Of a stretch of DNA of 64,000 bases, positions 1-64,000 are shown in pieces. The notes under the pieces were generated by a model that saw only the letters and a program-made list of their open reading frames with translations, ran no database searches and was not told the DNA's origin. Every line of letters starts with the position of its first letter. Position 1 is the first letter of the stretch. A program made the translations under genes and the position numbers. This DNA comes from Sphingopyxis sp. FD7 (GTDB lineage Bacteria; Pseudomonadota; Alphaproteobacteria; Sphingomonadales; Sphingomonadaceae), in assembly GCF_003609835.1 (NCBI RefSeq), contig NZ_AP017898.1:434001-498000 (forward strand). The letters are read 5' to 3'.

Positions 1-14
1 CCTTGTCGCGCCGA

Positions 15-494
15 TCAGGCGGATTCGAGGGCCTTCTCGTCGCGCGATGTGATGCGATCGGGGGTGGAATTGCCGCTGCCGATCGCGATCTTGCGCGGTT
101 TCATCGCTTCGGGGACGACGCGCTTCAGTTCGATCCAAAGCAGGCCATTGTCGAAACCTGCCTCGCCGACCTCGATATAGTCGGCAAGCTGGAAGCGTCG
201 CTCGAAGTCGCGCGCGGCGATGCCGCGGTGCAGATATTGGCCCTTGCCGTCGTCCCCGGCGCGCTTGCCGGTGACGGTAAGCTGGTTCTGCTGCGCGATC
301 ACTTCGATCTCGTCCGGACGGAAGCCGGCGACCGCGATCGTTATGCGATAGCTGTCCTCGCCCTGTCGCACGATATCGAAGGGGGGGTAGCCATCGGCCG
401 CGTCGCCGCGCATCCCGGTTTCGAGCAGGTCGAAAAGACGGTCGAAACCGACCGTGGAACGCCGATAGGGCGTGAAATCAAAGTTGCTTCTCAT
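15..494 (-). CDS. Small heat shock protein, Hsp20/IbpA family
   Basis: A 159-residue ATP-independent holdase chaperone of the alpha-crystallin family, expected in the cytoplasm, where it keeps unfolding proteins soluble. After an N-terminal arm (FDFTPYRRSTVGFDRLFD), an alpha-crystallin domain spans roughly residues 35-130, with the typical PPFDIVRQGEDSYRITIAVAGF opening split here as PPFDIV and ITIAVAGF, and a late GLLWIELKR strand. The start was chosen at the ATG ending at 494 because AAGGAGGA lies just upstream on that strand (503-510). An upstream in-frame ATG would add about 44 residues unlike the family. The stop lies 15 bases from the window edge. Heat regulation is plausible, but no CIRCE or RpoH site was identified. 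Confidence 0.9.
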   Translation of the reverse strand: MRSNFDFTPYRRSTVGFDRLFDLLETGMRGDAADGYPPFDIVRQGEDSYRITIAVAGFRPDEIEVIAQQNQLTVTGKRAGDDGKGQYLHRGIAARDFERRFQLADYIEVGEAGFDNGLLWIELKRVVPEAMKPRKIAIGSGNSTPDRITSRDEKALESA

Positions 495-658
495 CTCCAA
501 ATCCTCCTTTGCGAAGCAATTCGGGCATGAGATGCGCCGGTAAGGAAGAGCCGACGCTCTCCATGTCCACCGGACCCGGATCGGCATCCGGCAATCTGAA
601 ATTAGGAATGTCCGCGCCCGATTCAAGGGCTGCGCGCCGCCTGTCGCGGATGGGCGAA

Positions 659-734
659 TGGTGCCGGCTGTCAGACTCGAACTGACGACCTACCGCTTAC
701 AAGGCGGTTGCTCTACCAACTGAGCTAAGCCGGC
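659..734 (-). tRNA. tRNA-Thr (anticodon TGT)
   Basis: Read on the minus strand, this folds as a complete 76-nt cloverleaf. The acceptor stem pairs GCCGGCT with AGCCGGC, discriminator A is followed by an encoded CCA, the D arm is GCTC/GAGC, and the anticodon stem is ACCGC/GCGGT around loop CTTGTAA. The anticodon TGT occupies 699-701. The T arm contains GTTCGAGTC. It stands alone, with no sign that it is used as an integration site in this window. Confidence 0.97.
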
Positions 735-809
735 GTCTTGCGCCCCCTAGGCATTTTTGGGGCGGATGGAAATATCTGCCGGCGGAAATTATGCCCTGCC
801 GCAACCATG

Positions 810-1691
810 TCAGACGATGCCGAAGGTCCAGCCTTCGGTCCGCGCGAGCGCCCCGGAAAGCGGGGCGGGGGACCAAAGCGCAGCTTTCGCCGATATGTCG
901 CGCAGCCATGCGGCGGCGAGCAGCGCATCGGCGGCATGGTCGCTGACCGGCCCGGCGACGCCCGCGGGCGGTGATCCGAGCGCGGCGAGTGCGGCGTCGA
1001 GCGCGCTTCCGTCGCGAATCTTGCTGCGCCCGCCCGCGAGTCCCGCCGCGCGCGCGGCAAGGCTGGTATAGATTTCGACGAGCAGCGGGCCGGTCGTCGG
1101 CACGGGATCGAGCGGCCAGAGCGGGATCCGGCCGCGCAGCCGATGCAGCAGCCGCATTCCGCTGAGGCTCGCCTTGCCGGCCTGCGCCGCGCCGACGAGG
1201 TTGAAATTGCTGACGCTTGCCGCCTGCCGCGTTGCGCGCTGATGCTGCTCGACGACGCGCAGCCGCCCCGCGCCGGGCGCGAAAAGATCGCCGACGTCGC
1301 CGCGTCCGTGGCGGAAATGGCGTCGCGCCTCGGGGTGGTGCAGGAAGCCGCCTGCCTCATAATGCGGGTCGGTGGCGGCGAGCCGCTCGACGAGCGACCA
1401 CAGCGCGGGCATGTCGGGCGGGCTTTCGTCCCATTCGGGAAAATAGCCGCCGCGGTCGGCAAAGGCGAAGGCAGCCGAAAAGTCGAAGCCGATCAGCATG
1501 TCGGCGCCGGTTTCGGCGACACCCTCCAGCCACGCCAGTATCTCCGCGCGCGACCAGATATGGCCGGGCCGCACCAGCGCCGGGGCGTCGCGACCCTTGG
1601 CGACGGCGAGCGCGATGCCGCGCTGGCGTTCGCCGCGCGCGCCCGACCAGTCGAGGGCGACGAAATGGGTGAAACGACGCATTGCGGCCAT
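810..1691 (-). CDS. Conserved hypothetical protein, possible DUF429-like RNase H-type fold
   Basis: A 293-residue soluble protein of unknown function. It opens with FVALDWSGARGE, where a short strand ends in an acidic residue. It has a second acidic strand, MLIGFDFSAAFAFADRG, near residues 65-80, and a C-terminal DHAADALLAAAWLRD helix near 260. This spacing of acidic residues resembles DUF429-type proteins with an RNase H-like fold; that is inference from motif shape only. A second possible start lies three codons inside (at 1682). It is divergent from the nfu gene and has no operon partner. Confidence 0.7.
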   Translation of the reverse strand: MAAMRRFTHFVALDWSGARGERQRGIALAVAKGRDAPALVRPGHIWSRAEILAWLEGVAETGADMLIGFDFSAAFAFADRGGYFPEWDESPPDMPALWSLVERLAATDPHYEAGGFLHHPEARRHFRHGRGDVGDLFAPGAGRLRVVEQHQRATRQAASVSNFNLVGAAQAGKASLSGMRLLHRLRGRIPLWPLDPVPTTGPLLVEIYTSLAARAAGLAGGRSKIRDGSALDAALAALGSPPAGVAGPVSDHAADALLAAAWLRDISAKAALWSPAPLSGALARTEGWTFGIV

Positions 1692-1744
1692 CTAACGCCC
1701 CGATGGCGCTTGCACAAAGGGCGATGGCATCCCACATGCACCGC

Positions 1745-2317
1745 ATGCTGATCGAAACCGAATCGACGCCCAATCCCGCGACGCTCAAGTTCCTGCCCGG
1801 CCGGACGGTGATGGAGGCGGGAACGCGCGACTTTGCCAGCCCCGAAGAGGCCGAGGCGTCGCCGCTTGCGAGCGCGCTCTTTTCGCTGGGCGACGTCACG
1901 GGCGTCTTTTTCGGCCGCGATTTCGTGTCGGTGACGATCGCCCCTGGCGCCGAATGGGCGGATGTGAAGCCCGACGTGCTTGGCATCGTCATGGATCATT
2001 TCCTCGCCGATGTGCCGTTGTTCAACGCCGCGAGCGCGACCTTTTCGGTGCCCGCGGAGGATGCGGGCTTTGCCGATGATCCGGCCGACGCCGACATCAT
2101 CGAACAGATCAAGGAGCTGATCGAAACGCGCGTGCGCCCCGCGGTCGCCAACGACGGCGGCGACATCGTCTATCGCGGTTTCGACAAGGGCAATGTGTAT
2201 CTGAAGATGCAGGGCGCGTGCGCCGGCTGCCCATCCTCGACCGCGACGTTGAAAAATGGCATCGAGTCGCTCTTGAAACATTATGTGCCCGAGGTAACGG
2301 CGGTTCACGCCGTCTGA
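1745..2317 (+). CDS. Nfu/NifU family iron-sulfur cluster scaffold protein
   Basis: A 190-residue Fe-S carrier. The N-terminal Nfu_N domain (about residues 1-90) starts with MLIETESTPNPATLKFLPG. The C-terminal NifU-like domain (about 110-185) carries the CxxC motif in GACAGCPSS, which holds a [4Fe-4S] cluster between two subunits and passes it to apo-proteins. The start at 1745 fits family N-termini (MFIQTE-type). ATGs at 1736 and 1682 are in frame but add non-family sequence. The ribosome-binding site is weak. It sits 26 nt ahead of the nitroreductase gene and may share its transcript. Confidence 0.93.
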   Translation: MLIETESTPNPATLKFLPGRTVMEAGTRDFASPEEAEASPLASALFSLGDVTGVFFGRDFVSVTIAPGAEWADVKPDVLGIVMDHFLADVPLFNAASATFSVPAEDAGFADDPADADIIEQIKELIETRVRPAVANDGGDIVYRGFDKGNVYLKMQGACAGCPSSTATLKNGIESLLKHYVPEVTAVHAV

Positions 2318-2343
2318 CCCAATCCGTTTCAGGAGACCGAATT

Positions 2344-2937
2344 ATGAGCGAGCCGCTTTCCGACAGCGCTCTCGACCAGCTTTTCCGCGCCGCGCGCACC
2401 TATAATGGCTATCTCGACAAGCCGGTGTCGGAAGCACAGCTTCACGCGATATGGGATCTGATGAAGTTCGGGCCGACGAGCGCGAACAGCCTGCCGGCGC
2501 GGATCGTCTGGTGCGTGTCGGACGGGGCGAAGGAACGCCTCGCGGCCCATGCCTTGCCCGCCAATGCCGAAAAGATCCTGGCCGCGCCGGTCACCGCGAT
2601 CATCGCCATGGACCTTGAGTTTTACGAGCATCTGCCCGAGTTTTTCCCGCACACCGATGCGCGCAGCTGGTTTGCGGGCAAGGATGCGCTCGCCGAAGCG
2701 ACCGCGTTCCGCAACTCGAGCCTGCAGGGCGCCTATTTCCTGCTCGCCGCGCGTGCGCTCGGTCTCGACACCGGGCCGATGTCGGGGTTCGACAATGATG
2801 CGGTCGACAAGGCGTTTTTTGCCGACCAGCCCAAGGTGAAGAGCAATTTCATCTCGACGCTCGGTTATGGCGATCCCGCGACGATCTTTGACCGCAGCCC
2901 GCGTCCGGGCTTCGAGCGTTTCAATCGCCTTGTCTGA
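2344..2937 (+). CDS. Malonic semialdehyde reductase-like nitroreductase (HadB/RutE family)
   Basis: A 197-residue FMN-dependent NAD(P)H oxidoreductase of the nitroreductase fold. Characteristic segments are YNGYLDKPVSEAQL near residue 20, MKFGPTSANSLPARIVW near 38-55 (flavin-binding loop), and the late GPMSGFDNDAVDKAFF. In Escherichia coli the family member RutE reduces malonic semialdehyde from pyrimidine breakdown. No other rut genes are present here, so the substrate is unknown. An AGGAGA ribosome-binding site at about 2331 supports the start at 2344. Its stop overlaps the proposed TTG start of tsaB. Confidence 0.88.
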   Translation: MSEPLSDSALDQLFRAARTYNGYLDKPVSEAQLHAIWDLMKFGPTSANSLPARIVWCVSDGAKERLAAHALPANAEKILAAPVTAIIAMDLEFYEHLPEFFPHTDARSWFAGKDALAEATAFRNSSLQGAYFLLAARALGLDTGPMSGFDNDAVDKAFFADQPKVKSNFISTLGYGDPATIFDRSPRPGFERFNRLV

Positions 2938-3559
2938 CGAGCGAACGCTCGTCATCGACAGCGCCAGCGAGGCCTGCTCGGTCGCGCTGGTGGCGGGCGG
3001 GCGCGTCGTCGACTTTCGCCATGAGGTGATCGGGCGCGGCCATGCCGAGCGGCTCGTTCCGTTGATCGCCGCGCTTGCCGACGGCGGGCGCGCCGATGCC
3101 ATCGCGGTCGGCTGCGGCCCCGGCAGCTTTGCCGGCGTGCGGATCGGCGTCGCCGCCGCGCGCGCGCTCGCGCTCGGCTGGCAGGTGCCGGCGCATGGCT
3201 TTTCGACCCTCGCGCTCGTTGCCGCCGCGGCGGCCGATGCGATCGGCGAAGCGGGCGGCGCGCTTGTCGTGATGGAGGGCGGCCACGGCCAATGGTTCGT
3301 CCAGCCTTTCGCCGGCGACCTGTCGCCGCGCGCCGAGGCGCGCTCGCTGCTCCCCGACGCGGCGGTGGCGCTGGGCGATTCGCTGGTCGTCGGCAATCGC
3401 GCCGAGGCCTTCGTGGCGCGGCGCGGGACGACGGGGCGCGCGCTGACGCTACTGCCCGACGCGCGCGCCTTTCTGCGCCTGCCGCGTGCCGCGCTGATCG
3501 GCCCGCCGAGTCCCGTCTACGGCCGCGCGCCCGACGCCAGGCCGATGAGCGGCGCATGA
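2930..3559 (+). CDS. tsaB: tRNA threonylcarbamoyladenosine biosynthesis protein TsaB
   Basis: A 209-residue ASKHA-fold protein that partners TsaD and TsaE in making the t6A37 modification of ANN-decoding tRNAs. Visible features are the N-terminal TLVIDSASEACSVAL strand and the signature GCGPGSFAGVRIG near residues 60-72. A TTG start at 2930 is preferred: it begins directly before the conserved SDERTLVID segment and overlaps the stop of the nitroreductase by 8 nt, implying translational coupling. An ATG at 2867 would run far inside the preceding gene. It overlaps rimI by ATGA, the usual tsaB-rimI pairing. Confidence 0.93.
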   Translation: MSDERTLVIDSASEACSVALVAGGRVVDFRHEVIGRGHAERLVPLIAALADGGRADAIAVGCGPGSFAGVRIGVAAARALALGWQVPAHGFSTLALVAAAAADAIGEAGGALVVMEGGHGQWFVQPFAGDLSPRAEARSLLPDAAVALGDSLVVGNRAEAFVARRGTTGRALTLLPDARAFLRLPRAALIGPPSPVYGRAPDARPMSGA

Positions 3560-4038
3560 CCGGCACGGTTCGTATTGTCACCGCGCGCGTCGGCGATGTC
3601 CCCGCCGTGATGCGCGTGATGGAGGCGGCCTTCGACGCGGCCTATGGCGAGGCGTGGAGCGCGGCGCAGCTTCTGACCTTGTTCGCGCTTCCCTCGGCGC
3701 GGGTTGCGGTCGCGTGGGACGGCGACCGCGCCTGCGGCTTTTCCGCCGCGCGGATGGCGGGGCCGGAAAGCGAGCTGCTGCTGCTCGCGGTCGATCCCGC
3801 CGATCGCGGGCGTGGAATCGGCCAGCGGTTGATGGACGACTGGCAAGCGTGGGCCGCCGAACAGGGCGCCGAAGACTATTTCCTTGAAATGCGCGCCGAT
3901 AATGACGCGATTCATCTTTATGCGCGCGCGGGCTTTTCGGAATGCGGGCGCCGCGCTGCTTATTATCGCGGTCGGGATGGCGTGATGCGCGACGCGATTA
4001 CGATGCGTCGCTCTGGACGGAACGACAGATCCAGCTGA
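3556..4038 (+). CDS. rimI: Ribosomal-protein-alanine N-acetyltransferase RimI
   Basis: A 160-residue GNAT acetyltransferase. Motif [21 protein letters not shown], is near residues 78-97 and contains the acetyl-CoA pyrophosphate-binding RGRGIG. The downstream [19 protein letters not shown] segment is typical of RimI. In Escherichia coli RimI acetylates the N-terminus of ribosomal protein S18. The ATG at 3556 overlaps the tsaB stop (ATGA), a gene pairing that recurs across bacteria and supports the assignment. Confidence 0.9.
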
Positions 4039-4147
4039 TCGGACGTTGCGGAATTGTCTCCAAAGTGCCACTGTTCCGCCAGGCGAAAGAATAGATGCAA
4101 TAATCTCCCGCCTGACTTCTGGGAATGCCAATATAAGGAATAGTGTC

Positions 4148-4582
4148 ATGTCCGACCAAGCCGACACCAATGAAATGCTCGTCACACTGACCGCCGATAT
4201 TGTCGCGGCGCATGTCAGCAACAACAGCGTCGCGATTTCCGATCTTTCGCTGCTTATCAACAATGTCCACGCGGCGCTTTCGGGCCTTGGCGGCACGCCG
4301 GTGGTCGAGGAAAAGCCCGTGCCCGCGGTGTCGGTGCGCGCTTCGGTCAAACCCGACTATATCGTCTGCCTCGAGGACGGCAAAAAGCTGAAGATGCTCC
4401 GCCGCCATCTGATGACGCATTATGGCATGACCCCCGACGACTATCGCGCGAAATGGGGCCTGCCCGCCGACTATCCGATGGTCGCGCCCAGCTATGCCGA
4501 AAAGCGCCGCGCGCTGGCGAAGGAAATCGGCCTTGGCACCAAGGGGCGCGGTGGCGGGCGTCGCCGCAAGACCAAGGCATAG
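4148..4582 (+). CDS. MucR/Ros family transcriptional regulator
   Basis: A 144-residue DNA-binding regulator of the alphaproteobacterial Ros/MucR family. The N-terminal half ([19 protein letters not shown]) is the usual oligomerisation region. The C-terminal half carries [20 protein letters not shown] near residues 71-90, followed by [20 protein letters not shown]. The zinc-finger position normally occupied by a second Cys is Asp here (CLED), as in zinc-independent members of the family. AAGGA about 10 nt upstream supports the start at 4148. Relatives control exopolysaccharide, motility and cell-cycle genes; the targets here are unknown. Confidence 0.93.
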
Positions 4583-4715
4583 GGCGCAGCGAACAATCGT
4601 TCCGCGGGGCGGCTAGGGGCGGTGCCGCAGGGGCGCCGCCCTTGTCCTATCGGCGGTGCGTGCCTATACAGTTTCCATAACGACAGACGCGGCTGCATCG
4701 GCAGGAAAGGCAAGC

Positions 4716-5141
4716 ATGTCCGGCAATATCGACCTCGAAGCGCTGTGCCACGAAAAGGGCCTCCGCATCACCGAACAGCGCCGCATCATCGCGCGCGTCA
4801 TCTCGGAATCGGAGGATCACCCTGACGTCGAGACGCTCTATGATCGCGCGTCGAAGATCGACAGCGGCATCTCGATCGCCACCGTTTACCGCACCGTTCG
4901 CCTGTTCGAGGAAGCCGGCATCCTCGACCGTCACGATTTCGGCGACGGCCGCTCGCGCTACGAAGCCGCGCCGGAGGCGCATCACGACCATCTGATCGAC
5001 GTCGAGACGGGCAAGGTGATCGAGTTTGTCGATCCCGAACTCGAAGCGTTGCAGAAGGTGATCGCCGAACGGCTGGGCTTCCGCCTCGTCGATCACCGCA
5101 TGGAGCTTTACGGTGTCGCCATCGATCGCAAGCGCGACTGA
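4716..5141 (+). CDS. fur: Ferric uptake regulator Fur (alphaproteobacterial Fur/Mur type)
   Basis: A 141-residue metal-responsive repressor. The winged helix (GLRITEQRRIIARVI and ISIATVYRTVRLFEEAGI) occupies residues 1-85. The dimerisation/metal domain begins with EAHHDHLIDVETGKVIEF, giving the HHDH metal ligands. The CxxC pairs that hold structural zinc in the Escherichia coli protein are absent, as is common in alphaproteobacterial Fur and Mur. AGGAAAGG upstream supports the start at 4716. The acyltransferase gene begins inside its 3' end. It is the obvious candidate to control the TonB receptor 4 kb downstream. Confidence 0.92.
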   Translation: MSGNIDLEALCHEKGLRITEQRRIIARVISESEDHPDVETLYDRASKIDSGISIATVYRTVRLFEEAGILDRHDFGDGRSRYEAAPEAHHDHLIDVETGKVIEFVDPELEALQKVIAERLGFRLVDHRMELYGVAIDRKRD

Positions 5142-5898
5142 TCGCTCTTCGATCACCTGGCGGACGGTCGTTCGCCTGGTGCTGATGGTGCTGACGCTCC
5201 TTTTTCTGATCGTCCCGCATCTTGTCTATCGCGCCGTCGGGCGTCCGTCGCCGATGGTCATGGCGTTTTTGAACGCGGCCGGCTGGATCGCCGGGCTGCG
5301 TATCCGCACGACGGGAACGCGGCTGCGGCGCGACGTGCTGTTCGTGTCTAACCATGTCAGCTGGCTCGACATATTGGCGCTCGGCGGAGCGGCGCGGTCC
5401 GCCTTTGTGTCGAAGGCAGAGGTCGGGACGACGCCGCTCGTCGGCTGGCTCGCCGACCAGAATCACACCGTCTATGTCCAGCGCGAGGCGCGGCGCGAGA
5501 TTCACAGCCAGGCCAACGACCTGCGCAATGCGCTGGCGCGCGGGCGGCCGGTGACGCTTTTCCCCGAAGGCACGACCGGCCCCGGCGACGGCCTGCTCCC
5601 CTTTCGCCCCTCGCTGCTCCAGGCGGTTATCCCGACGCCGCCGCGGCTGCGCGTCCAGCCGGTATTCCTCGACTATGGGGCGGAGGCGAACGAGATCGCG
5701 TGGCTCGATCCCGAATCGGGGCTCGACAATTTCAAGCGGCTGCTCGCGCGCAAGCGCCCGGTGCATCTGACGATTCATTATCTCGAGCCGCTGCCCGACG
5801 CCGTCGAGGGCGACCGCAAGCTGCTCGCCGAGGCCGCGCGCACAGCGATTGCGAACCAGATCGCGCGCTCTTCCGCCGCAGCGTCGCATCGCCTATAG
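5113..5898 (+). CDS. Lysophospholipid acyltransferase (1-acyl-glycerol-3-phosphate acyltransferase family)
   Basis: A 261-residue inner-membrane acyltransferase of the PlsC family, probably acylating lysophosphatidic acid or a related lysolipid. It has an N-terminal hydrophobic segment ([17 protein letters not shown]), the catalytic block I NHVSWLD near residue 82, and block III FPEGTT near 151. The only upstream start is a GTG at 5113, inside the last 29 nt of fur in another frame, implying translational coupling. The next in-frame ATG would remove part of the membrane anchor. miaB begins 8 nt after its stop. Confidence 0.88.
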
Positions 5899-5905
5899 CG
5901 CGCCG

Positions 5906-7243
5906 ATGAAATCCGACGCCCCCAAAACATTTCACGTCAAATCCTTCGGCTGCCAGATGAACGTCTATGACGGCGAGCGCATGGCCGAGATGCTGGGCGC
6001 CGAAGGCTATGTGCCCGCCGCCGACGGCGCCGACGCCGACCTGGTCGTGCTCAACACCTGCCACATTCGTGAAAAGGCGGCCGAAAAAGTCTATTCGGAC
6101 ATCGGCCGCCTGAAGCGCGCCGACGGCAGCACGCCGACGATCGCCGTCGCCGGCTGTGTCGCGCAGGCCGAGGGCGCCGAAATCGCGCGCCGCGCGCCGA
6201 GCGTCGATGTCGTCGTCGGCCCGCAGGCCTATCACCGCCTGCCCGAGCTGATCGCACGCGCGGAAAGGGGCGAGAAGGCGATCGACCTCGACATGCCGCT
6301 CGAAAGCAAGTTCGGCGCGCTGCCGAAGCGCGCCGGCGGCCAGCGCCCGACCGCCTTCCTGACCGTGCAGGAAGGGTGCGACAAGTTCTGCACCTATTGC
6401 GTCGTCCCCTATACGCGCGGCGCCGAAATCAGCCGCCCCTTCGCCGACCTGATCGCCGAGGCGCGCGCGCTCATCGCAGGCGGCGTGCGCGAAATCACGC
6501 TGCTGGGGCAGAATGTCAACGCCTGGGACGGCGAGGATGACCGGGGCCGCGCCATCGGCCTCGACGGGCTGATCCGCGCTCTGGCGAAAGAGGATGGGCT
6601 GGAGCGTATCCGCTACACCACCAGCCATCCGGGCGACATGACCGACGGGCTGATCGCCGCGCATGGCGAGGTCGACAAGCTGATGCCCTTCCTCCACCTG
6701 CCGGTGCAGGCGGGCAGCGACCGCATCCTCGCCGCGATGAACCGCAGCCACAGCGTCGAATCCTATCTGAAGGTCATCGAGCGCGTGCGCGAAGCACGCC
6801 CCGACATCGCGATCTCGGGCGACTTCATCGTCGGCTTCCCCGGTGAAAGCGAGGAAGATTTCGAGGCGACGCTCGCGATCGTCCGCGCTACCCGCTATGC
6901 GATGGCCTACAGCTTCAAATACTCGCGCCGCCCCGGAACGCCGGCGGCGACGATGGAGGACCAGGTCGACGAAGCGGTGATGAACGATCGCCTCCAGCGG
7001 CTGCAAGCCTTGCTGGGCGAGCAGCAACAGGCGTTCAACGAAGCGACCGTCGGCCGCGCGACGCGCCTGCTGCTCGAACGCAAGGGCAAGCGCGACGGCC
7101 AGCTGATCGGCAAATCGCCGTGGCTTCAGTCGGTGCATGTCACCGTGCCGGGCCTCGCGATCGGCGACATGGTCGATGTGCGCATCACGTCCGCGGGCCC
7201 GAACAGCCTCGGCGCCGAAGCGCTGATGGAAGCGACCGCCTGA
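5906..7243 (+). CDS. miaB: tRNA-2-methylthio-N6-dimethylallyladenosine synthase MiaB
   Basis: A 445-residue radical-SAM methylthiotransferase that converts i6A37 to ms2i6A37 in tRNAs reading UNN codons. The N-terminal UPF0004 domain supplies Cys residues in [16 protein letters not shown] and AGCVAQ for one [4Fe-4S] cluster. The radical-SAM CxxxCxxC is in [16 protein letters not shown] near residues 156-171. A C-terminal TRAM domain ends the protein. The start at 5906 puts KSFGCQMN at the usual distance from the N-terminus. The length matches the family. It lies ahead of phoH as in many alphaproteobacteria. Confidence 0.96.
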
Positions 7244-7255
7244 TGCCCGTCAGGG

Positions 7256-7350
7256 GCTCATGTGTCCCCGCGAAGGCGGGGCCCCATCTCCAGCCGCCGA
7301 GTTTCGAGAGCATCAGTGATGGACTCGCGCCTTCGCGGGAGTACACAGGT
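7256..7350. repeat. Imperfect inverted repeat between miaB and phoH
   Basis: The left arm near 7260-7287 (TGTCCCCGCGAAGGCGGGG) and the right arm near 7316-7349 (CGCGCCTTCGCGGGAGTACA) are imperfect complements around the palindromic CGCGAAGGCG core. It belongs to the same general class as the other intergenic palindromes in this window and could act as an mRNA processing or folding element between miaB and phoH. Confidence 0.6.
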
Positions 7351-7378
7351 TGCTATTGAACCAAGGAGCCCTGCCCAC

Positions 7379-8386
7379 GTGTCCAAACGCCCGCTGACTG
7401 CCGCCGCCCCCGCCGAACCCGGCGATCGCGTCCGATTGACGGCGGAGTTCGAGCGAACGCAGCTTCTGGGCATTCTCTTCGGCGAGTTCGATCGCAACCT
7501 CGTCGCGATCGAGAACCGCCTCGGCGTCTATATTTCGGCGCGCGGCAACCGCGTGCAGATCGAGGGCGAGGCCGAAGCCGCCGCGCGCGCGCGCGATGTC
7601 CTCACCGATCTCTATGACCGCATCGAAAAGGGGCAGGAGGTCGACGCCGGGATGGTCGACGGCGTGATCGCGATGTCGGCGCAGCCGACGCTCGACGGCA
7701 TCATCCGCCACGACGCGAGCGAGACGCCGACGGTGATGATCCGCACGCGCAAGAAAACGATCGTCCCGCGCGCGCCGTCGCAGGTTCCCTATATGCAGGC
7801 GCTTGCGCGCGACGAGGTGATCTTCGCGCTGGGACCGGCGGGGACGGGCAAGACCTATCTCGCGGTCGCGCAGGCCGTGGCGCAGCTCATCACCGGCAGC
7901 GTCCAGCGCCTCATCCTCTCGCGCCCCGCGGTCGAGGCGGGGGAGAAGCTGGGCTTCCTGCCCGGCGACATGAAGGAAAAGGTCGATCCCTATCTGCGCC
8001 CGCTCTACGACGCCTTGCACGACTGCCTGCCCGCCGAGCAGGTCGAGCGCCGCATCGCGAGCGGCGAAATCGAGATCGCGCCGCTCGCCTTCATGCGCGG
8101 CCGCACGCTCGCCGACGCCTTCATCATTCTCGACGAGGCGCAGAACACGACGATCCCGCAGATGAAGATGTTTCTGACCCGCTTCGGCATGAACAGCCGC
8201 ATGGTCATCTGCGGCGACCCGAAGCAGGTCGACCTCCCCGCGCCCGCGACCTCGGGCCTCGCCGATGCGGTCGCGCGGCTCGAAGGGCTGGAGGGGATCA
8301 ACGTCAGCCGCTTCACTGCCGCCGACGTGGTCCGTCACCCGATCGTCGGGCGGATCGTCGAGGCCTATGAGGGGCCGGGGAGCTAG
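7379..8386 (+). CDS. PhoH family ATPase (YbeZ-like)
   Basis: A 335-residue P-loop ATPase. An N-terminal KH-like region (residues about 20-110) is followed by the PhoH ATPase domain with Walker A GPAGTGKT near 152 and Walker B FIILDEAQNT near 245. YbeZ-type PhoH proteins act with the endonuclease YbeY in rRNA and RNA metabolism. The start is the GTG at 7379, preceded by AAGGAG at 7363-7368. The ATG at 7262 lies in the intergenic palindrome and is rejected. Its usual neighbour ybeY is displaced to 14,687 here. Confidence 0.93.
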   Translation: MSKRPLTAAAPAEPGDRVRLTAEFERTQLLGILFGEFDRNLVAIENRLGVYISARGNRVQIEGEAEAAARARDVLTDLYDRIEKGQEVDAGMVDGVIAMSAQPTLDGIIRHDASETPTVMIRTRKKTIVPRAPSQVPYMQALARDEVIFALGPAGTGKTYLAVAQAVAQLITGSVQRLILSRPAVEAGEKLGFLPGDMKEKVDPYLRPLYDALHDCLPAEQVERRIASGEIEIAPLAFMRGRTLADAFIILDEAQNTTIPQMKMFLTRFGMNSRMVICGDPKQVDLPAPATSGLADAVARLEGLEGINVSRFTAADVVRHPIVGRIVEAYEGPGS

Positions 8387-9000
8387 GGCAAATTGCGCGA
8401 AATCTGAATCATCCGCCTCCCCGAGCGAAGACGAGGGGCTCGTTCGAGCGGAGCGAGAGCCCGCACCGGAGGTGCCTCGACTTCGCTCGGCACGGCCCCT
8501 CGTCTTCGCTCGGGGAGGCGGTGCAGATTTATGGCACGATGCTTTAGGGCGGCGGCGGCCTTGGGGGTGGTGGGCGGACCTTCCCTCATCCGTCATCCCG
8601 GCCCCTTCGACTGCCTTGCCGGCGCTCAGGACAGGCTTCGCCGGGATGACGATGGAATAAAGGTCCGCAAACGGTCGTTTCCAGACCTTCCCCGCTTTCC
8701 GTTCGCATCGAGCGAAGTCGAGATGCCCCCGGCGTGGCGCGGTGTCGATTTGTATCTCGACTTCGCTCGATACGAACGGGAAAAAGTAGCAACCGGCCGA
8801 AACCCGCCTCATCCACCCGCCGCGCGGGAACGAGAAGCCGGCTCCTACCCCTCTCACTGACCGGGCACGACGCTCGGTAACGCCTGCTGTTCCCTCTGAT
8901 GTTTTTCGCAAACGACTCGCAATAGCATATTGACCCGCGTTCATGGCGCTTCTAAAGCGCCGCTATTGCGAATCAATCGCAATCAATCAGGGGAAGAAAA
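8387..9000. repeat. Intergenic region filled with three palindromic repeats
   Basis: No gene is supported here. Three inverted repeats are stacked. The first has perfect 26-nt arms at 8413-8438 and 8496-8521 (core GAGCGAAGACGAGGGG). The second is 8591-8651, bounded by CGTCATCCCGG and CCGGGATGACG. The third has near-perfect arms at 8699-8724 and 8754-8779 (core TCGAGCGAAGTCGAGAT). The third recurs inside ubiG at 33,715-33,790. The last 120 bases hold the likely promoter and operator of the TonB receptor. Confidence 0.85.
8966..8982. promoter_or_regulatory. Candidate iron-responsive (Fur-type) operator upstream of the TonB receptor
   Basis: The dyad TTGCGAATCAATCGCAA has 6-bp arms TTGCGA/TCGCAA and lies 18 nt before the receptor start. 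Related half-sites (TCGCAA) occur at about 8905-8922. Position and symmetry suit a repressor site, and fur is encoded 4 kb upstream. That Fur binds it is inference; no alignment to a known motif was made. Confidence 0.4.
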
Positions 9001-11223
9001 TTGACCAGCCGTCGTTCGCCGTTCCTGTCCCGCCTTGCCATGGGCAGCGCCCTCGCGCTCGCCTTGACCGCGCAGCCGGCGATGGCGCAGGACGACGACG
9101 GCGCTTACTGGCTCGCGCGCAAGAACCAGATCGTCGTCACCGCGACGCGCTCCGAGGCCAGGGTCGAGGATGTGCCGGTGACCGTATCGGTCAAGAGCGC
9201 CGAGCAGATCGCCGACGAACTCGTCACCGACATCCGCGACCTCGTCCGCTTCGAGCCCGGCGTCAGCGTTCAGCGCCAGCCCGCGCGTTTCGGCGCCGCC
9301 TTGGGCGCGACGGGCCGGGCGGGCAACGACAGCTTCAACATCCGCGGCATCGGCGGCAACCGCGTGCTGATCCAGGTCGATGGCGTGCGCGTCCCCGACG
9401 GTTTCAGCTTCGGCGCGCAGGCGTCGGGGCGCGGCGATTATGTCGATCTCGGCCTCATCAAGTCGGTCGAGATTTTGCGCGGCCCCTCGTCGGCGCTCTA
9501 TGGCAGCGACGGGCTGGCGGGCGCGGTGAGCTTCATCACCGCCGACCCCGCCGATTTCCTGGAGGACGGCCAAAGCGTCGGCGGCCTCCTCCGCGCCGCT
9601 TACGCCAGCGCCGACAAGGAGTTTTCCGAAACCGCGATCCTCGCCGGGCAGAGCGGCGACTGGTCGCTGATGGCCGCCTACACCCGCCGCGATTATCAGG
9701 AACTCGACAACATGGGCGACGTCGGCGGCACCGGCGCCGCGCGGACCCGGCCCAACCCGCAGGACGGCCGTTCGAACGCTGCGCTCGCACGCATTGTCTA
9801 CGATCCCGCCAGCGGCCACAAGCTGCGGCTGACCGGCGAATATCTGGGCACGCGGCTCTACACCAATGGCCTGACCGGCCTCAGCGCCGCGGTCGACCGG
9901 CTCGAAGCCTGGGACATGGGGGAGCGCAAGCGCGTCTCGCTCGACTGGAGCTGGCAGGGCGAGGGGGCGGTCGATTTCGCGCGCGTCGCGCTCTACTGGC
10001 AGGACGGCGAGGACCGCCAATATACCGAGGAAGATCGCGCCACGCTTCCCGACCGCACGCGGCTCAACACGTTCGAAAACCGCGTCATCGGGGCTTCGGC
10101 CGACGCCCGCGCCGACTTTGCGACCGGCGCGATCGCGCACCGGCTCGTTTTCGGCGGCGACATCAGCCAGACGCGCCAGCGCGGGCTGCGCGACGGCACC
10201 GTCCCGCCGACAGGCGAAACCTTCCCGACACGCGCCTTTCCGGTCACCGATTTCACCCGCGGCGGCCTGTTCGTCGGCGACGAAATCGCGATCGCCGATG
10301 GCCGCCTCACGCTCTACCCCGCGCTGCGCTTCGACTGGTATGATCTGTCGCCGCAGGACGATCCGCTGCTCCCAGCCTTTGCCGGTGCCGGGCAGGACGG
10401 TTCGCGCCTGTCGCCCAAGATCGGCGCGGTGTGGAAAGTCACCGACCAGGTCCGCCTGTTCGCCAATTATGCGACGGGCTTCAAGGCGCCCGAACCGGGG
10501 CAGGTCAACCAGTTCTTTGAAAATCTGACCTCGCCCTTTTTCTCCTATCGTTCGGTGCCGAACCCCGACCTCGGCCCCGAACGCAGCGAAAGTTTCGAGG
10601 GCGGCGTGCGCCTTGGCAGCGATGCCGTCAGCCTCGACGTCACCGCCTTTTCGGCGCGCTACAAGGATTTCATCAGCCAGGAGCAGGTCGGCGGCACCGG
10701 CACCATCGCCGATCCCATCCGCTTCCAGTTCGTCAATCTCGACCGTGCGCGCGTCAAGGGCGCCGAAGCGCGGTTCGAGGGGCGGGCGTCGTCCGGCCTC
10801 TATACGACGCTCGCCCTTTCCTATGCCACGGGCGATTCGATCCAGCCCGACGGGACGCGCGTGCCGCTGGCGTCGATCGACCCGCTCAAGCTGGTCGTCG
10901 GTGTCGGCTATCGCGAGCCGCAAAGCGGCCGTTTCGGCGGCCAGATCGTGATGACGCACAGCGCGCGCAAGGACGCGTCGCGCGCGGCGGGCGCCTGCAC
11001 CGCCGCCGAATGCTATCGCCCGGATGGCTTCACCATCCTCGACGCGACCGCCTTTGTGCGGATCGTGGAAGGGCTGACGCTGCGCGCCGGGGTCTTCAAC
11101 ATCCTGGACAGGAAATATGCGTGGTGGAGCGATGCGCGCGGCCTCGCCGCCAGTTCGACCATAACCGACGCCTATACCCAGCCCGGCCGCAACGCATCGG
11201 CGTCGCTGAGCTTCCGTTTCTGA
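9001..11223 (+). CDS. TonB-dependent receptor, haem/haemoglobin type
   Basis: A 740-residue outer-membrane receptor. The signal peptide (residues 1-30) ends in AQPAMAQ. A TonB-box-like IVVTATRSE follows near 41, then the plug domain with NIRGIGGNRVLIQVDGVRVPD and VEILRGPSSALYGSDGLAGAV, and the 22-strand barrel ends in a C-terminal aromatic (SLSFRF). The plug sequence is closest in character to haemoglobin/transferrin/lactoferrin receptors, so haem or haem-protein iron is the likely substrate. The start is TTG at 9001 after a GGGGAAG ribosome-binding site. It is followed 20 nt later by a DUF6607-like gene, probably in the same operon. Confidence 0.9.
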   Translation: MTSRRSPFLSRLAMGSALALALTAQPAMAQDDDGAYWLARKNQIVVTATRSEARVEDVPVTVSVKSAEQIADELVTDIRDLVRFEPGVSVQRQPARFGAALGATGRAGNDSFNIRGIGGNRVLIQVDGVRVPDGFSFGAQASGRGDYVDLGLIKSVEILRGPSSALYGSDGLAGAVSFITADPADFLEDGQSVGGLLRAAYASADKEFSETAILAGQSGDWSLMAAYTRRDYQELDNMGDVGGTGAARTRPNPQDGRSNAALARIVYDPASGHKLRLTGEYLGTRLYTNGLTGLSAAVDRLEAWDMGERKRVSLDWSWQGEGAVDFARVALYWQDGEDRQYTEEDRATLPDRTRLNTFENRVIGASADARADFATGAIAHRLVFGGDISQTRQRGLRDGTVPPTGETFPTRAFPVTDFTRGGLFVGDEIAIADGRLTLYPALRFDWYDLSPQDDPLLPAFAGAGQDGSRLSPKIGAVWKVTDQVRLFANYATGFKAPEPGQVNQFFENLTSPFFSYRSVPNPDLGPERSESFEGGVRLGSDAVSLDVTAFSARYKDFISQEQVGGTGTIADPIRFQFVNLDRARVKGAEARFEGRASSGLYTTLALSYATGDSIQPDGTRVPLASIDPLKLVVGVGYREPQSGRFGGQIVMTHSARKDASRAAGACTAAECYRPDGFTILDATAFVRIVEGLTLRAGVFNILDRKYAWWSDARGLAASSTITDAYTQPGRNASASLSFRF

Positions 11224-11243
11224 CCAGAGCAAAGGACTGCACC

Positions 11244-12212
11244 ATGAAGAAAGTCACCATCATCGCGGGTCTGCTGCTGTCGGCCGCGCTTCCCGCCACC
11301 CTCTCGGCGCACCCGCCGATCGCCGCCGAGGCGGCCGCGGCCAGTTTCGAGCAGGACCGCGCCGACATCCTCGCGATGGCGGGCAATTACAAGGTGCGGT
11401 TCGACATGCAGGAATCGACGCGCTGGGACGCGGGCTACACCCCGCTCGCCGCCAAGACGTCGGGCGGGCACGAGGTCGTCCGCGTCGTCGAGGATACGGG
11501 GCGCAAGATCATGCTCCAGCACCTGCTCGTCATCGAACATGAGGGCAAGACGCACATCATCAAGCATTGGCGGCAGGACTGGGAATATGAACCCCAGCGC
11601 GTGCTCGTCTATTCGGACCGCAACAAATGGGTGTGGGAGGATGTCCCCGAACGGATGCGCACCGGCCGCTGGTCGCAGACCGTTTATCAGGTCGACGACA
11701 GCCCGCGCTACGGCGGCTGGGGCCAGTTTGAAACGCAGGCGGGCATCCGCCGCTGGCGCTCCAACTGGACGTGGCGCCCGCTCGCGCGCCGCGATGCCGT
11801 CCGGGATCCCGTCTACGACCGCTATTATGCGATCAACCGCCACCAGCCGACCCCCGACGGCTGGATCCACTGGCAGGACAATACGAAGATGGGCACGAAG
11901 GATGGCAAGCTGGTGCCGATCGTCCAGGAATATGTGCTCAACACCTACACCAAATATGACCAATATGATGTGAAGGCCGCCGACGATTATTGGGCCGCGA
12001 CCAGGGATTATTGGGCCGCGGTGCGCGCGGCGTGGGACCGGGTTGCCGCCGCGAAGGGCGGCATCGCGATCGACGAAAAGGCCGACACCGGCACCGTCAT
12101 CAGCGGCCGCCTCCTCGAAATCGCCGACGAGGTTCAGGACGGCAAGCTGACGACCGCCAGGGCCGTTGCCGAGGCGACCAGGCTGATCGAGGCGAACACG
12201 CGCAAGATTTGA
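11244..12212 (+). CDS. Exported protein, DUF6607-like, partner of the TonB receptor
   Basis: A 322-residue protein with an N-terminal signal peptide (MKKVTIIAGLLLSAALPATL, cleavage near SAH). The mature part is rich in Trp and Tyr (KHWRQDWEYEP, WIHWQDNTKMG, DYWAATRDYWAAVRAAW), suggesting a periplasmic or outer-membrane-associated fold. I believe it belongs to DUF6607, a family often found next to haem-type TonB receptors. Its function is unknown; a role in haem handling is inferred only from the receptor 20 nt upstream. A strong hairpin follows the stop. Confidence 0.8.
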   Translation: MKKVTIIAGLLLSAALPATLSAHPPIAAEAAAASFEQDRADILAMAGNYKVRFDMQESTRWDAGYTPLAAKTSGGHEVVRVVEDTGRKIMLQHLLVIEHEGKTHIIKHWRQDWEYEPQRVLVYSDRNKWVWEDVPERMRTGRWSQTVYQVDDSPRYGGWGQFETQAGIRRWRSNWTWRPLARRDAVRDPVYDRYYAINRHQPTPDGWIHWQDNTKMGTKDGKLVPIVQEYVLNTYTKYDQYDVKAADDYWAATRDYWAAVRAAWDRVAAAKGGIAIDEKADTGTVISGRLLEIADEVQDGKLTTARAVAEATRLIEANTRKI

Positions 12213-12240
12213 CGCCCTTCACCATGTGAAGCCCGCACCT

Positions 12241-12272
12241 GGGGGCGGCCGGAAACGGCTGCCCCCATTTTG
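12241..12272 (+). terminator. Rho-independent terminator after the receptor operon
   Basis: GGGGGCGGCC and GGCTGCCCCC form a 10-bp stem with one mismatch around the loop GGAAAC, followed by ATTTTG. It lies about 30 nt after the stop of the DUF6607-like gene. The T tract is short. Confidence 0.65.
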
Positions 12273-12331
12273 TGCCGGGGGATGCGATGGCGGCTTTGGG
12301 GTGGTTAGCGGACATTGAGGGGTTGCGCTGG

Positions 12332-12455
12332 TCTCCCCTCCCGCAAGCGGGAGGGGCAGCGAGACTTACGAACTTTGTTCGTTAGTCGCAGCGGGGTGGG
12401 CCATTGCCACGCTGCTGCCCACCCCCGACCCCTCCCGCAAGCGGGAGGGGAGAGA
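12332..12455. repeat. Pair of identical GC-rich hairpins
   Basis: The same self-complementary 22-nt hairpin (arms CCCCTCCCGC and GCGGGAGGGG, loop AA) occurs at 12,335-12,356 and 12,429-12,450, separated by about 70 nt of partly symmetrical sequence. The gap between the DUF6607-like gene and the convergent doxX-like gene holds this repeat and a terminator, with no gene. Confidence 0.8.
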
Positions 12456-12490
12456 ATGGCCGCTACCGGTCGAAAACCGACGTCAAACCC

Positions 12491-12868
12491 CTATTTTTTC
12501 GCTCCCTCGACGCTCCACACCCCCGCGCCGCGCGTCGCGATGAACAGGAAGATGAAGCAGTAAAGCGCGATCGTCTCGCCGCCATTGGCGATCGGATAAA
12601 GCCCCTGGCTGCCGTGCGCGACCCAATAGCCGACCGCCGACATCCCGCTCGCGATAAAGGCCGCGGGGCGGGTGAACAGGCCGATGACGATCAGTGCGCC
12701 GGCGACGATCTCGATCATCCCCGCCGCATAGAGCATCGGATTGAGCGGATAGGGAAAGGCCACCGGGAAATGGAAGAATTTCTGCACGCCATGCGCCAGG
12801 AACAACAGCCCGGACACGATGCGCAGCAGCGCATAGGCCTGTTCGCCGAAACCATCGAGAAACTTCAT
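12491..12868 (-). CDS. DoxX family membrane protein
   Basis: A 125-residue inner-membrane protein with four predicted transmembrane segments (YALLRIVSGLLFLAHGVQKF, PMLYAAGMIEIVAGALIVIGL, PAAFIASGMSAVGYWV and IALYCFIFLFIA). The LRIVSGLLFLAHGVQKF opening is the DoxX signature. Bacterial DoxX proteins are linked to redox or thiol stress, but biochemical roles vary. The start at 12,868 is chosen for the GGAGG just upstream and the match to family N-termini; a longer in-frame start exists. It is divergent from the ECF41-controlled operon. Confidence 0.9.
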   Translation of the reverse strand: MKFLDGFGEQAYALLRIVSGLLFLAHGVQKFFHFPVAFPYPLNPMLYAAGMIEIVAGALIVIGLFTRPAAFIASGMSAVGYWVAHGSQGLYPIANGGETIALYCFIFLFIATRGAGVWSVEGAKK

Positions 12869-12948
12869 GGCTGGACCTCCCTCTCCTTGTGCCGAGACGG
12901 GCAGGCTAGTGGATTTTTCGGCGCCCGCGACATTTTTTTTGCGGTTCA

Positions 12949-12975
12949 TGTCACACCCGCCGATGCTGTCTCGTC
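12949..12975 (+). promoter_or_regulatory. ECF41-type sigma factor promoter
   Basis: TGTCACA at 12,949-12,955 and CGTC at 12,972-12,975 are separated by 16 nt. These are the -35 and -10 elements reported for ECF41 sigma factors, which typically drive their own gene and the linked carboxymuconolactone decarboxylase-type gene. The site lies 33 nt before the decarboxylase-like start, and the ECF41 gene follows directly. Confidence 0.8.
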
Positions 12976-13008
12976 ATGTCTGCACAACCCCCTTGAAGGA
13001 GACATGAT

Positions 13009-13464
13009 ATGACCCGCGTAACCGACCCCTTTGCCGCCGCCCCGCAATTGATGAAACAGTGGATGGGCGCCAGCCTCGCGATCGAAAAGAGCCTCGAGAA
13101 AAGCCTGGTCGAACTCGTCAAGATCCGCGCCTCGATCCTCAACGCCTGCGCCAATTGCATCAACATGCACAGCGCCGACGCCCGCGCGCTGGGCGAAAGC
13201 GAACAGCGCATCTACCTGCTCGCCGCCTGGCACGAAGCGCCGGTCTACACGCCGCGCGAACGCGCCGCGCTCGCCTGGACCGACGCCTTGACCACGCTGT
13301 CGCAAGGCCACACACAGCAGGCAGCAAAAGAGGCGCTCGAAGCGCATTTCACCCCGGAGGAACAGGTGAACCTGACCCTGATGATCAACATCATCAACGG
13401 CTGGAATCGGATCGCGGTCGGTTTCGACCTCTGGTACGAAGGCGGCGCGGCCAAGGCGGCCTGA
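13009..13464 (+). CDS. Carboxymuconolactone decarboxylase family protein (AhpD-like)
   Basis: A 151-residue protein of the CMD/AhpD fold. The motif NACANCINMHSADAR near residues 45-59 holds the CxxC plus His used for alkylhydroperoxidase-type thiol chemistry. The true substrate is unknown; AhpD-like disulfide reductase or peroxidase activity is likely. AAGGAG upstream supports the start. It overlaps the ECF41 gene (TGATG) and sits behind an ECF41-type promoter, matching the known pairing of ECF41 with COE-type (carboxymuconolactone decarboxylase, oxidoreductase, epimerase) proteins. Confidence 0.93.
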   Translation: MTRVTDPFAAAPQLMKQWMGASLAIEKSLEKSLVELVKIRASILNACANCINMHSADARALGESEQRIYLLAAWHEAPVYTPRERAALAWTDALTTLSQGHTQQAAKEALEAHFTPEEQVNLTLMINIINGWNRIAVGFDLWYEGGAAKAA

Positions 13465-14330
13465 TGACGGCGACGCGCCCCGACGATGCCGCGGACGCAG
13501 CGGTGCATTTCGACCCGCTGCGTCCGATGCTGACGCGCGTGGCCTACCGGATGCTGGGTTCGGTCGCCGACGCCGAGGATGTCGTGCAGGACGCCTTCCT
13601 CCGCTGGCTCGGCACCGACCGCAATGCAGTGCGCGAACCCGCGGCGTTTCTGCGCCGCACGGTGACGCGGCTCTGCCTCGATCAGCTCAAATCGGCGCGG
13701 GCGCGGCGCGAAACCTATATCGGCCCCTGGCTCCCCGATCCGCTCGTCGAGGAGGAGGCCGACGATGACGTGACCCTGCCGCTGATGCTCGCGCTCGAAC
13801 GGCTCTCCCCTCTGGAGCGCGCGGCTTTCCTGCTCCACGACGTCTTCGGCGTTGGCTTTGACGAGGTCGCAAGGACGATCGAACGCGATCCGGCGGCAAC
13901 GCGCCAGCTCGCCGCCCGCGCCCGCGCGCACGTCCGCGATGCGCGCCCGCGCTACAGGCTGGAGAAGGAACGCGGGCTGGAAATCGCGCACGCCTTTTTC
14001 GAGGCGTCGCGCAGCGGCGACATGGCCGCGCTCGGCGCCATGCTCGCCGCCGACGTCGGCATGTGGGCGGATGGCGGCGGCAAACGCCCGGCGGCCGCGG
14101 TCCCGATCCTTGGCAAGGCGCTGGTGATGAAAGTGCATCGCAGCATCGCGGTACTGCTGCGTAAATATGGCTCGACGCTGGTTTGCATGGGCGTCATCAA
14201 CGGCCTGCCGGGTTTCGTCACGCGCGAAGCCGACGGCGAGCTTCAGACGACGGCGCTCGAGATCGAGGACAACAGGATCACCGGCATCTATGTGATGCGC
14301 AACCCCGACAAGCTGCGGCACGTGCATTGA
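13464..14330 (+). CDS. ECF41-group RNA polymerase sigma factor with SnoaL-like C-terminal domain
   Basis: A 288-residue sigma factor. Region 2 (RVAYRMLGSVADAEDVVQDA, near residues 25-45) and region 4 (LPLMLALERLSPLERAAFLL, near 108-127) are followed by a SnoaL-like extension. The linker WLPDPL (near 90), DGGGK (near 200) and NPDKL (near 282) are hallmark motifs of ECF41 factors, where the C-terminal domain modulates activity in place of an anti-sigma factor. The start overlaps the stop of the decarboxylase-like gene, so the two are translationally coupled. The signal is unknown; oxidative or redox stress is inferred from the partner. Confidence 0.93.
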   Translation: MTATRPDDAADAAVHFDPLRPMLTRVAYRMLGSVADAEDVVQDAFLRWLGTDRNAVREPAAFLRRTVTRLCLDQLKSARARRETYIGPWLPDPLVEEEADDDVTLPLMLALERLSPLERAAFLLHDVFGVGFDEVARTIERDPAATRQLAARARAHVRDARPRYRLEKERGLEIAHAFFEASRSGDMAALGAMLAADVGMWADGGGKRPAAAVPILGKALVMKVHRSIAVLLRKYGSTLVCMGVINGLPGFVTREADGELQTTALEIEDNRITGIYVMRNPDKLRHVH

Positions 14331-14385
14331 AGGGCGGGTGGGTTCCGATCGGTGGCGGGCCTTTGCTTCATCGTCACCCTGAACT

Positions 14386-14460
14386 TGTTTCAGCATTCAT
14401 GGCCTGACCTCTGATCCGGCGCTGCGCCGGATCAGAGGTCAGGCCATGAATGCTGAAACA
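14386..14460. repeat. Perfect inverted repeat with 37-nt arms
   Basis: Arms 14,386-14,422 and 14,424-14,460 are exact complements around a single T. The centre reads GGCGCTGCGCC and the ends read TGTTTCAG and CTGAAACA. The surrounding 14,331-14,686 holds no supported gene. A transcript would form a very stable hairpin. There is no T tract, so it is better seen as an interspersed palindromic element than a classic terminator. Confidence 0.9.
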
Positions 14461-14686
14461 GCGAGGCCATCGCCGCAGCCAGCATGACGGAGCTATAGGG
14501 CAGCTCCCCACCCCAAAAACCGTCACTGGAGAACCGCCAAAAAACGCTGTCCTACTGCGCCGCGGCGCGGTAGCGGATGGGCATGATGTCGAACGACGAT
14601 CCCGCAGGGGCAAACGCCGCCCCGAAAACGCGATTTGCGAATGAAGTTGCTCAGTTTTCCGCCATTTTGTCTGCGCGGCTTTTTTC

Positions 14687-15193
14687 GTGCTGAGCGTCGA
14701 AACTCACGCCGCGACACCGTGGCCCGATGCGCTCGACTGGGAAGTGCGCGCGGCCGAGGCGGTTGCCGCCGCGCTCGCGATCACCCCCTTCGCCGCGCTC
14801 GTCGATGCGGCGCCGCTGGTCGAGGTCGCGGTGCGCCTGACCGACGATACCGAAGTTCGCGCGCTCAACCACGATTTCCGGGGCAAGGACAAGCCGACCA
14901 ATGTGCTCTCCTTTCCGCAGGTGCAGGCCGATTTGCTCGAGAGCCTCGCCAACAGCGATGACGGCGAGATCCTGCTCGGCGACATCGTTCTTGCGCGCGA
15001 AACCTGCGCGCGCGAAGCGGAGGAGAAGGGGGTTTCGCTCGCCGATCATGCGACGCACCTGATCGTTCATGGCGCGCTGCATCTGGTCGGCTATGACCAT
15101 ATGGACGATGTGGCGGCGGCGGCGATGGAGACTTTGGAAGTGAAAGCCCTTGCATCGCTGGGTATCGCCAATCCATATGCGGATCAGGATTAA
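14687..15193 (+). CDS. ybeY: Endoribonuclease YbeY
   Basis: A 168-residue zinc endoribonuclease needed for 16S rRNA 3'-end maturation and ribosome quality control. The zinc site HGALHLVGYDH (near residues 127-137) matches the family HGxLHLxGYDH, and NHDFRGKDKPTNVLSFP is also diagnostic. The start is a GTG at 14,687, which gives the usual length. It is followed by corC 19 nt later, as in the common phoH-ybeY-corC order, but phoH is about 6.3 kb away here. Confidence 0.95.
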   Translation: MLSVETHAATPWPDALDWEVRAAEAVAAALAITPFAALVDAAPLVEVAVRLTDDTEVRALNHDFRGKDKPTNVLSFPQVQADLLESLANSDDGEILLGDIVLARETCAREAEEKGVSLADHATHLIVHGALHLVGYDHMDDVAAAAMETLEVKALASLGIANPYADQD

Positions 15194-15212
15194 CTTGGGA
15201 CACGCAGCAATC

Positions 15213-16157
15213 ATGCCCGACGAACAGGGGTCTTCGAGCCGATCGGAAGAGGACAGTAGCAGGTCCGGGCTGCTGTCCGGGCTGAGAAACCTGCTCTTCG
15301 GCGGCGACAAGGAACCGTCGCTGCGCGAACAGATCGAAGAGGTCATCGACGAGGCCGAGGAAGAGGGCGAGGATCGCCGCGGCAGCAATATCGTCGGCGA
15401 CCTGTCCCCCATCGAGCGCAAGATGCTGCGCAACCTGCTCCATTTCGGCGAACAGACGGTCGACGATGTCGCGGTGCCGCGCGGCGAGATCATCGCGATT
15501 CCCGAAACCGCGACGTTCGAGGACATCCTCGCCATCTTTGCCGACGCGGGCCACAGCCGCCTGCCGGTCTATCGCGAAAGCCTCGACGAAGTGATCGGCA
15601 TGATCCACGTCAAGGACGTCTTTGCCGTGCTCGCCGAAAAGCGGCCGCCGCCGCCGCTGCTCGACCTGCTCCGCCAGCCGCTCTACGTCCCGCAATCGAT
15701 GGGCGTGCTCGACCTGCTCGCCGAAATGCGCGCCAAGCGCACCCATCTGGCGATCGTGATCGACGAATATTCGGGGACCGAGGGGTTGCTGACGATCGAG
15801 GATCTGGTCGAGGAGATCGTCGGCGAGATCGAGGACGAGCATGACGACGAGCCCGAACCGCTGATCGTTGCGGGCGAGGGCGGCTGCTGGGAAGTCGATG
15901 CGCGCGCCGAACTCGACGACCTTGGCGAAGCGGTCGACCCGCGGCTGGCCGAGGTCGAGGAGGATGTGGACACGCTCGGCGGGCTCGCCGCGGTGCTCGC
16001 GGGGCATGTGCCCGAGGTTGGCGAAGTGCTCGTCCACCCCAGCGGCTGGCGGATCGAGGTGACCGACGCCGACGAACGCCGCGTCCATCACCTGCGGCTG
16101 CACCCGCCCATCGAGGTCGACCTGGAGGCGCCATCGGAGCGCCGCGAGGGTTTCTGA
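15213..16157 (+). CDS. CorC/HlyC family CBS-domain protein (hemolysin-family, transporter-associated)
   Basis: A 314-residue cytosolic protein. An acidic N-terminal part (LREQIEEVIDEAEEEGED) is followed by two CBS domains (about residues 85-205, including VPRGEIIAIPETATFEDIL and HLAIVIDEYSGTEGLLTIEDL) and a C-terminal CorC_HlyC domain (about 225-300). It lacks the membrane DUF21 part, so it is the short CorC form. Relatives are linked to Mg/Co efflux and membrane integrity. The ATG at 15,213 is preferred over a TTG within ybeY. Confidence 0.92.
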   Translation: MPDEQGSSSRSEEDSSRSGLLSGLRNLLFGGDKEPSLREQIEEVIDEAEEEGEDRRGSNIVGDLSPIERKMLRNLLHFGEQTVDDVAVPRGEIIAIPETATFEDILAIFADAGHSRLPVYRESLDEVIGMIHVKDVFAVLAEKRPPPPLLDLLRQPLYVPQSMGVLDLLAEMRAKRTHLAIVIDEYSGTEGLLTIEDLVEEIVGEIEDEHDDEPEPLIVAGEGGCWEVDARAELDDLGEAVDPRLAEVEEDVDTLGGLAAVLAGHVPEVGEVLVHPSGWRIEVTDADERRVHHLRLHPPIEVDLEAPSERREGF

Positions 16158-16198
16158 CGCAATTGCCTTTGGGGGGCGGAGGGATTAGGCGCGACTGG

Positions 16199-17356
16199 AT
16201 GGACGTTTCGGACCTTCGCATCGCTCTGTTCAGCGGCAATTACAATATGACGACCGACGGCGCGAACAAGGCGCTCAATCGCCTCGTCGGCTACCTCCTG
16301 GCGCATGGCGCGGCGGTGCGCGTCTATTCGCCGACAGTCGCCAACCCCGATTTTGAACCGACGGGCGACCTCGTCAGCGTGCCGTCGATGGCGATCCCCG
16401 GGCGCAGCGAATATCGCATCCCTTTGAGCTTTTCATCCCGAGTGCGCGAAGACATCGCGGCCTTTGCGCCCAATATCGTCCATATCTCCAGCCCCGACCG
16501 CGTGTCGCGGCAGGCGGCGGCGTGGGCGCGGCGCCGCCGGATCCCGGTGGCCTGTTCGGTCCACACGCGCTTTGAAACCTATTTTCGCTACTACAATCTC
16601 TCATTCCTCGAACCGCTCGTCGTTGCCTGGCTGCGCCGCCTCTACCGCCGCTGCGACGCGCTGATCGCGCCATCCGAAAGCTTTGCGCAGGTGCTCCGCG
16701 ACCAGCGGATGAACTATGACATCGGCATCTGGACGCGCGGCGTCGAACAGGGGATTTTCCACCCCGGTCGCCGTGACCCGGACTGGCGCCGGTCGCTCGG
16801 CATCGCCGACGACACGCCCGCCATCGCCTTCCTCGGCCGGTTGGTGATGGAAAAGGGGCTCGACGTCTTTGCCGACGCGATCGACGCGCTCCGGCGGCGC
16901 GGCGTCGCGCACCAGGTCGTCGTGATCGGCGAGGGACCGGCGGGCGACTGGTTTGAATCGCGGCTGCCGAATGCGCATTTCGTCGGGTTTCAGGGTGGCG
17001 TCGACCTCGCCCGCGCGCTTGCCTCGTGCGACATTTTTTTCAATCCGTCGATCACCGAAACCTTTGGCAATGTCACGCTCGAGGCGATGGCGTGCGGGCT
17101 GCCCGTGGTTGCGGCGCGCGCGACGGGGAGCGCGAGTATCGTCAAGCACGGCCAGACGGGCTATCTCGTCGCGCCGGGGTCGATCTCGGGCTTCGCCGAC
17201 CATCTTCAGCGCTATTGCAGCGATACGGCGCTGCGCGCCGACCATGGCGCCGCGGCGGTGCGCGAAAGCGGCGCCTATCAGTGGGATGCGATCAACCAGG
17301 CGGTCGCCGACACCTATTTGCGCCTGATCCGCCAGAAACAGCGGCACGGGGGCTGA
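16199..17356 (+). CDS. Glycosyltransferase family 4, alpha-mannosyltransferase-like
   Basis: A 385-residue GT-B glycosyltransferase. The N-terminal domain begins LRIALFSGNYNMTTDGANKAL. The C-terminal nucleotide-sugar domain has IAFLGRLVMEKGLDVFADAI near residue 217 and the EX7E motif in SITETFGNVTLEAM near 290. It resembles the GDP-mannose-dependent monoacylated alpha-mannosyltransferases and digalactosyl/glucuronosyl-type lipid transferases used for sphingomonad glycolipids; the donor and acceptor cannot be read from sequence. The ATG at 16,199 is preferred to an upstream TTG. rarA starts 8 nt after its stop. Confidence 0.9.
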   Translation: MDVSDLRIALFSGNYNMTTDGANKALNRLVGYLLAHGAAVRVYSPTVANPDFEPTGDLVSVPSMAIPGRSEYRIPLSFSSRVREDIAAFAPNIVHISSPDRVSRQAAAWARRRRIPVACSVHTRFETYFRYYNLSFLEPLVVAWLRRLYRRCDALIAPSESFAQVLRDQRMNYDIGIWTRGVEQGIFHPGRRDPDWRRSLGIADDTPAIAFLGRLVMEKGLDVFADAIDALRRRGVAHQVVVIGEGPAGDWFESRLPNAHFVGFQGGVDLARALASCDIFFNPSITETFGNVTLEAMACGLPVVAARATGSASIVKHGQTGYLVAPGSISGFADHLQRYCSDTALRADHGAAAVRESGAYQWDAINQAVADTYLRLIRQKQRHGG

Positions 17357-17363
17357 GCGTCCG

Positions 17364-18683
17364 ATGGCGGGCGACCTCTTCGGCGACGAAAGCCCGGCGG
17401 AGCGCCCGGGCGCCAGGGCCGGCCCCGCGCCGCTCGCCGAACGGCTGCGCCCGCGCACCCTTGCCGACGTCGTCGGGCAGGAGCATCTGACCGGCGCCGA
17501 CGGCGCGATCGGACGCATGGTCGCCGCGGGTCAATTGTCGTCGATCATCCTCTGGGGCCCGCCGGGCACCGGCAAGACGACGATCGCGCGCCTGCTTGCC
17601 GAGGCGGTGGGGATGCGCTTCGCGCCGCTCTCGGCGGTCTTTTCGGGCGTCGCCGATCTGCGCCAGGCCTTTGCCGATGCCGAAAAAATGGCCGCGGCGG
17701 GCAAGCGGACCCTGCTCTTCGTCGACGAAATCCACCGCTTCAATCGCGCGCAGCAGGATGGCTTTCTGCCCTATGTCGAGCGCGGCACCGTCGTGCTCGT
17801 CGGTGCGACGACCGAAAACCCCAGTTTCGCCTTGAACGCCGCGCTGCTCAGCCGCGCGCAGGTGCTGGTGCTGAACCGGCTCGGCGACGCCGCGCTCGAA
17901 ACGCTGATCGAGCGCGCCGAGGGGGAGGTCGGCCGCAGCCTGCCGGTCACGGCGGAGGCGCGCGCGGCGCTGATCGCCAGCGCCGACGGCGACGGCCGCT
18001 TCCTGCTCAATCAGGTCGAAACGCTGTTTTCGGTCGCGATCGACGCCCCGCTCGATCCCGCCGAGCTGGCGCAATTCCTCCATCGCCGGATGCCGGTCTA
18101 TGACAAGGATCGCGACGGCCACTACAATCTCATCTCCGCGCTGCACAAGGCGCTGCGCGGATCGGACCCGCAGGCGGCGCTCTACTGGCTCGCGCGGATG
18201 CTCGTCGCGGGCGAGGAACCGCTCTATGTGCTCCGCCGTCTTACGCGCTTTGCCAGCGAGGACATCGGCCTCGCGGATCCGCAGGCGCTGGTGCAGTGCC
18301 TCGCCGCCAAGGATGCCTATCAATTCCTCGGCTCGCCCGAAGGCGAGCTCGCGATCGTGCAGGCGTGCCTCTATCTCGCGACCGCGCCCAAATCGAACGC
18401 CGCCTATGCGGCGCAAAAGGCGGCGTGGGCCGCGGCGCGCGACACCGGCAGCCTCGCGCCGCCCGCCAACATCCTCAACGCCCCGACGAAGCTGATGAAG
18501 GATCTGGGCTATGGCGCGGGCTACCGCTACGACCATGACGCCCCCGACGGCTTTTCGGGCGACAATTATTGGCCCGACGGCATGGCGCCGGGCGACTATT
18601 ACCGCCCCGTCGATCGCGGCTTTGAAAAGCGGATCGCCGAGCGCATGGCCTGGTGGGACGCGCGGCGCGGCGCGCAGGATTGA
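17364..18683 (+). CDS. rarA: Replication-associated recombination protein A (RarA/MgsA)
   Basis: A 439-residue AAA+ ATPase related to clamp-loader subunits, acting at stalled replication forks with SSB. After the conserved PLAERLRPRTLADVVGQEHL, Walker A GPPGTGKTT is near residue 55 and Walker B LLFVDEIHRFNRAQQD near 115. Sensor and tetramerisation regions follow, including HYNLISALHKALRGSDPQAA near 253. The length and the C-terminal YWPDGM segment match the family. It sits immediately after the glycosyltransferase gene. Confidence 0.95.
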   Translation: MAGDLFGDESPAERPGARAGPAPLAERLRPRTLADVVGQEHLTGADGAIGRMVAAGQLSSIILWGPPGTGKTTIARLLAEAVGMRFAPLSAVFSGVADLRQAFADAEKMAAAGKRTLLFVDEIHRFNRAQQDGFLPYVERGTVVLVGATTENPSFALNAALLSRAQVLVLNRLGDAALETLIERAEGEVGRSLPVTAEARAALIASADGDGRFLLNQVETLFSVAIDAPLDPAELAQFLHRRMPVYDKDRDGHYNLISALHKALRGSDPQAALYWLARMLVAGEEPLYVLRRLTRFASEDIGLADPQALVQCLAAKDAYQFLGSPEGELAIVQACLYLATAPKSNAAYAAQKAAWAAARDTGSLAPPANILNAPTKLMKDLGYGAGYRYDHDAPDGFSGDNYWPDGMAPGDYYRPVDRGFEKRIAERMAWWDARRGAQD

Positions 18684-18747
18684 ACAGCCGCCATCGTCGT
18701 CGCGCGCCGGTCAAGGCTATGGTCGCCGCGGCCGCGCACGACCCATG

Positions 18748-19164
18748 CTATTCAAAGGGCGGGTAACGCTCGAATGTCGGCAGGTCGCCCAGCTTTTCCA
18801 TCCAGCCGATGCGCTCGGCGGTCTGGATCTGCGCCTGCGCGGGAATCAGGTCGGGATCGTCGAGCGTCGCGGTCTGCACGTCGATCTGGCCGGGGAAAAT
18901 CTGTTCGTTGGTATAGAAGAGGCCGGTGCCGCAATTGCCGCAGAAATGGCGACGGCCATGCTCCGACGAGGAATAGACTTTGGGCGCCCCGCTGATTTCG
19001 ATCTCGTCGGCGCCGACCAGCCCCCACCCGACCATCGGCGCGCCCGCATGGCGGCGGCAATCGGTACAGTGGCAAAGCGCATGATGCTGCACCGCAGTGC
19101 TCATCGAATAACGGATCGCGCCGCAATGGCATTGGCCGCTGGCACGGGGGGCTTGAGTGGTCAT
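18748..19164 (-). CDS. GFA family protein (glutathione-dependent formaldehyde-activating enzyme-like)
   Basis: A 138-residue zinc protein of the GFA/CENP-V fold. Zinc-binding Cys clusters appear in GQCHCGAIRY near residue 10, LCHCTDCRRHAG near 30 and FCGNCGTGLFYTN near 73. The true substrate is unknown in most members. The start at 19,164 is supported by AGGAGA upstream; an in-frame ATG 58 codons further up would add non-family hydrophobic sequence. It is convergent with rarA and divergent from the glycan cluster. Confidence 0.93.
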   Translation of the reverse strand: MTTQAPRASGQCHCGAIRYSMSTAVQHHALCHCTDCRRHAGAPMVGWGLVGADEIEISGAPKVYSSSEHGRRHFCGNCGTGLFYTNEQIFPGQIDVQTATLDDPDLIPAQAQIQTAERIGWMEKLGDLPTFERYPPFE

Positions 19165-19282
19165 TTTGCTCTCCTGGATGAATCGGAATGAGAACATAAC
19201 ATAAACAAACGACAGGCAGAGGTCGAGTACGCTGTCAAAGATGATTAACGCCAAATTATTCACGCTGTGGCAGGGAAGCGCG

Positions 19283-20974
19283 ATGATGACAAAAGAGCTT
19301 CTCGGCACGATCGTGCGGCGGCCATTCCTGCTGGTCATCCTCGCCTTTGCGATTGCGGCGCTGTACGGGCCCGATGCGAATCTGACGCTTTTTTATCTTC
19401 ATCGCCAGGATCGCTGGCTGTTGCTCGCCGCCGCCCTGTTGCTCGCACTTTCTGTCTGGAAGCTGCCCGCCCGAACGCGGCCATTTGCGGGCGACTGGCG
19501 ATTGGCGTTCGGCGTCGGGCTTGTGATGGCGGCGATCGCATTTGTCGGCCACTATTGGATTCTGTCGGGATACGACCTCAGCCGCGACGAGCAAATGGCG
19601 ACGTTCGATGCCGCAGTCTACGCCCGCTGGACACTGACTGCACCCCTTACCGGCGTGTGGCGCGATCATGCTGCGGCACTCAACACGATGTTCATGTACC
19701 CCGCCGATCCCCGTGCTGGCTGGCTGTCAGATTATCTGCCCTTCAACGCGGCCCTGCGGGCGTGGTTAGGTCTGGTAGCGACGCCGACGTTAGCCGGACC
19801 GTTGATGACGTTCCTCGGTGCGCTGGCAATCTGGCTTTGCGGTCGGCGCATTTGGCCCGAGCGGCATGAGTCGGCGATTGTGGGACTTTTGCTTTATGCT
19901 GGTTCCGCACAGATTCTCGTCAATGGCATGACCGCCTATGCGATGCCGGCCCATCTGACGCTCAATCTCCTCTGGCTGTGGTTGTTCCTGCGGCGATGTT
20001 GGTGGCGAGACGTTCTGGCGTTGATGACAGGCTTTGTCGCGGTGGGACTGCATCAGCCAATCATGCATCCGATGTTCGTCGCTCCCATTCTCTTCCTATT
20101 GTTGATGGAAAGGAACTGGCGCCGCGCGGCGCTCTATTTCACCGGCTATGCTGCGATAGGTCTTTTCTGGATGTGGTGGCCGCTCTGGATGTCGATGCTG
20201 GTGCAAGGCGGTGATGTCGCGCAAAATGCAAATCATGCCGATTATGTGACGCGGCTGATGAATGCATTGGCTATGGGAGATGGATTACGGGTCGCGAATA
20301 TGGTGTCCAACCTGTTGCGTTTCGTCGCCTGGCAACATCTATTGCTTGTGCCCTTGTTCGTTCTCGGTTTGTCGGTTGCTCGCCATGATCGACTGGCGGG
20401 GGCGTTGGCCGCGGGGATTTTGCTGACAGTCGTGACGATGGCTGTGATATTGCCTTATCAAGGACATGGTTTTGGATATCGCTATCTACATGGTCTCATC
20501 GGCAGTTGTATTCTGCTCGCCGTTTATGGCTGGGAGTCGGTGAGGGAAAACTTGGCCGAGTGGCGCTCGCTGCTTTTGCGCACGACCTGTCTTGGCATAA
20601 TCTTTCTCCTTCCGCTCCAGCTGTGGATGGCTCATAGCTTCTACGCATCTCCCGCCGCCGTTTCGGCGCGCATTGATCGCAGCCTTGCCGATTATGTTGT
20701 GATCGGCGAGGACGACGCTCCGTTCTCGATCGATCTCGTCATCAACCGACCCTTTCTGGACAAGGGGCCGACCCGTCTTCGACGGCAGGCTCTGACCCCC
20801 GAGTTCATGAAAATTCTCTGCGCGTCCGGGCCGACCATTGCACTTGCCGAACCGCGACATCTGGAACCGATCCTGCGTTATTATGAATTAGAGCCGCCAT
20901 TCGGTGCTGCAAACATCAGCCAAAAGGTCGGTTCGCAATTGCGTCGCGCTGGATGCGAACTGATCCCGCTGTGA
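19283..20974 (+). CDS. Polytopic membrane protein, probable GT-C-type glycosyltransferase
   Basis: A 563-residue inner-membrane protein with about ten to twelve hydrophobic segments in the first 430 residues (for example FLLVILAFAIAALYG, LLGLVMAAI-type helices and LTLNLLWLWLFL) and a soluble C-terminal domain. The early periplasmic loop SGYDLSRDEQMATFDA has the acidic pair expected of GT-C enzymes that use polyprenyl-phosphate sugars; this is inference. The start at 19,283 has an AGGGAAG ribosome-binding site; an ATG at 19,241 in the same frame is possible. It is the first gene of a glycan cluster with visibly lower GC than its neighbours. Confidence 0.75.
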   Translation: MMTKELLGTIVRRPFLLVILAFAIAALYGPDANLTLFYLHRQDRWLLLAAALLLALSVWKLPARTRPFAGDWRLAFGVGLVMAAIAFVGHYWILSGYDLSRDEQMATFDAAVYARWTLTAPLTGVWRDHAAALNTMFMYPADPRAGWLSDYLPFNAALRAWLGLVATPTLAGPLMTFLGALAIWLCGRRIWPERHESAIVGLLLYAGSAQILVNGMTAYAMPAHLTLNLLWLWLFLRRCWWRDVLALMTGFVAVGLHQPIMHPMFVAPILFLLLMERNWRRAALYFTGYAAIGLFWMWWPLWMSMLVQGGDVAQNANHADYVTRLMNALAMGDGLRVANMVSNLLRFVAWQHLLLVPLFVLGLSVARHDRLAGALAAGILLTVVTMAVILPYQGHGFGYRYLHGLIGSCILLAVYGWESVRENLAEWRSLLLRTTCLGIIFLLPLQLWMAHSFYASPAAVSARIDRSLADYVVIGEDDAPFSIDLVINRPFLDKGPTRLRRQALTPEFMKILCASGPTIALAEPRHLEPILRYYELEPPFGAANISQKVGSQLRRAGCELIPL

Positions 20975-20991
20975 TGAAAGGGGACAGGAAG

Positions 20992-22209
20992 ATGGACGGG
21001 ATCGACCCGGGCGGCGCGACGTCGATTCCCCGCGTGGATGCAGACGACGGAAGAGGAGGCTCGTCGCAGACGAAAGTTGTAATCTTCAGCGCTTATTTCC
21101 CATCGCACGGCGGTGGAATGGAACTCGCATGCGCGGACCTCGCCGGGGCTCTGCATCGTGCCGGAATGCGGGTCGAATGGGTGTCGCAGGCTGACGGCGA
21201 ACCCGGAGATCAACCCGGTATCAAATATACGCCTGTTACTGGTACGGATTTCATATACGCCTTGAGCGGTGTGCCGCTTCCCATTCCCATGCCGTGGAGC
21301 ATTCCCGCTATTTCACGCGCCATAAATCGAGCTGACGTCGCCATCGTCGCTGAAGCGAACTTCATTCTGAGCGCGATCTCCTTTCTTGTGGCTAAATGGA
21401 ATCGAACGCCGACATTGCTGATTCAGCATGTTGGAGAACCCTCCACCGTGTCGAAGCTCGCAAGATTTGTAATGCGAATCGGGGAGGCTTTGGTGGTCCG
21501 TCCCATGGTTCGCAGCGCCGATACGGTGATATGCGTCAGTCCGGTTGTTGCGCGGCATTTTGCCAGGATCCGCACCAAGTCGGACTGTCTCACAATCGGC
21601 CATGGGCTGGACTTGAACATGTTCAGGCCATCGATCGATCGCGCAGAGAAGGACGAGGATCGCGCTGCGTTAGGCTTGGAACGGGATCGACGGATTGCCG
21701 CTTTTGTCGGGCGATTGACCGAGAGCAAGGGTGTATCGATCATTGCGGGCATGGCCGCTCGTCGCCCGGACTGGACTTTCGTCATCGCCGGAACGGGCCC
21801 GATCGACCCTCGGCTGTGGAATCTCGCAAATGTGAAAGTTCTTGGGCATCTGGGCCGCGATCAAGTTGCGAAGCTCTATCGGGCGAGCGACGTGACGGTC
21901 CTTCCCAGCCCGTCAGAGAGTTTCTCGCTTGTCGTGCGTGAAGCGCTAGCGGCAGGTTGCCGCGTCCTTTGCTCCGACCAGATACTCGAAACCGATGCTG
22001 GTCTTCGGCCCTTCATCGTGACGGAAAGGGTGGACCTTGGACATCCCCACGAAACCGCCGGGCGGTTTGCCGCAGCGCTTGATCGGTGCCCGACAGCCCC
22101 CGCGTCCGAAGCCCGAGCCTATGTGATGGAACACTGTTCTCCGGCGCATCTTTTCGGTCGGTACATCGGGTTGATCGAGGAGATGAAGCGGCGCGGAGAA
22201 ACCCCATGA
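20992..22209 (+). CDS. Glycosyltransferase family 4
   Basis: A 405-residue GT-B enzyme. The N-terminal domain opens with TKVVIFSAYFPSHGGGMELA near residue 30, where the glycine loop binds the acceptor-side phosphate. The C-terminal domain has IAAFVGRLTESKGVSIIAGM near 230 and the EX7E-like SPSESFSLVVREAL near 308. The sugar and acceptor are unknown. The ATG at 20,992 has an AGGAAG just ahead; alternatives at 20,974 (overlapping the upstream stop) and 20,953 exist. It overlaps the next gene by ATGA, so the cluster is one operon. Confidence 0.88.
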   Translation: MDGIDPGGATSIPRVDADDGRGGSSQTKVVIFSAYFPSHGGGMELACADLAGALHRAGMRVEWVSQADGEPGDQPGIKYTPVTGTDFIYALSGVPLPIPMPWSIPAISRAINRADVAIVAEANFILSAISFLVAKWNRTPTLLIQHVGEPSTVSKLARFVMRIGEALVVRPMVRSADTVICVSPVVARHFARIRTKSDCLTIGHGLDLNMFRPSIDRAEKDEDRAALGLERDRRIAAFVGRLTESKGVSIIAGMAARRPDWTFVIAGTGPIDPRLWNLANVKVLGHLGRDQVAKLYRASDVTVLPSPSESFSLVVREALAAGCRVLCSDQILETDAGLRPFIVTERVDLGHPHETAGRFAAALDRCPTAPASEARAYVMEHCSPAHLFGRYIGLIEEMKRRGETP

Positions 22210-23153
22210 TCCGCAGCTACCGAACGGCATTCATATCGCTGTCGCTCATTGTTGCGGCGCTCGCGATGTGGCTGTGGTTGCGCAATTTCGATGTCTCGAC
22301 TGCCGAATTGGCTGTCCTTCTTGATAATCTGAACTGGTGGTCGATCGCGCCGCTCTTCGCTCTGGTCGCGGGCCATGTTGCGCTTTCGTCCTGGCGCTGG
22401 TCCATAATAGAAGGCGTCTTGGCCGGTGAACGTCCATCCTTCGGCCCCGCCTATACGACCGGAGCGCTGGCGCAGGCATTGGGGACATTCCTTCCATCGC
22501 CGCTCGTTCATGCCGCCTGTCGCGGAATGGCCAATCGCTTGAACGGCGAAAACGGTCTGAGAGGCGCATTCTCGGGAGGACTCGACCAAATGGCCGATTT
22601 TGCGGTCGTGTTGCTTATGGCTGTTCCTGCCGCATTTGCATTGGCATATCGCGACATCGACATCTACCTGTTGGGGGCAGCGCTGGTCGCTCTGCTCGGG
22701 CTGGGTCTGACCATCTTGTTGCCCGCCCTCTGTCGACCGTTTCGTCGATTTTCCATCTTCCGTGGCAAAGCCGCGATATTGTTGCGGTTCGATCACCCGG
22801 TCCTGCTGAAGCTATATGGCATTTCCTTGCTACGGCTCGCCAATCTGACAGGAATGAACCTTGTTGTTCACGCCGCGATCGGAACAGCCACAATCGACGC
22901 AATTCTGGTAGGCGTGCCTTTGGTCGCGCTGGCCACATCTGTGGCTATGTTGCCGGGTGCGCTTGGGGTCTCCGAATGGAGCTTCTCGGCCATTTTTGAT
23001 CGTTTCGGCGTGGATCCTGTCGGAATCGTGCTGTTCGTTCTCGCGAATCGCATATTGTTGACGGGCGTTTCTCTGGCGGTAGCGGCGTCCACCCTGCTCA
23101 TGAGGGCGCCATCCTGGCTCAGGATGAGGCTCGATGCGGTTTCGCCCGGTTAG
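22206..23153 (+). CDS. Lysylphosphatidylglycerol synthase transmembrane-region family protein (UPF0104-like)
   Basis: A 315-residue inner-membrane protein with about eight hydrophobic helices. Segments such as WWSIAPLFALVAGHVALSSWRW and GVPLVALATSVAMLPGALGVSEWSF resemble the flippase-type domain of MprF (LPG_synthase_TM), found alone in many glycan clusters, where it may move lipid-linked intermediates. The start overlaps the stop of the preceding glycosyltransferase. Its 3' end overlaps the convergent GT2 gene by 4 nt. Confidence 0.85.
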   Translation: MIRSYRTAFISLSLIVAALAMWLWLRNFDVSTAELAVLLDNLNWWSIAPLFALVAGHVALSSWRWSIIEGVLAGERPSFGPAYTTGALAQALGTFLPSPLVHAACRGMANRLNGENGLRGAFSGGLDQMADFAVVLLMAVPAAFALAYRDIDIYLLGAALVALLGLGLTILLPALCRPFRRFSIFRGKAAILLRFDHPVLLKLYGISLLRLANLTGMNLVVHAAIGTATIDAILVGVPLVALATSVAMLPGALGVSEWSFSAIFDRFGVDPVGIVLFVLANRILLTGVSLAVAASTLLMRAPSWLRMRLDAVSPG

Positions 23154-24166
23154 CGATTGTTGGCGCTATTCGCCGCCGCGGATTCGAGTCTCGCCATGAT
23201 GCTCGAAAGCTGGAGATAGCGAAGCAGCTTGGCCTCCTTTCGTCCCCGCGTAACCGTATCGAGGATGAGGCCACAGAATAAATTCAGGAATGCCAGGATC
23301 ATCGTTCCGGTCGCGAGGACGGCCATCGGCAGGCGCGGCACGGTGCCACTCTGTGCATATTCGACAATAACCGGATAGCCGAACAGGAGCGACAGGCAGA
23401 AGAGCATGAGTGAAATCGAACCGAACAGGGCAAAAGGCCGCTCCTGTTTCAGCAGCATGCCGATAGTCCAAAGGATGCGAAAGCCGTCCGAGACGGTCTG
23501 GAGTTTGCTTTCGGATCCTTCGACACGGTCCTTGAAGCGCGTGGGCATCTCGCCCACCGGCATTTCCAATTGCAGCGCATGGATCGTCAATTCGGTTTCG
23601 ATTTCGAAGCCTTGCGACATCGGCGGGAAGGATTTGACAAAGCGTCGCGAAAAGACGCGATAACCGCTCAGCATGTCGCTGAAGACGCCGCCGAACATCG
23701 TCCGCACGAGCGACGTCAGCATCCAGTTGCCGAATCGGTGCGCGGGCCGATAGGCAGTGCCGCTGACGTCGGTGCGTGTACCGACGACCATGTCGAGGCC
23801 GTCATCGATGAGCTGGCGGATCAACTCGGGGGCTGCTCCTGCGTCATAGGTGTCGTCGGCATCGCACATCAGGTAGATGTCGGCGTCGATGTCGGCAAAC
23901 ATGCGGCGCACAACAAAGCCTTTGCCCTGCCGTTTTTCGCTGCGGACGATTGCCCCTGAGCCGCGCGCGATGTCTGCTGAATTGTCGCTGCTGTTATTGT
24001 CGTAGACATAGATGTCGGCGTCGGGCAGCATCGAACGGAACCGCTCTACAACGGTAGCGATAACCAGCCCTTCGTTATAGCAGGGGAGAAGGACCGCGAT
24101 GGTTGGCGCGCGGTTTTCCTGTGGCAAGGGGCTTGCGGCCTCGAACTGCCTTACGCGCATATACAT
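23150..24166 (-). CDS. Glycosyltransferase family 2, polyprenyl-phosphate sugar synthase-like
   Basis: A 338-residue enzyme. The GT-A domain (about residues 20-245) starts TIAVLLPCYNEGLVIATVVE and has the metal-binding DADDTYD motif near 105. Two C-terminal transmembrane helices (ISLMLFCLSLLFGYPVIV, MAVLATGTMILAFLNLFCGLIL) anchor it. The overall form is that of dolichol/undecaprenyl-phosphate mannose or glucose synthases. Such an enzyme would supply the lipid-linked sugar for the GT-C-like protein of the same cluster; that link is inference. It is transcribed toward the other three genes and overlaps the last by 4 nt. Confidence 0.9.
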   Translation of the reverse strand: MYMRVRQFEAASPLPQENRAPTIAVLLPCYNEGLVIATVVERFRSMLPDADIYVYDNNSSDNSADIARGSGAIVRSEKRQGKGFVVRRMFADIDADIYLMCDADDTYDAGAAPELIRQLIDDGLDMVVGTRTDVSGTAYRPAHRFGNWMLTSLVRTMFGGVFSDMLSGYRVFSRRFVKSFPPMSQGFEIETELTIHALQLEMPVGEMPTRFKDRVEGSESKLQTVSDGFRILWTIGMLLKQERPFALFGSISLMLFCLSLLFGYPVIVEYAQSGTVPRLPMAVLATGTMILAFLNLFCGLILDTVTRGRKEAKLLRYLQLSSIMARLESAAANSANNR

Positions 24167-24293
24167 GTGTCAGGAAATCCCCACGAAACCTCGCCAATTT
24201 CTTAGAGGAAGCTAGGGAAAACTAGTTAACAACTGCTTAGGGCGTGCGTCCGGGCGGCTCTGATTGTCCTGTGGGGATGGGCTTTGGCGGATG

Positions 24294-26591
24294 TCAGTCA
24301 CCCAGGTCGACCCCATGCGCCGCCGCCCAGTCCCGATACTGCCCGCGCGGGTCGGGCGCCGGCTGGGCGAGGATCGCGGGCATGTCGGCGCGGAGCTTGC
24401 CGAGGTCGAGCGAGCGGATCATCGCCTTGACCGGGCCGACGCCCGCGGGGGTGATCGACAGGCGGTCGATACCAAGTCCGAGCAGCGCCATCGCCTCCAG
24501 TGGGCGCCCGCCCATTTCGCCGCAGACGCCGAGCGCGACCTTCGATCCCGACACGATTTTCACCACGCGCGCGAGGTAGCGCATCACCGTCGGCGACAGC
24601 CAGTCGTAGCGCTCGGCGAGCCGCGGGTGCGCGCGGTCGGCGGCGAAGAGAAATTGCGTCAGGTCGTTGGTGCCGATCGACAGGAAGTCGAGGTGCGGCA
24701 GCATCAGGTCGAGCGTTTCGACCAGCCCCGGCACTTCGAGCATCGCGCCATAGCGGATCGCGACCGGCAGCTTCTTGTTGTGGCTGGCAAGCCACGCGCG
24801 CTGGCCGACGAACAGCTGGCGCGCGGCCTCATATTCCCACGGCTCCGACACCATCGGGAACATGACGTTGAGCGTGCGTCCGGCCGCGGCCTCCATCAGC
24901 GCGCGCGCCTGGACCTTCAAAAGCCCTTCGCGGTCGAGCGCAAGGCGCAGCGCGCGCCAGCCCATCGCCGGATTTTCCTCCTGCGCGCCGCCTTCGACAT
25001 TCATATAGGGCAGCGCCTTGTCGCCGCCGATGTCGACGGTGCGGAAGATCACCGGGCGGTCGCCCGCGGCGTCGAGCACGTCGCGATACAGCCGCTGCTG
25101 CCGTTCGCGCGCGGGCAGCGTCGCCGAAACGAGGAACTGGAACTCGGTGCGGAACAGCCCGATTCCGCGCGCGCCGGTAAGGTCAAGCGCCGCGACATCC
25201 TCGCGCAGTCCCGCGTTGATCATCAGCTCGATCGGCACCCCGTCCCTGGTGACCGCGGGAAGGTCGCGCAGCGCAGCGAGATCGGCGCGGCGCTTCTGCG
25301 AAATGGCGAGCTTGGCGTCGAATGCCTCCTGCACGGCGGGCGTCGGGCGGACGTGAACCGTTCCCGCTCCGGCGTCGAGCAGCAACAGATCGCCCTCGCG
25401 GATCGAGCTGCGCACGTCGCGGACGCGGCCGATCACGGGAACGCCCATCGCGCGCGCGACGATGATGACGTGGGCCGTCAGCGAGCCTTCCTCGAGCACG
25501 ACGCCCTTCAGGCGGCGGCGGTCATATTCGAGCAGCTCGGCGGGGCCGAGGTTGCGCGCGATCAGGATCGAATCCTGCCTGAGCCCCATCTGCGCCGCGG
25601 TGCCCATCTGTCCCGACACGATGCGGATCAGCCGGTTCGACAGATCCTCAAGATCGTGCATCCGGTCGCGAAGCAGCGGATCGTCAATCTGGCGCATTCG
25701 CATACGGGTGCGCTGCTGGACGCGCTCGATCGCCGCCTCGGCGGTCAGCCCGCTGTCGATCGCCTCGTTGATCCGTCGCGACCAGCCCTCGTCATAGGCG
25801 AACATCTTGTAGGTTTCGAGCACCTCTTCATGCTCGCCGCCGACCCCGAACTCGGCCTGGCTCGCCATGCGGTCAATCTGTTCGCGCATCTTGTCGAACG
25901 CGGCGTAGACGCGGTGGCGCTCGGCCTCGACATCGTCGGCGACCGTATGTTCGATGGTGATGCGCGGCTGATGGAACACCGCGACCCCGGCCCCCATGCC
26001 GTCGACCAGCTTCTGCCCCGACAGCCGCTGCGCCGACTGGTCGGCGGCGGCGGCATCGGTGCGCGCCGCGGTGTCGACCAGATCGGCATTGGCGATCAGC
26101 TCGGACAGCACCATCGCGACCGTTTGCAGCGTCTCGATCTCGATCTCTTCATAGCGGCGCGGTTCGGCGTGCTGGACGCAAAGCACGCCGACGGCGCGCT
26201 CGCGCCGGATGATCGGCACCCCTGCAAAGCTGTGGAACAACTCCTCGCCCGTTTCGGGGCGATAGGAAAAGTCGGGGTGCGCCGCGGCTTCGTCGAGGTT
26301 CAGCGTTTCGATCTGCTCGGCGATCGTGCCGACCAGCCCTTCGCCAAGGCCGAGGCGGGTGACATGCACTGCCTCCTGTTTCAGCCCGCGCGTCGCGTAA
26401 AGCTCGAGCGCGCCGTCGCGCAGCAGGTAGATCGAGCAGACCTCGCTGTCGAGGCATTCGCCAATGATGCCGACGACCTGGTTGAGCTTGCCCTGGGCGT
26501 TGGCGCGCGAGGCCATGACCTCGTGCAGCCGGGTCAATATGGTGCGCGCCGACTGGGCGGCTGTCGAGGGCGGGGGCGGGGCGTTGGTCAT
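24294..26591 (-). CDS. ptsP: Phosphoenolpyruvate-protein phosphotransferase PtsP (enzyme I-Ntr)
   Basis: A 765-residue cytoplasmic kinase that starts the nitrogen-related PTS phosphorelay by autophosphorylating from PEP and passing phosphate to NPr. An N-terminal GAF domain (about residues 20-165) is followed by the enzyme I N-domain, the swivelling domain with phosphohistidine in SLTAHVIIVARAMGVP near 370, and the PEP-binding barrel (LFRTEFQFL, MFPMVSEPWEYE, LSIGTNDLTQFLFAADR, GVCGEMGGRPL). The GAF domain distinguishes it from sugar-PTS enzyme I. Regulation by glutamine is known for relatives. It stands alone. Confidence 0.96.
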   Translation of the reverse strand: MTNAPPPPSTAAQSARTILTRLHEVMASRANAQGKLNQVVGIIGECLDSEVCSIYLLRDGALELYATRGLKQEAVHVTRLGLGEGLVGTIAEQIETLNLDEAAAHPDFSYRPETGEELFHSFAGVPIIRRERAVGVLCVQHAEPRRYEEIEIETLQTVAMVLSELIANADLVDTAARTDAAAADQSAQRLSGQKLVDGMGAGVAVFHQPRITIEHTVADDVEAERHRVYAAFDKMREQIDRMASQAEFGVGGEHEEVLETYKMFAYDEGWSRRINEAIDSGLTAEAAIERVQQRTRMRMRQIDDPLLRDRMHDLEDLSNRLIRIVSGQMGTAAQMGLRQDSILIARNLGPAELLEYDRRRLKGVVLEEGSLTAHVIIVARAMGVPVIGRVRDVRSSIREGDLLLLDAGAGTVHVRPTPAVQEAFDAKLAISQKRRADLAALRDLPAVTRDGVPIELMINAGLREDVAALDLTGARGIGLFRTEFQFLVSATLPARERQQRLYRDVLDAAGDRPVIFRTVDIGGDKALPYMNVEGGAQEENPAMGWRALRLALDREGLLKVQARALMEAAAGRTLNVMFPMVSEPWEYEAARQLFVGQRAWLASHNKKLPVAIRYGAMLEVPGLVETLDLMLPHLDFLSIGTNDLTQFLFAADRAHPRLAERYDWLSPTVMRYLARVVKIVSGSKVALGVCGEMGGRPLEAMALLGLGIDRLSITPAGVGPVKAMIRSLDLGKLRADMPAILAQPAPDPRGQYRDWAAAHGVDLGD

Positions 26592-26657
26592 CGCCCTCCT
26601 GCTATCAGAAGGAGGCCGCGCGCGCCAATAGGTCGCGCGCTATCTCTTCACCACAGC

Positions 26658-27395
26658 CTAGTTTCCGGAAGGCGGAGGGGGCGACGTGACAGTCGTGTCG
26701 GCGGCGTCCACCGGCATGGCTGCGGGCATCGGTGCACTTATCGGCGCGGGGCGCGGCGCATATTTTGCGTCCCACGCCGCCACATCGGCCTGATATTTGG
26801 CATAGGCTTCGTAAAAGTCGATGAAGGGCTCGTCGAGCCGTCCCAGATGCACCGGCGCCTGCTCGACCAGCTGGGCGCTGGGCGTGGCCGAAACGATCTG
26901 CGCGATTTCGTTCGCCCGCGCGCAGAAGGCCCGTTGCGCCGGGGGTTGCGCGAAATAGTTGAAGAGCTGCGTCGACAGGCGATCGCGCGCCGCAGTGCCG
27001 TTGGTCCTGGTTTCCTTGCCCAGATTGCGGATCACGCTTCGTTCGGTTTCGCGGATCGTCTTGCCATGCGTCTTGATGATATTGTTGTAGGCGGCAACCA
27101 GCGTCGTTTCCTCAAGGCCGCGGCAACCGATCGCCGCGACGTTCAGCCCGATCTTGAGCTGCCAGAAGGCGCGCTCGCCGGTGACGCCGCTGTTCGCGGT
27201 GACGAACTTCCCGTCGATCCCGCGCCCCGGCAGAATCTGTGTCAGCGACGCATTGCCCGGCGGCAACGGTCGCGGCGGGATAACGACAACCGGTGGCGCC
27301 GGGGGCGGCGGCGGCGGCGGGGGCGGCGGCTTCGGCGCGCAGGCGGCGACGCTCGCCAGCAAGCCGGCCAGGATGATTTTACGCGACAGTTTCAT
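26658..27395 (-). CDS. Putative lipoprotein with polyproline linker
   Basis: A 245-residue protein of unknown function. The N-terminal signal MKLSRKIILAGLLASVAAC ends in a lipobox-like VAAC, so it is probably lipidated at Cys19. A run of ten prolines follows almost at once, and the C-terminus is also Pro-rich. The middle part is a soluble helical domain with two Cys residues (IGCRGLEET, AFCARANEI) that could form a disulfide. The start at 27,395 follows a GGGGAGTGGGA ribosome-binding region. It is upstream of ptsP on the same strand. Confidence 0.75.
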   Translation of the reverse strand: MKLSRKIILAGLLASVAACAPKPPPPPPPPPPAPPVVVIPPRPLPPGNASLTQILPGRGIDGKFVTANSGVTGERAFWQLKIGLNVAAIGCRGLEETTLVAAYNNIIKTHGKTIRETERSVIRNLGKETRTNGTAARDRLSTQLFNYFAQPPAQRAFCARANEIAQIVSATPSAQLVEQAPVHLGRLDEPFIDFYEAYAKYQADVAAWDAKYAPRPAPISAPMPAAMPVDAADTTVTSPPPPSGN

Positions 27396-27427
27396 GTCCC
27401 ACTCCCCAACCGCAAAAAGGTGCGGCA

Positions 27428-28432
27428 TCAACCCCGGGCGTGCAAGGCCGCTTCGGCCTGTTGCACCAGCGATGCGACGATTTCGGCCGCACTCTCTTCT
27501 TCGGATACCATACCGACAGATTGCCCTGCCATTAACGACCCGTTCTCGACGTCGCCGTCGATGACCGCGCGGCGCAGCGCGCCCGCCCAATAATGTTCGA
27601 TCTCCAGCTGCGCCGCGGCCATGTCGACCTCACCCCTGTCGAGCTTGTTCGCGACCTCGCGCTGCTTGGCGGTAAAGGCCTCGGTCCCGGCGTTCTTGAG
27701 CGCGCGCACCGGAATCACCGGCAGGCGGGGGTCGATCTGGACGCTCGCGACCGCTTCGCGCGCCGAGGCGCGGAGGAAGGCTTTCTTGAAATTGGGATGC
27801 GCGATGCTTTCGGTCGCACAGACGAAGCGCGTGCCGAGCTGGACCCCCGATGCGCCCATCTCCAGATAGGCGGCGATCGCCTCGCCGCGGCCGATGCCGC
27901 CCGCGACGAAAATCGGCAGTTCGTCGGCAAGCGATGGCAGGATTTCCTGCGCCAGCACGCTCGTCGAAACGGGGCCGATGTGGCCGCCCGCCTCCATCCC
28001 TTCGATCACCAGCGCATCGACCCCCGCGCGGACGAGCTTCCTGGCAAGGGCGAGGGTGGGGGCAAAGCAGATCACCCTCGCGCCCGACGCCTTGATCGCC
28101 TCGAGACTGCCCTTGGGTGGCAGGCCGCCCGCGAGCACGACATGGCCGACATTGTGCTTGGCACAGACGGCGATCAGCTCGAACAATTGCGGGTGCATGG
28201 TGATCAGGTTGACGCCGAAATTGCGCGTGGCCAGCGCCCTGGTCGCGGCGATTTCGGCGTCGAGCAGTTCGGGCGTCATCGCACCGCACGCGATCACGCC
28301 GAATCCGCCGGCGTTGCTGATCGCGCTGACCAGATGGCGCTCGGAAACCCAGCTCATCGCGCCGCAGAGGATGGCATAGTCGCTGCCGAGGAGCTCGGTC
28401 CCGCGGGCCATCAGTTCGTGTATTTTGCTCAT
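27428..28432 (-). CDS. NAD(P)H-dependent flavin oxidoreductase (nitronate monooxygenase family)
   Basis: A 334-residue FMN-binding TIM-barrel enzyme. FMN and phosphate-binding loops are seen in ISNAGGFGVIACG near residue 38, EGMEAGGHIGP near 147 and FVAGGIGRGEAIAAYLEMGASGVQLGTRF near 178-206 (this stretch is conserved in blocks). Family members oxidise nitronates or reduce quinones or enoyl substrates; the substrate is not evident. It is divergent from katG, with 324 nt between them. Confidence 0.88.
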   Translation of the reverse strand: MSKIHELMARGTELLGSDYAILCGAMSWVSERHLVSAISNAGGFGVIACGAMTPELLDAEIAATRALATRNFGVNLITMHPQLFELIAVCAKHNVGHVVLAGGLPPKGSLEAIKASGARVICFAPTLALARKLVRAGVDALVIEGMEAGGHIGPVSTSVLAQEILPSLADELPIFVAGGIGRGEAIAAYLEMGASGVQLGTRFVCATESIAHPNFKKAFLRASAREAVASVQIDPRLPVIPVRALKNAGTEAFTAKQREVANKLDRGEVDMAAAQLEIEHYWAGALRRAVIDGDVENGSLMAGQSVGMVSEEESAAEIVASLVQQAEAALHARG

Positions 28433-30958
<2,526 letters not shown>

Positions 30959-31018
30959 CGGAGCGGGCGCGCCGACCGCGTAGCGGCGGCGCTCCCGCCC
31001 GGCCAGACGACGGGTCGC

Positions 31019-31062
31019 GACCCGCCTCCGGGGACATGGGCCTGGGGGCGGGTCTTTTTTTT
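31019..31062 (+). terminator. Rho-independent terminator of katG
   Basis: GACCCGCC (31,019) pairs with GGCGGGTC (ending 31,054) and is followed by eight T residues. It lies about 60 nt after the katG stop. The rest of 30,959-31,292 shows no gene. Confidence 0.88.
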
Positions 31063-31292
31063 GGGCGCCGCGCACCTGACCGACGATCGCGGGCGTGACA
31101 ACGGCTTCGAGGTGCGAAGCGGTCGGCGCGGCCCGGCGCAATCGGCCCAAAGGTCAGGAAAGGTCAGCCTTTTCCGGTCGCTTCCTGCCATTCGCCAGCC
31201 AGCAATGTTAACGACGTCAATTTCTGCTTGACCCCGCGCAGCCGAGTTGCAATGTTTACGACGACAACATTGAGTCGACGAAAGGATGCGCC

Positions 31293-31859
31293 ATGCGAAC
31301 GCTGCTTTATGCGATCGGGCCGATGCTGTTCGATTCGCTCGGGATTATCGTCTTTGCCGCGTTGCTTGCCCTGGATGCCGGCATCGTTCCGGCGACGGTC
31401 GCGGGCACCGTGGTAGCGGTGGCGGTGGTCGGATATGAGCTGGCGCGCGGCAACAAGGTCGCGGCGCTGCAATGGATCAGTCTGGCGTCAGTCCTGCTGA
31501 CCGCCGCCGCCACCCTGTTCACCGGCGACCCGCGCTTCGTGATGGCGAAGCCGACGATCGTCTATCTGATCGTCGGGACGGTGATGCTGCGCAAGGGCTG
31601 GCTGAACCGCTATATCCCGCCCGAACAGATGGCGATCGTCGGCGACGTGATGGACCGGTTCGGCATGATCTGGTCGGCGATGATGTTCGCGAGCGCGGGC
31701 CTGAACCTGATCGTTGCGCTTTTCTTCACCGCCTGGTGGCCGCTGTTCATTGGCGTCTTTCCGCTCGCGTCGAAGTTCGGCCTGTTCGCGGTTCACATAA
31801 TGGTGGTGCATTATGTCACGCAGGCGCGGCTGCGGCGCGGTGCGGCGGTTGGTGAGTAA
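31293..31859 (+). CDS. YciB/IspZ-like inner membrane protein (septation protein A family)
   Basis: A 188-residue membrane protein with five or six hydrophobic helices (MLFDSLGIIVFAALLALDAG, TVAGTVVAVAVVGYELARG, MMFASAGLNLIVALFFTAWW and others). TIVYLIVGTVMLRKGWLNRY resembles the YciB/IspZ signature. The family is linked to cell-envelope synthesis and septation; its exact activity is unknown. An AAGGA ribosome-binding site precedes the ATG. A perfect inverted repeat follows the stop. Confidence 0.8.
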   Translation: MRTLLYAIGPMLFDSLGIIVFAALLALDAGIVPATVAGTVVAVAVVGYELARGNKVAALQWISLASVLLTAAATLFTGDPRFVMAKPTIVYLIVGTVMLRKGWLNRYIPPEQMAIVGDVMDRFGMIWSAMMFASAGLNLIVALFFTAWWPLFIGVFPLASKFGLFAVHIMVVHYVTQARLRRGAAVGE

Positions 31860-31865
31860 CGCTTT

Positions 31866-31937
31866 CGTCATTGCGAGCGCAGCGAAGCAATCCCCAGCCA
31901 TCGAACTGGAGATTGCTTCGCTGCGCTCGCAATGACG
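31866..31937. repeat. Perfect inverted repeat with 27-nt arms between convergent genes
   Basis: Arms at 31,866-31,892 and 31,911-31,937 are exact complements with the core CGAGCGCAGCGAAGCAATC. It fills the 80-nt gap between the YciB-like gene and lysC, which converge, so it may act as a two-way terminator or simply as an interspersed palindrome. Confidence 0.9.
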
Positions 31938-31941
31938 GTGT

Positions 31942-33189
31942 CTACTCGGCGTCGAGTCCGTAAGCGGTGTGCAGCACGCGCACCGCAAGCTCGGTTTCAT
32001 CCTCGTCGATCAGCACGCTGACCTTGATCTCGCTGGTCGAGATCGCCTGGATGTTGATGCCGCGATCGGCGAGCGCGCGGAACATCGTGCTCGCGACGCC
32101 CGCATGGCTCTTCATGCCGACGCCGACGACGCTGACCTTGGCGACCTTGTCGTCGCTGATGACGCGGTTGAAACCGATCTTCTCCTTCGCGCCTTCGAGC
32201 AGGTCGATCGAGCGCAAAAGGTCGGCGCCGGGAACGGTGAAGGTCACGTCGGTTTCGCCCTTTTCGCGGCCGACATTCTGGATGATCATGTCGACGTTGA
32301 TCCCGGCCGCGGCGAGCGGGCCGAAGATGTTGGCGACCGCGCCGGGCTTGTCGGGCACGCGCGTGACGATGATCTTCGCTTCATTCTTGTCGTGGGCGAT
32401 GCCGGTGATCAGCTGCCGTTCCATCTGATGTTCCTCTATTTCCTCGTCGCTGACGATCATCGTGCCTTTTTTGGGCGCCTCGTCGCCCTCGACGAAGCTG
32501 GAGAGCACCTGCACGCGCACGCCCATCTTCATCGCCAGCCCGACCGAGCGCGTCTGGAGCACCTTCGCCCCGACGCTCGCGAGTTCGAGCATTTCCTCAT
32601 AGGTCACATAGTCGAGCTTGCGCGCGCGCGCGACGATGCGCGGGTCGGTGGTGTAGACGCCGTCGACGTCGGTATAGATGTCGCAGCGGTCGGCCTTGAC
32701 CGCCGCGGCGACGGCGACGGCGCTGGTGTCCGACCCGCCGCGGCCCAATGTCGAGACGCGGCCGTCGTCCATCATGCCCTGAAAGCCGGGAATCACCGCG
32801 ACCTCGCCCTTCGCCATCGCGGCGCCGAGCGCCCCCGTGTCGATGTCGGCGATGCGCGCGCGCGCGTGCGCTTCCTCGGTGCGGATCGGCAGCTGCCAGC
32901 CGAGCCAGCTGCGCGCGGGGACGCCCATCGCCTGAAGGGTGAGCGCAAGCAGGCCCGATGTCACCTGTTCGCCCGATGCGACGACGACGTCATATTCGGC
33001 GGGGTCGTAGCGCGGGTTCGCTTCGCGGCAGAAACCCACCAGCCGGTCGGTTTCGCCTGCCATCGCCGAGACGACGACGGCGACCTCGTTGCCGTTGGCG
33101 ACTTCGCGCGCAACGAGTTTCGCCACGGTGCGAATCCGCTCGGTGCCCGCCATCGACGTGCCCCCGAATTTCATCACGATCCGCGCCAT
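31942..33189 (-). CDS. lysC: Aspartate kinase
   Basis: A 415-residue enzyme phosphorylating aspartate, the first step toward lysine, threonine, methionine and diaminopimelate. The kinase domain has the N-terminal MKFGGTSM, GRGGSDTSAVAVAAA near residue 149 and VYTTDPRIV near 180. Two C-terminal ACT domains (from about 265) include PGAVANIFGPLAAAGINVDM and would bind lysine and/or threonine for feedback control. The start at 33,189 yields MARIVMKFGG as in the family. It is divergent from ubiG. Confidence 0.96.
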   Translation of the reverse strand: MARIVMKFGGTSMAGTERIRTVAKLVAREVANGNEVAVVVSAMAGETDRLVGFCREANPRYDPAEYDVVVASGEQVTSGLLALTLQAMGVPARSWLGWQLPIRTEEAHARARIADIDTGALGAAMAKGEVAVIPGFQGMMDDGRVSTLGRGGSDTSAVAVAAAVKADRCDIYTDVDGVYTTDPRIVARARKLDYVTYEEMLELASVGAKVLQTRSVGLAMKMGVRVQVLSSFVEGDEAPKKGTMIVSDEEIEEHQMERQLITGIAHDKNEAKIIVTRVPDKPGAVANIFGPLAAAGINVDMIIQNVGREKGETDVTFTVPGADLLRSIDLLEGAKEKIGFNRVISDDKVAKVSVVGVGMKSHAGVASTMFRALADRGINIQAISTSEIKVSVLIDEDETELAVRVLHTAYGLDAE

Positions 33190-33346
33190 CTCGCCCCGCT
33201 TTCCTGAACTGGTTTCGGCCGCAACTTTCCTGCAATTCTGCGGCGTTCGGCTGTTAGGCAAGGGGACAGGCTATGGCAAGCGCATGAAGGCCTCTCCACG
33301 ATAGATTTTCTTGCGCCCGCGAAGGCAGGATGCCACATCGCTTCGC

Positions 33347-34186
33347 ATGAGTGCTGCCACGATCAATCCGCACGAAGCCGCCCATTTCGGCGCGCTCGCC
33401 GCCGACTGGTGGGATCCGCGCGGATCGTCGGCGATGCTGCACCGCCTCAATCCGGTGCGCCTTGCCTATATCCGCGAACAGATCGACATGCATTGGCACG
33501 TCGATGCGCGCGAGCGCCATCCGCTGGCGGGCAAACGCGCGCTCGACGTCGGTTGCGGTGCTGGACTGCTGTGCGAACCGCTCGCGCGGATGGGCGCCGC
33601 GGTCACCGGCGTCGATGCCGCGCCGGAAAATATCGCCGCGGCGCGGACCCATGCGGCGGGGCAGGGGCTGGCGATCAGCTATTTTGCGGGCGAACTGGCT
33701 GACCTTCCTATTGCGTTCGCATCGAGCGAGGTCGAGATGCCCATCGGTCAAGCGCGCCTTCTCGGTGTCTCGACTTCGCTCGACACGAACGGGGAAGGGA
33801 TAGGGCAATTCGATCTCGTCACCTCGATGGAGGTTGTCGAGCATGTCGCCGATCCGGCTGCCTTCGTTGCCGAGCTGGCGGCGCGGCTTGCGCCCGGCGG
33901 GCTGATGATCCTCTCGACCCCGAACCGCACGATCGCCTCGAAGCTGCTGCTCGTCGAGGCGGCCGAGCGTGTCGGGGCGGTGCCGCGCGGGACGCACGAC
34001 TGGGACCGGTTTCTGAAGCCCGAAGAGCTGGCAGCGCTGCTCGATGGGGTGGGGCTGGAGGTCATCGACCGCACCGGGCTGGCGCCATCACCGGCGCGCG
34101 GCTTCAAGCTCGGCGGCAGTGAGGCGCTCAACTATCTGATGACCGCGCGGTGGGTGGACAAGAGCGTCTCGGGCGTTCAACCCTAG
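33347..34186 (+). CDS. ubiG: Ubiquinone biosynthesis O-methyltransferase UbiG
   Basis: A 279-residue SAM-dependent methyltransferase performing both O-methylations in ubiquinone synthesis. Motif I, ALDVGCGAGLLCEPLARMG, is near residues 65-83, then GVDAAPENI, FDLVTSMEVVEHVADP near 155-170 and GGLMILSTPNRT. Compared with usual UbiG (about 240-250 residues) there is an extra stretch of about 30 residues at 121-153, exactly where the DNA carries a palindromic element also found between genes at 8,699. The insertion keeps the frame and lies between conserved blocks, so the enzyme may still work. The start at 33,347 fits the family. Confidence 0.94.
   Translation: MSAATINPHEAAHFGALAADWWDPRGSSAMLHRLNPVRLAYIREQIDMHWHVDARERHPLAGKRALDVGCGAGLLCEPLARMGAAVTGVDAAPENIAAARTHAAGQGLAISYFAGELADLPIAFASSEVEMPIGQARLLGVSTSLDTNGEGIGQFDLVTSMEVVEHVADPAAFVAELAARLAPGGLMILSTPNRTIASKLLLVEAAERVGAVPRGTHDWDRFLKPEELAALLDGVGLEVIDRTGLAPSPARGFKLGGSEALNYLMTARWVDKSVSGVQP
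33715..33790. repeat. Palindromic element inserted in frame within ubiG
   Basis: Arms at 33,715-33,738 and 33,766-33,790 are near-complementary, with the core TCGAGCGAGGTCGAGA on the left and TCTCGACTTCGCTCGA on the right. They closely match the arms of the intergenic element at 8,699-8,779. Translation gives the extra residues FASSEVEMPIG to STSLDTNG in UbiG. Confidence 0.88.
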
Positions 34187-34189
34187 CTT

Positions 34190-34267
34190 CGTCATCCCGG
34201 CGAAGGCCGGGATCTCATCGTTTCGGCCTGACGCAATGGCGAGATCCCGGCCTTCGCCGGGATGACG
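34190..34267. repeat. Perfect inverted repeat with 27-nt arms downstream of ubiG
   Basis: Arms 34,190-34,216 and 34,241-34,267 are exact complements with the core CCCGGCGAAGGCCGGGATC. The arms are identical to those of the element at 35,081-35,158. The gap to the convergent GST gene otherwise contains a weaker hairpin near 34,300 and no gene. Confidence 0.93.
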
Positions 34268-34352
34268 AGGATAGGGAAATGCTACCGTTTACCGCCTTCG
34301 CGGGGGTTGACGCCTCGGAACCCCCGGCTTTCGCCGGGGCTTCCGTGGCGCA

Positions 34353-35024
34353 TCAAAAATCCACATCCTCATAATATTTGGGCGGCGTCACAATCTCCAT
34401 CCGCTCGGCGAGCAGCGGGCGGAACGAAGGTCGCGATTTCAGCCCCGAATACCAGCCCTTCGTCTGTTCATGCCCGGTCCAGTCGATGCCGCCCAGATAG
34501 TCGGCGACCGAGATATGGGCGGCGGCGGCCAGGTCGGCGAGGCTCATCGTCGCGCCGGCGAGCCAGGTGCGGTGATCGATCAGATAGTCGATATAGTCGA
34601 GATGGTTGTTCGCGGCCTTCATCGCCTCGCGCAGCGCGCCGCTGTCGGGCGGCTGGCGGTGGACGATGCGCTTCTGCATCCGCTCGAAAAGCAGCGGGCC
34701 GGTGACTTCATAATAGAAATCCTGGTCGAACCATGCGGTCAGGCGGCGGATTTCGGCGCGGTTGGCGGCGGTGCCGTTGATCATCGCCTTGCCCTCGACC
34801 GTTTCCTCGAAATATTCGGCGATCGCCATGCTGTCGATCAGCACCTGTCCGCGCGCCTGATCGACCATCACCGGGGTGCGGCCGGCGGGATTGAGGTCGA
34901 TGAACTCGTCGCGGCGTTCCCACGGCGATTCGCGCACCAATTCGTAGCCGACACCCTTTTCGCCAAGCAGCAGGCGGACCTTGCGCGAAAAGGGACAGAG
35001 CGGGAATTGGTAAAGTTGCCACAT
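34353..35024 (-). CDS. Glutathione S-transferase family protein
   Basis: A 223-residue GST. The thioredoxin-like domain opens with WQLYQFPLCPFSRKVRLLLGEKG, with a CPFS active-site motif near residue 10 as in monothiol/omega-type GSTs. It also has the cis-Pro TPVMVD near 51 and the acidic IDSMAIAEYFEE near 63. The helical C-terminal domain has TMSLADLAAAAHISVADYLGG near 167. The substrate is unknown. The start at 35,024 gives the family N-terminus; the ATG at 35,060 adds 12 non-family residues. Confidence 0.9.
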   Translation of the reverse strand: MWQLYQFPLCPFSRKVRLLLGEKGVGYELVRESPWERRDEFIDLNPAGRTPVMVDQARGQVLIDSMAIAEYFEETVEGKAMINGTAANRAEIRRLTAWFDQDFYYEVTGPLLFERMQKRIVHRQPPDSGALREAMKAANNHLDYIDYLIDHRTWLAGATMSLADLAAAAHISVADYLGGIDWTGHEQTKGWYSGLKSRPSFRPLLAERMEIVTPPKYYEDVDF

Positions 35025-35080
35025 GGATTTGGCATAGCGGCAGGGGGGCAGGGCGCGCAACGGCTATACTCGTAAGCTGT

Positions 35081-35158
35081 CGTCATCCCGGCGAAGGCCG
35101 GGATCTCGCCGGTGCTTTCCAATGCGAGGGTGAGATCCCGGCCTTCGCCGGGATGACG
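35081..35158. repeat. Perfect inverted repeat with 27-nt arms upstream of the GST gene
   Basis: Arms 35,081-35,107 and 35,132-35,158 are exact complements and identical in sequence to those of the element at 34,190-34,267. The two copies therefore flank the GST gene. Only the 24-nt loops differ. Confidence 0.93.
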
Positions 35159-35176
35159 GCGCGGTGGGAACTCGGC

Positions 35177-35602
35177 TTACCGTCGCGAAGCTTCGCGCTC
35201 GCGTTCCCATTGCGCGGCGAGGTCGCGCGCCATGTCCCTCAGCACCGGGGCATAGGCCGCCATCGCCGATGCGGTGCGTCCTGCCATGCGCGCGCTGGCG
35301 CGCAGGTCGTCGCCCATGCGATCGGCAAAATCGGGATCGCGCCCCGCCAGCTCGCCGAGCGTCGCGTCGGCGGGGATATAGGCGGCGTCCGAATCGGGAT
35401 CGACGCGCGCGACCGCTTCGGCGAGCGGGCCCACCGGCATTTGCATCAGCGCGCCGACGATCGCGGCGACCGTGTCGGCCATGCGTTCCTGCATCACCGG
35501 ATCGTTGAGCGTGGCGGCCGGGTCGCGCATGTCGCTGGCTGCGGCAGGCAGCGGTGCGGCGAGCGCGATCAGGGGCAGCGCGAGCAGGGCAAGACGGGTC
35601 AT
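35177..35602 (-). CDS. Small exported protein of unknown function
   Basis: A 141-residue protein with a clear signal peptide (MTRLALLALPLIALAAPLPAAA, cleavage before SDM). The mature part is helical and rich in Ala, Met, Asp and Arg (MQERMADTVAAIVGALMQMPV, MARDLAAQWEREREASRR) with no Cys. I do not recognise a family. The start at 35,602 follows an AAGGGATGGAA stretch; an ATG three codons upstream is also possible. It lies between gltB and the GST gene, on the same strand. Confidence 0.7.
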   Translation of the reverse strand: MTRLALLALPLIALAAPLPAAASDMRDPAATLNDPVMQERMADTVAAIVGALMQMPVGPLAEAVARVDPDSDAAYIPADATLGELAGRDPDFADRMGDDLRASARMAGRTASAMAAYAPVLRDMARDLAAQWEREREASRR

Positions 35603-35699
35603 GGCTTCCATCCCTTGAAAGGACCAAATGGCAGCAAAGCGCTGTGACTAGCGTGGCAACGCTTTCGCTGCGCTGAACGCTCCATGGGGGCGACGAAAA

Positions 35700-38600
35700 C
35701 TACTCCGCCGCGACCACCTCGACCGCTTCCTCGCTCAACGGGTGGGCGAGACGGCTCAGCATTTCCCTGGGGCATATCTGCCAGAAACGGGTCCGCCAGC
35801 GGTCCCAGTCGGCGAGGATTTCGGCCGACCATTTGCTGCCCGTGGCGCTGGCATGGTCCTCGACCAGCGTTTTGAGCACGCCCTCCCAATGGCTGCTTGC
35901 GAGGCGCTGCCAGACGATCGATTCGCCGTTCGCGCGACGCTCGAACTGCCCGTCGGTGTCGAGCACAAAGGCCATGCCTCCCGTCATCCCCGCCCCGAAA
36001 TTCGATCCGACAGGGCCTAGGATGACCGCGGTGCCGCCGGTCATATATTCGCAGCCGTTCGCGCCGCAGCCCTCGACGACGACATCGGCGCCCGAATTGC
36101 GCACCGCGAAGCGCTCGCCCGCCTGGCCGGCGGCGAGCAGGGTGCCCGCGGTCGCGCCGTAAAGCACGGTGTTGCCGACGATGCTGTTGTGCTGGCTGAC
36201 CAGCGGGCTCGACACGGTGGGCCGCACGATGATGCGCCCACCCGACAGCCCTTTGCCGACATAGTCGTTCGCGTCGCCGAACACTTCGAGCGTGATGCCC
36301 TGGCACAGGAAGGCGCCCAATGACTGCCCCGCCGTGCCGCGCAGCCGCACCTGCACATGATCGTCGGCCAGCCCCTTCATCCCGAACTTGGCCGTGACTT
36401 CGGCCGACAGGCGCGTGCCGACCGCGCGGTGCGTGTTGCGGACATTGTAGGTGAGCTGCATCCGCTCGCCACGCTCGAACAGCGGCTTGGCGTCGTTCAA
36501 TATCTGCGCGTCGAGGCTGTCGGGCACCGGGTTGCGGAAGTTCGGCCCCTGCGAGCGGCGCTGCTCGTCGGGGGCATCGACTTTCGCGAGGATCGGGTTC
36601 AGGTCGAGGTCGTCGAGATGCTCGGCGCCGCGGCTGACCTGACGCAACAGCTCGGTGCGGCCGATCACCTCGTCGAGGCTGCGGCAACCGAGCTTCGCGA
36701 GGATTTCGCGCACTTCCTCGGCGATGAAGGTCATCAGGTTGATGACCTTTTCGGGGCTGCCGGTGAACTTCTGCCGCAGCTTTTCGTCCTGCGTGCAGAC
36801 ACCGACGGGGCAGGTGTTGCTGTGGCACTGGCGCACCATGATGCAGCCCATCGCGACGAGGCTCAATGTGCCGATGCCGAACTCCTCGGCGCCGAGGATC
36901 GCCGCGATCACGATGTCGCGCCCGGTCTTCAGCCCGCCGTCGGTGCGCAGGCGGATGCGGTGGCGCAGGCCATTCAGGGTCAATACCTGATTGACCTCCG
37001 ACAGCCCCATTTCCCATGGCGTGCCGGCATATTTGACGCTGGTTTGCGGGCTGGCGCCGGTGCCGCCGGTGTTGCCCGCGACGAGGATGACGTCCGCGTG
37101 CGCCTTGGCGACCCCTGCGGCAACGGTGCCGATGCCCGCCGAACTGACGAGCTTCACGCAGACGCGCGCCTTCGGGTTGATCTGTTTCAAATCATAGATG
37201 AGCTGCGCGAGATCCTCGATCGAATAGATGTCGTGGTGCGGCGGGGGCGAGATCAGCGTGACCCCCGGCGTCGCATGGCGCAGCCGCGCGATGAATTCGG
37301 TGACCTTGAAGCCCGGCAGCTGGCCGCCCTCGCCGGGCTTGGCGCCCTGCGCGACCTTGATCTCGATCTCGTCGCAGGCGCCCAGATATTCGGCGGTGAC
37401 GCCGAAACGGCCGCTCGCGATCTGCTTGATATTGCTGTTGGCATTGTCGCCATTGGCATAGGGCCTGTAGCGTTCGCTCGCCTCGCCACCTTCGCCCGAC
37501 ACCGCCTTGGCGCCGATGCGGTTCATCGCGATCGCCAGCGTCTCGTGCGCCTCCGGCGACAGCGCGCCGAGCGACATGCCGGGGGTGACGAAACGCTTGC
37601 GGATCTCGGTGATCGCCTCGACGCTGTCGAGCGGCACGCCCTGCGCCGGATAGTTGAACTCCATCAGGTCGCGGAGATAGATCGGCGGCAGGTCGGCGAC
37701 CCCGCGCGAGAACTGGAGGTAGGTCGAGTAACTGTCGGTCGCGACCGCGGTTTGCAGCAGGTGCATCAGCTGCGCCGAATAGGCGTGCGCCTCGCCGCCC
37801 GCGCGCTGGCGATAGAAACCGCCGATGGGCAGGGTGGTGACGCGCCCGTCGAACGCCGCTTCATGCTTCTCGGTCGCGTTGATGAACAGCGATTGATAGC
37901 CTTCGCCCGAAATCTTCGCCGGCATTCCGGGGAAGAGGTCGTTGACGAGCGCGCGGGACAGCCCCACCGCCTCGAAATTATAGCCGCCGCGATAGGAGGA
38001 GATCACCGCGATCCCCATTTTGGCGAGGATTTTCAGAAGCCCGTCGTCGATCGCCTTGCGGAACCGCTGGCGGCAGTCGTCCAGCGTCAGCTCGCTGCCG
38101 AACAGGCCGCGCGCGTGGCGGTCGGCGATCGTCGCCTCGGCCAGATAGGCGTGAACCGTCGTCGCGCCGACGCCGATCAGCACGGCAAAGGCGTGGGTGT
38201 CGAGCACTTCGGCCGAGCGGACGTTGATCGAGGCGTAGCTGCGCAGCCCCTTGCGCACGAGATGCGTGTGAACGGCGGCGGCGGCGAGCACCATCGCCAT
38301 GCCGACGCGATTTTCGCTGATATTCTGGTCGGTCAGGAACAGCTCGCTGCGCCCCGCGCGCACCGCATCCTCGGCCTCGCGCCGAACCCGCGCGATCGCG
38401 TCGCGCAGCGTCGAGGCGTCGCCGCCGACGGGGAAGGTGCAGTCGATGTCGGCGACCGCATCGCCGAAATAGGCGCGCAGCCGATCCCAGTCGTCGCCGA
38501 CGAGCACGGGCGAATCGATGACGAGGACATGGTCGCTCTGCCCCTTTTCGTCGAGGATGTTGGCGAGATTGGCAAAGCGCGTTTTCAGGCTCATCACATG

Positions 38601-40232
38601 GCGTTCGCGCAGACTGTCGATCGGCGGGTTGGTGACCTGGCTGAAGTTCTGGCGAAAAAATTGCGCGACGTGGCGCGGCTTGTCCGAAATCACGGCGAGC
38701 GGCGTGTCGTCACCCATCGACCCGACGGCTTCCTTCGCATCCTCGACCATCGGCGCGAGGATCAGCTCCATATCCTCCATGGTCAGCCCCGCGGCGACCT
38801 GCCGACGGAGCAGCTCGCTGCGGTCCCATGCCGACAGGCTGGCCCGGCCGCCCCTGGGCAGGTCGGCCATTGTGCGGAATCCCTTGACGCGCGCGGCATA
38901 GTCGGCGGCGCCCGCGATCCTGTCCTTGATCGCGCGGTCTTCGTAAAGCGTGCCCTTGTCGAGATCGACGGCGATCATCTGCCCCGGACCGAGGCGGCCC
39001 TTCTTGCGCACGCTCGCTTCGGGCAGCAGCACCATGCCGCTTTCTGACCCGACGACGAGCAGATTGTCGGCGGTCAGCGTGTAGCGCAGCGGGCGGAGCG
39101 CATTGCGGTCCATTCCCGCGACCGCCCAGCGGCCGTCGGTCATCGCGAGCGCGGCCGGGCCGTCCCACGGCTCCATCACGCTGGCGAGATAGGCGTACAT
39201 CGCCTTGTGTGCCTCGGGCACGTCGGGATCGCTCGCCCAGGCTTCGGGCACCAGGATCAGCTTGGCGGTCGGCGCATCGCGACCCGCGCGGCACAAGGTT
39301 TCAAACACCGCGTCGAGCGCGGCGGTATCGCTCGCGCCCGCCGGGATCACCGGCTTGATGTCCTCCGAATGCTCGCCGAACGCGAGGCTCGCCATCTTGA
39401 TCTCGTGGCTCTTCATCCAGTTCTTGTTGCCGCGGATCGTGTTGATCTCGCCATTGTGCGCGAGCGTGCGGAACGGCTGCGCGAGCCACCATTGCGGAAA
39501 GGTGTTGGTCGAATAGCGCTGGTGGAAGATCGCGACGCGGCTCTCGAACAGCTTGTTCGTGAGATCAGGGTAGAAATCGGCCAGACTCTCGGCGAGGAAC
39601 AGCCCCTTGTAGATGATCGAGCGCGCCGACAGGCTGCAGATATAGAAATCGGCGATCTGCGCCGCGATCACCTTTTTCTCGATGCGGCGGCGGACGAGGT
39701 AGAGCTGCTTTTCGAACTCGTCGATCGACTGCTCTTCGGGCAGCGGCCCCGCGATCATGATCTGCTCGATTTCGGGGCGCGTGCGCTGCGCCTTGTCGCC
39801 GATCACCGACACGTCGACGGGCACCTGCCGCCAGCCATAGATGGTGAAGCCTGCGTCGATGATTTCCGCCTCGACGATCGTGCGGCATTCCTCCTGCGCT
39901 CCAAGGTCGGTGCGCGGCAGGAAGATCATGCCGACGGCGAGGCGGTTCGGCAGCACCTTGTGCCCCGACGCCGCGATCGCATCGTCGAAAAAGCGTTCGG
40001 GCAGGTCGACGTGGATTCCCGCCCCGTCCCCCGTCATGCCGTCGGCGTCGACCGCGCCGCGGTGCCACACGGCGCGCAAGGCCTCGATCGCCGCCTCGAC
40101 CACGCGCCGCGACGGCTTGCCGTCGGTCGCCGCGACCATGCCGACGCCGCAGGCGTCGGATTCGAGGTCGGGGCGATACATGCCTTCGGCCGCGAGGCGC
40201 GCATGTTCGGGGGTGGGGTAGTGGGTCATCAT
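35700..40232 (-). CDS. gltB: Glutamate synthase (NADPH) large subunit
   Basis: A 1,510-residue enzyme making glutamate from glutamine and 2-oxoglutarate. A short propeptide precedes the catalytic Cys in SDACGVGMVA, the class II amidotransferase nucleophile. The central domain, the FMN-binding synthase domain (GEGGEASERYRPYANGD, LVAGNTGGTGASPQTS) and a [3Fe-4S] cluster with Cys in CIMVRQCHSNTCPVG follow. The C-terminal GXGXG beta-helix domain closes it. The start is 40,232 or 40,229 (two adjacent ATGs). It is the third gene of an operon with gltD and a DUF2059 gene. Confidence 0.97.
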   Translation of the reverse strand: MMTHYPTPEHARLAAEGMYRPDLESDACGVGMVAATDGKPSRRVVEAAIEALRAVWHRGAVDADGMTGDGAGIHVDLPERFFDDAIAASGHKVLPNRLAVGMIFLPRTDLGAQEECRTIVEAEIIDAGFTIYGWRQVPVDVSVIGDKAQRTRPEIEQIMIAGPLPEEQSIDEFEKQLYLVRRRIEKKVIAAQIADFYICSLSARSIIYKGLFLAESLADFYPDLTNKLFESRVAIFHQRYSTNTFPQWWLAQPFRTLAHNGEINTIRGNKNWMKSHEIKMASLAFGEHSEDIKPVIPAGASDTAALDAVFETLCRAGRDAPTAKLILVPEAWASDPDVPEAHKAMYAYLASVMEPWDGPAALAMTDGRWAVAGMDRNALRPLRYTLTADNLLVVGSESGMVLLPEASVRKKGRLGPGQMIAVDLDKGTLYEDRAIKDRIAGAADYAARVKGFRTMADLPRGGRASLSAWDRSELLRRQVAAGLTMEDMELILAPMVEDAKEAVGSMGDDTPLAVISDKPRHVAQFFRQNFSQVTNPPIDSLRERHVMSLKTRFANLANILDEKGQSDHVLVIDSPVLVGDDWDRLRAYFGDAVADIDCTFPVGGDASTLRDAIARVRREAEDAVRAGRSELFLTDQNISENRVGMAMVLAAAAVHTHLVRKGLRSYASINVRSAEVLDTHAFAVLIGVGATTVHAYLAEATIADRHARGLFGSELTLDDCRQRFRKAIDDGLLKILAKMGIAVISSYRGGYNFEAVGLSRALVNDLFPGMPAKISGEGYQSLFINATEKHEAAFDGRVTTLPIGGFYRQRAGGEAHAYSAQLMHLLQTAVATDSYSTYLQFSRGVADLPPIYLRDLMEFNYPAQGVPLDSVEAITEIRKRFVTPGMSLGALSPEAHETLAIAMNRIGAKAVSGEGGEASERYRPYANGDNANSNIKQIASGRFGVTAEYLGACDEIEIKVAQGAKPGEGGQLPGFKVTEFIARLRHATPGVTLISPPPHHDIYSIEDLAQLIYDLKQINPKARVCVKLVSSAGIGTVAAGVAKAHADVILVAGNTGGTGASPQTSVKYAGTPWEMGLSEVNQVLTLNGLRHRIRLRTDGGLKTGRDIVIAAILGAEEFGIGTLSLVAMGCIMVRQCHSNTCPVGVCTQDEKLRQKFTGSPEKVINLMTFIAEEVREILAKLGCRSLDEVIGRTELLRQVSRGAEHLDDLDLNPILAKVDAPDEQRRSQGPNFRNPVPDSLDAQILNDAKPLFERGERMQLTYNVRNTHRAVGTRLSAEVTAKFGMKGLADDHVQVRLRGTAGQSLGAFLCQGITLEVFGDANDYVGKGLSGGRIIVRPTVSSPLVSQHNSIVGNTVLYGATAGTLLAAGQAGERFAVRNSGADVVVEGCGANGCEYMTGGTAVILGPVGSNFGAGMTGGMAFVLDTDGQFERRANGESIVWQRLASSHWEGVLKTLVEDHASATGSKWSAEILADWDRWRTRFWQICPREMLSRLAHPLSEEAVEVVAAE

Positions 40233-40294
40233 CTTCGTCCTGACGGTCTTTTTCCAACTCGCCATCGCGGCCTTCGCCGGGATGGCGGATGGCG

Positions 40295-41416
40295 TTAATC
40301 TGACGGGTTCCGGCCGAGCCGTTCGCGCGCCTTTTCGACAGCCGCGGCTTCGGCCTCGAGATAGGCGGCCTCGAGTTCCTCGACGCGCTGCCGGTCGGCC
40401 TCCGACCAGTTGCTGCGATCATATTCGCTGTTCTCGACCGCCATCGCGGCGGCGTCCGCGGCATCGGCCGCCGCATCGACCGCATGATCGTCGGAATCCG
40501 CGGTATCGGTCGCGTCCATGGTGTCGGCGTTCCACATGTCGCGCTGTTCCTTGAGCGCGCTCACATCGACCTTCATCAGCCTGGCGAGCTTCGCCAGCTC
40601 CTCGTCGCCCAAATCGGCCAGCTGCTTTTCCTTGGGCAGCTCCTTCAAATCCTTCTCGATCGCCGGCGCGCGGTCGATGAATTTGGTGATCAGCGGCGGC
40701 ACCGCCTTGACCACCGCCACCATCACTTCGGGGTCGGCCTGCAGCGCCATCCATTCGCTGGCATAGAGTTGACCCGTGGGGGTCGCGAGGAAGGCGTTGA
40801 CATCGGCAAGCTGCGCGCCAGTGAAGCGGCGCGCATAGGCCTTGGCCAGGCCCGCGCGCATCGGCGGTTCCATGTCGGCGAGCGCCTCGCGGATCAACGG
40901 CATCACCACGCGCGTGATCTGCTCTTCGCGCTCCTTGCGATGCGGGTCGAACAGGTCGGCGATCTGTCCCTTGGTGGCATCGTCGAGCGCGGCAATCTTG
41001 TCGCTTTCGACGCCGGTCTTGATCGACAGCATCAGGTCCGACTGGCCGCTGAACTCGCCCATCAGCGTGCGGAACATCCGGCCATACAGATTGTCGAGCA
41101 TCTTTTCGATGCTCCCGGCCGGGATCAGCGCGGCCGTCGTCTGCTCGGCAATCGCCAGCCGCGCGGGGTCGATCGGCGGCAGGCTCTTGGTATCGAACAT
41201 TTTTTCGACGAGGGCGATCACCTCGTCCATTTCCTTCTGCATCTTGGCCTTGGCTTCGGCGGCCGCAGCCTCGCTGTCGAACGGCGTCGCCTCTTCGTCG
41301 TCTGCTGGCGTGGCGACGACCTCCGCCAGCGGCGCTTCGGTCGGCGCGGCAAGGACGGCGGCGGGCGCAAGCGCCGCGGCGCCGGCGAGCAGCATATAAT
41401 TCCAGGTCGACATCAT
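40295..41416 (-). CDS. DUF2059-domain exported protein within the glt operon
   Basis: A 373-residue protein with an N-terminal signal peptide (MLLAGAAALAPAAVLAAP). The middle region contains a DUF2059-like helical domain (AYARRFTGAQLADVNAFLATPTG near residues 210-230, followed by QLYASEWMALQ). The C-terminus is a long charged, probably coiled-coil tail rich in Ala, Glu and Asp. Its function is unknown. The start at 41,416 follows GGAAGG. It is only 20 nt downstream of gltD and 62 nt before gltB, so it is almost certainly co-transcribed with glutamate synthase. Confidence 0.82.
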   Translation of the reverse strand: MMSTWNYMLLAGAAALAPAAVLAAPTEAPLAEVVATPADDEEATPFDSEAAAAEAKAKMQKEMDEVIALVEKMFDTKSLPPIDPARLAIAEQTTAALIPAGSIEKMLDNLYGRMFRTLMGEFSGQSDLMLSIKTGVESDKIAALDDATKGQIADLFDPHRKEREEQITRVVMPLIREALADMEPPMRAGLAKAYARRFTGAQLADVNAFLATPTGQLYASEWMALQADPEVMVAVVKAVPPLITKFIDRAPAIEKDLKELPKEKQLADLGDEELAKLARLMKVDVSALKEQRDMWNADTMDATDTADSDDHAVDAAADAADAAAMAVENSEYDRSNWSEADRQRVEELEAAYLEAEAAAVEKARERLGRNPSD

Positions 41417-41436
41417 GAACTTCCTTCCCCTGTTGG

Positions 41437-42879
41437 TCATGCCGCCTTCTTTTCGCTATTCGCTTTCGCCTTCAACCATTTTGCCATCTGTTCGCTGACG
41501 TCGCGGCCGTCGCGGATGCCCCAGACGACCAGGCTTGCGCCGCGCACGATGTCGCCCGCGGCGAACACGCCGGGCAGGCTGGTCATCATCGTCTGATGAT
41601 CGACGCGCAGCGTGCCCCAGCGCGTGACCGAAAGGTCGGGCGCGCCGAACAGGTGCGGCAGCTCCTCCGGATCGAAGCCCAGCGCCTTGATCACCATGTC
41701 GGCGGGCACGTCGAACCTGCGGCCCGGATCGGCCTCAGGGCTTCGGCGACCGCTCGCGTCGGGCGCGCCGAGGCGCATTCCCGCGACCGCGACCTCCTTG
41801 ACATGCGTGTCGGCGGTGAAGCTTTCGGGGGCCGACAGCCAGACGAACTCGACGCCCTCCTCCTCGGCGTTGGCGACCTCGCGCTGCGACCCCGGCATAT
41901 TGTCGCGGTCGCGGCGATAGAGGCATTTCACCGACTTCGCGCCCTGCCGCACCGCGGTGCGCACACAATCCATCGCGGTGTCGCCGCCGCCGATCACGAC
42001 GACATGCTTGCCCTTTGCGTCGAGGCGGCCGTCGTCGAAGGCGGGCACCGCGTCGCCAAAACCCTTGCGGTTGGACGCCACCAGATAATCGAGCGCGGCG
42101 ATCACGCCCGCGGCTTCGTTGCCGGGCACGTTGATCTCGCGCGCCTTGTATACGCCCGTCGCGACCAGGATCGCGTCATGCCTCTGCCGCAACTCGTCGA
42201 GCGTCGCGTCCCTGCCCACGTCGAAGCCGAGGTGGAAATGGATGCCGCCTTCGACCAGCCGGTCGATGCGGCGCATCACGACGTCCTTCTCCAGCTTGAA
42301 GCCGGGTATGCCATAGGTGAGGAGGCCGCCCGCGCGGTCGTGGCGGTCATAGACATGCACCTCATGCCCCGCGGCGCGCAGATATTCGGCGGCGGTCAGC
42401 CCCGCAGGCCCCGCGCCGATGACGCCGACCGACTGGCCGGTCGCGGCGGCGACGTGCAGCGGCTCGACCCAGCCTTCGGCCCAGGCCGTGTCGGTGATAT
42501 ATTTTTCGACGCTGCCGATCGTCACCGCGCCGTGGCCCGAAAACTCGATCACGCAATTGCCTTCGCACAGGCGATCCTGCGGGCAGATGCGCCCGCAGAT
42601 TTCGGGCATCGTCGAGGTCGCGTTGCTCAGTTCATAGGCCTCGCGCAGCCGGCCTTCGGCGGTCAGGCGCAGCCAGTCGGGGATATGGTTGTGCAGCGGG
42701 CAATGCACCGCGCAGTAAGGCACGCCGCACTGCGAACAGCGCGCCGCCTGCGCGTCGGCTTGCGGAGCCGAATAGCGTTCGGCGATCTCGCGAAAGTCGC
42801 GCGCGCGCTCCTCGGGCGAGCGCTTGTCCGGGTAGGATTGTTCACGCCCCACAAATTGGAGCATGCGTTCGGAAGCCAT
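41437..42879 (-). CDS. gltD: Glutamate synthase (NADPH) small subunit
   Basis: A 480-residue flavoprotein that takes electrons from NADPH and passes them through Fe-S clusters to GltB. N-terminal Cys clusters (ARCSQCGVPYCAVHCPLHNH and CGRICPQDRLCEGNC) bind [4Fe-4S] centres. The FAD-binding GVIGAGPAGLTAAEYLRAAG is near residue 149 and the NADPH-binding VVIGGGDTAMDCVRTAVRQG near 288. The start at 42,879 follows AAGGGG. It leads an operon with the DUF2059 gene and gltB. The 158-nt AT-richer gap upstream should hold the promoter. Confidence 0.96.
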   Translation of the reverse strand: MASERMLQFVGREQSYPDKRSPEERARDFREIAERYSAPQADAQAARCSQCGVPYCAVHCPLHNHIPDWLRLTAEGRLREAYELSNATSTMPEICGRICPQDRLCEGNCVIEFSGHGAVTIGSVEKYITDTAWAEGWVEPLHVAAATGQSVGVIGAGPAGLTAAEYLRAAGHEVHVYDRHDRAGGLLTYGIPGFKLEKDVVMRRIDRLVEGGIHFHLGFDVGRDATLDELRQRHDAILVATGVYKAREINVPGNEAAGVIAALDYLVASNRKGFGDAVPAFDDGRLDAKGKHVVVIGGGDTAMDCVRTAVRQGAKSVKCLYRRDRDNMPGSQREVANAEEEGVEFVWLSAPESFTADTHVKEVAVAGMRLGAPDASGRRSPEADPGRRFDVPADMVIKALGFDPEELPHLFGAPDLSVTRWGTLRVDHQTMMTSLPGVFAAGDIVRGASLVVWGIRDGRDVSEQMAKWLKAKANSEKKAA

Positions 42880-43037
42880 GCAATATCCCCTTCGTTGCGC
42901 GGGGATTTGCACGGGCGAAAGGCTGCTGTCACGGCCGAATCGCCAGTTAGGACAGAATTACTAACCTAAAATTGATGCTGATTTTCACGTTTTTCTGTCC
43001 GCGCAATAATCTTTCGCAATTTAGTATCTTTTCGGAC

Positions 43038-43838
43038 CTATTTCAGCGCAAGCCATAGCAGCGCGCCCGCGCCGATGACGATCCGATACCAGGCGAAAGG
43101 GGCAAATCCGAACCGCCCGACGATCGCCACGAACGCCTTCACCACGACCAGTGCGACGAGAAAGGCGACGAACAGCCCGATCGCGATCGCGTTCACATCG
43201 TCGACGGTCAGGATCGCGCGATCCTTCCACAGCGAATAGGCGGTCGCGCCCATCATCGTCGGCACCGCGAGAAAGAAGCTGAACTCGGCCGCCGTCTTGC
43301 GCTCAACCCCCATCAGCAACGCGCCCATGATCGTCGCGCCCGAGCGGCTGACGCCGGGAATCATCGCGATGCACTGCACTGCGCCAATGGCGATCGCGGT
43401 GCGCAGCGGCATCGCCTCGACGCTTTCGACCTTGACCAGCTTGACCATGCGTTCGATCGCCAGGATCGCGACGCCGCCGACGAGAAGCGCGACCGCGACC
43501 GTCGCGGGCGATTCGAGCAGCGCGCGGATGCCTTCATAGGCGACAGCGCCGACGAGCATCGCAGGCAGGAAGCCGATCAATATATTGCGCGTGAACGCGA
43601 CCGCCGACGGCTCGCCGCGCAGCAGCCCCGTGCCGACCGTCCAGAAGCGCGCGCGATAGGCGACGAGCACCGCGAGGATCGCGCCGAGCTGAATCGCGAT
43701 CTTGAACGCCGCCGACCCTTCGCCAGTGAACCCCAGCAATTCGCTCGCCAGGATCAGGTGCCCCGTCGAGGAAACGGGAAGGAACTCGGTCAGCCCCTCG
43801 ATGATGCCGAGCAGGATGACGGTAAGGAGGTCGTGCAT
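43038..43838 (-). CDS. uppP: Undecaprenyl-diphosphatase UppP/BacA
   Basis: A 266-residue inner-membrane phosphatase that recycles undecaprenyl diphosphate for peptidoglycan and other glycans; overproduction gives bacitracin resistance in relatives. The two signature blocks are IIEGLTEFLPVSSTGHLIL near residues 11-29 and MIPGVSRSGATIMGA near 163-177, containing the catalytic Glu, Ser and Arg residues. About seven or eight hydrophobic helices are visible. The start at 43,838 follows GGAGG and matches the family; the longer ATG at 43,865 is less likely. Confidence 0.95.
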   Translation of the reverse strand: MHDLLTVILLGIIEGLTEFLPVSSTGHLILASELLGFTGEGSAAFKIAIQLGAILAVLVAYRARFWTVGTGLLRGEPSAVAFTRNILIGFLPAMLVGAVAYEGIRALLESPATVAVALLVGGVAILAIERMVKLVKVESVEAMPLRTAIAIGAVQCIAMIPGVSRSGATIMGALLMGVERKTAAEFSFFLAVPTMMGATAYSLWKDRAILTVDDVNAIAIGLFVAFLVALVVVKAFVAIVGRFGFAPFAWYRIVIGAGALLWLALK

Positions 43839-43896
43839 GAAATGTCCTGGGGAATGCCCCGGCAATCACATTGCGATCACCGGCGCTGAAGAGCCG

Positions 43897-44835
43897 TCAG
43901 GCCGTGGTTTCGACCGCGAACCGGCCGTGGCGGCGATATTGCACCAGCCAGCCGTCGGCGACCGATGCGAGGGCGGTGGGCGTGATGCCAAGCTCGGCGA
44001 GGCCCGCCGCGCCGTCCGCCACGACATTGTCATGCTGGAGCATCAGCCATTGATCGGATGTGATCGGCGCGCCCGGTAGCCATCCGAAGCCGTTCGCGAG
44101 CGCCGAGGCCAGACCATCGGGCACATCGACGAACAACGGCGAGCGCCGCGTCGCATCGGCGATCCAGCGTAGCAGTTCGCGCATCGTCAGCACCTGCGGT
44201 CCGCCGAGCTCGAACAGCTTGTCGGTGGCCGTGCCGGCGAGCGCGGCGACGACCGCGTCGGCGACGTCGCCGACATAGACCGGCTGGAACTTCGCTTGCG
44301 GTGCGATCACCGGCATGATCGGCGTGACGCGCATCATCCCGGCAAAGCGGTTGATGAAATGGTCTTCGCGGCCAAAGATGATCGAGGGGCGCAGGATGGC
44401 CGCCTCGGCAAAGGCTGCGCGCACTGCGGCCTCGCCGTCGCCTTTGCTGCGGCCATAGGCGGAGGCGCTTTCGCGATCGGCGCCGATCGCCGAAACATGG
44501 ACCAGCGCGCCCGCGCCCGCCGCCTTTGCCGCCGTGGCGACATGGCCCGCGCCATCGGCCTGCACCGCGCGCATATCGTCGAACGCGCCGACGAGGTTGA
44601 TCACCGCGTCGCTGCCCTGCACCGCGCGCGCCACGCTCGCCGCGTCGCGGACGTCGGCGGCGACGAACTGTGTCTGGCCCAGCCCGCCCAGCGGCTTCAG
44701 GAAGGTCGCCGCGCGCGGGTCGCGCTGGGCGACGCGGACGCGTGCGCCGCGCGTCAGCAGCCGCTGCACGACATAGCGGCCGAGGAAACCGCCGCCGCCC
44801 AGCACCGTGATCAATTGCCCGTCGAAAGTCTGCAT
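43897..44835 (-). CDS. NAD(P)-binding protein, complex I NDUFA9-like
   Basis: A 312-residue atypical short-chain dehydrogenase. The N-terminal Rossmann motif ITVLGGGGFLGRYVVQRLL is near residues 9-27, with VINLVGAFDD near 80 and a YxxxK-like AYGRSKGDGE near 125. This pattern is that of the NDUFA9-like proteins common in alphaproteobacteria, proposed to associate with complex I or act on quinone-related substrates. The start at 44,835 gives MQTFDGQLITVLGGGG. It is convergent with nothing and divergent from tRNA-Leu. Confidence 0.87.
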   Translation of the reverse strand: MQTFDGQLITVLGGGGFLGRYVVQRLLTRGARVRVAQRDPRAATFLKPLGGLGQTQFVAADVRDAASVARAVQGSDAVINLVGAFDDMRAVQADGAGHVATAAKAAGAGALVHVSAIGADRESASAYGRSKGDGEAAVRAAFAEAAILRPSIIFGREDHFINRFAGMMRVTPIMPVIAPQAKFQPVYVGDVADAVVAALAGTATDKLFELGGPQVLTMRELLRWIADATRRSPLFVDVPDGLASALANGFGWLPGAPITSDQWLMLQHDNVVADGAAGLAELGITPTALASVADGWLVQYRRHGRFAVETTA

Positions 44836-45036
44836 GGGTCCGCCTGTATCGATTCTCTTGAAGGGGCGCACGCGGGCGCCGAACGGCTTTCCCATGCCGC
44901 GAAGCGGCGGGGCGGGCAAGGGAGAAGGCGGCTTTGCAGCGCAAATCGGGCCGCTTTGCGATAAAAAGCACGGCCGCGGCGGGAGCGCGGTTGACAAGCC
45001 GATGGCCGCCCCGCTAAGCGCCCGCTCCTACCCCGT

Positions 45037-45123
45037 GCCCAGATGGCGGAATTGGTAGACGCACCAGCTTCAGGTGCTGGCGATCGCAAGGTCGTGGAGG
45101 TTCGAGTCCTCTTCTGGGCACCA
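45037..45123 (+). tRNA. tRNA-Leu (anticodon CAG), probable integration site
   Basis: An 87-nt class II tRNA. The acceptor stem GCCCAGA pairs with TCTGGGC, followed by A and encoded CCA. The anticodon stem CCAGC/GCTGG encloses loop TTCAGGT with anticodon CAG at 45,071-45,073. There is a long variable arm, and the T arm contains GGTTCGAGTCC. A P4-type integrase begins 174 nt downstream in the same orientation, the usual layout when an element has integrated at the tRNA 3' end. Confidence 0.97.
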
Positions 45124-45225
45124 TCTGTTCTCCTCGGAATGTCCGAGGACGTCCAGTAAGCGGCTGGTTTTTCACCGCTTTTTCGATGAGACTCGCTGAG
45201 TGGAATCCAGGCTGATCCAGCCGGA

Positions 45226-45297
45226 ACCATCAGCGTACCATCAGCTTTGATGGTGTTTTTGATGGTTTCGGTCAGCCTATCGAAGGTGAAACCATCA
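45226..45297. repeat. Five ACCATCA/TGATGGT heptamers upstream of the integrase
   Basis: ACCATCA occurs at 45,226-45,232, 45,237-45,243 and 45,291-45,297, and its complement TGATGGT at 45,248-45,254 and 45,260-45,266. The first four are spaced about 11 bp apart, one helical turn, and the last one overlaps the integrase ATG. They may be arm-type integrase or excisionase sites, or an operator for int. Confidence 0.75.
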
Positions 45298-46532
45298 TGT
45301 CGCTTACCCACATCCAGATTTCAAACGCTAAACCCAAGGAAAAAGCCTATAAATTGGCTGACGCCGACGCCCTGTACCTTGTGGTCAGGCCGAGCGGCGC
45401 AAAAGTCTGGCGAATGAACTATCGCTATCTCGATCGGCAAAAGACGCTCTATTTCGGGTCGTGGCCCGATGTCGGCATCGCGTCCGCTCGCGAATTGCGT
45501 GACGAGGCACGCAAGAAGCTCATCGCCGGGCTTGATCCCGCGGCGGAGAAGAAGGTCGCGCGGATCACCCAGAAGATCGCGCAGGACAACACGTTCAAGG
45601 CCATCGCCGAGGAATGGCTGGTGAAAATCGAACGAGAAGAGCGCGCGCCAGTCACGCTTCGGAAGGTACGATGGCTCCTCGACATCGCCGAACCGATGAT
45701 CGGCAGTCGCCCGATATCGAAACTCACCGCGCAGGAAATCCTGGCCGTTCTCCGTAAAGTCGAGGCGAACGGCCGATATGAAAGCGCGCGGCGCATGCGG
45801 AGCGTGATTAGCCGAGTGTTCCGCTACGCCATTGCGACCGCCAGAGCCGACCGCGATCTCGCGGCCGATCTCCGCGGTGCGCTGATCACTCCGAAGGTGA
45901 AGCACCACGCCGCCATCACGGCCCCGAAGGACGTCGGCGCGCTGCTCCGCGCTATCGATGGTTACACTGGCCACGAACTCACCGCGGTCGCGCTTCGATT
46001 GACGCCGCACCTTTTCGTCAGACCGGGCGAACTGCGCCAGGCAGAATGGGCGGAGATTGATTACGATGATGCCGTCTGGTCGATCCCAGCCGAGAAGATG
46101 AAAATGCGCCGCTCGCTCTGCGTCCCCCTGTCACGGCAAGTTCTTGCGATGCTTGAAGAGCTCCGCGCCCTTACCGGCCATGGGAAATATCTCTTCCCGT
46201 CCTTTCGGACGCCCCGCCGTTGCATGTCGGAGAATACTGTCAGCGCCGCGCTTCGGCGGCTGGGCTACAGCCGTGAAGAGATGACGGCTCATGGATTCCG
46301 CGCGACGGCCGCCACTCTCCTCAACCAGATGGGAATGTGGCACCCGGATGCGATCGAAAGGCAACTGGCACATCTAGATGCCAATGCGACGCGCCGGGTC
46401 TACACCCGGGGCGAATATTGGGATGAACGTGTTCGCATGATGCAGCATTGGTCCGACTATCTCGACGAACTGCGCGATGGTGCGCAAATTCTCCGCCCTG
46501 CCTTCGGCAAAAGTGCAACCTCGACCGCCTAG
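45297..46532 (+). CDS. Tyrosine-type site-specific integrase, P4 family
   Basis: A 411-residue integrase. The N-terminal DUF4102 arm-binding domain (about residues 1-90) has ALYLVVRPSGAKVWRMNYR. A core-binding domain follows. The catalytic domain (about 205-385) has Arg in LFVRPGELRQAEW, the HxxR box in HGFRATAATLLNQMG, a second His in LAHLDANATRRVY and the nucleophile Tyr in VYTRGEYW. Such enzymes integrate elements at tRNA 3' ends, consistent with tRNA-Leu just upstream. Its last codons overlap the convergent AlpA-like gene by 4 nt. Confidence 0.95.
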   Translation: MSLTHIQISNAKPKEKAYKLADADALYLVVRPSGAKVWRMNYRYLDRQKTLYFGSWPDVGIASARELRDEARKKLIAGLDPAAEKKVARITQKIAQDNTFKAIAEEWLVKIEREERAPVTLRKVRWLLDIAEPMIGSRPISKLTAQEILAVLRKVEANGRYESARRMRSVISRVFRYAIATARADRDLAADLRGALITPKVKHHAAITAPKDVGALLRAIDGYTGHELTAVALRLTPHLFVRPGELRQAEWAEIDYDDAVWSIPAEKMKMRRSLCVPLSRQVLAMLEELRALTGHGKYLFPSFRTPRRCMSENTVSAALRRLGYSREEMTAHGFRATAATLLNQMGMWHPDAIERQLAHLDANATRRVYTRGEYWDERVRMMQHWSDYLDELRDGAQILRPAFGKSATSTA

Positions 46533-46729
46533 CGGCCGATCAGGGCCTTGAGACTCGTATAAAGAACCAACGTGGACCGGCCGACTTTGACGACCTCAAG
46601 GTCGCCGGACACGATCAACTCGTAAATTCTCGACCGGCTGAGCCCTGTCAGCTCGACTGCGGTCGGAATTCGCACGGTCAATGGCTCCATGAAGACGATT
46701 TCGGACCGTGACAAATCGAGATCCTGCAT
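46529..46729 (-). CDS. AlpA/excisionase-like helix-turn-helix protein
   Basis: A 66-residue DNA-binding protein. VRIPTAVELTGLSRSRIYEL near residues 19-38 forms a MerR-type helix-turn-helix, followed by the wing DLEVVKVGRSTLVLYTSLKALI. This is the layout of AlpA-like activators and excisionases found beside P4-family integrases. The 46,729 start has AAGGA upstream; an inner ATG at 46,690 would give 53 residues. It converges on the integrase gene with a 4-nt overlap. Confidence 0.82.
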   Translation of the reverse strand: MQDLDLSRSEIVFMEPLTVRIPTAVELTGLSRSRIYELIVSGDLEVVKVGRSTLVLYTSLKALIGR

Positions 46730-46952
46730 TTTCCTTGTCCTCGGGATGGATCAATGTCGCGAGCGCGGCTCCAACGCAGCATTCGCCATCGCAAGCGTGC
46801 CGGTTGCTACGCCACCTCACAATAATCAGGGCAGGATCGTGCCGTTGAGCGGTATCGCCGCGCCGCGTGACTTCGTCACCAGGTGGCCGCGAAAAGCACG
46901 ACAGGAGAGAGGAGGAGCTTGAGCGAAGTCTGATCTGATCGCGAGAATTCCA

Positions 46953-47870
46953 ATGTCTGTTGCCCTTTCGACTCTCCATGATTCCGAATTGGAGGCTGCC
47001 GGGGCCGCACTGGTCAGGGGCCTTGGCGGTTTCTGGCAGGGATCGACTGGAATGTGTCGCTGCCCAGCTCACGATGACCGAACGCCGAGCCTATCGGTTC
47101 GCGTTGGCGACACCCGACTCTTGTTCAAATGCTTTGCCGGCTGCGACACGCGCGACGTGCTGCGCGCCATTCGGCGGCTCGATCCGAATGCCTTGGGCGC
47201 AAAGGGCGATGGAATCGCCAAGCAGTTCGAGCTCGACCGATGGCTGCAAAAGCGCGCCTTCGATCTTTGGAAGGTCGGACGGCCGATAAATTGGACTATC
47301 GCCGAGACCTACCTACGCAATCGGTCGATTCACATCGCGCTCAATTCTTTGCGCTTCTGCGACCGAACTCCGCTCGGCAAGGGCAAGGCGGCACGGTTTC
47401 GCCCGGCGATGCTCGCCGCCGTCACCGACGATTCCGGTCTGCTCGCCGTCCAGAGGACCTTTCTCGATGCCCGCGGGCGGCGTGCACGCGACCTTCGCCA
47501 CCCTCGCCGCCTGCTAGGCCACCCCTGCGGCGGTGCCGTACGGCTCGCACCAGCAACCGAAACTCTCGGCATTGCCGAAGGCGTCGAGACGGCGGTCTCG
47601 GCGATGATACTGCTCGGCATCCCGGTCTGGGCGACGCTCGGCAATGAACGCCTCCCCCATGTTGCCATCCCGAAATCCGTGAACCGCCTCATCCTGCTCC
47701 CCGACAATGACAATGCGGGACGCCTCGCCGTGCCGCCTGCAACCGAGGCCCATACGGCACCCGGACGGCAGATCGACACGATCTGGCCGTGGCACGGTCG
47801 GAACGACTGGAACGATGTCCTACGGGAAGGAGGGAAGGGGGTGGGGGACTGGCGGCGCCGAGTGGCCTGA
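46953..47870 (+). CDS. Toprim-domain primase-like protein
   Basis: A 305-residue protein. An N-terminal zinc-finger-like CHC2-type segment, MCRCPAHDDRTPSLSVR followed by FKCFAGCDTRDVLRAI, spans about residues 34-70. The Toprim domain in the C-terminal half shows IAEGVETAVSAMILLG near 210 and RLILLPDNDNAG near 247, supplying the Glu and DxD metal ligands. No helicase domain is fused, so it resembles plasmid and island DUF7146/Toprim proteins. It could prime element DNA synthesis. The ribosome-binding site is weak; ParB-like begins 31 nt after its stop. The 223 nt upstream of it shows no gene. Confidence 0.85.
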   Translation: MSVALSTLHDSELEAAGAALVRGLGGFWQGSTGMCRCPAHDDRTPSLSVRVGDTRLLFKCFAGCDTRDVLRAIRRLDPNALGAKGDGIAKQFELDRWLQKRAFDLWKVGRPINWTIAETYLRNRSIHIALNSLRFCDRTPLGKGKAARFRPAMLAAVTDDSGLLAVQRTFLDARGRRARDLRHPRRLLGHPCGGAVRLAPATETLGIAEGVETAVSAMILLGIPVWATLGNERLPHVAIPKSVNRLILLPDNDNAGRLAVPPATEAHTAPGRQIDTIWPWHGRNDWNDVLREGGKGVGDWRRRVA

Positions 47871-47901
47871 TGGTCGGGCCTCCGCCGCCAGGAGACGGAC
47901 T

Positions 47902-49923
47902 ATGACATATCCGATCGTATACGCGCTTGCGCGTAACTGCGTCGCTTCCCCGCTGAATGTCCGAACGGAAAGCGACCCCGACGCCGACGCCGAACTGGAA
48001 GCGATGATCGGCCAAGCCGGCTTCGTGCTCCAGAACCTGATCGGCACCGCGATCAAGCGCAAGAAGGACAGCTACAGCATTTTCGGTGGCGGCCGGCGTC
48101 TCGCGCGGGTTCATGCCCTGATCGAAAAGGGACAGCTCCCGGAAGACTTCAGCGTGCCGGTCATGGTGATGCCGGACGCGAAAAACGCCATCGAGCTCAG
48201 CCTCGCTGAAAACCAGAAGCTGCCGATGACCGCCGCCGATGAATGCACGGCCTTCAAGAACATGATCGAGAAGGAAGGCAAAACCCCGGCGCAGGTTGCC
48301 GCGCGGTTCGGCAAGACCGAGCGCTTCGTGCTCGGGCGTGTTCGGCTCGCCGATCTTCACGAGACGATCTTCGAAGCGTTGCGCAAGGGCGACATCACGC
48401 TCGAGGTCGCCAAGGCTTATGGCAGCACGTCCGACACCGTGCGCCAGGCCCGTGTGTTCGAGCAGTATCAGGGCAGCTATTACAAGGATGATGTCTATAC
48501 CATCCGGCGCGAACTCGCGACCGGCTGCTATCGGGGCGGCGATCCCAAGGCGCTGCTCGTCGGCCGCGAATCCTATGTCGAGGCTGGTGGACGGATCGAC
48601 TCTGACCTCTTCTCCGACAGCGCGTCGGAAAACTGGATCGATGGCGACATTCTCGATCGCCTTGCCGATGAAAAGCTTGCGGTCGAGGCCGAAGCGATCC
48701 GCGAACGCGAGGGTTTTGGCGAAATCCGTGCATTGCCGACCACGCGCGTCTCATACACAGAGCTTGACGGTCTGAGCCCGGTTCGCGGTGAGGTTCCGCC
48801 ACCCACGGAAGAGGATGAAGCGCGCTGCGCCGAGATCGAGGCCGAATTGACCATCATCGCCGAAGCCGCGAACGAAAGCGACGACGGCATCACCGATGAT
48901 GACGAACAGCGTTATCGCGATCTGGAATCCGAACTGCGCGATATTCAGAATCGTCCGCCGGTGTTGTCCGACGACCAGAAGGCCTCGGCGCTCGCCTTCG
49001 TCGTCCTCGGCGAGGATGGCCAGCCCCGGGTTCATCATCAGATCTACCGAACCCCCGAAGCGATGAGCGAAACCGATGACTCGGATGATGACCGCGACGA
49101 TGCGGCTCCTGGCGGAGCATCAGGCAAACCCGCGATCAGCCAGCGGCTCGCTGACGAACTCGCAACGATGAAGGCGGAGCTGCTTCGCGTCCATGTCGCC
49201 AGCGACCCGCGGTTCGCGCTCGATCTCGGGACGTTCGTGATGGTCGATGCCGCGCAGCGGCGTTACGGGGCGAGCGATCTCGCAAGCGAGCTCCGGGCCG
49301 ATGCGGCGCCGTCGCGCGTCATCGGGTTCGAGAGCGGCACGACGGCGGCCGAGGAATGGGCTAAGCTCGAAGCCGGACTCGATCGGAGCTGGATCAACCC
49401 TTATGCCGGAGTCACCGGCCGCTACGATGCCTTCTGCGCGCTTGGTGAGGAAGCACGCGCGGCATGGCTCGGCTGGGCAATCGTCCGCACGATCCAGGCC
49501 GTGCCCGCCAAGACGACCGGCAGCGATTTCGTCGATCACCTCGGCTGCAAGCTCGGGATCGACGTCGCCGCCTGGTGGCGACCGACCGCGAAGAATTACT
49601 TCAAACGGCTGACCAAGACGACGATCCTCGACCTGTTCGCTGAAATCGGCGGCAGCGAACTCGGCCAGCGATACGGCGCCTCGAAGAAGGACCTCCTCGC
49701 GTCCTCGGCCGAGCAGCTCTTCGCGGGCAACATCATCGTGGAAGCCGACGTCAAGGAAAAGGCGCTGGCCTGGCTTCCCGACGCGATGCGCTTCGAGCAG
49801 CCCGTTGCAGAGCTGGCGAACGACGATGTCGACGTGGAGTCTGCTGATGCCGCCGAACTGACGGTCGACGACGATCCGGTCGGTGCTGGCGACGAGGACG
49901 AACCGGTGGCCGACGCGGCCTGA
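47902..49923 (+). CDS. Large ParB/Srx-domain protein of the integrative element
   Basis: A 673-residue protein. The ParB N-domain (about residues 15-110) includes IFGGGRRLARVHALIEKG and the Arg-containing motif region ELSLAENQ near 97. A helix-turn-helix follows (TPAQVAARFGKTERFVLGRV near 126-145). The rest is an acidic linker rich in Asp and Glu (about 295-420) and a helical C-terminal domain. Such oversized ParB-like proteins are common on plasmids and ICEs of alphaproteobacteria and may aid maintenance. No ParA partner is in view. The ATG at 47,902 follows CAGGAGACGG. A clear terminator follows. Confidence 0.9.
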   Translation: MTYPIVYALARNCVASPLNVRTESDPDADAELEAMIGQAGFVLQNLIGTAIKRKKDSYSIFGGGRRLARVHALIEKGQLPEDFSVPVMVMPDAKNAIELSLAENQKLPMTAADECTAFKNMIEKEGKTPAQVAARFGKTERFVLGRVRLADLHETIFEALRKGDITLEVAKAYGSTSDTVRQARVFEQYQGSYYKDDVYTIRRELATGCYRGGDPKALLVGRESYVEAGGRIDSDLFSDSASENWIDGDILDRLADEKLAVEAEAIREREGFGEIRALPTTRVSYTELDGLSPVRGEVPPPTEEDEARCAEIEAELTIIAEAANESDDGITDDDEQRYRDLESELRDIQNRPPVLSDDQKASALAFVVLGEDGQPRVHHQIYRTPEAMSETDDSDDDRDDAAPGGASGKPAISQRLADELATMKAELLRVHVASDPRFALDLGTFVMVDAAQRRYGASDLASELRADAAPSRVIGFESGTTAAEEWAKLEAGLDRSWINPYAGVTGRYDAFCALGEEARAAWLGWAIVRTIQAVPAKTTGSDFVDHLGCKLGIDVAAWWRPTAKNYFKRLTKTTILDLFAEIGGSELGQRYGASKKDLLASSAEQLFAGNIIVEADVKEKALAWLPDAMRFEQPVAELANDDVDVESADAAELTVDDDPVGAGDEDEPVADAA

Positions 49924-49945
49924 TCAGCCAGCGCCGACCTCGATG

Positions 49946-49978
49946 AGGGGCTGCGACGATGCGTCGCGGCCCCTTTTT
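49946..49978 (+). terminator. Rho-independent terminator after the ParB-like gene
   Basis: GGGGCTGCGACG pairs with CGTCGCGGCCCC around the loop ATG, with one mismatch, and is followed by five T residues. It begins about 24 nt after the stop, so the methyltransferase/helicase gene at 50,063 probably has its own promoter or is read through. Confidence 0.88.
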
Positions 49979-50062
49979 CATGCCGCCTACCCGACTGGAG
50001 GAAAGGGGGAGGGCGGTGTGCGGCAGGGGCAGGCGCCCCGGAGCCGTTTCAGGAGATCGTCC

Positions 50063-52315
50063 ATGACTTTTCCGATTTTCAAACTCGCCGACACTCAATA
50101 TTCCGGCGCCCGGGAAAAGTGCGAACGCCTCCACGGCGTTGCGCGAGCGCTGCAAACCCGGCTCGCCGACCCGCAATCGGTAACGCGTTCGCTCCTCAAA
50201 GGGCTCATGTCGGAGGCGTTCTGTGGCTCCGATGCCGACGGACACTGGTCGATGCGCGACGCCTATGACGCGCTCGAAGCGGCGCAGGCTTCGAACATGC
50301 TGTCGCTCGATGAAGGCCAAAACCCGGACTGCGCGCCGGAGGATGCCTTCTCGGCCATTCTCGCCTTCGAGAAGGCGCTGCCAACCCAGACCTATCGCAG
50401 CGAACACCAGGTCGAGATGCAGCAGTTCAGCACGCCAGCCGCACTCGGCTGGCTAGCGACGCGTGCAGCGGCGATTACGGCCGACAACCATGTGCTCGAA
50501 CCGTCGGCGGGCACCGGCATGCTCGCAGCGCGCGCGATCGCCGCCGGAGCCTCCGTAACCCTCAACGAACGCGATCCCTGCCGCGCCGCGCTGCTCGCTC
50601 TCGTGACGAACGCCGACGTCACCACGCACGATGCCGAGTTCATCAACGACCGGCTGCCGCCGGATGTTCGGCCCACCGTCGTCCTGATCAATCCGCCTTT
50701 CAGCCGCAGCGAAGGCCGCGGCGAGGATCGCCACGCCGGTGCCCGCCACCTTCGCTCCGCGTTGCTCCGCCTCGCCGACGGCGGACGCTGCGTCGCAATC
50801 ATGTCGCCGGCCTTTGCTCATGACGGCAGCGGCGCCCGCGGCTATGTCTCGGTCGCCGAGATCTCTCGTCCGCGCGTCGAGATTACCATTCTCGGCCGCC
50901 CGTACGTCAAGCATGGGACCGGCATCGCCGTTCGGCTGATCGTCTTCGACAAGGGCTGGATCGGCGAGACCGAACGCCACACGGTCGATACGATCGAGGC
51001 GGCGTTGCCCATCGTGCTTGCGCTCCCGCCCCGGTTGCACCCATCCGACAAACCGCCCCCCGCCTCGCCGGCGGTGATCCCGTTCCGTCCGGCGCTCAAA
51101 TCCGCGTCGGGATCGCTCTTTTCCGGGCTCGCGAGCCCCAAGGTCATGGCGCCGTCGCGGATCGCCGCCAAGGACGATCCGGCCGAACCGCTCGCTTACT
51201 CTGTTCGTGACGCGCCGCTACCGGTCGGTGATCCCGTCGGCATCTACGCGCCCTGGCGCCTCGCCCGGATAGATATTCCGGGCGCGACGCCTCATCCCGA
51301 CAATCTTGTTGAATCGCTGGCCATGGCGTCGGTACTGCCGCCGATGCCGCAGTATCGCCCGCTCTTACAGAAGCGGGCGAGCAGCGCACTGTCCGATGCT
51401 CAGCTCGAAGCGATCATCTATGCTGGCGATGCTTTCTCACGCGACCTGCCGGGCCGGTTCGTGCCCAATGAAGCAGGCGACCAGCTGCGCGAGGATGCGG
51501 ACGGCCATGCTTATCGCATGGGCTTCTTCATTGGCGACGGCACCGGCGTCGGCAAGGGGCGCGAGGGCGCCGCGATCATTCGAGACCAGTGGAACTGCGG
51601 CAACCGCCGCGCCGTCTGGATTTCGAGGGGCGCGACGCTACTCGAGGATGCGCGCCGCGACTGGACCGCGCTCGGTGGCCTCCCGATCGACATCCAGCCG
51701 CTCGACGCATTCCCGATCGGGCAGCCGATCGGCATGGCGAGCGGCATCCTCTTCCTCACCTATGCGACGCTCCGCTCGCAGCGTCACGATCAATGCTCAC
51801 GTCTCCAGCAGATCCTCCAGTGGACGGAAGGCACTTTCGAGGGCGTGATCCTGTTCGACGAATCCCATTCGATGGGCAATGCGGCGGGCACCAAGGACGA
51901 ATATCGCCAGGCCAAGGGGTCTGAACAGGGATTGGCCGGAGTGCGCCTGCAGAACGCACTGCCGCGCGCCCGGGTGGTCTATGAATCGGCCACCGGCGCC
52001 ACCAAGCCCGAGAATCTGAGCTATGCCTCGCGGCTCGGGCTTTGGGGGCCCGGCACGGCCTTCGTGAACCGCGACGCTTTTCTCGCTGCGATGACCGACG
52101 GCGGTATCGCGGCGATGGAAATCGTCGCCCGCGACCTCAAATCCATGGGTCTCTACACGGCGCGTGCGCTCAGTTTCGCCGGCGTCGAATATGACCCGCT
52201 CGAGCATCGGCTGACGCTCGACCAGATCGAGATCTACGACGCCTATGCCGACGCATGGGCGATTTTATGCGCAGCTGCGCATAAGATCGCTTATCGCGAG
52301 GTCGCGATAATGTGA
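50063..52315 (+). pseudogene. Methyltransferase / Strawberry-notch helicase, N-terminal part (interrupted)
   Basis: The N-terminal 734 residues of a DNA methyltransferase-helicase fusion. The methyltransferase domain (about residues 110-320) has the SAM motif VLEPSAGTGMLAARAIAAGA and the catalytic NPPF, an adenine-N6 type motif. A Strawberry-notch-like AAA helicase domain follows, with a Walker A-like FFIGDGTGVGKGREGA near 495 and Walker B VILFDESHSMGNA near 595. Native sequence stops at about 52,264 after DAWAI; the next 16 codons come from an inserted element and end at 52,315. The other half starts at 56,099. Confidence 0.92.
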
Positions 52316-52322
52316 AGGAACG
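52285..52322. repeat. Left inverted repeat of the RIT element
   Basis: A 38-nt terminal repeat with the core TTATCGCGAGGTCGCGATAA. It is complementary to 56,058-56,095 at all but three positions. Further in, CTGCGCATTAT at 52,362-52,372 partly mirrors ATAATGTGAAGG at 52,307, giving a nested hairpin. Confidence 0.9.
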
Positions 52323-52419
52323 CGGCAGCGACGTGGATTCTCCTAATGCGGGGCGATGTTGCTGCGCATTATTTTGATTGCGAACCTCGGCGGTCTCTGG
52401 ACCAGCTGAGGATAAAAGC

Positions 52420-53652
52420 ATGTTGAAATTGCACGACGAGTTGATCGCCGAACTCTCGAATTTGCTCACGACGCAGAATTATAACCCGGTGGTCGTAGCG
52501 AACCATCGCCTCTACGCCCGCGCGTTTCTCGATTATCTGGCCGAGTGCGACGTGCAGGTGGAAACTGTGACGCCGGCGCAGGTCGATCAGTATCTTGCCT
52601 ATGCAGTTCGGGATTTCGAAGCCCAGTACGGGCGGCCTCCCTGTGCGCGCTGGCAGATGTTGCCCCGCACGTCGATCAACAAACTGCTCCGGCTCGCCCA
52701 AGGCAAATGGCCGCCCGAGCCGGAGATGACCGAACCGGAGACCGCGTATCGGCAGGCGATCTGCTGCGAATACGAGGCATGGCTGCGCGACGAGCGCGGT
52801 CTGGCAAGCGCTTCCATCTCGGCGCTTCTGTGGGAGGCACGGAACTTCCTGCGATGGCAGTTCGAACGGGGCGGGGCTGCCAGCCTCGACACGTTGAGCA
52901 TCGGGGAGGTCGATCTCTACATGGACATGCGCGCCCCTGGATTACGGCGCAAATCATTGGCCGATGTCGCTGAGCGGCTCCGGTCGGTGGTGCGCTATCT
53001 GCATCGGACGAGGCGCATCCCGATGGATCTCACGCCGCACATCATCGGCCCCATGCTCTACGCCTATGAAGACGTGCCCTCGACGCTGGACAGGCGCCAA
53101 ATCGCCGCGGTGCTGGCGGCGACGAAGAAGGATGGATCGCCGCGGGGACTGCGCGATTTTGCGGTACTTCAACTGCTTGCCACATATGGGTTGCGCGAAG
53201 GTGAGATCTGTCGCCTTCGGCTTGAAGACGTGAATTGGCGCGGAGAAGCCCTGCGTATCCGTCACACCAAGACCAATGCGTACTCCTACTTGCCGCTATT
53301 GGCGCCGGTTGGTGAGGCGCTCCTCGACTATCTGCGTAATGGGCGCCCCCAGGTTGAGGGGCGGGAAATCTTCATCCGGTCCTGCGCGCCCTATATCGCA
53401 ATGACAAACCTGTATGGCATGATCCGCGGGCGGTTGTCAGCCGCTGGCGTCGAGCCGCCGGGAAAGCGAGGGGCGCATGTCTTCCGCCACGCGCGAGCGG
53501 TCGAACTACTGCGGGCGTCGGTCCCGCAAAAGATCATCGGCGACGTGCTCGGACATCGATCCACCGAATCCACCAACGCCTATCTCAAGCTGGCGACAGA
53601 TGATCTCCGAGCCGTGGCGCTCGACGTGCCCGGATCGGAGGTGCTGCCATGA
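52420..53652 (+). CDS. RIT element tyrosine recombinase, first gene (RitA-type)
   Basis: A 410-residue site-specific recombinase. The N-terminal SAM-like DNA-binding region includes NHRLYARAFLDYLAECDVQ. The catalytic domain has Arg in LLATYGLREGEICRLRLEDV near 268, HxxR in HVFRHARAVELL near 355, the GH box in IIGDVLGHRSTESTN and the nucleophile Tyr in NAYLKLA near 389, so all key residues are present. The start at 52,420 follows GAGGA. Its stop overlaps the start of the second recombinase (ATGA), implying coupled translation of the trio. Confidence 0.93.
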   Translation: MLKLHDELIAELSNLLTTQNYNPVVVANHRLYARAFLDYLAECDVQVETVTPAQVDQYLAYAVRDFEAQYGRPPCARWQMLPRTSINKLLRLAQGKWPPEPEMTEPETAYRQAICCEYEAWLRDERGLASASISALLWEARNFLRWQFERGGAASLDTLSIGEVDLYMDMRAPGLRRKSLADVAERLRSVVRYLHRTRRIPMDLTPHIIGPMLYAYEDVPSTLDRRQIAAVLAATKKDGSPRGLRDFAVLQLLATYGLREGEICRLRLEDVNWRGEALRIRHTKTNAYSYLPLLAPVGEALLDYLRNGRPQVEGREIFIRSCAPYIAMTNLYGMIRGRLSAAGVEPPGKRGAHVFRHARAVELLRASVPQKIIGDVLGHRSTESTNAYLKLATDDLRAVALDVPGSEVLP

Positions 53653-55004
53653 GCGCCTGGCACGATCCCGATCGCACCGTCATCGACGCCTTCCTGGAAA
53701 AATCCCAGTTCCGGCAGGGAAGCAGGCCGACTTATCGCTGGTTCCTTCGCAGCTTCGAGAATGTAGCCCAGCGTCATCCGGCGGTCGACCGGCAGATGCT
53801 CGAAGTCTGGCTGAAGGAAATGGAAAAACGTTGGCGAATGTCGACGCTGCTCAACCAGGTCTGCATTGTCGATCGCTTCCTCGACCACCTCGTCGAAATC
53901 GGGCTGATCCCAGATCAGCCCGTTGCCGTGCTTCGCCGTCAATACAACGTCAAACAAAGCAAGCCGATCTGGCGAGCGCTGGCTTCCCCAAATCCCGACG
54001 GAGCCCTGGCCGCATTGCGACGCCCCGCGCCCTTCGGCAGCATGCTGGGGGACTTCATGCGTGAGCATGTCGCGTTGATGCGGAGCCGGGGGTATCAGTA
54101 TGAGACTCAGGCTCACTGGTTATTGCGGTTCGATCGGTTCCTCCAGGCGACCCCGGAACTGACAGGGGCATCGCTTGAGACGATGCTGGCGCGCTGGGCA
54201 ACTGCCAAGCCGACCCGCAATCACGCGGCTGAATGCCAGAAGCTCGGGCGCCTCCTGACCAAGGCGCGGTATCGCCTTGATCCCAGCATCCCACCGAAAC
54301 GCTTCAACGCCCGTCCCGAACGAGAAGTGGCACGAGAGCATCGACGACCGCATATCTTCAGCCCGGCCGACGTTCGGCAGATGCTCGACGTTGCCCGCTC
54401 CTATCCGTCGCCGGACGCGCCGCTGCGGCCGATGGTTCTCTACACCATGGTGGTTCTGGCCTATTGTGCCGGACTGCGCCGTAGTGAACTCGCCGGGCTC
54501 GATCTGGGTGACGTCGATCTTCAATCAGACACGATCACAGTGCGGGAAACGAAGTTCTACAAGACCAGGATATTGCCGCTAACCGGCAGCGTCATGGCCG
54601 AATTACGGGCCTATATCGATGCAAGGCGGCGCGCCGGCGCCCCACAGGATCCTCGGTCCGGGCTCTTCTGGCACGAGCACTTCAATGATCGCTATACCCC
54701 GGTGACGGTCTCAACGATGATCACCAACGTCATGCGCCGTGCCGGGTTCAAGGCCCCGACCGGGCGGACGGGGCCGCGTGTTCATGACCTGCGCCACTCG
54801 ATGGTCGTGAACCGGATCCTTCAATGGTATCGATCCGGCGTCAATCCGCAGGACAAACTGCGCTTCCTCTCCACCTACATGGGCCACCGGGACATCAACT
54901 CCACGCTGGTCTACATCACCGTCACGCAGGACCTGCTGCAGGAAGCAAGCGAGCGGTTCCGGACCGTCGGCGCCCGATGCCTCACGATGGAGGCGCGGTC
55001 ATGA
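53649..55004 (+). CDS. RIT element tyrosine recombinase, second gene (RitB-type)
   Basis: A 451-residue recombinase. Near the N-terminus are RPTYRWFLRSFENVAQRHP and a core-binding region around residues 130-200. The catalytic domain has Arg in YCAGLRRSELAGLDLGDV near 277, HxxR in VHDLRHSMVVNRIL near 380, GH in LSTYMGHRDINSTL near 415 and Tyr in LVYITVTQ near 425. The ATG overlaps the preceding stop, and its own stop overlaps the next ATG. The gene order and graded sizes fit known RIT operons. Confidence 0.93.
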   Translation: MSAWHDPDRTVIDAFLEKSQFRQGSRPTYRWFLRSFENVAQRHPAVDRQMLEVWLKEMEKRWRMSTLLNQVCIVDRFLDHLVEIGLIPDQPVAVLRRQYNVKQSKPIWRALASPNPDGALAALRRPAPFGSMLGDFMREHVALMRSRGYQYETQAHWLLRFDRFLQATPELTGASLETMLARWATAKPTRNHAAECQKLGRLLTKARYRLDPSIPPKRFNARPEREVAREHRRPHIFSPADVRQMLDVARSYPSPDAPLRPMVLYTMVVLAYCAGLRRSELAGLDLGDVDLQSDTITVRETKFYKTRILPLTGSVMAELRAYIDARRRAGAPQDPRSGLFWHEHFNDRYTPVTVSTMITNVMRRAGFKAPTGRTGPRVHDLRHSMVVNRILQWYRSGVNPQDKLRFLSTYMGHRDINSTLVYITVTQDLLQEASERFRTVGARCLTMEARS

Positions 55005-56005
55005 CGAAGGGCAATCTCTTCCCCGCATTGTTGCGGGCGTTCTTCCAGGAATGGTTGGCTGAGCAACGCAGTGCATCTGTCCATACGATCCGGTCTTACC
55101 GCGACACCTGGCGGTTATTGCTTCGGTTCATCGCGGGGCGAAAGGGCGGCGGGGTCGCGCGAATCATGCTGGCCGACGTCTCGGCCGGAGAGGTTCGCGC
55201 GTTCCTCCACCATACCGAGCATGGGCGCAGGGGCACGATCGGTACACGCAACTGCCGGCTCGCCGCGATCCGCAGCTTCTTCAGCTTCGTGGCTGACAAG
55301 GATCCCGAATACATCGCGCAATGCGCCGAGGTCCTGACCGTCCCGCTCAAGCGGGAGCCTACCGTTGCACCCTGCTATCTCGAGCCGGAGGAGGTCGAAG
55401 CGATCCTTGCTCAGCCCGACCGGTCGACAATCGAGGGAATGCGCGACCACGTGCTACTCTCGTTCCTATATAACAGCGGCGCGCGCATCCAGGAGGCCCT
55501 CGACCTCTGTCCCGAGGCGATCCGGTTCGACGCACCGAACTTCGTGCGTCTTTACGGCAAGGGTCGCAAGGAACGTATCTGTCCGCTCTGGCCGGAAACC
55601 GTGGCGTTGCTCAGGAAGTTGTTGGAACGTCACCCGCGCGCGCCAGATCAGCGGATCTTCGTCAATCGATATGGTGAGCCGCTGGGCGCCTCGGGAGTGC
55701 GGTTCAAACTCGCCTCCTATGTAGGAAAGGCGTCAGAAACCGTGCCGTCGCTTCGGTCCAAAAATGTGACGCCGCACAGCTTCCGGCACGCGACCGCCGT
55801 TCACCTTGTCGCTGCCGGAGTCGACATCACCGTCATCCGCAGTTGGCTGGGACACGTCAGCCTCGATACGACCAACCACTACGCACAGGCCAATCTGGAG
55901 ACCAAACGGAAGGCGCTTGAGCAGGTGGGCGCGCCGGCGGCGAGCAACGTGCCACCTTCGTGGAAACGAGATGCCAGCCTGATGGAGTGGCTCGATACCT
56001 TGTGA
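55001..56005 (+). CDS. RIT element tyrosine recombinase, third gene (RitC-type)
   Basis: A 334-residue XerC/D-like recombinase. A core-binding domain occupies residues 5-95 (LFPALLRAFFQEWLAEQRSA). The catalytic domain has Arg in YNSGARIQEALDL near 158, Lys in RLYGKGRKERICPL near 183, HxxR in HSFRHATAVHLV near 263, GH in WLGHVSLDTTN near 290 and Tyr in HYAQANLETK near 299. The set is complete. The ATG overlaps the stop of the second gene. The stop falls at the edge of the right terminal region. Confidence 0.93.
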   Translation: MTKGNLFPALLRAFFQEWLAEQRSASVHTIRSYRDTWRLLLRFIAGRKGGGVARIMLADVSAGEVRAFLHHTEHGRRGTIGTRNCRLAAIRSFFSFVADKDPEYIAQCAEVLTVPLKREPTVAPCYLEPEEVEAILAQPDRSTIEGMRDHVLLSFLYNSGARIQEALDLCPEAIRFDAPNFVRLYGKGRKERICPLWPETVALLRKLLERHPRAPDQRIFVNRYGEPLGASGVRFKLASYVGKASETVPSLRSKNVTPHSFRHATAVHLVAAGVDITVIRSWLGHVSLDTTNHYAQANLETKRKALEQVGAPAASNVPPSWKRDASLMEWLDTL

Positions 56006-56006
56006 A

Positions 56007-56095
56007 ATAATGTGAAGGACGTGGCGAAATGCTCAGCAGCTTTGCGGGCCTTCGCCACGTTCCTGCGCATTATCGCGACCTCGCGATAAGCGATC
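56007..56095. repeat. Right end of the RIT element: inverted repeat and nested hairpin
   Basis: The terminal repeat at 56,058-56,095 mirrors the left end. Inside it, ATAATGTGAAGGACGTGGCG (56,007-56,026) pairs with CGCCACGTTCCTGCGCATTA (56,053-56,072) apart from three mismatches and a bulge, so this end can fold into a long hairpin. The motif ATAATGTGAAGGA is shared with the left end. Confidence 0.85.
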
Positions 56096-56098
56096 GTT

Positions 56099-58189
56099 CA
56101 CCAGAACCTCGATGAGGTGCTCAAAGCCTCGAACATCGTCGACCGCATGTCGGGCCTGACGATGAACGCCATGGCCAAGGGCTCGGCGCTCAGCCGGTTC
56201 GAGAGCGCCAAGCAGCGCTTCTTCTCCCAAGTGCTGATCGCGATGAAGATGCCGACCATCGTTCGTGCGATCGAGGAGGAGCTGGCAGCCGGCCATGTCG
56301 CCGTCGTGCAACTGACCAGCACGGCCGAGGCGATCCTCGAACGCCGTCTTGCGGGCCTTTCGCCGCACGAACGCGCCAACCTCGCGATCGACGTCTCGCC
56401 GCTCGATACGCTGATCGATTATCTGAAGACCGCCTTCCCGACGCGTCAGATGCGCGCCTTTCGTTCGTCCGACGGGGCAATGCGCTCTGAGCCGATGCAC
56501 GATGGCGACGGCAATGCTGTCCTCTGCCAGGAAGCGGTCGAGGCGCGCGACAATTTGGTCGAAAGCCTCTGCTCGATGCCGCCGGTCCCGGCCGCGCTCG
56601 ACTTCCTGATCGCGCATTTCGGAACCGACACCGTCGCCGAGGTCACGGGCCGGACCCGGCGCGTCGTCATCGACGGGCAGGGCCGCCAGAAACTCGAGCG
56701 CCGCAGCACCAGCTCCAATATCGCCGAGACCGACGCTTTCATGTCGGGACGCAAACCGATCCTCGTCTTCTCGGAAGCGGGCGGAACCGGGCGCTCCTAT
56801 CACGCCGACCTCGATTGTCCGACCGCGCACAAGCGACGCATCCACTTCCTTCTGGAACCGGGCTGGCGCGCCGACATCGCGATCCAGGGTCTCGGCCGCA
56901 CCCATCGCACCTACCAGTGGAAGCCGCCGGTGTTCCGCCCCGTCACGACCAACTGCAAGGGCGAACGCCGCTTCATCAGCACCATCGCGCGACGCCTCGA
57001 TACCCTCGGCGCCCTCACACGCGGCCAGCGCCAGACCGGTGGCCAGAATCTGTTCGACCCGGCTGACAATCTCGAAAGCAGCTATGCCCGCGAAGCACTT
57101 ACCCAATGGTATCATCTGCTCCATGCCGGCAAGCTCGCGAGCGTCGATCTCGAGAATTTTCAGATCATCACGGGACTGAAGCTCGTCGACGAGAATGGCA
57201 CGCTGCTCGACAAGCTGCCGCCGATCCAGCGCTGGCTCAACCGCATCCTCGCGCTACGCATCGCGACTCAGGATGCCATATTCGAGGAATATATGGGGCT
57301 CATCCAGGCCCGCGTCGATGCGGCCCGCGAAGCGGGGACGCTAGATCTCGGGGTCGAGGCAATCCGGGCCGAACGCATCGTCCAGCTTTCGGAGCAAGTG
57401 CTCAGGAAAGATCCGGTCTCCGGCGCCGAAACCCGTCTGCTCCGTCTCGAACTTCACCTCAAACCGCGCGTTACGGGGTGGGCCCGCCTCGACAAGATCT
57501 GGGGCGCTTCCTCGGATGTCCAGTATCTGCGCAACAGCCGTTCGGGGCGTGTGGCCCTTTGCGTTCCGTCCTGGTCGATCACCGACGAAGACGGGAGGCC
57601 CGTCAAGATGATGGAGCTTGTCCGTCCGACAGGTTCGAACCGCATCCAGCTTGCCGGTCTCGGGCATACAAACTGGGAGGAGATCGACCGCGACAGCTTC
57701 CGGAGCCTCTGGGAATCCGAGGTCGGCGAAGCACTCGACAAGGTCGATATTGAGACGATCAGTGTCGCGACTGGTCTCCTGCTCCCCGTCTGGAACAAAC
57801 TGCCACAGGACGACGTCCGTGTCTGGCGGATCGACGACGCAGCGGGAACGTCGATCCTCGGTCGCATCGTGATGCCCGGGGCGATCGAGAAGCTGGAATC
57901 GGCTTTCGGGCTCACTTCCTCGATCGTGCTCACGCCTGACGAACTGATCGAGGCTGCCCGGCATGGCGATGGCGCCCTTTTACCCGGGCTGCACGGCGCG
58001 CGTCTCGTGTCGGCGATGGTGAACGACAGCCGTCGGCTTGAGATCCGGGACTTCCGGCCTCAGGACCGCGAATGGCTGAAGGCGCGCGGCGCGTTTAGCG
58101 AGGTGATTGCATACAAGACCCGGCTCTTCCTCCCGGCGGGAAAGGCCGATGAAATCCTGACCACCATCATCGCCGAGCCGCCACAATGA
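56099..58189 (+). pseudogene. Methyltransferase / Strawberry-notch helicase, C-terminal part
   Basis: About 696 residues continuing the interrupted protein, beginning HQNLDEVLKASNIVDRMSG. The helicase C-terminal domain (SBNO-type) includes KPILVFSEAGGTGRSYHADL near residue 218 and the arginine-finger-like IAIQGLGRTHRTYQWKPP near 265, then a long conserved tail. With the first part the protein would be about 1,430 residues. A GTG at 56,117 could initiate a free-standing product, but no good ribosome-binding site is visible. Whether the fragment is still made is unknown. Confidence 0.9.
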
Positions 58190-58501
58190 AATCGAACCTC
58201 TCATAGGGAGAGGGTCATGTCGCGGGCATATGGGCAGGTCGACCGGCGTTCGTCGATGGCTTTCACACCGCGATGCCCGAGTTGGACGCCCGGCGAGCAT
58301 GCCGCCCGCGACCTTGCCGACCGATGGCATCATATTCGAGCTTCGCGAGGAGTGGGGACTTGCTGAGCTTGGCTCGTCGAACGCGGAACCTACGCGCCTC
58401 CATGCTCGCCCCGCGAAAGCAATTCGGCGGAGGAGGGAAGGAGGTGGAGCGAGGTGTGGCGGCGGAATTGTCTGCCGACCACCAAGAAGATGGAGGTTCC
58501 C
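58190..58501. other. Non-coding stretch after the helicase
   Basis: About 310 bases with no supportable gene. Open frames here lack family character and good ribosome-binding sites. It may hold decayed coding sequence and the leader of the small gene at 58,502. Confidence 0.5.
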
Positions 58502-58657
58502 ATGGCAGACCGGACATCCGCCATGATCCGGATCGGCGGCACGATTTCTCGCGAGCTCATACCCGCGCTTTCCCTTAACTCTGCGGCGAACGGCTCGGCA
58601 TGTTTTGGACGACGCGAACCGGTCACCCAATGGGGTTTGCAACCCCGGTCCGAATAG
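58502..58657 (+). CDS. Small protein, possibly a truncated N-terminus
   Basis: A 51-residue frame starting MADRTSAMIRIGGTISRELI with GGAGG ideally placed upstream. The first 20 residues look like the start of a longer protein with a beta-alpha fold, while the last 30 (SACFGRREPVTQWGLQPRSE) look out of frame. It is therefore either a real small protein or a gene truncated by a frameshift or deletion. I do not recognise it. Confidence 0.4.
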   Translation: MADRTSAMIRIGGTISRELIPALSLNSAANGSACFGRREPVTQWGLQPRSE

Positions 58658-58704
58658 AGGATGATCTTGCGACCGCTTAGCGCCGATCGGCAAAGGATGA
58701 AAAG

Positions 58705-58920
58705 ATGAGCGATACGGTTTCTGCCTCGGCAACAGAATGTCCGAAGGCAATCGAACAGAGAATAGTCAGGTTCCTCATTGAACGGGAAGATGAGCACCGC
58801 CGCAACTTGGTAGGGCAAACGGGTGATGCACGCGAACGGCTCGTATCAGCGATGCTCGAAAATTTTTGGCTTCGTCGGGCAGTAGAGAGCGGCGCGATGA
58901 CGGGTAATCGCGAAGGCTAA
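58705..58920 (+). CDS. Small hypothetical protein of the island
   Basis: A 71-residue acidic-basic helical protein (KAIEQRIVRFLIEREDEHRRN, ARERLVSAMLENFWLRRAVE) with AAAGGATGAAAAG before the ATG. There is no Cys, signal peptide or known motif. It could be a small DNA- or protein-binding accessory of the element; no function can be assigned. Confidence 0.5.
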   Translation: MSDTVSASATECPKAIEQRIVRFLIEREDEHRRNLVGQTGDARERLVSAMLENFWLRRAVESGAMTGNREG

Positions 58921-58932
58921 TGCGCGACAGGC

Positions 58933-59310
58933 GTGGGCGCACCGGTGCGGTGCCCGCAGCCCCGATACCACCTGTTCGCCGGACAGCGAAGTATCCCAAC
59001 CGGGCCAATCGACGCGGCTTGGCCGCAACGAAGTCTTGCCACTGGGCTTGAAGACGGCGAGGCTTTGCGAAAGAAGGACGATGTCGATCGCCTCTCGCGA
59101 GCGCAACAAGTCACGAGCTGGATCGCCCGAGGGCTGATCAACGTGAACCGTTGCGGTACCGGCCGAGCGAGCGCCCAAGGCGGTGACCAGTACTGGATAC
59201 GTGTCCGAGACGTCCGCGCCTTCATTATCGATAACGCTGCCGCGGTCGGCATCCGCAAGGTCGACAAATTTTGGTTGATCAACTCGTGGCGCACAGCGCC
59301 ATCTGACTGA
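58933..59310 (+). CDS. Hypothetical protein with helix-turn-helix-like C-terminal half
   Basis: A 125-residue frame starting with GTG. The second half, RAQQVTSWIARGLINVNRCG followed by QYWIRVRDVRAFIIDNAA and VGIRKVDKFWLINSW, resembles the C-terminal DNA-binding part of larger plasmid and phage proteins. The first half is not recognisable and the true start is uncertain, so it may be a remnant. Its stop codon lies within a CTGA tandem repeat. Confidence 0.5.
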   Translation: MGAPVRCPQPRYHLFAGQRSIPTGPIDAAWPQRSLATGLEDGEALRKKDDVDRLSRAQQVTSWIARGLINVNRCGTGRASAQGGDQYWIRVRDVRAFIIDNAAAVGIRKVDKFWLINSWRTAPSD

Positions 59311-59349
59311 CTGACTGACTGACTGACTGACTGACTGACTGACTGACTG
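59303..59349. repeat. CTGA tetranucleotide tandem repeat, 11.75 copies
   Basis: A 47-nt uninterrupted run of CTGA. Because the unit is 4 nt, every forward frame meets a TGA within it, and it supplies the stop of the preceding frame. It ends 84 nt before the DUF932 gene. Tracts like this change length by replication slippage. Confidence 0.97.
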
Positions 59350-59433
59350 TCGGGAGAGGAGGGGGTGGGGTCGGTGTGAGCCGGGCAGTGATTTCGCCCA
59401 CGCTCGACGTCCCCTTCTTGTCGGAGAGTTCCC

Positions 59434-60627
59434 ATGAATAGTCTTGCTGCCGTCGCCGACCGCCCGGTCGGCGGCGCCTATCGCGTCGATATCTCCCGCG
59501 GCCGCAATATCGGCCGCGTCTCGTCCGAATGGTTCTCGCGTCCCGACGACGAGCGCTTCCTCTCGCTCACCGATCTCCATGAGGTCGTTCGCGCCCGTGC
59601 CGACCGCGCAACCACGCGCGTCGTCGACAGCAAAGCGATCCGTGTCGAGGCCCGGAGCGACAGCCCCGAACGTCTCTCGCTGATGGTCCCCGACGCAGAG
59701 CGGCCCGTTGCGCCGACGAACTGGGCGTTCGGACAGCTTTGCACCCTCGTCGGCGCGCCCGCATCCTATCTTCGCGAACTTCCGGCCGCGCTCGCCGGCA
59801 TCAATCTTCAGCATGGCCTTGTCGCGCACCGCGGCGAGCAGGTGAAGTTGCTGCAGACCGACGACGGGCGAACCGAACTTCGAGCCGCGACCGGTCCCGA
59901 ATATGGCCGTATCTGGGACTACGAGCTCGTGGAAGCGGTGATGAAGATCGCCGGCGACGGCGTCGGGCAGACGCGGTGGAAGGTCCCCGGCGTGCTCGAC
60001 TGGTCGAACATGCACTATAACCCCTATGTCGACGTCATGCGCGACACGACGACGCTCTACGCCTCCGACCGCGACGTCTTCATCTTCCTGGTTGACGACA
60101 CACATCCGATCGAAGCGGGCAAACTTCCCAATGGCGACCCGGACCTCTATTTCCGCGGCTTCTATTGCTGGAACTCCGAGGTCGGCGCGAAAACGCTCGG
60201 CATGGCGACCTTCTATCTCCGCGCAGTGTGCATGAACCGCAATCTCTGGGGCGTCGAGAATTTCGAGGAGGTGAAGATCCGCCACTCGAAATTCGCAGCC
60301 AACCGCTTCGCCCATGAAGCAGCGCCCGCGCTCGAGCACTTCGCGGACTCTTCGCCGATGCCATTCCTGAGCGGCATCAAGACCGCGCGCGAGCGCATCG
60401 TCGCCCGCAAGGATGAAGACCGCGAGACGTTCCTGCGCAAACGCGGCTTCTCGAAGGCTGAAACCGCGAAGATCGTCGCGACCGTGCTCAATGAAGAGGG
60501 CCGCCCGCCTGAGACGATCTATGATTTCGTGCAGGGCATCACGGCCTTCGCGCGCACCAGGACCAACCAGGACAGCCGGCTCGAGGTCGAGGGCAAGGCC
60601 TGCAAGCTTCTCGAAACCGCCCACTGA
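59434..60627 (+). CDS. DUF932 (phage/plasmid-like) protein
   Basis: A 397-residue protein of the DUF932 family found on plasmids, phages and ICEs. Recognisable segments are NWAFGQLCTLVGAPASYLRELP near residue 93, GRIWDYELVEAVMKI near 157, a Trp- and Tyr-rich central part (YFRGFYCWNSEVGAKTLGM near 240) and the late VQGITAFARTRTNQDSRLEVE. Its function is unknown; links to anti-restriction or DNA replication have been suggested for the family but are not established. A GGAGAG lies ahead of the ATG. A hairpin follows the gene. Confidence 0.9.
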   Translation: MNSLAAVADRPVGGAYRVDISRGRNIGRVSSEWFSRPDDERFLSLTDLHEVVRARADRATTRVVDSKAIRVEARSDSPERLSLMVPDAERPVAPTNWAFGQLCTLVGAPASYLRELPAALAGINLQHGLVAHRGEQVKLLQTDDGRTELRAATGPEYGRIWDYELVEAVMKIAGDGVGQTRWKVPGVLDWSNMHYNPYVDVMRDTTTLYASDRDVFIFLVDDTHPIEAGKLPNGDPDLYFRGFYCWNSEVGAKTLGMATFYLRAVCMNRNLWGVENFEEVKIRHSKFAANRFAHEAAPALEHFADSSPMPFLSGIKTARERIVARKDEDRETFLRKRGFSKAETAKIVATVLNEEGRPPETIYDFVQGITAFARTRTNQDSRLEVEGKACKLLETAH

Positions 60628-60632
60628 CAGGC

Positions 60633-60670
60633 GAAGCCGCCGGTTCCTCCGATCCGGCGGCTTCCTCTTC
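60633..60670 (+). terminator. Hairpin after the DUF932 gene
   Basis: GAAGCCGCCGG (60,633-60,643) pairs perfectly with CCGGCGGCTTC (60,654-60,664) around a 10-nt loop and is followed by CTCTTCC. The T content is low, so termination may be partial and the next gene (60,685) may be read through. Confidence 0.6.
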
Positions 60671-60684
60671 CATGGAGGCCAGCC

Positions 60685-61074
60685 ATGACCGATGCTCGCT
60701 ATTGCCTGCTCGATACGATGCAGGACCTTATGTCCAACTATCTCCTCGACGAATGTCCTGACAATGTGACGTGGGAAGATTTCGACCCCGACATCGACGG
60801 GCTGCGTTCAAGCGTCGCCGACCTCATCGACAAGCATTGCCGGGGTACGGTCTCAACCGCCGTCGTCGTTACCCACCTGGTCGAAGTCGAATTTTTCAGC
60901 GGCGACGATTGCTTTGCGAGCGCAGTCTATACGATCGACGCTTCGACAACCCACGGGGCGGAGCACCACGCGCTTTCGATGTCGCTCGACAGTATTTACA
61001 ACGACCCGCGCATTCCGGACCTGTCGCGTGCCGCGACCGCGAGGCCGGTCGACGATCCCGACGCGCCGATATGA
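60685..61074 (+). CDS. Hypothetical acidic protein of the island
   Basis: A 129-residue acidic soluble protein (DECPDNVTWEDFDPDIDGL near residue 22). There is a beta-rich middle, TAVVVTHLVEVEFFSGDDCF, and no signal peptide or membrane segment. GGAGG precedes the ATG. I do not recognise a family. Its position directly after the DUF932 gene suggests the same conserved accessory cassette of small plasmid/ICE proteins. Confidence 0.7.
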   Translation: MTDARYCLLDTMQDLMSNYLLDECPDNVTWEDFDPDIDGLRSSVADLIDKHCRGTVSTAVVVTHLVEVEFFSGDDCFASAVYTIDASTTHGAEHHALSMSLDSIYNDPRIPDLSRAATARPVDDPDAPI

Positions 61075-61093
61075 TTGCCGATCGGTCTCCACG

Positions 61094-61261
61094 ATGGCGC
61101 GAACGGCGCTGTCGGCTGCCGAGGGCGACGAATACGACCCGGGCACCTTTTTCGTCGCCGTCATCGACACGCATCGACGGGCCTCATCCTTTGTGAAGAT
61201 CATCACTGCGCGAGGTCGATGCCGGTCTCCCGCGGTGTACCTGCATGCCGTGGCTGCATGA
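61094..61261 (+). CDS. Possible small hypothetical protein
   Basis: A 55-residue frame (start MARTALSAAEGDEYDPGTFF, then VAVIDTHRRASSFVKIITA) with protein-like character but no clear ribosome-binding site. It lies in the 210-nt gap before the next gene. It could be a decayed or translationally coupled gene. Low confidence. Confidence 0.35.
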   Translation: MARTALSAAEGDEYDPGTFFVAVIDTHRRASSFVKIITARGRCRSPAVYLHAVAA

Positions 61262-61284
61262 CCATAGCCGAAGGGGGTCCGACG

Positions 61285-61521
61285 ATGTTGAATCCATTCC
61301 AGCAAATTTGCGCCGTCGCATACGGTGAAGGCGACTTTGCCCACATCGAAAGCATCGAGGAGACTCACGATTTGGGCGATCCACTCTTTGCCTTTCTCAT
61401 GGCTGAGCTCGCATCGAGTGAGGGCTGTGATTCCCGCGAAGAAGCGCTGCGCCGCCTAGAAATGGCCGCAGCTGATATTCGCCGCGTTATCGACGCGATC
61501 GATCAAACCATCGTCATTTGA
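61285..61521 (+). CDS. Small hypothetical protein of the island
   Basis: A 78-residue helical acidic protein (GEGDFAHIESIEETHDLGD, then EALRRLEMAAADIRRVIDAI). The start at 61,285 follows GAAGGGGGTCC; an upstream ATG at 61,258 would add nine residues. There are no recognised motifs. It is part of the run of small unknown genes after the DUF932 gene. Confidence 0.6.
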   Translation: MLNPFQQICAVAYGEGDFAHIESIEETHDLGDPLFAFLMAELASSEGCDSREEALRRLEMAAADIRRVIDAIDQTIVI

Positions 61522-61597
61522 TCGATTCAGGCTGTTCAGGCATCGTAGGTCGCCGATTGCCGGCACAGGCTCACATCAAGCCGAACAGGATTAACTC

Positions 61598-62299
61598 ATG
61601 TCTGACACTCGCATTCGCGCCTTCGCGCAACTGCTCGCTCGTACCCGCGCGGCGATCGAAACGCCGACCGATCTGGATGACGCCGCCCGCACCGCGGTAG
61701 TCGAGGACATCGCCATGTTCGAGGATTGCCTTGCACGAAATGCGATTCCGTGGCGTTTCGACATCCACATCGCCTCAATCGATCATAAGCATGGCGCCAA
61801 CCATTATGCCGCGCTGACCCAGGAAGCGTTGATGGCTGAGGTCGCGGAATATTGCCGCGAGTGGTGGTCCGATATCGATGATGGGCGCGATCCGGCGACA
61901 CTCGACGATGAAACGATCGCGGACATCTATTTCGACGATCATCCGAGCGAGTATCTCAGGACCGACCGCGTCCGTATCGATCCGCCACTCACCGATATGC
62001 AGCCATCCAACCTTGAAACGGGGCACTATTGCGTACTCACCACGGCGCATCTGTCGACTGCGACCGCAAACTCTTTGGATGAATGGTCCACGGCGGAAAC
62101 GTCCGAACGGCCGATCAATGTAGCGAGCACCGTTTACGGATGGTTTGTTCCGGCCCGCGAGGTGGATGAACTGACGCGATCCAAGCTACCCGCGGACCTT
62201 CTGGCCGCGATGAATTTTGCTCGCGCGCATGGTTTCGACCATATCCTGTTCGACTGCGATGCCGGCAGCGTCGAAGCATTGCCGAAGCATGACTGGTGA
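61598..62299 (+). CDS. Hypothetical protein with DUF5983-like C-terminal domain
   Basis: A 233-residue soluble protein. The N-terminal half is acidic and helical (EALMAEVAEYCREWWSDIDD). The C-terminal part (about residues 145-233: CVLTTAHLSTATANSLDEW, YGWFVPAREVDE, ARAHGFDHILFDCDAG) resembles DUF5983, a domain common on plasmids and ICEs with no known activity. The family link is from memory of its layout. The ATG has a modest AGGA-type site upstream. Confidence 0.7.
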   Translation: MSDTRIRAFAQLLARTRAAIETPTDLDDAARTAVVEDIAMFEDCLARNAIPWRFDIHIASIDHKHGANHYAALTQEALMAEVAEYCREWWSDIDDGRDPATLDDETIADIYFDDHPSEYLRTDRVRIDPPLTDMQPSNLETGHYCVLTTAHLSTATANSLDEWSTAETSERPINVASTVYGWFVPAREVDELTRSKLPADLLAAMNFARAHGFDHILFDCDAGSVEALPKHDW

Positions 62300-62331
62300 A
62301 GCCGGTCTTTGGTATCCTGCGCTAGCTATCT

Positions 62332-62529
62332 TCAGGCATGCGCCCGCGCATCGAGTGTTTCCAGCCTATCGGCGGCAAGCTCCGCGACATTGGCCTGGAT
62401 CACATGGCCGCGGTTGCGCAGGATTTCGCCAAGATCCTTGACCATAGCGATCAGATCGTCGGTCGCGAGCGGGCCATCGAGCGTGCGCAACAAATGGCGT
62501 TCTTCCTCGTCCAGTTCTCGTATCGTCAT
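62332..62529 (-). CDS. Small hypothetical protein on the opposite strand
   Basis: A 65-residue helical protein (RELDEEERHLLRTLDGPLAT, MVKDLGEILRNRGHVIQANVAE). A GCGGAGA sits close to the ATG at 62,529. It is one of only two minus-strand genes seen in the island. The compact, charged, all-helical look would suit a small regulator; that is inference. Confidence 0.55.
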   Translation of the reverse strand: MTIRELDEEERHLLRTLDGPLATDDLIAMVKDLGEILRNRGHVIQANVAELAADRLETLDARAHA

Positions 62530-62817
62530 TCTCCGCGGGACGCTTTTTTTTGGGCAGGCCCGCAATCTAGCACATTCGGACGACTGCCGGATGCTCAAAT
62601 TCTCCTCACGGCGATGAAAGGCAGCGTCGCCGCGCGCACTGCGGGATCCCCGGCACAAGCGGCGAACGCTTGCTTGCCGCCCGCTCGCCATCGATCGACG
62701 GATCTACAACGCCGTGAATGCGGGCGCCTGGGTACCAGCGATAGCCCCGCCAAGTGGGAGGAGAGAGGGAAGGGCAGGGGCGGGCGCAAAAGACGTCCGG
62801 ACGAAGGAGCCTATCCC

Positions 62818-63462
62818 ATGCCCTACGATATCGCATTCCGCTTCCAGCAGGCAATCGATCCTTCGGCACTCTCGACGCTGCCGGCCTGTCTCCACGCGCT
62901 GATCGCGGCGATCAAGGATTCCCGAAATGCCGGCAATCCCGACGACGCCGATCCAGCGGTGTTGTTGCTCGCGCGGCATCTCGGTGCCGTCGCGGGCGCA
63001 ACGGGCGGCGCCGACACCGTGCTTCGGCGCGCCTGCATGGACCGCATTGCCGACATGCGCGGTAAATCCGCTCTCGTGGTGCTGGCGCACAGGGGCGTCA
63101 GCTACGACGAGCAGGCAAAGAAGCTCTTCCATAGCGATGGCCGAAAGGCCCTGAAGCGGCTTGCTGAGGCGCTTGGCATGGAGGACAGCAGCTATGACCT
63201 TCGCTCGAACAAGGGCGGCATTGCGGTCAGCGGCGAGATCATCCTTCATGGCGAGGAAATCTATGTCCAACTCGGGCTTGGCATCGGATCCGGCCGCGAG
63301 GTGATGTTTCGCCGTGTCACGGGGCGGAAGGATTATTGCGGCGACCGCAACCACTGGGCCGCGGTCGGCGAACTGCTCGAGCCTGACCGTCTCGCCGCGC
63401 GCATCCGGCGCGAACTGCACCTCGCCGGCCCCATAGCGCCGCCGATGCGGCTGGTCGCCTGA
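62818..63462 (+). CDS. Hypothetical protein of the island
   Basis: A 214-residue soluble protein with an ideal AAGGAG before the ATG. The N-terminal half is helical; the C-terminal half has GKSALVVLAHRGVSYDEQAKK near residue 80, NKGGIAVSGEIILHGEEIYV near 130 and VMFRRVTGRKDYCGDRNHW near 162. It is probably a beta-rich domain. I do not recognise a family. It is close to the next gene (11 nt), suggesting an operon. Confidence 0.7.
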   Translation: MPYDIAFRFQQAIDPSALSTLPACLHALIAAIKDSRNAGNPDDADPAVLLLARHLGAVAGATGGADTVLRRACMDRIADMRGKSALVVLAHRGVSYDEQAKKLFHSDGRKALKRLAEALGMEDSSYDLRSNKGGIAVSGEIILHGEEIYVQLGLGIGSGREVMFRRVTGRKDYCGDRNHWAAVGELLEPDRLAARIRRELHLAGPIAPPMRLVA

Positions 63463-63473
63463 GGAGAACGTCG

Positions 63474-63935
63474 ATGGAAATCATCGTCTCGCGTTCCCGC
63501 ATCGCGGGGGCGCTGCCCCACTATATCTATCGCGCGCTCGTTCCGGCCAAGGGGATTGCGGTGGAGCGCTGCGCGATCGCTGGCACCGTTTCCGCGCCCG
63601 GGGTCGCCGGTCGTATTGCCTGCATTCGGATCGCTCCGCTCATTGCGCCCGAGCGCTACCTTGCGATGCACCCTGTAGAGAGGACCGCGCTTGCCCCGCG
63701 CGTTGGGGCAGTCGGACGCCGGATCGAGTGGCTGATCATTCGCGCCTTCTTCCCCGAGATGACCGCGCAATCGTTACCTATCGTCTTTCAACTCGATCAT
63801 GACCCTGGCGACGCCTGCATCTGGGCCGATGCCGACGATCTGACCGGCGTCTTCGATCGCGTCGAACACGAGTTCGCAAGCCTCACAGCAATCGACTTCG
63901 GTCTGCGTCAGGGCGACAGCCTTAGGGCTGCCTGA
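63474..63935 (+). CDS. Hypothetical protein of the island
   Basis: A 153-residue soluble protein, 11 nt after the previous gene. Visible segments are LPHYIYRALVPAKGIAVERC, a hydrophobic RIEWLIIRAFF and an acidic stretch DHDPGDACIWADADDL. It has no membrane anchor or known motif. The stop is 65 nt from the window edge, where nothing further can be called. Confidence 0.65.
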   Translation: MEIIVSRSRIAGALPHYIYRALVPAKGIAVERCAIAGTVSAPGVAGRIACIRIAPLIAPERYLAMHPVERTALAPRVGAVGRRIEWLIIRAFFPEMTAQSLPIVFQLDHDPGDACIWADADDLTGVFDRVEHEFASLTAIDFGLRQGDSLRAA

Positions 63936-64000
63936 TTGCCGTCATCGACGATCCGCCCAAGGGGCCGCCCTAAGCATAATTACACCACCAGCAGAAAGGT

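Follow-up and report, generated by a model that had tools for sequence, protein, structure and literature searches.

The gene for a strawberry-notch (SNO) helicase in Sphingopyxis sp. FD7 is interrupted by a complete RIT (recombinase-in-trio) element, and the question is whether that element landed there by chance or chose its target. From sequence comparisons, we consider it probable that the recombinases of this RIT clade recognise one conserved coding site in SNO genes and that the element moves as a circle with two usable spacers flanking a module, M. On the same grounds, the insertion in the window (the whole 64,000-nucleotide stretch analysed here) is one case of strict target choice. 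The insert measures 3,831 bp relative to the empty site, its three recombinases are intact, and the locus reads as follows.

50063..52263, + strand: SNO helicase gene, 5' half; 733 complete codons; complete AAA_34 domain (PF13872 1-306/306, E 4e-113)
52259..52264, + strand: spacer 1, GCGATT, adjoining M; its 6 bp were probably imported
52265..52284: module M, a perfect 20-bp palindrome, TTATGCGCAGCTGCGCATAA
52285..52290, + strand: spacer 2, GATCGC, reverse-complementary to spacer 3
52291..52310: left terminal palindrome P_L, TTATCGCGAGGTCGCGATAA
52420..53652, + strand: ritA, tyrosine recombinase of 410 aa (PF00589, E 4e-24, queried from 52408); start by homology to WP_008832423
53649..55004, + strand: ritB, tyrosine recombinase of 451 aa (PF00589, E 1.7e-19)
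55001..56005, + strand: ritC, tyrosine recombinase of 334 aa (PF00589, E 1e-28, queried from 54998); start by homology
56070..56089: right terminal palindrome P_R, TTATCGCGACCTCGCGATAA, whose last three bases read TAA in the SNO frame
56090..56095, + strand: spacer 3, GCGATC, the native target 6 bp, codons Ala-Ile
56096..58189, + strand: SNO helicase gene, 3' half; Helicase_C_4 (PF13871 2-270/271, E 3e-95); open to the stop codon

The initial annotation described three complete, overlapping tyrosine recombinase genes within one reading frame, and this was confirmed: neighbouring rit genes overlap by 4 bp in the A-B-C order of related trios, and a motif scan found the catalytic R, HxxR and Y motifs in RitA, RitB and RitC (the starts of RitA and RitC were placed by an annotated relative). 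The flanking inverted repeats that it reported are 42 nt long and 93% complementary (52285-52326 / 56054-56095). The 20-bp palindrome and the 6-bp spacers are absent from that annotation. RIT elements (ritA-ritB-ritC) were reportedly described by Van Houdt in 2009 and by Ricker in 2013, and share with this locus three overlapping tyrosine recombinase genes in A, B, C order, inverted repeats with overlapping palindromes, a size of about 3.5-3.8 kb and insertion into genes of other mobile elements. Membership in this class is borne out by the gene trio and its order, the catalytic motifs, the terminal repeats with a palindrome, and the size. The proposed search for further copies found a single one in this genome, by DNA and by RitB, although more diverged RITs may exist elsewhere.

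The split gene is of the methyltransferase-helicase (SNO) type, as first proposed, given its PF13872 and PF13871 halves and its uninterrupted homologues. Its two flanks are contiguous in six same-genus genomes (L006, L007, L008, L010, L011, L012), whose uninterrupted genes have 91-92% DNA identity to the window over the 3' part; alignment with such intact homologues, suggested as a check, places an imperfect 6-bp repeat at the insert (left GCGATT, right GCGATC). The claim that both host halves are intact holds in part. Both are open, the 3' half for 699 codons up to its stop, counting from spacer 3, but the 5' ORF continues through spacer 1 and 16 more codons until a stop at 52313-52315 ends it, and an in-frame TAA (56087-56089) lies immediately 5' of the 3' half. 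The RIT is likely nested inside an integrative element, as had been suggested, because a phage-type integrase, next to a tRNA-Leu, is encoded close to the SNO gene. The 19-bp 3' end of that tRNA, searched with at most 1 mismatch allowed, matched nowhere but in the tRNA itself, and the far end of the outer element was therefore not located.

A scan of genome contigs with RitB alone returned 39 loci, 37 of them with RitB at least 78% identical. Nine of these 37 contigs stop at the RIT ends and are uninformative (L070, L074, L078, L081, L084, L086, L088, L089, L095). Among the 28 informative close relatives, which include L080 and L085 and leave out L026 and L028, 26 (22 of 23 genomes) are bordered by SNO at one junction or both, our definition of an SNO call, with L076 scored as SNO though its junction is masked by N. 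Identical codons are used in these 26 wherever the junction is readable, and the alignments thus demonstrate a fixed site; L075 and L103 are the two relatives without a recognisable SNO site. The sample is clustered, with three loci from Mesorhizobium sediminum and four from Salipiger bermudensis, one genome each. A plasmid search with a 42-nt end sequence gave 45 records. Twenty-one RIT loci were fetched, picked by eye for spread among the matches listed (30 of 126 and 60 of 133 plasmid records), and the hand-chosen plasmid loci of the window's clade among them agree with the SNO target in 14/14. At loci with RitB 44-63% identical, the SNO target was found in none of ten, and RITs further removed have their fixed codons elsewhere, in an IS110 transposase and in one unnamed gene. 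The recognised site would typically be Trp-[Ala/Ser/Thr/Gly]-Ile-Ile-His, between the two SNO helicase domains, in a gene that would be cargo of conjugative plasmids and integrative elements.

An ordinary recent insertion that has no special target, with the SNO gene incidental, would be compatible with the open host halves, the single copy of the element, the close empty homologues and a second SNO gene that is unoccupied in the same genome. It would also have to account for one site being hit in 26 of the 28 informative relatives from the contig scan and in all 14 plasmid loci, although their SNO proteins can be as low as 49% identical to each other, and we regard it as extremely improbable. 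Of the initial annotation, the RIT, the interruption of SNO, the open halves and the uninterrupted homologues remain, whereas a single chance event does not describe the locus: close relatives enter the same codons repeatedly, independently and in both orientations.

Independent entry at this conserved site, our preferred reading, is demonstrated by comparing element and SNO identities over 29 loci (406 non-independent pairs; L071 was lost to a length filter). Forty-nine element pairs are at least 98% identical, and 25 of them sit in SNO proteins less than 60% identical around the site. Hosts are often only 49-60% identical in SNO while their elements are up to 100% identical over 3.8 kb, as in L026/L079 (elements 100.0%, SNO proteins 49.1%); L052/L054 present the reverse case, with SNO 99.8% and elements 83.4% identical. 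It could be argued that one insertion occurred per SNO lineage and was then copied by homologous recombination or gene conversion of the flanks, since L044/L068 and L045/L048 share both the element and the SNO type. This is very improbable, as elements 99.9-100% identical occur in SNO proteins 49-60% identical over ~400 residues around the site, and the empty/occupied pairs L077/L131 (100% and 99.93%) and L143/L008 (99.92% and 100%) differ by essentially the insert alone. These two pairs are also cleaner than the window, which had been put forward as a natural empty-site comparison and does have its six same-genus empty sites. A further empty site, with the SNO gene intact, lies on plasmid p3 of Novosphingobium sp. 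ES2-1 (L141).

The layout is constant: SNO 5' half, 6-bp spacer, M, 6-bp spacer, RIT in either orientation, 6-bp spacer, SNO 3' half. The alignments demonstrate the 6-bp spacers, M on the target's 5' side and both orientations; retention of the target's spacer on the 3' side is demonstrated for the well-matched cases only. Duplicates were removed from the tables of spacers, orientation and half lengths (L080 = L026, L085 = L028, L106 = L046, L042 = L030). Five loci (window, L027, L049, L055, L077) have both flanks at least 90% identical to those of an empty site; the empty core recurs unchanged as spacer 3 in 5/5, and spacer 1 is unlike it in 5/5. In the window, spacer 3 matches the closest empty site exactly (flank 94% identical) and spacer 1 is one base off its closest empty site, GCGATC (flank 97% identical); GCGATT is also the native core of empty sites L011 and L012. 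By a looser standard, with only the 3' flank at least 90% identical (10 loci), spacer 3 is identical in seven and one synonymous base (GGC/GGA) off in three (L068, L083, L110), all compared with L109, from which spacer 1 of L065 (5' flank 90%) differs by the same base. Spacer 1 resembles spacer 3 more closely than in shuffled pairings (31 loci, 0/10,000 shuffles), and without the CGGAC group the likeness gives p 0.09 (28 loci), the misread L067 being included in both counts. As the likeness is not clear once that group is removed, RIT insertion seems to need little spacer homology, unlike many tyrosine recombinases.

The two orientations bear on how the element moves. All 40 SNO-type module junctions (39 without the duplicate L080) lie on the SNO 5' side, and among 30 full insertions 21 are forward and nine flipped (L067 was left out, both its flanks being SNO 5' halves). 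In eight full loci with elements 99.9-100% identical, M reads TTATGGCGAGCTGCGCATAA in 6/6 forward loci and as its reverse complement in 2/2 flipped ones; the contig-end locus L040, flipped and outside the identity comparison, agrees with the flipped loci in M sense. At a different target, the modules of L100 and L101 are likewise mutual reverse complements. The diverged element of L054 is forward yet its M reads in the opposite sense, so the sense of M can switch in the long run. An invertible switch, in which the RIT would turn in place between spacers 2 and 3, is suggested by P_L and P_R being inverted repeats, by the exact reverse complementarity of spacers 2 and 3 in the window, and by a backward spacer 2 that is core-like at most of the 28 loci outside the CGGAC group (23 have A at position 4, 27 have T at position 5 and 26 have C at position 6). 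Such a flip of the RIT alone would leave M as it is, whereas the asymmetric M is also reversed in both full flipped loci and in L040, and it was rejected as the sole source of orientation; M and RIT flipping as one unit would place M on the 3' side, seen at 0 of 40 junctions, and is disfavoured. Altogether, we hold in-place inversion to be unlikely.

Because the asymmetric M turns together with the RIT, we propose instead a circle with two usable spacers around M. The element would circularise, its joint reading P_R - 6 bp - M - 6 bp - P_L, and either of the two spacers could recombine, giving the two orientations. The target's 5' part would always become linked to M and its 3' part to a terminal palindrome, so that the circle-borne spacer would end beside M while the target's own would remain on the opposite side, as expected if one specific strand were exchanged. 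Excision may have been expected to leave a solo M; none was found in 44 empty SNO sites (41 retrieved by DNA search with two SNO 3' parts as queries, two by that with the RIT and one from a plasmid), some of which come from one genome. The spacer site resembles dif, whose arms read TGCGCATAA / TTAT; with one dif-like pattern searched in its own genome, the RIT site was the sole match, and we therefore see no link to the chromosome's own dif. More generally, we lean slightly towards RIT circles carrying a 20-bp palindromic hub with two equivalent spacers, each clade being tuned to one conserved coding motif in mobile-element genes (SNO at two sites, IS110 transposase), which would make them homing-like parasites of plasmids and transposons. 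To our knowledge, no other tyrosine recombinase element has such a two-spacer hub attachment logic.

RITs themselves have been described before, while M and the target rule seem to be novel against the literature compared, of which the main RIT paper (Ricker 2013) was not part. In Tn554, TnpC is not a recombinase, while all three RIT genes match PF00589, and the Tn554 gene set was not found here. Tn554 has TnpA, TnpB and TnpC, and strand-biased circularizing elements (SEs) have IntA, Tfp, IntB and Srap. SEs also have tyrosine recombinases, a 6-bp spacer, and native and imported 6 bp on opposite sides (PMC10214605). The same native/imported split occurs in 5/5 of our sites with both flanks at least 90% identical, a likeness of mechanism only: judged from the ORF list alone, the IntA-Tfp-IntB-Srap set is absent, the remaining listed ORFs overlapping the recombinases in other frames. 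The RIT differs from SEs and Tn554 in that three recombinase genes fill the element and in having M and both orientations at one site. GInts, according to PMC10214605, share three tyrosine recombinase-type genes and target specificity, but their conserved set numbers four (ginA-ginD) and their median size is 34.9 kb; the RIT has only three genes in 3.8 kb, and its ORF list, taken alone, lacks the ginA-ginD set. Among RITs, earlier papers describe two species in which radC was inactivated by rit elements, as was an IS66 tnpA (PMC2864759), a RIT within a Tn6049-type transposase (PMC3414803, Van Houdt 2012), and a RitA with two CB domains and a RitC with an extra C-terminal helix (PMC8138268). 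PMC3414803 found RIT ends to be variable and, apart from a 28-9 bp inverted repeat with a palindrome, no binding site that was convincing; compared with the RITs of that paper, the ends of the window's clade are resolved (6-bp spacers, separate 20-bp M) and the target is a fixed codon.

Table 1 of PMC10214605, which compared tyrosine-recombinase elements in 2023, lists RIT target specificity, empty site and mode of movement all as "not tested". The loci assembled here answer target specificity in silico, the near-perfect empty/occupied pairs serve the study of the empty site, and the movement model is specific and falsifiable, including which 6 bp belongs where. The target rule would explain why RITs are seen inside genes of other mobile elements, a widespread plasmid helicase providing transferable landing places, and the recurrent target reveals how a poorly understood class of jumping DNA picks its targets.

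Finally, the insertion could be tolerated or domesticated between helicase domains, the gene persisting as a two-subunit helicase. AAA_34 ends 5' of the site and Helicase_C_4 lies wholly 3' of it, stop-closed 5' halves reach at least 720 codons in 30/33, and 3' halves at least 690 codons in 20/38. We find this doubtful, as the insertions look young and open frames may reflect age alone, 5' halves are broken in L069 and on one side of L047, and 3' halves are cut at a second site in 13/38 and shortened in 5/38 (L054, L056, L079, L097, L099). A third short 5' half, that of L067, is a frame-shifted reading; tblastn covers L067 in one piece.

The recombinase trio lies within one reading frame, as claimed in the initial annotation, namely that of a strawberry-notch (SNO) helicase gene whose 5′ half carries a complete AAA_34 domain and whose 3′ half carries the Helicase_C_4 domain. 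The insert is 3,831 bp long, and its three genes overlap by 4 bp each:

ritA, 52420-53652, tyrosine recombinase domain with the catalytic R, HxxR and Y motifs
ritB, 53649-55004, the same domain and motifs
ritC, 55001-56005, the same domain and motifs

The suggested search for an empty site was successful: six genomes of the same genus have the SNO gene without the element, with both flanks adjacent (91-92% DNA identity to the window over the 3′ part). In the window genome, DNA and RitB searches found a single copy of this recombinase-in-trio (RIT) element. The other contig of this genome (L142) holds another SNO gene, which is unoccupied at the target site, with only 6 bp, the core, between the matches to the two SNO halves; the encoded protein is ~48-51% identical to the window SNO protein. 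The insertion in the window reads, in order:

spacer 1, GCGATT, following the SNO 5′ half
module M, perfectly palindromic TTATGCGCAGCTGCGCATAA, between spacers 1 and 2
spacer 2, GATCGC, between M and the left terminal palindrome
left terminal palindrome (P_L), TTATCGCGAGGTCGCGATAA, between spacer 2 and the three genes
right terminal palindrome (P_R), TTATCGCGACCTCGCGATAA, between the three genes and spacer 3
spacer 3, GCGATC, then the SNO 3′ half

Each spacer is bordered on its element side by ATAA or TTAT. The exact M of the window also adjoins a recombinase trio in the betaproteobacterium Robbsia andropogonis (L104:4001-4020).

The native 6 bp appear to be kept beside the SNO 3′ half, whereas imported 6 bp would lie beside M, as judged from spacer comparisons with empty sites. 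Five loci (the window, L027, L049, L055 and L077) match an empty site at 90% or more in both 300-bp flanks; spacer 3 is the same as the empty core in 5/5 of them, and spacer 1 differs from it in 5/5. Spacer 3 also matches the empty core in L020 and L114, where the 3′ flank alone was usable (100%), and is off by one synonymous base in L068, L083 and L110 compared with L109 (3′ flank 90-92%). The window alone is no proof of this rule, since its spacer 1 departs from the empty core at one base only, and L011 and L012 carry that variant natively. One-sided footprints of the same kind are described for strand-biased circularizing elements and Tn554 in the parts of PMC10214605 covered.

Both orientations occur among the 30 full SNO insertions (L067 left out), 21 forward and 9 flipped. 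M lies on the SNO 5′ side in all 40 SNO-type junctions (39 without the duplicate L080) of the 43 module junctions listed, the others being L100 and L101, with another target, and L103, of ambiguous type. In eight full loci with elements 99.9-100% identical, the asymmetric M has one sense in 6/6 forward insertions and is its reverse complement in 2/2 flipped ones. Outside the identity comparison, the contig-end locus L040 fits this pattern, and L100 and L101 repeat it at their other target; L054, with a diverged element, is forward yet has the other M sense. A circle of the form P_R - spacer - M - spacer - P_L could be opened at either spacer, and M would always end up next to the 5′ part of the target, whichever spacer opens. 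This circle model explains the side of M, its sense and both orientations. Inverting the RIT in place, with or without M, fails to account for the pattern of side and sense. Some elements have a SNO 5′ half on both sides (L047, L067 and L102) or a 3′ half on both sides (L028 and L073); these look like products of recombination between occupied sites or replicons.

Comparison of 29 full SNO insertions gave 406 non-independent pairs. Element identity reaches 98% or more in 49 of them, and 25 of these 49 have SNO proteins that are less than 60% identical around the site. By sequence comparison, pairs of this kind represent independent insertions. The extreme pair combines SNO proteins 49.1% identical with elements 100.0% identical, and the converse is seen in L052 and L054 (elements 83.4%, SNO 99.8%). 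The window element is 98.6-98.7% identical to those of L044, L045, L048 and L068, with SNO proteins at 57-58%, whereas its nearest occupied SNO relative, L027 (97%), has an element only 84% identical. In two pairs, the flanks of the occupied and the empty site are nearly identical: L143 (occupied) and L008 (empty) at 99.92% (2,639 bp) and 100% (1,497 bp), and L077 (occupied) and L131 (empty) at 100% (3,272 bp) and 99.93% (1,479 bp). In L077, ritB is broken by ~2.2 kb of other DNA (3776-6001). In L090, ~2.7 kb of other DNA (9019-11693) separates the RIT end from the SNO 5′ half, and M was looked for beside this element and not found.

In the window, the SNO 5′ half continues through spacer 1 and 16 codons of the element to a stop codon, and another stop codon lies immediately upstream of the 3′ half, a feature shared with the other elements that end in GATAA. 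Among the 33 5′ halves delimited by an upstream stop, 30 are open for 720 codons or more; the remaining three are L069 and one side of L047, both broken, and L067, a shifted-frame reading. The 38 3′ halves that end at a stop comprise 20 of at least 690 codons, 13 cut at the second SNO codon described below and 5 shortened, three of the latter from one Mesorhizobium sediminum genome. As the insertions look young, open frames are no proof of a working split protein.

A genome_contigs scan with RitB alone returned 39 loci, and in 37 of them RitB identity is 78% or more. Nine of the 37 contigs end at the element, leaving 28 informative. These nine (L070, L074, L078, L081, L084, L086, L088, L089 and L095) contain nothing but a RIT, with the break at its ends or close to them, as would be expected if one genome holds several copies or both orientations. 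One flank or both show SNO at the junction in 26/28 informative loci, counting L076 with its N-masked junction; L075 and L103 are the exceptions. By title, the 28 loci represent 23 genomes, 22 of them with SNO. Plasmid loci of the same RIT clade, which we chose and fetched, have the SNO target in 14/14. SNO was found within ~330 bp of the trio in 0/10 loci with RitB 44-63% identical. In three of these ten, L060, L062 and L030 (RitB ~60%), the flanking protein starts at IS110 transposase profile position 91, so RITs of this more distant clade split the transposase gene at a common codon; L061 has the same motif by eye but no Pfam match. L100 (5158-9016) and L101, of a third RIT clade, share a third site (ANGWYA) in a gene without Pfam match. 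At a second SNO codon, between SPREYV and IDYL in the 3′ half, 11 loci (L026, L028, L044, L045, L048, L049, L050, L055, L066, L082 and L107) carry a further 20-bp palindrome, TAATGTTGAGCTCAACATTA or a similar form of it. Where the stretch extends far enough, a second, different trio sits there, in L044 (16152-19817), L045, L048, L049 and L055; L051 and L052 also have trios at this site, and neither gave a match to the palindrome pattern.

Previously, rit elements were reported in radC (two species) and in an IS66 tnpA (PMC2864759, in part). The SNO target, M and the spacer rule are absent from the covered parts of PMC3414803, PMC10214605, PMC8138268 and PMC2864759; PMC5385486 names recombinase in trio in its reference list alone, and further searches gave no additional RIT paper among the matches listed (in two of the listings, the best 20 of 332 and the best 40 of 641). 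In the literature covered, these three features appear new.

Upstream of the window SNO gene are genes for a toprim protein and a ParB-like protein, preceded by:

phage-type integrase, 45297-46532, adjoining the tRNA-Leu
tRNA-Leu, 45037-45123

The proposed nesting of the RIT in an integrative element stood in part: the integrase and tRNA-Leu fit it, but the far end was searched for and not found. The region 45037-46532 is probably the edge of this outer element. A 4-base unit, CTGA, is repeated in a run at 59303-59357. Among 126 plasmid records matching the element, 79 are typed as conjugative, 14 as mobilizable and 33 as non-mobilizable.
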